Source: a virus
Virus record (IMG/VR): IMGVR_UViG_3300012944_000345
Span: 1-28,289 of that record
Reading direction: 5' to 3' (one strand)
Length of the DNA: 28,289 nt
Below are positions 1-28,289 of the stretch, one piece after another. The translations under genes and the position numbers were made by a program. The notes below the pieces were generated by a model that saw only the letters and a program-made list of their open reading frames with translations, did not search any database and had not been told where the DNA came from. Within the stretch, counting starts at the first letter, position 1, and every line of letters starts with the position of its first letter.

Positions 1-169
1 GCCCTATAGCAGCGGCAAAATAAGCCGCATCCTCAAGCCACAAGTCACGGGACACGCCTGTCTTTCGCGCCGCGATGTGATGACAGTTATTGAGCCGCTC
101 GGTTAGCCATTGCCGGACAGCCTTTGACGATAGGCTGTCGATCTTTTGTGCGACTTTGGCGTGGCTCAT
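1..169 (-). CDS. Small hypothetical phage protein, 3' end outside the window
   Basis: An ATG at 169 opens a leftward frame with no stop before the window edge, so 56 residues are visible. The start overlaps the stop of the next gene (TGA at 168-166) in an ATGA coupling, the pattern used throughout this operon. The visible part is hydrophilic and probably helical, starting [13 protein letters not shown] and containing a [12 protein letters not shown] stretch. Such a stretch is familiar from small phage hypotheticals, but I cannot name a function. Codon use matches the neighbours. The frame is well supported by the coupling; the product is unknown. Confidence 0.6.
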
Positions 170-501
170 GCCTTATCTCCCTTTGCCTGCTCGATCGCGA
201 TAAGAAGGGCGAGGGCGGGAGTGGCGCCATGGCCGCTGCTCCCTTGTTGATCCGTCAACACGTATGCGCGGTATTTTCCCGTCGTGATGTACGTACCTAT
301 TTCCCAAGACGCGCCATCTGGCACCAACGTCAGCGCCGCGTCGATGGATTCGGTGTAGCGTGGCGGCCGTTCCCAACTACCACCAGACTTTGCGACAAGT
401 CCCGTTCCTTTGTCGTGAAATTCATAGATGCCATTCGCAAGCGCGATCTCCGCATCAAGCGCGCGGCTTGGGCCGGGGGCAGATTGGAGGCGAAAAATCA
501 A
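166..501 (-). CDS. Phage ABA-sandwich-like small protein
   Basis: A protein of about 111 residues. The order [10 protein letters not shown] near the N-terminus, [19 protein letters not shown] in the middle and [15 protein letters not shown] at the end is what I know from the phage ABA sandwich domain family, which is common in alphaproteobacterial phages and prophages and has no established function. The start is uncertain: the first usable codon is TTG at 501, without a clear ribosome site. The family usually begins a few residues earlier, so an ATT at 507 or coupling to the methyltransferase stop at 507-509 is possible. Its own stop overlaps the next ATG (ATGA at 166-169). Confidence 0.7.
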
Positions 502-506
502 ATCAA

Positions 507-1139
507 TTACTTTGTCGCCTCGATGATCCAGTGCGAGATGTTCGCGCCGTTGTCGGTGTGGGTCATGGATTCCAATTTGATGCCCCGGAACATACCGAAA
601 GCCTCGTAGACCTCACCCTGGATAAGCCGGTGGAACGTCGCGCCCGCCAATTCCTCGCGCATCACGGGACTGTGGTCGGCGCAGGCCATGATCGATAGCA
701 GCTGGCCGCCGGACCTGAGCAGTGCCATGATTTCACGGATGGACTTCTCGAAGTAGTCCACGTGCTGGAGGCAGCAGACGTCGATGACGCCGTCATACGC
801 GCCGGGAACGAACCCGTACTCGATGAGGCCTGGAAGCGCGGCTGGATAGAACTTCACCGAGTGGTGCATGACATTGAAATGGTTGGCACGTCCGATCGCT
901 TCCGGCGATGCGTCGCAGGCGTCGACCAGGAACCCGTGGTTGCCTAACCATATAGCCTGCGCGCCGACGCCGCAGCCGACCTCTAGGAGACGAACCGAGC
1001 CCATCGCGTCCTTGACCTGCCCTCCCCACCGGCGCATCGCCCAGCGGGCCACGGCAGGCTCAGGGCACGTCCCCCACTGGACCTGCCGGTGGAGGTCGTC
1101 CCACTTCTCGATGCTCGTCTTGGCGGTTTCCTGTCGCAC
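507..1139 (-). CDS. Class I SAM-dependent methyltransferase
   Basis: A 210-residue protein with a Rossmann-type methyltransferase core. Motif I is LLEVGCGVGAQAIWLG, followed by DACDASPEAI (motif II) and YDGVIDVCCLQHV (motif IV region), as in small-molecule methyltransferases of the UbiE/Methyltransf_11/25 type. I chose GTG at 1139 because GAGAGGAG lies 7 bases upstream, directly after the stop of the preceding gene at 1153; the longer open frame back to 1343 has low-complexity non-coding character. It lies downstream of neuC in the sugar operon, so O- or N-methylation of the nonulosonic acid or of a surface sugar is plausible, but that is inferred from position only. A small metabolite is equally possible. 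Confidence 0.85.
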   Translation of the reverse strand: MRQETAKTSIEKWDDLHRQVQWGTCPEPAVARWAMRRWGGQVKDAMGSVRLLEVGCGVGAQAIWLGNHGFLVDACDASPEAIGRANHFNVMHHSVKFYPAALPGLIEYGFVPGAYDGVIDVCCLQHVDYFEKSIREIMALLRSGGQLLSIMACADHSPVMREELAGATFHRLIQGEVYEAFGMFRGIKLESMTHTDNGANISHWIIEATK

Positions 1140-1152
1140 GTGACAACTCCTC

Positions 1153-1803
1153 TCAATAGCAGGGGATTGGACCGCGCGGGGACGGGCACAGCGGCCTGGG
1201 CCTGCCACCATTCCGGTGGAACTGGTCGACGCAATACTGCCCCTGACAGTCCATGTCGTGCTCCCGTATCTGTCCCTCCGGGTATACCGGGCCGGGAGGA
1301 TGCGCCCGCGTCGGCTGCCCTCCCCCATGCCATTGCCACTCATATCCGTCCCAGAAGTAGCCGCGCTGCTGGGCGCGTGCCCCGTCCTGTGCCAAGAGGA
1401 GAACTACGATCGCCATCGCCAGGCAAAACGCCCGCCCCAGGTAGGCCGAGAGGATGTATCCTTCTGGCTCGTTGTCCCAGAGGTTGCCGGGGGCGAACAG
1501 GAGTGCGTCTCCGTAAACCCTGCAGCCATCCTCGTTGTTGCGTTTCACCTTCCAGGCCAGCAGGCAACCCTCGGTCGCCGTCACGCTGAGGCCCATCTTG
1601 TCGTCGAGGCGCGCGACCTCCCACTTTGGGGGTGAGGTGGCGTCTTCCGGCTTCCTGGCATCCTCGCATCGTACCTCGAGGAGGTTCTCGCGAACGCCAG
1701 GGTTCCCCTTCTCGATGATGGCGATAGGTTGAAGCCACGGTTCGAACCGCTTGCCGCTGATCCCGTGGCGGGGAAAATACGTTTGCATGATGAGCGTGGT
1801 CAT
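1153..1803 (-). CDS. Hypothetical protein with an internal signal-peptide-like segment
   Basis: A 216-residue frame whose ATG overlaps the neuC stop (ATGA at 1800-1803). Residues 1-115 are soluble and unrecognised. Residues 124-141 (AFCLAMAIVVLLLAQDGARA) read like a signal peptide with an ARA cleavage site, followed by a Trp/Tyr/Gly/Pro-rich tail with several Cys. The tail resembles the secreted mini-protein at 3225-3497 in style. Either this is one protein with a single internal membrane anchor, or two genes fused in frame with a second start at Met130 (position 1416). I see no strong ribosome site at Met130, so the single long frame is the default. Confidence 0.6.
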   Translation of the reverse strand: MTTLIMQTYFPRHGISGKRFEPWLQPIAIIEKGNPGVRENLLEVRCEDARKPEDATSPPKWEVARLDDKMGLSVTATEGCLLAWKVKRNNEDGCRVYGDALLFAPGNLWDNEPEGYILSAYLGRAFCLAMAIVVLLLAQDGARAQQRGYFWDGYEWQWHGGGQPTRAHPPGPVYPEGQIREHDMDCQGQYCVDQFHRNGGRPRPLCPSPRGPIPCY

Positions 1804-2978
1804 AAAATTATTCCTTGAGCGATGGCATCCATCGTTCGCTTGAACTCGTCACGCAATGGTTCGACGGAACCGGAAAGACACCATTGATGGAACTTCTTCC
1901 GCAGCAGCGCGCGCGGGTCCTCAATCCCGCCTATCACCTTGGCGATGCGCTCGGCGGCGTGGCCGTCCCCGTAGGGATTGCTGGTCCCGCCATATTCACG
2001 CGAGCCGAATCGTTTCCCGATCATTGCCTCAATATGCTCGCCAATATACGCGGGATCAGTCGAGTTGCCGCATTGGGACGCGACGCCGCCAAGCGGGCGA
2101 CCTTTCTGGCGGTCTCCCAGGTTGACCACTGGCGTTCCGAAACACGGTGCCTCGTAGAACCCCGCCGACGAGTTCCCGACCAGCACGTCGCACCACCGCA
2201 GCAGGGAGTAGAACACCTGCGGCTCGACGTTGTCGTGATAGACGGTGTCGGGGCGGTTCTGGGCGAGGCGCTGCCATTCCCGGCGGATGAGGTCGCCCCC
2301 GGCGTCGGCGTTCGGCCCCAGCAGCACCAATGCCTCCGTCCTGCGCGCCAGGGCCACGCTGAGAGCCTCTAGCTCGGAGGCTGTGTCACCCAGGGTGTTG
2401 CTATGAAACAGCACCAGGAGGCTTCTCTGGGGCACTGTGAGCATATAATCGTTGGCCAACCCAATCGTGACGAAAATTCCTGCCCGAGTCATGGTCGGCG
2501 TCGCCATCACCATGTCGATCCCCGGGCACCCGGTGACGTGGACACGGTCCGGCTCCTCGCCCATCTGGACGATCCGATCGGCCGAGTCCTGATTGCTGGG
2601 AAAGTGCAGATGCGACAGTTTTGTGATCGCATGCCTGAAACTATCGTCTTGTGATCCCTCGGTGAGGTCGCCGCCGCCGACGTGGGCTATAGGGACACCC
2701 GTAATGTTGGCGGCCATGGCGGCACCGAGAATTTCATGGCGGTCGCCGTGCAGCACAACGAGGTCTGGCCGACCGTGGCGATGAAGTTTATGAATGCTGG
2801 AAGCCACAACCTCGATGCTGTCCGCCACAATCCCCGTAGCGTCGTCGGCGTTCATAGCGGGTCGGCCAGATACCGCCGTGACCCAGCGCACATCATGGTT
2901 CTCCGCAAGCAGGGCGCGGTTGACCATCTCCAGTGCGTTCCGGTCGGACCGGCTACCGGAGATGAGGACGATCTTCAT
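1800..2978 (-). CDS. neuC: NeuC-like UDP-GlcNAc-type 2-epimerase (hydrolysing)
   Basis: A 392-residue protein of the UDP-N-acetylglucosamine 2-epimerase superfamily, NeuC/LegG branch. These enzymes invert C2 of a nucleotide-linked HexNAc and release the nucleotide, giving ManNAc or 2,4-diacetamido-trideoxymannose for nonulosonic acid synthesis. Visible signatures are HGDRHE (77-82), GGGDLTEG (101-108), the DDSFRHAITKLSHLHF run (111-126), VGNSSAG (267-273) and NLGDRQKGR (286-294). The usual HPxT near residue 192 is HSNT here. Length is normal for the family. The ATG at 2978 overlaps the preceding stop. With an aminotransferase in the same operon, the LegG-type reaction is more likely than plain ManNAc formation. 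Confidence 0.93.
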   Translation of the reverse strand: MKIVLISGSRSDRNALEMVNRALLAENHDVRWVTAVSGRPAMNADDATGIVADSIEVVASSIHKLHRHGRPDLVVLHGDRHEILGAAMAANITGVPIAHVGGGDLTEGSQDDSFRHAITKLSHLHFPSNQDSADRIVQMGEEPDRVHVTGCPGIDMVMATPTMTRAGIFVTIGLANDYMLTVPQRSLLVLFHSNTLGDTASELEALSVALARRTEALVLLGPNADAGGDLIRREWQRLAQNRPDTVYHDNVEPQVFYSLLRWCDVLVGNSSAGFYEAPCFGTPVVNLGDRQKGRPLGGVASQCGNSTDPAYIGEHIEAMIGKRFGSREYGGTSNPYGDGHAAERIAKVIGGIEDPRALLRKKFHQWCLSGSVEPLRDEFKRTMDAIAQGIIL

Positions 2979-3214
2979 TCTGTTCTCCCTCTCAGTCCTG
3001 GCTGCGTGACCCTGACGAAGCCGCTGCCGACGCCGTCCTTGATGGTTACACTCTCCATCTGAACGGTGATGCGCTCCAGCGCGTCGGCGATGCGGTGGAC
3101 ATCGCCCAGGAACTGCTCCAGAAGACCGAACCCGGCCAAGGTGAAGACGCCCTCAACAGTGGTCTTCTGATCTTCACGCGCCATGGAGCGCAGCGTCTCA
3201 AAGATTTCCTTCAT
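2975..3214 (-). CDS. Small hypothetical protein
   Basis: A 79-residue protein, MKEIFETLRSM onward, with a helical N-terminal half and a C-terminal stretch of alternating Val/Thr (ITVQMESVTIKDGVGSGF). The start at 3214 has AAGGGA about 7 bases upstream, immediately after the stop of the 3225-3497 gene; an upstream ATG at 3247 would lie inside that gene. Its TGA overlaps the ATG of neuC. No family recognised. It may be a structural or regulatory mini-protein of the phage, but position alone does not tell. Confidence 0.6.
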   Translation of the reverse strand: MKEIFETLRSMAREDQKTTVEGVFTLAGFGLLEQFLGDVHRIADALERITVQMESVTIKDGVGSGFVRVTQPGLRGRTE

Positions 3215-3224
3215 CGGTGTTCCC

Positions 3225-3497
3225 TTAATTGCATTCCGGGCAGACATAGATCGTGACCCAGCCGACGCCCGGCCGGAATACTTGGCGGCGAATCATGGGC
3301 CGCCCGCAGTTCGGGCACGGCATCGCCACCGGCGGAGGGCGCGGCGGGTTGGCCGCGTAGTAGCCGGGCGGTGGTCCGTAGTACGGCCGCGGCATGCACG
3401 GGTATTGCCCGTAAGGGCCGCATTGCGCCTCAGCGCACGTCGTGGCAGCTAGCAGCAGCAGGAGTGCGGCATGAAACTTCATCGCCGCGTCGATCAT
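3225..3497 (-). CDS. Secreted mini-protein with zinc-ribbon C-terminus
   Basis: A 90-residue protein. Its ATG at 3497 overlaps the preceding TGA. Met6 starts a classic signal peptide (MKFHAALLLLLAATTCAEA, cleavage after AEA). A Tyr/Pro-rich linker (PYYGPPPGYYAANPPRPPP) and a CPNCG...CPEC pair follow, reading as a small zinc ribbon. Export together with a metal ribbon is unusual. It could sit in the periplasm or on the cell surface and be part of lysis or envelope modification. No specific family was recognised. Met6 may be the true initiator of the exported form, but the overlap favours Met1. Confidence 0.65.
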   Translation of the reverse strand: MIDAAMKFHAALLLLLAATTCAEAQCGPYGQYPCMPRPYYGPPPGYYAANPPRPPPVAMPCPNCGRPMIRRQVFRPGVGWVTIYVCPECN

Positions 3498-3703
3498 GTG
3501 TTGAAGCTCGATGCTGTCGAACTAACATTGCCGCCCTGCGGTATCGGTCCGGGTGGTATCGGCAGCGACGTCCGCGTTGGCTGCGACGGCGCGTTCAGAT
3601 GGTTGTTCGACCCGTACGGCTTAGGCAGCTCCGGCCGGATCGTCCCGGACGATTGAGCCCGCAGCCACTTGGGGATGATCCTTGATATCCAACCCATGTT
3701 CAT
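3494..3703 (-). CDS. Small Pro/Ser-rich hypothetical protein
   Basis: A 69-residue protein rich in Pro, Ser, Thr and Asn (LPIPPGPIPQGG), with a short basic amphipathic N-terminus (WISRIIPKWLR). Two starts are possible. ATG at 3703 overlaps the preceding TGA; ATG at 3697 sits 7 bases after GAGAGGAG and has the better ribosome-site spacing. Its own stop overlaps the next gene in ATGA. Function unknown; the composition suggests a disordered linker-like protein. Confidence 0.5.
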   Translation of the reverse strand: MNMGWISRIIPKWLRAQSSGTIRPELPKPYGSNNHLNAPSQPTRTSLPIPPGPIPQGGNVSSTASSFNT

Positions 3704-3984
3704 TCTCCTCTCAGTGTTCTCCTCGGACTTCCAAAATTAGAAGCTAATTTCCTGACGTAGCTTTCGAACGAGTCCTGTGGCTCCCGACGAACGAAGTACT
3801 TGTCAAGGTACCCATGAACTTGATCATAGTGACCAGTCGTGCGCAGAAGACGAGAAACCTCGTCATGGGCCTGGACACTCGTTTCAAACGGTCCAGCTTT
3901 GAGCAAATGGTGCGGATACTCAGGAACGATCGTGGTGTCCCTGTAGACGTACCAACCTGGTGCCGTCGGGATTGGATCGGTCAT
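3700..3984 (-). CDS. Hypothetical protein
   Basis: A 94-residue protein starting MTDPIPTAPGWYVYRD. The ATG at 3984 has GAGGAG 7-8 bases upstream, so I prefer it over the earlier ATG at 4044. The N-terminal APGWYVYRD pattern suggests a small beta-rich fold; the rest is charged and helical. It overlaps the end of the 3920-4255 gene by 65 bases in another frame, more than the usual 4-base coupling here. Either the overlap is real or the upstream gene's tail is non-functional. No family recognised. Confidence 0.55.
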   Translation of the reverse strand: MTDPIPTAPGWYVYRDTTIVPEYPHHLLKAGPFETSVQAHDEVSRLLRTTGHYDQVHGYLDKYFVRREPQDSFESYVRKLASNFGSPRRTLRGE

Positions 3985-4255
3985 CTGCGGTCTCCTCGTC
4001 TCCGTGGATGACCCTAGCAACGGAACGGGAGTCGGCGTCAACACCGGACGGAGGCCGGATGCTCATCTGCTCGCGGTACGAGACGATGATCTCTGCAAGT
4101 TCGAAACTGACAGCTTTGCGGATCAGCGTCTCATCATACGTCCCATCCGCAACAGTCGTCCGGATAGCTACATGAATTTCTGCCAAGAACTTTTGTATCT
4201 TGTCCAACTCGACCAAGAGCAGGCCCAACTTCTCGTCTAATTCCTTAGTAGTCAT
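3920..4255 (-). CDS. Hypothetical helical protein
   Basis: A 111-residue protein starting MTTKELDEKLGLLLVELDKI, with a strong AGGAGG ribosome site 5-6 bases before the ATG at 4255. Residues 1-75 are heptad-like and probably coiled coil. The last 30 residues are of low quality and overlap the next gene, so the functional part may end before about 3985. The sequence around its start (CCAGGAGGTTCGCATGA) closely resembles that of the next gene upstream at 4487. Unknown function. Confidence 0.5.
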   Translation of the reverse strand: MTTKELDEKLGLLLVELDKIQKFLAEIHVAIRTTVADGTYDETLIRKAVSFELAEIIVSYREQMSIRPPSGVDADSRSVARVIHGDEETADDRSNPDGTRLVRLQGHHDRS

Positions 4256-4274
4256 GCGAACCTCCTGGCCGACT

Positions 4275-4487
4275 CTATCCCCAGAGAACGTCGCCGTGAT
4301 AATGAGCGTTGAACCTACCGCTCTTCCAGCCGCGCCAAATGTCCGCCAATTCGTGGACGTATTGCTTGTCCTGCTCCGGAACACGTGCAACGGCGCTCTG
4401 AAAACTCTCCCCGTCCTTGCAAGCCTTCTGCATCATCATGACCGTGTCCCACGACGCGTCTGTGGCCACCCTGCCGTTCTTGCTCAT
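4275..4487 (-). CDS. Small hypothetical protein
   Basis: A 70-residue protein, MSKNGRVATDASWDTVMMMQ onward, ending in WKSGRFNAHYHGDVLWG. The ATG at 4487 overlaps the stop of the aminotransferase (ATGA at 4484-4487) and follows an AGGAAG ribosome site. A much longer open frame on the same strand reaches 5042, but it runs antiphase through the aminotransferase and is non-coding there. No family recognised; it is likely translated by coupling to the aminotransferase. Confidence 0.6.
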   Translation of the reverse strand: MSKNGRVATDASWDTVMMMQKACKDGESFQSAVARVPEQDKQYVHELADIWRGWKSGRFNAHYHGDVLWG

Positions 4488-5614
4488 GCGAACTTCCTGG
4501 CTAATTCTATACTTGCGGGAAGACACACCGCCCGGCTGAACACCTCGTCCGCCACCGGGAACGTACCACCGCCGTCCTGATACATCTTCAGCCGGTGCAT
4601 CGGCGTGAACACCGCGCGCGCCATTACCCCGCAATCGTGCAGCGCCGTCAACACCGCGTCGCGCTCCCCGGAAGGCACCAGGATCGTCGGCATCCAGAAG
4701 TTCGAGAACGTGCCGAAAGGCTCTTCGTGAAACGTCACGCCGTCCATGCCGTTGATCGCCGTTTTGTAGGCCATCGCCAGACCGCGCTTGGCCTTCACCA
4801 GGACGTCCAGTCGCTTGACCTGCTCGCTGCACAACGCCGCCGAAAGCATCGGCATGCGGTGGTTCCAGCCGATCGCGTCGTGCTCCACCAGCCACGGGTG
4901 CGCGACCCTGGCGGTGGTGGCGAGGTGCTGCGCCATGGCCCCTAGCTCGTCGTCGTTCGTCAGCAGCGCGCCTCCGCCGCCGGACGTGACCACTTTGTTG
5001 AGGTTGAAACTGACGACGGAGACGGTGCCCCAGGAACCGCATGGTCTGCTGGTCGGACGATTTGGATCATTGAGGATCGCCGACCCGATCGCTTCTGCCG
5101 CGTCCTCGATAACCGGAACGCCATAAGCGTCGGCAATGCTCAACAGCGCTGGCATGCTGCACGGATGACCGAGCAGGTGAACGGCGATGACTGCAGCCGG
5201 CTTGAAGACTCCGGTGTTGCTGAATAAGCATTTCAAGATATCGATCGGATCTGGTCCGTAGTCCCTTCCATATGCGTCGACGAAGACCGGCGTCGCCCCG
5301 ATCCTGACGACGGCGTTCGCCGCGGCCACGAACGAGAGCGTCGGCAGCAGCACGTTATCGCCACGCTTCACCCCGACCAGGTGCAGCGCCAACTCCAGCG
5401 CGACGCTACCACTGGACACGGCGACCGCATGCTTGACTTGCATCCGTTCCTTGAGCCGTTCCTGGAGCAGGTTGACGTAGTGGTAGGAGTCGAGACGCCG
5501 GGCTTGGTCCGCTATCGCCAGCACGTCCTCGTCGGTGACGACCGGCCGGTGGTGGCTGGCTGGTCCTTCCGTGACTAATAAGACCGCGTCCACCACCGCC
5601 TGGACGCTGAACAA
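4484..5614 (-). CDS. LegC-like DegT/DnrJ/EryC1/StrS sugar aminotransferase (PLP)
   Basis: A 376-residue PLP-dependent nucleotide-sugar aminotransferase. Visible features are an N-terminal VTEGPASHHRP (LegC-like proteins have TEGP...H.P here), SSGSVALELAL (68-78), the cofactor-binding EDAAEAIGS with Asp171, and the Schiff-base lysine Lys207 in FNLNKVVTSGGGG. The reaction transfers an amino group to a 4-keto sugar nucleotide, the step that makes legionaminic/bacillosamine-type sugars. Start is TTG at 5614, six bases after AGGAGG. Its presence beside neuA/B/C points to a 5,7-diamino nonulosonic acid rather than plain sialic acid. The exact substrate (UDP- or GDP-linked) cannot be read from the sequence. 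Confidence 0.9.
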   Translation of the reverse strand: MFSVQAVVDAVLLVTEGPASHHRPVVTDEDVLAIADQARRLDSYHYVNLLQERLKERMQVKHAVAVSSGSVALELALHLVGVKRGDNVLLPTLSFVAAANAVVRIGATPVFVDAYGRDYGPDPIDILKCLFSNTGVFKPAAVIAVHLLGHPCSMPALLSIADAYGVPVIEDAAEAIGSAILNDPNRPTSRPCGSWGTVSVVSFNLNKVVTSGGGGALLTNDDELGAMAQHLATTARVAHPWLVEHDAIGWNHRMPMLSAALCSEQVKRLDVLVKAKRGLAMAYKTAINGMDGVTFHEEPFGTFSNFWMPTILVPSGERDAVLTALHDCGVMARAVFTPMHRLKMYQDGGGTFPVADEVFSRAVCLPASIELARKFA

Positions 5615-5623
5615 TTTTGCCTC

Positions 5624-5734
5624 CTATCCCAGCCAATCCCTGACGTGAGCCGGGACATCATAGAGTACGGGAAAATGCTCATGAGCATACAAACAAAATG
5701 ATGTGGTCGCTGAGACCAGCAAGGTGATGAACAC
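5624..5734 (-). CDS. Possible 36-residue exported or membrane peptide
   Basis: A GTG at 5734 opens a frame of 36 codons (start VFITLLVSATTSFCLYAHEH) ending in TAG inside the ribosome site of the aminotransferase gene. The N-terminal 18 residues are hydrophobic. No convincing Shine-Dalgarno lies in front of the GTG, so translation is doubtful. It sits in an AT-richer 210-base stretch between neuA and the aminotransferase. Confidence 0.25.
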   Translation of the reverse strand: MFITLLVSATTSFCLYAHEHFPVLYDVPAHVRDWLG

Positions 5735-5738
5735 CCTA

Positions 5739-5834
5739 TTAAAACACCGTTGGCGGCCAGCCTAATGGCTGCTCTGATTTTGTCCTTTTGAGAGAAATCG
5801 CAGTTAGAATAATAGGGATCAATACGTACATCAT
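5739..5834 (-). CDS. Small single-span membrane peptide
   Basis: A 31-codon frame whose ATG at 5834 overlaps the neuA stop (ATGA), the standard coupling of this operon. The peptide begins MMYVLIPIILTAISLKR, one hydrophobic segment followed by a positive cluster, and ends in WPPTVF. It is too short for family recognition. Coupling and hydrophobic composition are the only support. It might be a membrane tether or a lysis-related peptide. Confidence 0.4.
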   Translation of the reverse strand: MMYVLIPIILTAISLKRTKSEQPLGWPPTVF

Positions 5835-6514
5835 GCTGGTGCCGTCGCTTTTTTGGTAATCGCCCCCGGGTCGAACCTCCCCTCGTCGTCCAGCATCGCC
5901 CTGGCCGCCTCGAAGTCCGCGTGCGTGTCGATGTCGAGCGAGCGCTCCGGCGGCATGACGTAGGCGTAGGCGTGCGGGTCGTACCAGTCGCCATTCTCCA
6001 GCAGGTGGTCCCACTTGACGAGGTAGATCGCCCCGTTCGGCGTGTAGACCGTGCCCCTCTCGCCGGCGCTCCGCATCCTGTTGGCGTGACCGAGCGTGAA
6101 CAGGGTGTCCGACTTCGGGAACTCAGTGACGGAGATGACCGAGTCCGCACCCGTGTCGACCATCACCTTCTGCGCCACGATAACGTCACGTTCGTCGCGG
6201 AACGGAGACGTCGGCTGGAGGAGCAGCACGGCGTTGTAGGGACTGTCCTCCGCGTTCCTGGCGGCATGGATGACGACGCTGACGTGGTCGGCATCGCCGC
6301 ACAGCTCAGGCGGACGCATGATGACCTTGCAGCCGTGCTGCTTGGCCACGCCGGCGATGAACTCGCTGTCGGTGCTCAGGACCACATGGTGGCACGTCGC
6401 CAGCCCGACCTCGATCGACCACGCGATGAGCGGCTTCCCGCCGAGCATGGCGGTGTTTTTGTTCGGAAGTCGTTTACTTCCGCCACGGGCGGTGATCACT
6501 CCCAAGACTTTCAT
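5831..6514 (-). CDS. neuA: NeuA-like CMP-nonulosonic acid synthetase
   Basis: A 227-residue cytidylyltransferase that activates a nonulosonic acid with CTP to the CMP-sugar. Signatures are the nucleotide-binding ARGGSKRLPNKN (9-20), STDSE (47-51), QPTSPFRD (100-107), NGAIYL (160-165) and DIDTHADFEAA (194-204). Length fits the single-domain NeuA/LegF/PseF group. The start at 6514 matches the family N-terminus (MKVLGVITARGGS) and has a weak AAAGAG site. An in-frame TTG at 6619 with a much better AGGAG site would add a Pro-rich 35-residue extension; see the hairpin at 6607-6633. Downstream it is coupled to the small membrane peptide at 5739-5834. Confidence 0.92.
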   Translation of the reverse strand: MKVLGVITARGGSKRLPNKNTAMLGGKPLIAWSIEVGLATCHHVVLSTDSEFIAGVAKQHGCKVIMRPPELCGDADHVSVVIHAARNAEDSPYNAVLLLQPTSPFRDERDVIVAQKVMVDTGADSVISVTEFPKSDTLFTLGHANRMRSAGERGTVYTPNGAIYLVKWDHLLENGDWYDPHAYAYVMPPERSLDIDTHADFEAARAMLDDEGRFDPGAITKKATAPA

Positions 6515-6530
6515 CTTCGGTCTCTTTCTG

Positions 6531-6641
6531 CTATATTCCGTAGCGGCATGGTATGGTCCGGTCGGGAATGGTCGGGCAAGGTGAGGTGCGGTTAGGCTTG
6601 GTGCGGGGGAGGAGAGCAATCAGTTCTCCTCCCATTTTCAT
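6531..6641 (-). CDS. Possible 36-residue leader ORF over the pentanucleotide repeat
   Basis: An ATG at 6641 overlaps the neuB stop (ATGA) and opens a 36-codon frame (MKMGGELIALLPRTKPNRTS...) ending in TAG just before the neuA ribosome site. The 5-base period of the underlying repeat gives a 5-residue Pro/Arg/Thr pattern in this frame and keeps all frames open, so openness is weak evidence for coding. It could be a leader peptide controlling neuA translation. Confidence 0.3.
   Translation of the reverse strand: MKMGGELIALLPRTKPNRTSPCPTIPDRTIPCRYGI
6543..6607. repeat. Degenerate pentanucleotide repeat, 13 units of NNGGN
   Basis: On the plus strand a GG dinucleotide occurs every five bases from 6545 to 6606 without a miss: 13 consecutive units such as gcggc, atggt, ccggt, aaggt, gaggt and ttggt. 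In the transcribed leftward strand this is a C-rich, G-poor stretch (consensus NNACC) between neuB and neuA. The units are not identical, so this is an old or selected periodicity rather than a fresh slipped-strand repeat. Confidence 0.85.
6607..6633 (-). promoter_or_regulatory. Hairpin sequestering a ribosome site ahead of neuA
   Basis: A perfect 9-base-pair stem (GGGAGGAGA with TCTCCTCCC) closes a 9-base loop. Read leftward, the left arm is a strong AGGAG ribosome site placed six bases before an in-frame TTG (6619-6617) in the loop. The hairpin could therefore hide or present that start. There is no U-run after it on the leftward strand. On the plus strand ATTTT follows, so a weak rightward terminator is the alternative. 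Confidence 0.55.
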
Positions 6642-7549
6642 AGTCCAGGTTGGAATCCATCCTTGTCCTTTCGTAGACGGCTAACCATCGCCAACTCCTC
6701 CTCGCTGGGCTCCTTGCGGCCATGGCCGAGGATTTCTTCAAACTCGCGGATATCGCACACCAACGTCTCAAACTCTGCCGGGTTTGCAGACATGTGATGG
6801 TCAGGACCATCATCGTATTCGTTGAGCGTGAAATGTTTCTCGATGACCACCGCCCCGAGCGCGACGGCGGCGCACGATGACTCCGTAAACATCCCCTCCG
6901 TGTGGTCGCTGTAGCCGACACGATGTTCGTAGTTCACCATCTTCCAATTAGATTCATCCCACTCGTCTCCGAGATGTTGCAACGCAGTTATCGCCGCGAC
7001 GTTGGCTAGGTGCGGAGGACATGGGTAGAGACTGACGCAATGCATCACCGTCAAATCAACTTCGATCCTGGGACTTTCCGAAGTTGCCGCCTTGCGGCTC
7101 CATTGCCGCGCGACTGCACCTTCGATCTCCTCCAATGTCGCCATCCCGGTGCTGAGGAGCACCGGCAGCCCGGTGTCGAACGTCGCGTCCACCAGCGGCT
7201 CGTAGAGCAGCGAGCCTGACCCGAGCTTGATGCGCTTCACGCCGCAGACCTCGACCAGGAACTTGAGGCTGGCGAGGTCGTCCGGCGTCGAGCAGAACTC
7301 GATACCGATGTCCGCGCAATGGGCTGCGATCTTGGTGAACTGGTTGAAGTCCAGGGCCAAGCCCATCACCTGCTCGACCTTCGGATCCTTCCATCTGTCC
7401 ATGCGGAACAAGCTGGTGGGCACGAACGTCTGGAACTTGACGATGTCCGCGCCAGCAGACTTCGCCGCGTCACAGAGGCGTAATGCGTTGCCGAGGTCGC
7501 CATCATGATTGACAGAAACCTCGGCAATTATCGTACATCGCTTGGTCAC
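6638..7549 (-). CDS. neuB: NeuB-like nonulosonic acid synthase lacking the SAF domain
   Basis: A 303-residue TIM-barrel synthase that condenses PEP with a ManNAc-type sugar to form a nonulosonic acid. Visible are AEVSVNHDGD (9-18), KFQTF (38-42), STPDD (87-91), KLGSGSL near 108, LSTGM (132-136), MHCVSLYPCP (169-178), GYSDHTEG (212-219), EKHF (237-240) and GPDH (248-251). NeuB, LegI and PseI proteins are usually around 340-350 residues with a C-terminal antifreeze-like SAF domain. This one stops about 40 residues early, after RKDKDGFQPGL. Start is GTG at 7549, right after the stop of the previous gene, with a weak ribosome site. Confidence 0.92.
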   Translation of the reverse strand: MTKRCTIIAEVSVNHDGDLGNALRLCDAAKSAGADIVKFQTFVPTSLFRMDRWKDPKVEQVMGLALDFNQFTKIAAHCADIGIEFCSTPDDLASLKFLVEVCGVKRIKLGSGSLLYEPLVDATFDTGLPVLLSTGMATLEEIEGAVARQWSRKAATSESPRIEVDLTVMHCVSLYPCPPHLANVAAITALQHLGDEWDESNWKMVNYEHRVGYSDHTEGMFTESSCAAVALGAVVIEKHFTLNEYDDGPDHHMSANPAEFETLVCDIREFEEILGHGRKEPSEEELAMVSRLRKDKDGFQPGL

Positions 7550-7551
7550 GG

Positions 7552-7914
7552 TCAGGGCGTAACCTTTGCTGCCTCGGCCGTGAGCGCCGCCGTGACGCCG
7601 CTGATGGCCGTCACCGCCGCTGCGATGGCCGGGTCGTTCCCGGTGTTGGCGGCGGCGATCTTCGCAAGCTCTGTCTCGATGGCACTGGCCGCGGCAGCCG
7701 ATGCCGTCTGTAATGCCGCAACTGCGGCTGTCAGGTCTGTGGTGTCGCTCATGATCTGCCTCAATGCTTGGGCCTGGATTGATAGGCTTTCAACCATCGC
7801 GTTGATGGCCTGTGTCAACGTGGATAGCTGGTTCATAACCTGCGTGTGGCGGGTCGCCGCAGCCGTCTCGGTCTCGCAGGATGAACTTCCGAATAAAGAC
7901 CAAATGCTGCTCAT
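7552..7914 (-). CDS. Ala-rich coiled-coil hypothetical protein
   Basis: A 120-residue protein with a short N-terminal head (MSSIWSLFGSSSCETETAAA), then a heptad-rich segment (about 25-60) and a long Ala/Thr-rich C-terminus. Low complexity and coiled-coil character suggest a small phage structural or scaffold-like protein. I do not recognise a family. The ATG at 7914 follows GGGG at good distance. Two bases separate its stop from the neuB GTG, so it is cotranscribed with the sugar genes. Confidence 0.65.
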   Translation of the reverse strand: MSSIWSLFGSSSCETETAAATRHTQVMNQLSTLTQAINAMVESLSIQAQALRQIMSDTTDLTAAVAALQTASAAAASAIETELAKIAAANTGNDPAIAAAVTAISGVTAALTAEAAKVTP

Positions 7915-7956
7915 GTCGCCCCGCTTTTCCTCCCCTCTCAGGGAAGTTGTTGATCG

Positions 7957-8253
7957 CTAGATGTTCGACACTTTCGGCTGCGACGCGTCGGCCACCGCGG
8001 CCTTCACCGCGTCGCTGGCCGGGCTCGCAATGGTGACGATCTTCCTCACGTCGGGGAGCGCCGCCACCGCGGCGATCTTGGCGCTGTCGGTGTGCGCGAA
8101 GAGAGTCCACGCGAGCGGGATGAGAGTGCCAGCAGCGCCGCCGATCAGCGTCAATTGCTCGCTGTTGAGCCAGCCGCGGCCGACGGCTATGCCGCCGCCG
8201 AGCGCCAGCAGGTTGCGGACCAGTCCCAGAACTTGATCTTGGTTCATCTCCAT
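7957..8253 (-). CDS. Putative phage holin (Pam3-gp28-like)
   Basis: A 98-residue protein starting MEMNQDQVLGLVRNLLALGG. It has two hydrophobic segments (about 8-24 and 36-52) separated by a short turn containing NSEQL, then AHTDSAKIAAVAALPDVRKIV. This order matches the Pam3-gp28-type putative holins seen in proteobacterial phages, which form membrane lesions at the end of the lytic cycle. Either Met1 or Met3 can use the AAGGA site. No endolysin or spanin is recognisable nearby. The role is inferred from family resemblance. Confidence 0.7.
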   Translation of the reverse strand: MEMNQDQVLGLVRNLLALGGGIAVGRGWLNSEQLTLIGGAAGTLIPLAWTLFAHTDSAKIAAVAALPDVRKIVTIASPASDAVKAAVADASQPKVSNI

Positions 8254-8266
8254 CTTCCTTTCTTGG

Positions 8267-8557
8267 TTATCCCGGATACCCCAGAGCCCGCTTCTGGGAC
8301 GGTGTCAACGTGGCCAGCACGGCGTTGCGTTCTGCCTCCTGCTGATCGGCGGACGGTAATCCTGATGAATCCTCGGCGTCGTGATGGTGCGACCGTTGCG
8401 GGGTCTTCGGCGAGCCGTACGCGACCGTCTCGGCCAGACGCACGAGTGTGGTCGCGATGTTCCTGTCCGCTTGGCTGACGACTGCGCGTCTCCCCTCAAT
8501 CAGTTCCAGCGCCTCCTTGACCATCGCCTTCAGCGCGACGTTGTTCTCGTTGGTCAT
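8267..8557 (-). CDS. Hypothetical protein
   Basis: A 96-residue protein starting MTNENNVALKAMVKEALELI, with a helical first half, a His/Asp-rich patch (SHHHDAEDSS) at about 56-64, and a C-terminus LATLTPSQKRALGYPG. The ATG at 8557 overlaps the stop of the previous gene (ATGA). The C-terminal L..LT..QK.ALG pattern resembles the end of the preceding gene (LAKLTSEEKEAMGLS), so the two products may share a small C-terminal motif. Unknown function. Confidence 0.6.
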   Translation of the reverse strand: MTNENNVALKAMVKEALELIEGRRAVVSQADRNIATTLVRLAETVAYGSPKTPQRSHHHDAEDSSGLPSADQQEAERNAVLATLTPSQKRALGYPG

Positions 8558-9393
8558 GACAGTCCCATCGCCTCCTTCTCCTCCGAGGTGAGCTTCGCCA
8601 GCGCCGACGCCAACAGTTGCTGGCGCTTCTCCTTGACGACGTAGGTGATGTTGCGCTTCGCGAACACCTCCATCATCTCGGCCATCAGGGCGTCGCCCCA
8701 CTGCGGGATCGCCCGCAGCCTCTCCTCCGGCACCTGCGCCGCGTCCTGCCAGTTGTAGCACCCGCACAAGACGAGGCAGTAAACGAGCCTGGTCCCGGTC
8801 ACGAAGTCGCCGGCCGTGGCGCGGAAGCCGTCCACCTTCTCTGGCCAGTCTTCGGGGATGACCTCGCCATGCTCCATAGACGGCCGCTGGAAGGCTATCG
8901 TCTTGGACGCCACTAAACCTGCCACCTCGGCTGCTGGCGCACCAGCGGGCTCCTGGCGTCGTTCCTGGGCCACCATGGGTCCAGGCCCGCTGTCTTGCTG
9001 GCTGCGCTTGAACGGGAGTCCGCCTATCCCGGTGCCGCCCTCGTAGACCACCGGGGCTGGCTGCTGCGCCACCATCGCCTTGGCCTGGGCCGAGTCCCGC
9101 TCATTTTGACGCATGTCCTCGATGTGGGACAGCAGGTCCTTCTCGCTAATCGACCATTGACTTGCTGCGGTCCACGTCATGACGGTGCGGTGCTTGAGGC
9201 GCTGATAAAATCTAGTGGCTTCCTGGTGGCCGAGCACGTTCTCTGCCAGTGCCAACGCCAAATGGCCTGCCTCGGCGTTGCCGTTGCCCCACGCGAATCC
9301 AAGTTTGGTGTTGCCGACGGATGGCAACACGGTGACCTTGCCGCCGTCCTCGACGGTGACCTGTCCTCCTGGTACGCCGCGGAAAATCTTCAT
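8554..9393 (-). CDS. DUF6166-like N-terminus fused to an unknown C-terminal region
   Basis: A 279-residue protein. Residues 1-95 (MKIFRGVPGGQVTVEDGG, then LGFAWGNGNAEAGHLALALA and the ATRFYQRLKHRTV...W.ISEKDL pattern) resemble DUF6166, a small domain of unknown function found in phages and plasmids. A Gln/Ala/Pro-rich linker (about 105-165) leads to a C-terminal region with VYCLVLCGCYNWQDA and a final helix LASALAKLTSEEKEAMGLS. I chose ATG 9393, just after the preceding stop at 9395; an in-frame ATG at 9417 inside that gene is possible. DUF6166 is normally standalone, so the fusion is notable. Confidence 0.65.
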   Translation of the reverse strand: MKIFRGVPGGQVTVEDGGKVTVLPSVGNTKLGFAWGNGNAEAGHLALALAENVLGHQEATRFYQRLKHRTVMTWTAASQWSISEKDLLSHIEDMRQNERDSAQAKAMVAQQPAPVVYEGGTGIGGLPFKRSQQDSGPGPMVAQERRQEPAGAPAAEVAGLVASKTIAFQRPSMEHGEVIPEDWPEKVDGFRATAGDFVTGTRLVYCLVLCGCYNWQDAAQVPEERLRAIPQWGDALMAEMMEVFAKRNITYVVKEKRQQLLASALAKLTSEEKEAMGLS

Positions 9394-9394
9394 C

Positions 9395-9658
9395 TCAGGA
9401 GTTTCCTGCCCGCTCATACTCCGGCGCGCGTTCCGGGTCCGGCCACGTCGGCCGCACACCGGCATGTTCCTCGATGAGGTCGCCGGCCATCTCCTGCACC
9501 AGCAGCCGCCATTCGTCCTGCCGTTCCCTGGTCTTGACCAACCCCATGTTGACGGAGGCGAGGAAGACAGCATCCTTCATCGTGTCAGGTGAAGCCCAGT
9601 AGGCGTTCCAGTAGTTGCCCTCCTCACGAAGAGCGAGACGACCGATTTTGCTGCTCAT
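9395..9658 (-). CDS. Small conserved-looking phage hypothetical
   Basis: An 87-residue protein starting MSSKIGRLALREEGNYWNAYW. The opening IGRLALREEG and the later PDTMKDAVFLASV, with a C-terminal PTWPDPERAPEYERAG, are typical of a recurring small phage protein of unknown role. The ATG at 9658 overlaps the stop of the previous gene (ATGA at 9655-9658). Its stop lies two bases before the next ATG. Confidence 0.65.
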   Translation of the reverse strand: MSSKIGRLALREEGNYWNAYWASPDTMKDAVFLASVNMGLVKTRERQDEWRLLVQEMAGDLIEEHAGVRPTWPDPERAPEYERAGNS

Positions 9659-9840
9659 GATATCTTCGGCTGCTCAGGAAGTTTGCTGATCAAATCATAT
9701 ACACGCTTGCTCCACTGGTAGTAGCGTTGTGCCTCATTCCCATAGAAATCGTTGGGCCAGTATCCAGTGTAGGACGAGAGCCCGCTTTGCAGGAAACCAG
9801 CCGCCTCGCGCTTCAACTCACGAATGATCTCAGCGCTCAT
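9655..9840 (-). CDS. Small hypothetical protein
   Basis: A 61-residue protein (MSAEIIRELKREAAGFLQSG, then YTGYWPNDFYGNEAQRYYQW). It is rich in Tyr/Trp and probably helical. The ATG at 9840 overlaps the FemAB-like gene's stop in ATGA, and its stop overlaps the next ATG, so it is translationally coupled on both sides. No family recognised. Confidence 0.55.
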   Translation of the reverse strand: MSAEIIRELKREAAGFLQSGLSSYTGYWPNDFYGNEAQRYYQWSKRVYDLISKLPEQPKIS

Positions 9841-10919
9841 GAAGCCTCCCGTCGGTACAGCGGTTCGAAGCTGGTGCCGAACTCCGTCCCCGTCTCGGCC
9901 ACCTCCCGGCGCTTCTTCTCGGCGCACAGCCCCGCGTAGGCCGCCTCGTCGAACACCCGGAAGTAGGACATTGCCGGCGCGCGCAGGTCGGAGAACCCGG
10001 ACTTGAAGAACAGCACCGGGTCCGACGGGTCCGACGTCGCCCCTCCGCCGAGGTGGAACCGCTTGCATCCGTTGCGCGCTGCATATTGCGCCATCTCGTG
10101 GACCAGCAGGTCGTTGGCGCAAACCCTCGGATAAATGTCGGAGTTCGCGGCGAGATGGTAGTAGGCAGTGCCGTCCCGCGTCATGAGCATGAGCGCGGCC
10201 GACTGGACGATGGCGCCGACGCGGGCGTACCACACCGTCCCGAGGTCGCAGAGAGCCTTGAGGTACTCGTCCGTGAAGTACCAGCGCGTCGCTGCCTGCT
10301 TGCGCAGCATCGTCAGACGATACATCTTGATGAACACGTCGGGCTGATCGCCCATGACGATGTTGATGCCCTCCTTCATCGCCTTCTTGATGCCGGCCTT
10401 TCGGTTGGCGTGGTACTGCTCCGCGAAGTCGCCATTGAGGTCAACCCAGACGATCTGTTTGCGGGTCACAGGTTGGATGCCCGGCACGGCCTTGAGTAGC
10501 CCGAGCTGGTGCGCCGTCATGAACGGGTGCAGCGCGCAGAACTCGGTCACGACGCGGTTCTCCATAGCCCAGTTCGTGAACGCCTGGTTGAACCACTCAT
10601 AGAGCTGCGGGCCGTGATTCGACGCCGGGCCGCCGTAGCCATACGGGCTCGACACGTCGCGGCAGGTCCAAACTGCCTCCACAGCCTCATCTTCTGGCAT
10701 GCCTATGTCGAACGGGAAGATATCCCGAATGATGATCGGCTGCGCCACGACGTAGTCGCGGTAGGTGTAGGTGGCGAGACGCGCCTCATGCCCACGCAAC
10801 TCCTCCGCCGCCATGTAGTCAGGCGTCCAGTGAACGTCATGCAGTGCCTGCGGCAGCTGGTAGATCGTCCGCAGCCACTTGTCGCGGTCGTTCACCGGAT
10901 GGAGGAGTTCGAAACCCAT
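9837..10919 (-). CDS. FemAB/GNAT-like acyltransferase
   Basis: A 360-residue protein with the layout of FemAB-like GNAT proteins (Acetyltransf_6/BioF2-like). It has an N-terminal domain, a central NRKAGIKKAMKEGINIVMGD segment, then VWYARVGAIVQSAALMLMTRDGTAYYHLAANSD and a GCKRFHLGGGATSDPSDPVLFFKSGF block. That last block is typical of FemAB proteins linked to extracellular polysaccharide. Such enzymes acylate or aminoacylate amino sugars or lipid-linked precursors. In this operon it could N-acylate the amino sugar made by the aminotransferase, taking the place of a LegH-type acetyltransferase, but this is inference. The ATG at 10919 overlaps the previous stop by one base (TGATG), with GGAAA upstream. 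Confidence 0.8.
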   Translation of the reverse strand: MGFELLHPVNDRDKWLRTIYQLPQALHDVHWTPDYMAAEELRGHEARLATYTYRDYVVAQPIIIRDIFPFDIGMPEDEAVEAVWTCRDVSSPYGYGGPASNHGPQLYEWFNQAFTNWAMENRVVTEFCALHPFMTAHQLGLLKAVPGIQPVTRKQIVWVDLNGDFAEQYHANRKAGIKKAMKEGINIVMGDQPDVFIKMYRLTMLRKQAATRWYFTDEYLKALCDLGTVWYARVGAIVQSAALMLMTRDGTAYYHLAANSDIYPRVCANDLLVHEMAQYAARNGCKRFHLGGGATSDPSDPVLFFKSGFSDLRAPAMSYFRVFDEAAYAGLCAEKKRREVAETGTEFGTSFEPLYRREAS

Positions 10920-11131
10920 CAGCGTTTCCGTTCATAATAGCTGCCGAGCGACCTTTTTTGAAACTTGCCGCATTTCTTGCAGTATCTCGTCTTGTATCTT
11001 TCAACGAGCACCGTCTCTGCCAAATCTGACCCAGCCGTCGCGAAAATGGAGAACGCTGACGCCCACCTGGAACTATCTTCCTTCCATGACTGCCAGTCAT
11101 GCCAGCAGAGCAACTCTTTGAAAAATCTCAT
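10919..11131 (-). CDS. Small zinc-finger-like protein
   Basis: A 70-residue basic protein: MRFFKELLCWHDWQSW, then a central helix, then TRYCKKCGKFQKRS. C...HDWxxW followed by a CxxC pair is a layout I have seen in tiny phage metal-binding proteins; the first Cys/His and the later CKKCG could bind one zinc. The ATG at 11131 follows AGGAG by seven bases and overlaps the previous stop by one base. Specific role unknown. Confidence 0.65.
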   Translation of the reverse strand: MRFFKELLCWHDWQSWKEDSSRWASAFSIFATAGSDLAETVLVERYKTRYCKKCGKFQKRSLGSYYERKR

Positions 11132-11595
11132 CAGCGAACTCCTGGCGGGAGGATAATGCGGTTGCGCCCCTGCGGCTTGGCGATGATGTCCTTTGCCTTT
11201 TTCAGGATTTGCTGCCCGACCTCAAAGGCAAACGTCGGGTCGACCTGCCCCATCTTGTTGATGCCGAGCACGAAGTTCGCCTCGTGCGTCGTCCCTGGGT
11301 CGAACCCGAGGATCACCCCGCCGCGGAGGCTCTCGTGCGTCGACACCCCGAACACGTCCGGGTAGCGCAGCACGGAGCTGCCGATGGAGAGCTTCTTGCG
11401 GAGGACCGCGTGGAACAGCTCGTTCACCTGGTCCGCCAGCCGGCCCACCTGCTCCGGGCGCATCGCCAGCGCCACCTGGGTGCCGTCCTGCCGGTCGCAC
11501 ACCAGCACGGCCAGGGTCCCGTCCTCGGAGACCGAATGATTCGCCACCCTGGTGACGAACATGGTCAGAAGCTTGTTTTTCGCGTCGTCTGGCAC
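11131..11595 (-). CDS. Hypothetical protein, first gene of the leftward operon
   Basis: A 154-residue soluble protein. A beta-rich N-terminal part (TLAVLVCDRQDGTQVALAMRPEQVG) reads like a small sandwich, followed by GFDPGTTHEANFVLGI and a basic C-terminus. Start is GTG at 11595 with a GGGGG site six to seven bases upstream. It is the first gene after the divergent intergenic region, so its promoter should be the candidate at 11623-11652. No family recognised. Confidence 0.6.
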   Translation of the reverse strand: MPDDAKNKLLTMFVTRVANHSVSEDGTLAVLVCDRQDGTQVALAMRPEQVGRLADQVNELFHAVLRKKLSIGSSVLRYPDVFGVSTHESLRGGVILGFDPGTTHEANFVLGINKMGQVDPTFAFEVGQQILKKAKDIIAKPQGRNRIILPPGVR

Positions 11596-11622
11596 CGGTT
11601 TCCCCCGCTGGAAAAGCTGATG

Positions 11623-11652
11623 ACCCTACGCACAAGGGCAAGAAATCGTCAA
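11623..11652 (-). promoter_or_regulatory. Candidate promoter of the 11595-1 leftward operon
   Basis: On the minus strand TTGACG (11652-11647) is followed after 18 bases by TAGGGT (11628-11623). The -35 box fits sigma70 well; the -10 box is poor (3 of 6). The -35 box overlaps a GTCAACATTGG sequence resembling the GTCAACACCGG motif seen in three other places, so a shared regulator is possible. Confidence 0.35.
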
Positions 11653-11670
11653 CATTGGCTGATTTTTTTG

Positions 11671-11741
11671 TTTACATCCCTCCCGTGATTGTCTATATAT
11701 CGACTCGTCAGCAGGGCATCACGCCCGATCTCCAAAGGAGA
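11671..11741 (+). promoter_or_regulatory. Rightward sigma70-like promoter with conserved leader (copy A)
   Basis: TTTACA (11671-11676), a 17-base spacer and TATATA (11694-11699) form a good sigma70 promoter in front of the gene at 11749. From 11690 to 11716 the sequence is identical for 27 bases to the mirror-image copy at 22191-22217. A second shared block (11724-11741) holds TCTCC-AAA-GGAGA, a small hairpin whose right arm is the ribosome site. The conserved initial transcribed region suggests a shared leader function beyond the promoter boxes. Confidence 0.8.
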
Positions 11742-11748
11742 AAACGAC

Positions 11749-12249
11749 ATGAAGACCCAAACCAACATCGTAGCCCTCCCCCAAGCCAAGCCGGCGTCCC
11801 GCCGCGCCCGCCGGACATCGACCGCCGCCCGCGTCGCCAAGCAGTACGGCCCCGCCGCCGGCCTCGGGACCGTCATCAGCGTCCTGCTCGGCCTCAGCCT
11901 CACCCACCTCGCCCGCGGGATCAGCATCGTCACCGGCTGCCCCGCCCTGGAAGGCACCGCGATGGCGGTCGGCCTCGACCTCCTGATCGTTAGCCTCGAG
12001 GTGGCTATGGTCGTCACCGCCGGGACGAAGTCGAACAAGGCGGTCGCGCGGTTCGCCAACCCGGCCCTGATCGCCGCCTTCGGGTGGTCCTCGGCGCTCA
12101 ACGCCCTGGCTTTCGGCTCCGGCGCTCCCGACAGCACCTACCACCGGATGACGGTCACGGGCGCTGCGCTCGGTGCCAGCATCCCCGCCTTGATCTACGC
12201 CGGCACCCGGGCATGGGCAGCGCTGGCGATCAACAGCAAGCAGCATTAA
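11749..12249 (+). CDS. Four-span membrane protein
   Basis: A 166-residue protein. A basic, Ala-rich cytoplasmic N-terminus (about 1-40) precedes four hydrophobic segments: GTVISVLLGLSLTHLA (about 40-55), the segment from AMAVGLDLLIVSLEVAMVV, ALIAAFGWSSALNALAFG, and GAALGASIPALIYAGTRA at the end. The ATG at 11749 is eight bases after AAAGGAG; upstream in-frame codons would lie inside the promoter. It is the first gene of the rightward unit, so it is probably expressed early. Possible roles are superinfection exclusion or membrane anchoring, without sequence proof. Topology loosely recalls DUF2637/SpdA-like membrane proteins. Confidence 0.75.
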   Translation: MKTQTNIVALPQAKPASRRARRTSTAARVAKQYGPAAGLGTVISVLLGLSLTHLARGISIVTGCPALEGTAMAVGLDLLIVSLEVAMVVTAGTKSNKAVARFANPALIAAFGWSSALNALAFGSGAPDSTYHRMTVTGAALGASIPALIYAGTRAWAALAINSKQH

Positions 12250-12255
12250 GGCCTT

Positions 12256-12290
12256 TCCGGCCGGGGGCATCTTCGGGTGCCCCTCCCGGA
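12256..12290 (+). terminator. Post-stop hairpin with cUUCGg tetraloop
   Basis: Seven bases after the TAA of the membrane protein, an outer TCCGG/CCGGA pair encloses an 8-base-pair stem (GGGGCATC with GGTGCCCC, one G-U pair) capped by TTCG. No U-run follows, so it is a poor intrinsic terminator. It may instead protect or process the mRNA between genes. Confidence 0.6.
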
Positions 12291-12324
12291 GCGGCTTGGA
12301 CCGACTCCAGATGGAGAACCACAA

Positions 12325-12543
12325 ATGATGCTGCCGCGCGCCAAATGGCACAAGAGTGTGACCGAGGAGACTATCCTCGGCGCTGTCGCCCGCCGCCGTT
12401 CATCCCTCGAAGACCCAGGGTTTTGCCTCGCCTGCGGACTTGAACACGGCGGCATTGAACCGGACGCCCGCGGCTATGAATGCGAAGGTTGCGGTGAACC
12501 ACAGGTCTACGGCGACGAAGAACTTCTGATGGAGATCGCCTGA
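12325..12543 (+). CDS. Small zinc-ribbon protein
   Basis: A 72-residue protein. Residues 1-28 are basic and helical (MMLPRAKWHKSVTEETILGA). Two Cys pairs (CLACG, then CEGCG about 20 residues on) form a zinc ribbon, and the end is acidic (YGDEELLMEIA). The start at 12325 has GGAG in the leader AGATGGAGAACCAC, which is repeated before the next gene. It probably binds nucleic acid or protein. This architecture is common among small phage regulators, but no family was identified. Confidence 0.7.
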   Translation: MMLPRAKWHKSVTEETILGAVARRRSSLEDPGFCLACGLEHGGIEPDARGYECEGCGEPQVYGDEELLMEIA

Positions 12544-12552
12544 CGCGCGACG

Positions 12553-12572
12553 TGCGCCGTATCCGCGGCGCA
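12553..12572 (+). terminator. Post-stop hairpin
   Basis: TGCGCCG and CGGCGCA form a perfect 7-base-pair stem around a 6-base loop, starting nine bases after the TGA of the zinc-ribbon gene. There is no U-run, as with the other post-stop hairpins of this window. Confidence 0.5.
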
Positions 12573-12613
12573 TATCGGGCCTCAGCCCAACCGCCAAAGA
12601 TGGAGAACCACCG

Positions 12614-13327
12614 ATGATCGCCATGACCAACGCCAACATGAGAAACCTGCCGACCACGCCAGCGCCCGCGCCGGAAAAGTCCTGGGACAAGCGCGACCGC
12701 GCCGTGAAGGCCGCCATCGCCGAGCTCGGACCGCAGGCCATCCCGGAGTTCGACTTCACCGTCGTCAAGTGCGACAAGCGCTGGATGTGGCGCGCGACCG
12801 CCGCGGACAAGCGCCCGCCCGTCAGCGACGCCCAGGTCAAGGCCAACGGCGGGAAGCGCGCGGTCGACGCCCTGGTCAGCGTGCCCGACCGGCTGGCCGG
12901 CGAGGCCATCACCGCTGCGGCCGTGGAGAAGATCATGGCCGCGGCCAGGAAGCCGGTCGACACCACCGAGGACGCCAACGGCGTGCCCAAGTTCCTGAAG
13001 CGCGACGGCGACAAGAGCGTCGAGGCGCAAGAGGCGCTCGTCGCCAAGCACAAGAAGACCATCGGGCCGGACCGGGTGATCAAGAACCCGCCGGACGCAA
13101 AGACCGCCAAGAATCGCGCCGAGAAGACTGCTGGAAAAGGCATCAGCAAGACGGCCATGGTCGGCCAGCTCCTGCTGCGCAAGGAAGGCTGCACGACCGC
13201 AGATATCCTCGCCGCCACTAAGTGGCCGTCCGTTTCTGTGCCGGCTCAGGCCAAGGCAGTCGGACTCGGCTTGCGCAAGGAGAAGGACGGCAAGGTCACG
13301 CGGTACTTTGGAGTGCCGAAGAAGTAG
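12614..13327 (+). CDS. Protein with DUF3489-like winged-helix C-terminus
   Basis: A 237-residue basic protein. Residues 1-165 are Ala/Lys/Pro-rich and partly disordered (KCDKRWMWRATAADKRPPVSD, later KNPPDAKTAKNRAEKT). Residues 175-235 (SKTAMVGQLLLRKEGCTTADILAATKW, ending RYFGV) match the pattern of DUF3489, a small winged-helix-like domain usually read as K...LL.R.EGAT...L..ATGW. This suggests DNA binding. The start at 12614 uses the repeated GGAGAACCAC leader. Its last 32 bases overlap the end of the convergent methyltransferase gene. Confidence 0.65.
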   Translation: MIAMTNANMRNLPTTPAPAPEKSWDKRDRAVKAAIAELGPQAIPEFDFTVVKCDKRWMWRATAADKRPPVSDAQVKANGGKRAVDALVSVPDRLAGEAITAAAVEKIMAAARKPVDTTEDANGVPKFLKRDGDKSVEAQEALVAKHKKTIGPDRVIKNPPDAKTAKNRAEKTAGKGISKTAMVGQLLLRKEGCTTADILAATKWPSVSVPAQAKAVGLGLRKEKDGKVTRYFGVPKK

Positions 13328-14675
13328 ACTTAGCCTTCTTGTTCTTCCTGGCCCGGGACGGCGGCGCAAGTTGCTCCCGGGCTACTTCGTCGAAGGTTTG
13401 TCCTGTCGCCTCTAGTGTGGCTTGTTGCTTGGCGTAGTCCTGCCAACGCTGCACTGCGACGTCCACATAGATCGGATTGATCTCCAACGCCAAGCATATG
13501 CGACTGGTCATCTCAGCGGCAATGATTGTGGTCCCTGATCCGACGAACGGATCATAGACGGATTCACCCGGACGGCTGTTGTTCTCGATCGGGCGCTTCA
13601 TGCACTCGATTGGCTTCTGCGTCGAGTGTCCCGTCTCGGATTTGTGCGGCTTGTCGATCAACCACAGCGTTGATTGCGTGCGGTCGCCATTCCAATGGCC
13701 CGTCTTGCCTTTCCGAACAGCGTACCAGCATGGCTCATGCTGCACATGGTAGTTTCCGCGGCCGATCGCGAATTGTTGTTTGCCCCATATAATCTGCATA
13801 CGAATATCGAAGCCGGCGGCGATCAGCGCGTTGTGATGCATGATCAACAAGTCACCTGACGGACTCCACGCATAGACAACATCGCCGGGAAACAACGCCC
13901 AGGCGGCGTCCCAATCGGCGCGATCATCATTCGAAACTTTGCCAACCGCGCCGGCACCTATTGCGCGATTGCCCATACCATGACTGTGGCGCGCGGCGTG
14001 GTTCCGCCAGTCCGGATCATAATCAACGCCATACGGCGGATCGGTCACCATTAGATGCGGTTTAGCACCATCTAGCAACCGGCCAACATCAGTCTCCGCC
14101 GTGGCGTCCCCACACAGCAGCTTATGCTTTCCCAGCAGCCACAAGTCACCCATCTGCGATATCGGCACTGCTGGCGGCTCTGGCGTCGCCTCCGGATCTT
14201 GTCCACTCACCTGCACCATATACTGGACAAGTTTGAAATCATCGAATCCCGTAAGTTTGAGATCGTAACCCGTCAGCGCCAGTTCGCCGAGTTCAATCTT
14301 CAGCAATTGCGGCGACCATGTCGACGCTTCCGTCAGGGCATTATCTGCAATTCTGTAGGCCCGCTTCTGCTCTTCCGTCCATCCATCGGCGACCATGACT
14401 GGGACCTCAGAAATCCCCATGCGGTTCGCCGCCATCAAACGACCATGGCCAGCGATGCAGACGCCTCCCTCATCTACGAGAATCGGCATCGTCCAGCCGA
14501 ACTCGTTGAGACTGCGGACCAGCGCGTCGATCTGTTCGTCGGAGTGAACTCGCGGATTCTGCGGATATGCGAGGAGGTCCTTGACGGACCGTCTCTCGAC
14601 CTTGTCTGCTGGCCATGCACCAGCGCGCGGTTGAAGGATTAGCGGCTGCAGTGCTGATTTCGTCTTTTTGGCCAT
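13296..14675 (-). CDS. ParB-N domain fused to DNA (N4/N6) methyltransferase
   Basis: A 459-residue protein. Residues 27-125 are a ParB/Srx-type domain (SVKDLLAYPQNPRVHSDEQI, then GVCIAGHGRLMAA). Residues 170-425 form an amino-methyltransferase with the catalytic DPPYG (212-216), HSTQKP (350-355) and the SAM motif DPFVGSGTT (375-383), motif order IV before I, as in beta-class enzymes. It would methylate exocyclic amino groups in a short DNA motif, probably to protect phage DNA from host restriction. No cognate endonuclease is adjacent. No clear ribosome site precedes the ATG. This fusion is common in phages and prophages. Confidence 0.92.
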   Translation of the reverse strand: MAKKTKSALQPLILQPRAGAWPADKVERRSVKDLLAYPQNPRVHSDEQIDALVRSLNEFGWTMPILVDEGGVCIAGHGRLMAANRMGISEVPVMVADGWTEEQKRAYRIADNALTEASTWSPQLLKIELGELALTGYDLKLTGFDDFKLVQYMVQVSGQDPEATPEPPAVPISQMGDLWLLGKHKLLCGDATAETDVGRLLDGAKPHLMVTDPPYGVDYDPDWRNHAARHSHGMGNRAIGAGAVGKVSNDDRADWDAAWALFPGDVVYAWSPSGDLLIMHHNALIAAGFDIRMQIIWGKQQFAIGRGNYHVQHEPCWYAVRKGKTGHWNGDRTQSTLWLIDKPHKSETGHSTQKPIECMKRPIENNSRPGESVYDPFVGSGTTIIAAEMTSRICLALEINPIYVDVAVQRWQDYAKQQATLEATGQTFDEVAREQLAPPSRARKNKKAKSTSSALQSTA

Positions 14676-14695
14676 GGCGGATGGTTACATGCCGG

Positions 14696-15016
14696 CTAGG
14701 GACGGTTCAAGTCCCGTATCTTGCCGACCATAGGCATGCCGTGGCGATGATGGTGGTAGTCACCCATACCGGTGCCTTGATGATCGCCGCGGCGCAGTTC
14801 TACCTGCAGCTTGGCCTCGGCCTTCTCCTTGGCAACACGTTTTGCTGCCCAACCACTGATTTGCCCAATAAGCCACAACAGGAACGTCGATGCTGCGAAC
14901 ATGTGCCCGCGGTAGGTCTCGCTGAACTCTGCGATCGCAGCGAACGCCTTGTCGTCTATGCGCTCGGTCCAGGTGCGGCGGACCACGTTGGCCATCGGGT
15001 CACGGCGCTGCCTCAT
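14696..15016 (-). CDS. Single-span membrane protein with His-rich tail
   Basis: A 106-residue protein. ATG at 15016 overlaps the previous stop (ATGA); a later ATG at 14995 is possible. A soluble N-terminal half is followed by one hydrophobic segment (FAASTFLLWLIGQISGWAA), then a charged helix (AKRVAKEKAEAKLQVELRR) and a His/Gly-rich end (GDYHHHRHGMPMVG). The His cluster may bind metal. Function unknown. Confidence 0.6.
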   Translation of the reverse strand: MRQRRDPMANVVRRTWTERIDDKAFAAIAEFSETYRGHMFAASTFLLWLIGQISGWAAKRVAKEKAEAKLQVELRRGDHQGTGMGDYHHHRHGMPMVGKIRDLNRP

Positions 15017-15792
15017 ACCCCGCACATCCCTTCGCAATCGTTGTTGAACAGGTCAGCCTGACCGATCCGAGCAGGTGACCTAAGATCGACATCTGCAAGC
15101 CGTACCCGCGCCCGATGGACGAACTGCTCACCTTTCGACGGAAATTGGTGCCGGATAGCCTCATCGACAAGGACCGCATCAACGATCTCGTTCGGCGTAA
15201 GCATCTGCCATTCCTCGTCAGATCGAAATGGGCAAGCGATGCATGCTGACCTCGGTGCTTCCCATCCGTGGCGCTGTAACCATGCCCTGCAATCTCCACG
15301 GTTCATTCGCATCTCGATCAACGGCCATCGGTGGATGATGTATTGGACACGCGCGGGCTTCATACGCATGACCTCATCCGTCGATATTCCGATCCATGAT
15401 TCCGCCTGTCCCTTCCGCCGAAGGCCGCCGCACAACTCGACTATCTTGCGCATGATCGGGTCGATCTTGTACTGCGCCGTGCACTGCCTCCTGCCCATCC
15501 CATGGGTTCCGTCAGGATTGCGCGTAAACCACGGAATGATCGCAAACTTTGGAGACCTCTTCGACCCGCCACCGATAGCCGCTTCACGTAGGTTGCCTGC
15601 GCTCACCCGATAGACCGGGAATGGCAATGCGCGTTCCAATTTGTCGAGATGCTCATAGACCGCTTTCGGTTCCCAGCCAGTGTCGGCAAAGATCGCACCG
15701 TCAGGCATTGGCGCGATCTCGCCATGCGCCGCCATCAGCGCCAGCGCCGTCGACTGGACGCCAGCGCCGAGGCTGATCACGCGCAGAGTCAC
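15013..15792 (-). CDS. PP-loop / PAPS-reductase-like protein
   Basis: A 259-residue protein opening with VISLGAGVQSTALALMAAHG, the PP-loop type nucleotide site of the PAPS reductase/N-type ATP pyrophosphatase fold. The following AIFADTGWEPKAVYEHL is also typical. Cys residues occur in RRQCTAQYK, ACIACPF and the C-terminal CEGMCGV, which could carry an Fe-S cluster or a reactive thiol. Phages often carry this family; the substrate is not established. It may activate sulfate-like or thio groups or modify nucleic acid. Start is GTG at 15792 overlapping the previous stop (GTGA). Confidence 0.8.
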   Translation of the reverse strand: MTLRVISLGAGVQSTALALMAAHGEIAPMPDGAIFADTGWEPKAVYEHLDKLERALPFPVYRVSAGNLREAAIGGGSKRSPKFAIIPWFTRNPDGTHGMGRRQCTAQYKIDPIMRKIVELCGGLRRKGQAESWIGISTDEVMRMKPARVQYIIHRWPLIEMRMNRGDCRAWLQRHGWEAPRSACIACPFRSDEEWQMLTPNEIVDAVLVDEAIRHQFPSKGEQFVHRARVRLADVDLRSPARIGQADLFNNDCEGMCGV

Positions 15793-16754
15793 TCGCGGTG
15801 TCCCTCGCCGTACAGCGACTTCAGGAACCTGTCCACGACCACCCAGCTCTCCCGAGCGGTCTTGTGGTTGTTGAGGCTGTGGCCGTTCTTGGGGATGATC
15901 GTCACCTGGACGTGCTTGGCGTTCGGGAAGAACGTCTTCTCTTTCGGGGCTTCGATCGGTCCCGGGTAGAGCGGGTCGAACTCGCCGAATTGGACGAGCA
16001 CGGGACTGCTGACGGCACCCGCCATATCAAGTAGACGGTTGTTGAAAAAGCTGAGGACATCCAAAAATTGGCCACGGGAGATAGTACTGCCGAGTACATC
16101 ATGATCAAGCACCAACATGTCCGGATCGGTCTCCGGAGGGTAGAAGAAGAAGCACCGCGTCTGGTCGATCGTGAACGGCTGGATGTAGATCATGCTCAAA
16201 TCCAGCGCGCCGCACGGCGGCAGAGGCGTCAGCGTGTGGCCCCAGCCGGACAGCACGATGGCGTCGGCCGGGTTGTTGAACCGCGCCTGCAGCAGCACCG
16301 CCTGCTCGGCGCCGAACGAGTGGCCGACCACGTACAGATGCCGATGGCGGATGCCGCGCTTGACCTGCTGGATGACTTGATTCAGCGAGGATACCGTCTC
16401 GTTGGTGTTCAGGAAGTCTCCGGGAGGCTTGTCGCTCTGGCCCGCGCCTAGAGAGTCGAGTGCCAGTATATCGTAGCCGCGACACACCATAAAGTTAACG
16501 TAGGAGTACGCCCGTCCGTTGAGATCAGGGATATCCCAGTATAGGTGCTGATCGGTAGCGCCGTGGATGGTGACTTGGAGGTCGCGTTCGGCGACACCTC
16601 GATGACGGTACAAAAATCCGACTTCATTGTATGTCTTCCCATCTGAGAGTGTGACCGGGAACGTGACGTGGTCGACGTCGGGCCTGCGGCACTCGTCGTC
16701 GGCACGAGCAGAGAACGACGCCAGCAGGAATATTACCAGAAATAAAATTCTCAT
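15789..16754 (-). CDS. Secreted alpha/beta hydrolase
   Basis: A 321-residue protein with a clear Sec signal peptide (MRILFLVIFLLASFSARA, then DDECRR) and an alpha/beta-hydrolase core. An HG oxyanion motif (IHGATD, about 64-69), the nucleophile elbow GHSFG (Ser146), an acid in GEFDPLYP (Asp260) and NGHS with the catalytic His (His292) complete a Ser-Asp-His triad. It would act outside the cytoplasm on an ester, such as a lipid, an acyl sugar or a xenobiotic. The ATG at 16754 is five bases after AAGGAG. An intact exported hydrolase is unusual cargo among phage HTH and zinc-ribbon mini-genes. Confidence 0.88.
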   Translation of the reverse strand: MRILFLVIFLLASFSARADDECRRPDVDHVTFPVTLSDGKTYNEVGFLYRHRGVAERDLQVTIHGATDQHLYWDIPDLNGRAYSYVNFMVCRGYDILALDSLGAGQSDKPPGDFLNTNETVSSLNQVIQQVKRGIRHRHLYVVGHSFGAEQAVLLQARFNNPADAIVLSGWGHTLTPLPPCGALDLSMIYIQPFTIDQTRCFFFYPPETDPDMLVLDHDVLGSTISRGQFLDVLSFFNNRLLDMAGAVSSPVLVQFGEFDPLYPGPIEAPKEKTFFPNAKHVQVTIIPKNGHSLNNHKTARESWVVVDRFLKSLYGEGHRE

Positions 16755-16930
16755 CACGGCTCCTTGGCGGTTAGGTGTTTGCGCTGTCTGTCACGCCGGC
16801 GCTCCTCGCGCAACCTCCAGAGGAGGCTGCACACCTTCGCCTCCGACGAATCCACGAGCTGGGCGATGTCCTTCGTGTCCATGCGCTGGTGCTCCCAGAG
16901 CAGGAATATGCGCATCTCGGCGTCGGTCAT
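16754..16930 (-). CDS. Small HTH-like protein
   Basis: A 58-residue protein: MTDAEMRIFLLWEHQRMDTK, then DIAQLVDSSEAKVCSLLWRLREERRR. The pattern of a helix, a short turn and a recognition-like helix resembles a sigma-70 region 4 type or LuxR-type HTH. The ATG at 16930 overlaps the previous stop (ATGA at 16927-16930), and its own TGA overlaps the hydrolase ATG by one base. It may regulate this small operon. Confidence 0.6.
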   Translation of the reverse strand: MTDAEMRIFLLWEHQRMDTKDIAQLVDSSEAKVCSLLWRLREERRRDRQRKHLTAKEP

Positions 16931-17130
16931 GTCGTCACCAACCTGCCATCCTCCAGCATCTTGTTGATACGGTGGACGAGGGGCTCAGGAACAAAAGACT
17001 TAGATTCCAGCGCCGAGACCTTCCTGCCCGCGCTGTTTGTGCTCGTGAACTTGAACCCGAGCGCGAGGCCCAGCTGCCGCTTCGACAGTCCGTTGGCCTC
17101 GCGCAACTTGCGGAGCTGATCACCTGTCAT
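16927..17130 (-). CDS. XRE-type helix-turn-helix protein
   Basis: A 67-residue DNA-binding protein. MTGDQLRKLREANGLSKRQL is the usual start of an XRE/Cro-like HTH; ALGFKFTSTNSAGRKVSALE completes it and VPEPLVHRINKMLEDG closes the fold. An insertion (KFTSTNSAGRK) lengthens the usual turn before the recognition helix. ATGA overlaps exist on both sides, so it is translated with its neighbours. A Cro-like or anti-repressor role for the leftward unit is possible. Confidence 0.75.
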   Translation of the reverse strand: MTGDQLRKLREANGLSKRQLGLALGFKFTSTNSAGRKVSALESKSFVPEPLVHRINKMLEDGRLVTT

Positions 17131-17255
17131 CGCAGTCCCGCCACCTCCGTGAAGTTGCCCGCATAGTCAGCCCAAATTACCAGGGCCAGCACGAATAGCG
17201 CAACCGCGACGGCATGCCAGAGGTCGGTCCAGTCGAGGTCGCGCAGCCAGTTCAT
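17127..17255 (-). CDS. Single-span membrane mini-protein
   Basis: A 42-residue protein (MNWLRDLDWTDLWHAVAVAL, then FVLALVIWADYAGN). It has one hydrophobic span flanked by acidic and aromatic residues. The ATG at 17255 overlaps the previous stop, and its stop overlaps the next start. No family; typical of unassigned phage membrane peptides. Confidence 0.55.
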   Translation of the reverse strand: MNWLRDLDWTDLWHAVAVALFVLALVIWADYAGNFTEVAGLR

Positions 17256-17476
17256 GATATCACTTCTCCCACCAGTCTCGTGTCCGTCCCGCAGTCCTCG
17301 CAGTTGGCCGTCTCGAACGTCCGCTTTATGACCCACCTCTGTAGGACCTTGTCCCACTCGGCATCAGCATCCTTGGTGACGCGTTCGCTACCGCAGTGCG
17401 CGCACTTGAAGGTGACGCACTCGCGGGTCCGGACCATCTGCCGCGGCGCCCTGCCTATCGGGATAATGAGGGTCAT
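17252..17476 (-). CDS. Small zinc-ribbon protein
   Basis: A 74-residue protein with two Cys pairs: FKCAHCGSERVTKD and, 28 residues later, ANCEDCGTDTRL. Between them is WDKVLQRWVIKRTFET. The layout is a four-Cys zinc ribbon. The ATG at 17476 overlaps the previous stop (ATGA). Probably nucleic-acid or protein binding; function unknown. Confidence 0.65.
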   Translation of the reverse strand: MTLIIPIGRAPRQMVRTRECVTFKCAHCGSERVTKDADAEWDKVLQRWVIKRTFETANCEDCGTDTRLVGEVIS

Positions 17477-17736
17477 TTACCTTCTCCCAAATAATTCTCC
17501 CGCATGTAATCCTCGACGACCTCCTGGATCATCTGTGCCAGCGCGTCCGCGTGGGACTTGAACTCATCCTCGCTGTCCGTTTCCTTGTCGCGCAGGAAAG
17601 ACGCAGCGAGGTCGTAGCACTTCTTGTCATATGTCATCGTTGATCCTTTCTTCTCCTCGCATTTGGCGCAGTATGCGATCGGATCGCCGAAACGAGACCT
17701 CATGAACTCGAAGCCATGCTCGATGCAGAAGTCCAT
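17473..17736 (-). CDS. Composite small protein: Cys motif plus MTYDKKCYDLA domain
   Basis: An 87-residue frame with two good starts. ATG 17736 has GGAGG five bases upstream and begins a Cys/His segment (MDFCIEHGFEF, then IAYCAKCEEKK). ATG 17637 (residue 34) has AGGA at six bases and begins MTYDKKCYDLAASFL, which is how a common small alphaproteobacterial phage protein starts as a standalone gene. Either two products are made from nested starts, or two formerly separate genes are fused. I annotate the long form. Confidence 0.6.
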   Translation of the reverse strand: MDFCIEHGFEFMRSRFGDPIAYCAKCEEKKGSTMTYDKKCYDLAASFLRDKETDSEDEFKSHADALAQMIQEVVEDYMRENYLGEGK

Positions 17737-17765
17737 CTCTTCCTCCCATCGTTTCAGCTAGCTCC

Positions 17766-17808
17766 GCCCCGTGGGAGCCGGATCCCCACCTCCCGGCTCC
17801 CCCAGGCC
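17766..17808 (-). terminator. Post-stop hairpin element, copy 1 of 3
   Basis: Read leftward after the TAA at 17813: GGCCTGGG, a 9-base-pair stem (GGGAGCCGG/CCGGCTCCC) with an 11-base loop, then CACGGGGC. Flanks match the copies at 18372-18411 and 20101-20138, while the stem differs. GCCT and GGGC of the flanks can pair as an outer helix with one U-G pair. No U-run follows. Confidence 0.7.
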
Positions 17809-17812
17809 AGGG

Positions 17813-18325
17813 TTACTGGCTGGCAACCACCTTCTTCACGTAGTAGGTCGTGACGACGCGTGGCCGCTCCGCCCGGGCCTGCTGAACCGCCGGCGTGCTG
17901 ATGGTGTTGATCCCGAGGTTGATCGCGCCGGGGAACCAGCCGAGCGCCAGCCCGAAGAACGAGTTTCGCTGCACGTCCGCCGCCGTCTGCAGGGCGATGA
18001 ACTTGTCCGCCGGGCCGCTCTCGCCAGAAGCCTGGTGGTCGCGGTAGACGGTGACCTGGTCTCCGTACGCCTGGACCGGCGGGAACGTCTCCTGGGCCGC
18101 CGCGCGGGCGTGGCGGGGTGCCTTGTGATATGTCACCCGGTAGACCGCCTCGCACCACCGCATGTGGCGTTCGTAGAACCCGACGTCGCTGGCGCAGCGC
18201 CCCACGTACTGCGCGAACTGCTTCTCCGTGAACCGCACCGCCTCGGCGCCGAACCCGAGGTAGAGCACCGGAGCCGACGCAAGCAATGCTCCAGACACAA
18301 TTTTGATTTGGTTAAAGCGCAACAT
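17813..18325 (-). CDS. Membrane-anchored or exported hypothetical protein
   Basis: A 170-residue protein. The N-terminus (MLRFNQIKIVSGALLASAPVLYLGFGAEAVRF) has a positive start and one hydrophobic span, either an uncleaved anchor or a signal peptide with an AEA site. The body has two Cys (RCASDVGF, RWCEAVYR) that could form a disulfide. A second hydrophobic stretch (SFFGLALGWFPGAINLGI) lies near the C-terminus. The ATG at 18325 follows AAGGA. Cotranscribed with the orphan upstream, separated by a conserved hairpin. No family recognised. Confidence 0.65.
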   Translation of the reverse strand: MLRFNQIKIVSGALLASAPVLYLGFGAEAVRFTEKQFAQYVGRCASDVGFYERHMRWCEAVYRVTYHKAPRHARAAAQETFPPVQAYGDQVTVYRDHQASGESGPADKFIALQTAADVQRNSFFGLALGWFPGAINLGINTISTPAVQQARAERPRVVTTYYVKKVVASQ

Positions 18326-18371
18326 TAGATCGTCCTTCCTTCATCTTGGTTATGGCTACCGCTACAACGGT

Positions 18372-18411
18372 GCCCCGTGCGGGTAGAGTTCACGCTCTAC
18401 CCGCCCAGGCC
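18372..18411 (-). terminator. Post-stop hairpin element, copy 2 of 3
   Basis: Read leftward from the TGA at 18416: CGGC, GGCCTGGG, a perfect 10-base-pair stem (GCGGGTAGAG/CTCTACCCGC) with a 6-base loop, then CACGGGGC. Same flanks as copies 1 and 3 with an unrelated stem sequence. Confidence 0.75.
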
Positions 18412-18415
18412 GCCG

Positions 18416-20074
18416 TCAGTTGGCGTACTTATCGTATTTCCTGTCTTTTAATTTGAGATTGGTCAGATCTTGGGTCTCCTCTGGATCGCTATCTTTGTTT
18501 CTTCCTTTGACGTGTTCCAGATACGCTTTGTGTCTGGGTTTGCCGCTGACATGGGCAGACAAGAACTTCGCGATGACTGTCGAATCGATGCGTTCGCGCT
18601 TCGGCTCTTTCATGGTGTCTTCGTCGTGCATTCCAAGATCGAAGTGGATGATGGGATCGTGATGGAGGCCAGGAACAGTGATCAAGATTTCCCAACTGTT
18701 CCACTTGAAAGATCGCATGCCTCTGAAATGCATCCTGACGAACAGGTCGCCTTTCTTCGTGATCCTCTTGTGAGGCCTCACCAGATGAAAGATGCGAGCT
18801 CTCCTGCCGCCGCAATCGACGACGAGATCACGGTCAGAGAAAAACTCCGGCACTGACTTCTGGGCAACTGAGAATACTGCGGTGGTGTCTCGGCGTGACG
18901 CCCTGATCTGGATCATCGATCCTTCATTGAGCCATTCATACTCATTCACGACATCTACGAACATATTGCGCAGATATCTCTCGGCGGTATCGCCGTTGTT
19001 CTTGGCCCAATCCTCCAAATCGGCTCCTATCCTCCATTCCATCCTGCTGAAATCGAAACTCGTCTTGACTCCACTGCGGCAATCGCGGCTTGAAAATCTG
19101 CTCTTGATGCTAACGGGAACCTTGTGAAGACATTTCAAGACGCGCACGTCAGTGCCGTCTTCGCTTATGACGACAGCATATTCCTGGGGAGTTCCAAATT
19201 TGCGCTTATAGTCTTTGTCCTGAGGGCGATCCCAGTAGATCGTCATGATGTAGATGTCGCCGTTGAACACCGGCTGGACCGTCAAGGGAGCACCATCCCG
19301 ACTGTACTTCCTGAACATCATGAACTTCGGTATCCAGACAGCCCAGCGTTTCCCTTGTTTCGCGCGAACTTCGTTCGTGCGTTCCATCTCCTCCTGCTCG
19401 ACCCTTGGATCAACACCAAACGCGATGGCACCAAATGCGGGCCTATTCTTCTTCCACCACGGAGACAATTCAGAAAGATGGGATAAGTCGCGATCCTCAT
19501 TTCCCTTCATCCTACCTCCACCAAGGACCCTGTGTGAGGCCCACGGAATGAGATGAGCACCGAGACGAGAGTATATTCCGTGATCCGACTTCCATCTTCT
19601 CATCCGGTCCATATAAACTTCGTAGCGATCGAGTTGCTCAAGGATCATGTCGCGGAAAACGAATTGACCAAATGCCTCCCTAGGCAGCATCCCAAGATCC
19701 TCGCTGTACCATTCATCGAGAGACCTAGGATTCGTGATGAGATTGCGAGTATCCTTCGACCATTCCTCTGGAACTTCATCGATAATATCGATTTGTCCAG
19801 CACCATTCATGCGCGTTCTTGCGATTTTCTTCTTCTCTTTGTTCTCTTTTCTAGCTTTGATTTGGCGCTTGAGACGGCTCTTCAGTTCTGCTTCAGTCGG
19901 TATCGGCGCGACAGGTTCCGAAATAACATCTGAAACGGATTCGACTTCTCCGTTCTCTTTCGAATCTGGTTGCTTGGTTTGATTGCGATTGGTGCCGAAC
20001 CACGCACGAACACGTGATCCCTGCCTAACAATCATCACGACCAGCATCGTGATGCGATTCAAAACCTCTTGCAT
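18416..20074 (-). CDS. 552-residue orphan protein
   Basis: A large protein I cannot assign. The N-terminus has a short hydrophobic stretch (MQEVLNRITMLVVMIV), then a charged linker rich in Lys/Glu (AELKSRLKRQIKARKENKEK). The body has many Trp/Arg/Asp residues, for example LSPWWKKNRPAFGAIAFGVD and KRWAVWIPKFMMF, without known catalytic motifs. The ATG at 20074 is the first after the upstream hairpin; the open frame extends to 20281 but overlaps DUF932 antiphase. By eye the gene is clearly more AT-rich than its neighbours, suggesting recent transfer. It is flanked by two of the three conserved hairpins, like a cassette. Confidence 0.75.
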   Translation of the reverse strand: MQEVLNRITMLVVMIVRQGSRVRAWFGTNRNQTKQPDSKENGEVESVSDVISEPVAPIPTEAELKSRLKRQIKARKENKEKKKIARTRMNGAGQIDIIDEVPEEWSKDTRNLITNPRSLDEWYSEDLGMLPREAFGQFVFRDMILEQLDRYEVYMDRMRRWKSDHGIYSRLGAHLIPWASHRVLGGGRMKGNEDRDLSHLSELSPWWKKNRPAFGAIAFGVDPRVEQEEMERTNEVRAKQGKRWAVWIPKFMMFRKYSRDGAPLTVQPVFNGDIYIMTIYWDRPQDKDYKRKFGTPQEYAVVISEDGTDVRVLKCLHKVPVSIKSRFSSRDCRSGVKTSFDFSRMEWRIGADLEDWAKNNGDTAERYLRNMFVDVVNEYEWLNEGSMIQIRASRRDTTAVFSVAQKSVPEFFSDRDLVVDCGGRRARIFHLVRPHKRITKKGDLFVRMHFRGMRSFKWNSWEILITVPGLHHDPIIHFDLGMHDEDTMKEPKRERIDSTVIAKFLSAHVSGKPRHKAYLEHVKGRNKDSDPEETQDLTNLKLKDRKYDKYAN

Positions 20075-20100
20075 GGCGGTTATCCCTTCATCGTGGCGAT

Positions 20101-20138
20101 GCCCCGTGCGGCAGGGTCGTTCCCCTGCCGCCCAGGCC
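20101..20138 (-). terminator. Post-stop hairpin element, copy 3 of 3
   Basis: Read leftward from the TGA at 20143: CGCT, GGCCTGGG, a perfect 9-base-pair stem (GCGGCAGGG/CCCTGCCGC) with a 6-base loop, then CACGGGGC. It lies between DUF932 and the 552-residue orphan. Confidence 0.75.
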
Positions 20139-20142
20139 AGCG

Positions 20143-21195
20143 TCAGACTGCCTCGAGGACCCGCTTCCACTCCGTCGAGGCGAGGTTGAGCAATTTCCCG
20201 CCCATCGCCTCCAGCTCGACGCAGCGGTCGTAGTCCGGCGCGGTGTGCGCCTGGTGCGTGACCGCGTTCAGCAAGCCCCACGCCGACAGGTCGCCGCCGT
20301 TGATGAGCGACTTGAGGATCGATCCCTTCTCGGCCTCATTAACGGACACGATCTGGGACATCACCTCCACCGCCTGCGTCACGTCGCCGGTGATCTGCAC
20401 CTGCGCCAGCCCGTTCATCCTGTCGAGCCGCGCCCGGAATCGCGCCTCGTCGAGCGCCGCCTTGACCATGTCCCTGATCTTGAGGACCAGCACGTCGTCG
20501 TCGGCCTTGCGGGTGTCATCGGCCCACAGCGCCTCGTTGTCGTCGATCTGCCTGCCGACGTGGGTGCGCTTGAACAGCGACTCACCGACTGCACCGTTGA
20601 GGCACCACAGCCGGTAGTCCAGTTCCGACACGTCGACGCGGCCGAGCCCGACCTCGCTGTTCGAGATCACGACGCCGGCCTGGACCACATCGCCCACCTT
20701 GCGCGCCCTGACCTCGCCCTGGATCGTCGGGACGACGGCCTGGATGTAGAGCCGCGCGTCGGTGACCTCGGCCGACACGATCTTGACCTCCGGGAAGTCC
20801 GCCAGCACCGGCAGCGCCACCTCGGCGATCTTCTCGTTCTCGATGCGCTGGTAGCGGTTCGAGAGCAGCGCGCGCCCGTCCCCGCCCAGCGTGCGGAACA
20901 TGCGCTTAGTCGGGTTGATCCGGAACCACGCGTTGACGTTCGTTGCCAGCAGGTCCGACGCATCCTCGCGCATCCGATCGTAGTACTTGGCCGGGATGTT
21001 GGTGTGCGCCGCGATCTGCCGGTGCGGCAGCGGCAGGAGCGGGAACGACCCGTGTCCGGGCAGCTCCATGGCGATCACGCCGTCCTGCTGGACCTGCACC
21101 GTCGACCGCGCGGTGTCGACGATGAAGTCGCGCTTGATCTGGGAGTTCGCCTCGATCTTGCGGGCAAGGTCGACGAGGCTGAGGCCGGTCTTCAT
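20143..21195 (-). CDS. DUF932 (phage/plasmid-like) protein
   Basis: A 350-residue protein of the DUF932 / phage-plasmid-like (TIGR03299) family. The supporting pattern is a PHRQIAAHTNIPAKYYDRM segment, LLSNRYQRIENEKIAEVALP, and the C-terminal GDLSAWGLLNAVTHQAHTAP...DYDRCVELEAMGG with a final EW. The biochemical role of the family is not established; it is widespread on phages and plasmids and often expressed early. Start is ATG at 21195; the leader contains the repeated GATGGAGAACCA. An upstream in-frame ATG at 21213 would read that leader as MENQ and is less likely. Confidence 0.9.
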   Translation of the reverse strand: MKTGLSLVDLARKIEANSQIKRDFIVDTARSTVQVQQDGVIAMELPGHGSFPLLPLPHRQIAAHTNIPAKYYDRMREDASDLLATNVNAWFRINPTKRMFRTLGGDGRALLSNRYQRIENEKIAEVALPVLADFPEVKIVSAEVTDARLYIQAVVPTIQGEVRARKVGDVVQAGVVISNSEVGLGRVDVSELDYRLWCLNGAVGESLFKRTHVGRQIDDNEALWADDTRKADDDVLVLKIRDMVKAALDEARFRARLDRMNGLAQVQITGDVTQAVEVMSQIVSVNEAEKGSILKSLINGGDLSAWGLLNAVTHQAHTAPDYDRCVELEAMGGKLLNLASTEWKRVLEAV

Positions 21196-27481: not shown

Positions 27482-27682
27482 CTAGGGATTGATTCGCGGG
27501 TCGATCCGGAACCAGTAGCAGTCGCTGTCGGTGTCGTATTGGACGATCTCAAGGCCGTGAGGTTTGAGGAGAGTGTCGACGAGGTCCAATACGTCGCTGG
27601 GTGATTCTTTCCAGTCTATGATCGCGGTTCCCTCTTGCCCGTCATCTGGGATGCCGCCTTCCGGCAGTGGAATAGTTCGCAT
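27482..27682 (-). CDS. Small acidic hypothetical protein
   Basis: A 66-residue acidic protein: MRTIPLPEGGIPDDGQEGTA, then WKESPSDVLDLVDTLLKPHG and DTDSDCYWFRIDPRINP. The ATG at 27682 has GGAG seven bases upstream. The frame extends to 28018, but that part lies in regulatory, non-coding-like sequence. No family recognised. Its stop codon TAG lies in a post-stop inverted repeat (CTAGCG near 27479-27484 with CGCTAG near 27455). Confidence 0.65.
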   Translation of the reverse strand: MRTIPLPEGGIPDDGQEGTAIIDWKESPSDVLDLVDTLLKPHGLEIVQYDTDSDCYWFRIDPRINP

Positions 27683-27710
27683 GATTTCTCTCCAGATTAG
27701 TCCGCGGGTC

Positions 27711-27777
27711 GACATCCTTGTCCAGCAAATGGACCTACTCCGCTTTCGCGGAAGCGCGGCAGGGACCGGAGGATGTC
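27711..27777 (-). promoter_or_regulatory. Structured 5' leader, possible three-way junction
   Basis: In the leftward leader of the 27482-27682 gene, GACATCCT (27777-27770 as read leftward) pairs with AGGATGTC (27718-27711). Inside are a GTCCA/TGGAC hairpin and a CGCTT/AAGCG hairpin. A second GGTCC copy could compete for pairing with the GGAC arm, giving two alternative folds. This resembles a regulatory leader; no known riboswitch class was recognised. Confidence 0.4.
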
Positions 27778-27865
27778 TTTCTGGGAGCCACCGAGCCCCG
27801 CGGTGCCCGACGGAAGGATACCCCGCCGCGCCTATGGCCAGCATAGCGCCATGGTATCGCGCCGA

Positions 27866-27905
27866 GGTCAACACCGGTTGACGCCGCGAATCATCTGGGC
27901 ATAAC
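27866..27905. promoter_or_regulatory. Palindromic operator with divergent promoter boxes
   Basis: GTCAAC-ACCG-GTTGAC (27867-27882) is a perfect 6+6 palindrome. Its right arm forms a rightward -35 (TTGACG, 27878) with CATAAC 16 bases on. Its left arm forms a leftward -35 (TTGACC) with a weak -10. A repressor bound here would block both directions. The rest of 27683-28052 shows no gene that I can support. Confidence 0.5.
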
Positions 27906-28052
27906 GTCGGGCGTTCCCGCGGCGATGCAGAGAGCTTCGGGATTTCATTGCGTCGGTGACGATCGGTGCCGGATGCCTGTCCGAAATCCACTTCAGGCCC
28001 GCGGGAACACTTCTCCACCGCTGCCGCGTCTCGCTAGAGAAATGATATCAGC

Positions 28053-28289
28053 ATGAGTACAACGATCATCGTCGAACTTTCGCCGTCAGAGTTCCTGGCC
28101 TTGTGTGATCGTGAGAAGCTGAATGAGATATATGCCATTTTCAAGGGTGAAGATCGCAAGGTGGAAATGGTGACGATCATGTATGCGCTGGCTGATGCCT
28201 TGTGCCGGATGGGCGGCGCTGACGGGGCTGTCCCATCGGCCGAGATGGTCGGCAGGCTTCTCCCCCAGATTGTTGCCCGCATGAACGAA
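28053..28289 (+). CDS. Hypothetical protein, 3' end outside the window
   Basis: An ATG at 28053 opens a rightward frame that runs 79 codons to the window edge without a stop: MSTTIIVELSPSEFLALCDR, then EKLNEIYAIFKGEDRKVEMV. It is mixed helical and soluble. The ribosome site is weak (TAGAGA). The opposite-strand frame over the same bases lacks coding character. It would be driven by the rightward promoter at 27878-27905. No family recognised. Confidence 0.6.
   Translation, partial: MSTTIIVELSPSEFLALCDREKLNEIYAIFKGEDRKVEMVTIMYALADALCRMGGADGAVPSAEMVGRLLPQIVARMNE

Follow-up and report, generated by a model that had tools for sequence, protein, structure and literature searches.

Can a phage build a sialic-acid-like sugar of its own, and where would that sugar go? 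The question is raised by a cassette at positions 507-10919 of the window, the 28,289-nucleotide stretch of viral DNA analysed here (IMG/VR record IMGVR_UViG_3300012944_000345). The cassette holds NeuC/LegG-, LegC-, NeuA/LegF- and NeuB/LegI-like enzymes of nonulosonic acid (NulO) synthesis, together with a FemX-like acyltransferase, a SAM methyltransferase and a holin. Searches of the open-access PMC literature turned up no account of a NulO pathway encoded by a phage. Our analysis suggests that a group of uncultivated phages uses a sialic-acid-like sugar to coat either its particles or the infected cell.

Organization of the cassette

All genes of the cassette are co-directional on the minus strand; several open reading frames (ORFs) abut their neighbours or share 4 bases with them, and GGAG/AGGAG-type sequences stand upstream of some starts. 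At the high-coordinate end lies the FemX/FemAB-like protein (9837-10919), a GNAT-fold N-acyl or aminoacyl transferase by its family matches, followed by a DUF6166 protein (8554-9393; PF19663, 1.6e-9), a small ORF kept in related phages (8267-8557), a holin of the Pam3 gp28 family (7957-8253; PF23987 Phage_holin_10, 2e-13, 50.6 bits against a cut-off of 27) and a small coiled-coil-like protein kept in phages G002 and G003 (7552-7914). Relatives of the DUF6166 protein, read by eye, also lie between the FemX-like and NeuB genes of phages L111 and L112. Next come the NeuB/LegI-like PEP-dependent nonulosonate synthase (6638-7549), a perfect 11-bp hairpin in the NeuB-NeuA gap (6607-6633), the NeuA/LegF-like CMP-nonulosonate cytidylyltransferase (5831-6514, ATG at 6514) and the LegC-like sugar aminotransferase of the DegT/DnrJ/EryC1/StrS type (4484-5614), whose TTG start follows AGGAGG. 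The stretch 3494-4487 holds several small ORFs (3494-3703, 3700-4044, one within 3920-4390, and 4275-4487), with no family matches among those scanned. It is followed by a small, secreted-looking cysteine-rich protein (3225-3497; weak zinc-ribbon and sub-threshold Pfam matches), another small ORF with no family match (2975-3247), the NeuC/LegG-like hydrolysing NDP-sugar 2-epimerase (1800-2978), an ORF of unknown function that matches no Pfam or NCBIfam model and may be more than one gene (1153-1803), and the class I SAM methyltransferase (507-1139; GTG start at 1139; Methyltransf_11, 4e-11).

The initial annotation described one coupled operon that includes a holin. The shared direction, the several overlaps and the holin agree with this description, but the core enzyme genes do not form a continuous block: they are split by small phage ORFs (for example at 2975-4487 and 7552-9393), and gaps of about 120 and 216 bases flank NeuA.

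Phage context and age of the cassette

An overlapping contig, 99.98% identical over 13.3 kb, runs on into TerS- and TerL-like genes (Terminase_6C, 2e-12) directly downstream of the operon, and a Mu-type portal gene (Portal_Mu) lies on a third contig; together with an XkdF-type protease and the holin, these packaging and structural genes mark the surroundings of the operon as a tailed-phage locus. That the operon is phage-borne, as annotated initially, is confirmed by these contigs, which lead into the small and large terminase and the portal. A host chromosomal island, set beforehand as the outcome that would overturn the annotation, is ruled out for the locus by the same terminase and portal context. 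The wider reading of the cassette as such an island or as an assembly chimera mistaken for phage has the bacterial type of its enzymes in its favour and nothing else; the terminase and portal genes lie on separately assembled contigs, the synteny is shared by several divergent phages and the phage clades are distinct, so that this reading, with practically no probability left, is already refuted by the present data.

The same cassette occupies the same position in two other phages of the lineage, G002 and G003/G004, and in the more distant L111 and L112, and a related gene set occurs in an unrelated 88-kb phage, L113. The gene set goes beyond chance: other phages keep its homologues in intact frames and unchanged order, and dN/dS values of 0.08-0.44 for the cassette genes indicate purifying selection. 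In the enzyme trees the six phage copies cluster apart from the bacterial ones (support 93 for NeuC, 99 for LegC, 99 for NeuB and 96 for NeuA). Shared position, purifying selection and separate phage clades together mark the cassette as an old, phage-owned module; if active, it would be a NulO pathway owned and maintained by phages, not one recently borrowed. It is very unlikely, by comparison, that the cassette is decaying cargo, acquired by chance and drifting unused. Such decay would fit the loss of the C-terminal SAF (antifreeze-like) domain from NeuB, the missing pathway steps and a patchy distribution, the cassette being absent from the other TerL-related stretches examined; the dN/dS values, the intact frames and the catalytic residues kept across long divergence all speak against it.

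Beyond these relatives, the 50,697 deposited phage records searched contained only remote matches; a LegC-pattern scan of genome contigs gave no match, and the best identity among the matches listed in a NeuC-based scan was 43%. Each of the phage records is either a fragment or a sequence whose completeness is uncertain. Other phages carry sugar-gene islands with NeuB-like genes (the 484-kb LR756508, the Kyanoviridae-type MH319754, and L003, L004 and L005). Those of L003 and L004 also hold LegC-, NeuA- and NeuC-like genes and the set of L005 resembles the pseudaminic pathway, but these islands differ from the cassette in gene order and are 21-38% identical.

Core enzymes

The four core enzyme types of the initial annotation are borne out by family and PDB matches for each and by the catalytic motifs that they keep. 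NeuC scores 261.7 bits against TIGR03568 (cut-off 235.9) and is the only one of the enzymes to reach its NCBIfam equivalog cut-off; its best PDB match is the GDP/UDP-N,N'-diacetylbacillosamine 2-epimerase 5xvs (5e-37), and its motifs GDRxE and TEGSQDDxxRHAxTK are retained in six phages, as is the PLP-lysine motif SFNxNK of the LegC-like protein. The latter (Pfam, 6e-77) matches the LegC family model TIGR04181 at E=1e-93 and 313.8 bits, under the cut-off of 420, and the PseC model at only 194.7, well below its LegC score. The NeuA-like protein, 93% identical in amino acids to the copies in the two other close phages, is above the cut-off for Pfam CTP_transf_3 (3e-21; 76.5 bits against 22.6), matches the CMP-NeuAc synthetase 6ifd at 2e-23 and stays below the PseF equivalog cut-off. 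A pseudaminic acid pathway was rejected on the PseC and PseF scores.

NeuB (Pfam NeuB, 201 bits, 2.5e-59) keeps the equivalents of E25, K53, Q55, T110, K129, Y186, S213, H215, E234, H236 and D247 of the meningococcal enzyme NmNeuB; two active-site positions are altered (N184 to S and F112 to D) and N74 falls in a gap. The SAF domain is absent from all six phage NeuBs, which measure 271-303 amino acids against 307-427 in bacteria (the 307 from a contig-edge locus). A separate SAF-domain gene was sought in the phage records: none of those searched gave a SAF family match, against 9 in a Bradyrhizobium genome. With the domain, the phage enzymes also lack the counterpart of Arg314, which matters for catalysis in NmNeuB (PMC6795526), so that their product and activity are predictions. 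The structure model of NeuB was poor (pLDDT 65) and was excluded from the analysis.

These features leave some room for a different sugar, with LegC and NeuC acting on some other nucleotide sugar of the 4-keto type and the products of NeuB and NeuA being a non-legionaminic ulosonate, for example a Neu- or Kdo-like one. Although the sub-cut-off scores of LegC, NeuA and NeuB, the Ser and Asp at the NmNeuB Asn184 and Phe112 positions and the missing SAF domain would suit it, we consider it unlikely: the LegC model fits far better than PseC, the best matches of NeuC are diacetylbacillosamine 2-epimerases, many bacterial relatives sit in LegC-NeuC-NeuB clusters, and the second-best PDB match of NeuB is SpsE, which is required for legionaminic acid in Bacillus subtilis (PMC7439481).

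A probable, partial legionaminic-type pathway

The enzyme types match the legionaminic-type order LegC, LegG, LegI, LegF, and the cassette is probably a conserved phage module for the middle and late steps of such a pathway. Like the CMP-legionaminic acid systems of Campylobacter (Leg/Ptm) and B. subtilis (SpsM-C-D-G-E-F, PMC7439481), it has aminotransferase, hydrolysing 2-epimerase, PEP synthase and CMP transferase types; it differs in being phage-encoded, in its SAF-less NeuB, in the added FemX-like protein and methyltransferase, and in the lack of a dehydratase (LegB/SpsM) and of a LegH/SpsD-type acetyltransferase. For the 4,6-dehydratase step, PF01370, the sole dehydratase model used in the record searches, had no match in G000-G005, G641 and G642, records that may be incomplete (controls 14/14 positive). 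The L113 contig carries a CapD/PseB-type dehydratase. PF01973, likewise the sole transferase model, found no MptE/Maf-like transferase in the available, possibly incomplete records of the window lineage. No canonical LegH/SpsD-type N-acetyltransferase was recognised; a FemX-like transferase of putative acylating role is present. With no LegB-type dehydratase found in the lineage's records, no recognisable LegH, no SAF domain on NeuB and no identified transferase, the window alone cannot build the sugar from a common precursor, and the host would have to supply the 4-keto sugar; the annotated synthesis of a CMP-activated diamino NulO is upheld in its order of enzyme types and is incomplete in these four respects.

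The FemX-like protein exceeds the PF02388 (FemAB) cut-off (7.8e-9; 35.3 bits against 24), and its structure model matches Weissella FemX (Foldseek 2.5e-13, TMq 0.65) as well as the aminoacyl-tRNA-dependent synthases Sba18/Sbb17. In the five phages in which its gene was seen, it always lies upstream of NeuB. On these grounds it is the best candidate for the acylation role of LegH.

We infer the enzyme activities, the exact sugar, the roles of the FemX-like protein and methyltransferase, the host precursor and the destination, and propose the following course. A host LegB/PglF-type dehydratase would supply NDP-4-keto-6-deoxy-GlcNAc, LegC would aminate C4, and the FemX-like protein, in LegH's place, would acylate or perhaps aminoacylate the new amino group. 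NeuC/LegG would then strip the nucleotide and invert C2, NeuB would condense the sugar with PEP and NeuA would form the CMP-NulO, while the methyltransferase may add a further modification to the sugar or to the acyl group it carries. From there the CMP sugar would pass to a transferase, of which none was found in the window lineage, and most likely end up on a late product of the phage, probably its virion, and not on the surface of a lysogen. How NeuB works without SAF, and whether the FemX-like protein adds an amino acid to the sugar, are questions that the cassette raises.

Destination of the sugar

We slightly favour virion glycosylation over a change of the host surface, at roughly even chances, on account of the late-gene setting (holin and terminase alongside the cassette), the lack of an integrase and the MptE-like genes near capsid-region genes in two unrelated phages. 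No PF00589 integrase match was obtained in 12 records, all controls being positive; the records are incomplete and other recombinase types are possible. Phage L004, which is unrelated but has NulO genes, carries an MptE-like (PF01973) gene after its SU10-type major capsid gene, and in L113 two such genes lie ahead of the cassette. Maf proteins, which share the PF01973 domain, attach NulOs to flagellin Ser/Thr (PMC11339370, PMC9298399); any Maf activity of the L113 and L004 proteins near structural genes is putative, and the window lineage yielded no Maf-type gene. These MptE-like genes beside capsid genes belong to phages other than the window lineage.

The cassette might instead act on the NulO of the host, altering or boosting it on flagellin, capsule or LPS with the help of host transferases; receptors would thereby be hidden and competing phages kept out. 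This is possible, if somewhat less probable. Prophage EpaA/EpaB modify the capsule pseudaminic acid of Acinetobacter (PMC12053666), and epaA/epaB are likewise phage genes acting on a nonulosonic acid, though this pair epimerises a sugar already completed by the host and includes no synthesis pathway. That no transferase was found in the window lineage is consistent with use of the host's. Members of the family of Bradyrhizobium carry the same types of gene in chromosomal NulO loci, and Rhizobium phages have the nearest large terminases. Against it stand the absence of an integrase from 12/12 records, the holin and packaging neighbours, which suggest that the genes are expressed late, at a time when altering the surface is of least use, and the lack of a link to a host. 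A host assignment by portal search was rejected, as 385 genomes of Bradyrhizobium's class gave two weak matches and two distant ones (38-41%), the latter lacking the cassette in the stretches retrieved. A destination other than virion or host surface seems improbable.

Returning to the virion, we tentatively offer a more specific scenario, itself rather unlikely to hold in every part: starting from an intermediate of the host, the lineage would use a SAF-independent NeuB to make its own legionaminic-type sugar, modified perhaps by aminoacylation and methylation, and attach it to virion proteins; unrelated phages would have reached the same end with a Maf-like transferase whose gene lies next to that of the capsid. 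If the pathway is active, phages could display sialic-acid-like sugars, which bears on receptor use, virion masking and phage-phage competition.

Related chromosomal loci

Homologues of the methyltransferase occur in phages G002, G003, L111, L112 and L113 and in the bacterial NulO loci L119, L163, L176, L195, L205 and L206. In five of the latter (L163, L176, L195, L205 and L206), NeuC, NeuB, FemAB-like protein and methyltransferase are close together, with LegC and/or NeuA in most, and FemAB adjoins or nears NeuB as in the phages. L205 and L206 come from the family of Bradyrhizobium. The chromosomal loci differ in other ways: their NeuB is full-length, inspection by eye shows a LegB-like dehydratase in L163, L195, L205 and L206, and their FemAB and methyltransferase are only about 19-35% identical to those of the phages. 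Among 80 bacterial NulO loci, all four with the methyltransferase fall within the six with FemAB (P about 1e-5), a linkage pointing to a bacterial NulO decoration that may not have been described before. Two more genomes, found through FemAB alone, have NeuC, NeuB and LegC with the methyltransferase nearby.

Phage context and gene content

All the enzymes of the nonulosonic acid (NulO) cassette named in the initial annotation are present on the minus strand at 507-10919, in intact frames. The 28,289-base IMG/VR virus record is matched at 99.98% over 13,257 bases by a second IMG/VR contig (L002/L007; 17,224 bases), which continues beyond the window's left end with small ORFs, a TerS-like gene, and a large terminase (Terminase_6C, 2e-12). 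A further contig, L107, shares 4,085 bases with L002/L007 at 99.9%, and contributes a Mu-type portal, a weak Mu F-like match, and an XkdF-type protease. Since these overlapping contigs reach terminase and portal, the operon is indeed phage-borne, and lies immediately upstream of the packaging genes. The portal gene of this phage (L107 3618-6494) carries an in-frame, intein-like insertion that matches homing-endonuclease/LAGLIDADG; the portal ORFs of the relatives G002 and G004 are far shorter. Downstream of the portal, related phages carry a B12-binding radical SAM gene (L105 10528-12972; G002 34840-36450), whose G004 copy holds an intein with an HNH match; a B12-type radical SAM-looking gene was also read by eye in the bacterial NulO locus L163. 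Elsewhere in the window are a ParB-like domain fused to a DNA methyltransferase (13296-14675; PHROG 498, 1e-132), and a PAPS-reductase-like gene (15013-15792; PHROG 424) adjoining a secreted-looking alpha/beta hydrolase (15789-16757).

In family profile searches only NeuC exceeds the NCBIfam equivalog cut-off of its family; Pfam places LegC, NeuA, and NeuB clearly in theirs, yet all three fall below the equivalog cut-offs, so that the substrate of these three is not fixed by sequence. NeuB retains most of its active-site residues, and the other enzymes their characteristic motifs. All six phage NeuBs examined end ahead of the antifreeze-like C-terminal (SAF) domain, of which residue Arg314 has a key role in meningococcal NeuB (PMC6795526), and no separate SAF gene was found elsewhere in the phage records. 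In the PDB, NeuB is matched best by 6ncs, a chain of 290 residues, and SAF-less forms may thus exist elsewhere. Small phage ORFs, a DUF6166 gene, and the holin are interspersed among the core enzyme genes; the NeuB-NeuA gap holds a strong 11-bp hairpin (6607-6633), possibly a terminator or regulatory element.

Conservation and origin

Gene order and place of the cassette are identical in the close relatives G002 (41 kb) and G003/G004. Against these, five cassette enzymes show 64-95% amino acid identity and dN/dS of 0.08-0.44, and the FemX-like gene a dN/dS of 0.17, values that at the sequence level indicate purifying selection on all of them. The large terminase differs in type among these close lineages (G002 30740-32131 and G003 9466-10824 versus L002 14714-16300) while its flanking genes are conserved, indicating that packaging genes were exchanged and the cassette stayed. 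In L111 (56 kb) and L112, which are more distantly related, the order is FemX-like, DUF6166-like, NeuB, NeuA, LegC, NeuC, methyltransferase, TerS-like, terminase; here NeuB is separated from NeuA by genes for an extra GNAT-like protein and a polysaccharide deacetylase (L111 5878-7835; L112 4206-6208), which perhaps change the N-acyl group. The unrelated 88-kb phage L113 carries FemX-like, NeuB, NeuA, LegC, NeuC, and methyltransferase genes. The cassette is absent from the other TerL-related viral stretches examined.

A search of 50,697 phage records gave three matches for NeuB (26-31%), one being a bacterial contig from Moritella that is also the only match of NeuC, and none for the FemX-like protein. 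No description of such a phage pathway was found in the open-access literature. The nearest bacterial NeuC among the matches listed is at most 43% identical. Quick maximum-likelihood trees, built with 57-79 bacterial sequences apiece, have a branch that sets the six phage copies apart (NeuC 93, LegC 99, NeuB 99, NeuA 96); since L113 forms a long branch for NeuC and LegC, and the bacterial set was drawn via NeuC, the trees show the separateness of the phage copies, not the exact root.

Pathway and precursor

The legionaminic acid (Leg) pathway runs through dehydratase, LegC, acyltransferase, LegG, LegI, and LegF; its UDP route is described in PMC7439481. The phage has enzymes of the LegC, LegG, LegI, and LegF types, which fits the Leg-type order proposed at first. 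For the initial step, no PF01370 dehydratase match occurs in the available records of the window lineage, which makes the host the probable source of the 4-keto sugar. L113 does have a CapD/PseB-type dehydratase. The host's sugar would then pass through LegC, acylation of the C4 amino group by the FemX-like protein, LegG, LegI, and LegF. The structure model of the FemX-like protein (mean pLDDT 77) has matches to Weissella FemX as well as to the aminoacyl-tRNA-dependent synthases Sba18/Sbb17, so that this protein is the best candidate acyltransferase; aminoacylation is our hypothesis.

FemAB occurs in 6 of 80 bacterial NeuC loci and the methyltransferase in four, all within those six (P about 1e-5). 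A search by FemAB alone led to two genomes of the Bradyrhizobium family with NeuC, NeuB, a methyltransferase, a LegB-like gene, and LegC nearby. Judging from this co-occurrence, the FemX-like protein and the methyltransferase probably belong to a NulO module and are not chance neighbours. The cassette thus represents a pathway of known type that has a new owner, the phage; its beginning is cut short, some of its parts are altered, and its enzyme activities and product are predictions from sequence. A fuller pseudaminic-type lookalike, with dehydratase, aminotransferase, two NeuB-like genes, and a NeuA-like gene, was seen by eye and by weak matches in another phage contig (L005 4862-11535).

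Destination of the sugar

The late position, the holin neighbour, and the lack of an integrase in the phage records searched speak for a late phage product. A search of the window lineage's records gave no transferase. The competing reading, in which the cassette alters host surface NulO, has a precedent in prophage epaA/epaB (PMC12053666). Glycosylation of the virion is suggested, by analogy, by other phages: the unrelated L004 contig has an MptE-like gene immediately after an SU10-type major capsid gene, and L113 has two of them ahead of its cassette. MptE-like domains are part of the Maf flagellin NulO transferases. Maf function is documented in PMC11339370 and PMC9298399. In a phage with NulO genes, an MptE-like domain fused to a methyltransferase lies directly 3' of an SU10-type major capsid gene (L212 13279-16052).
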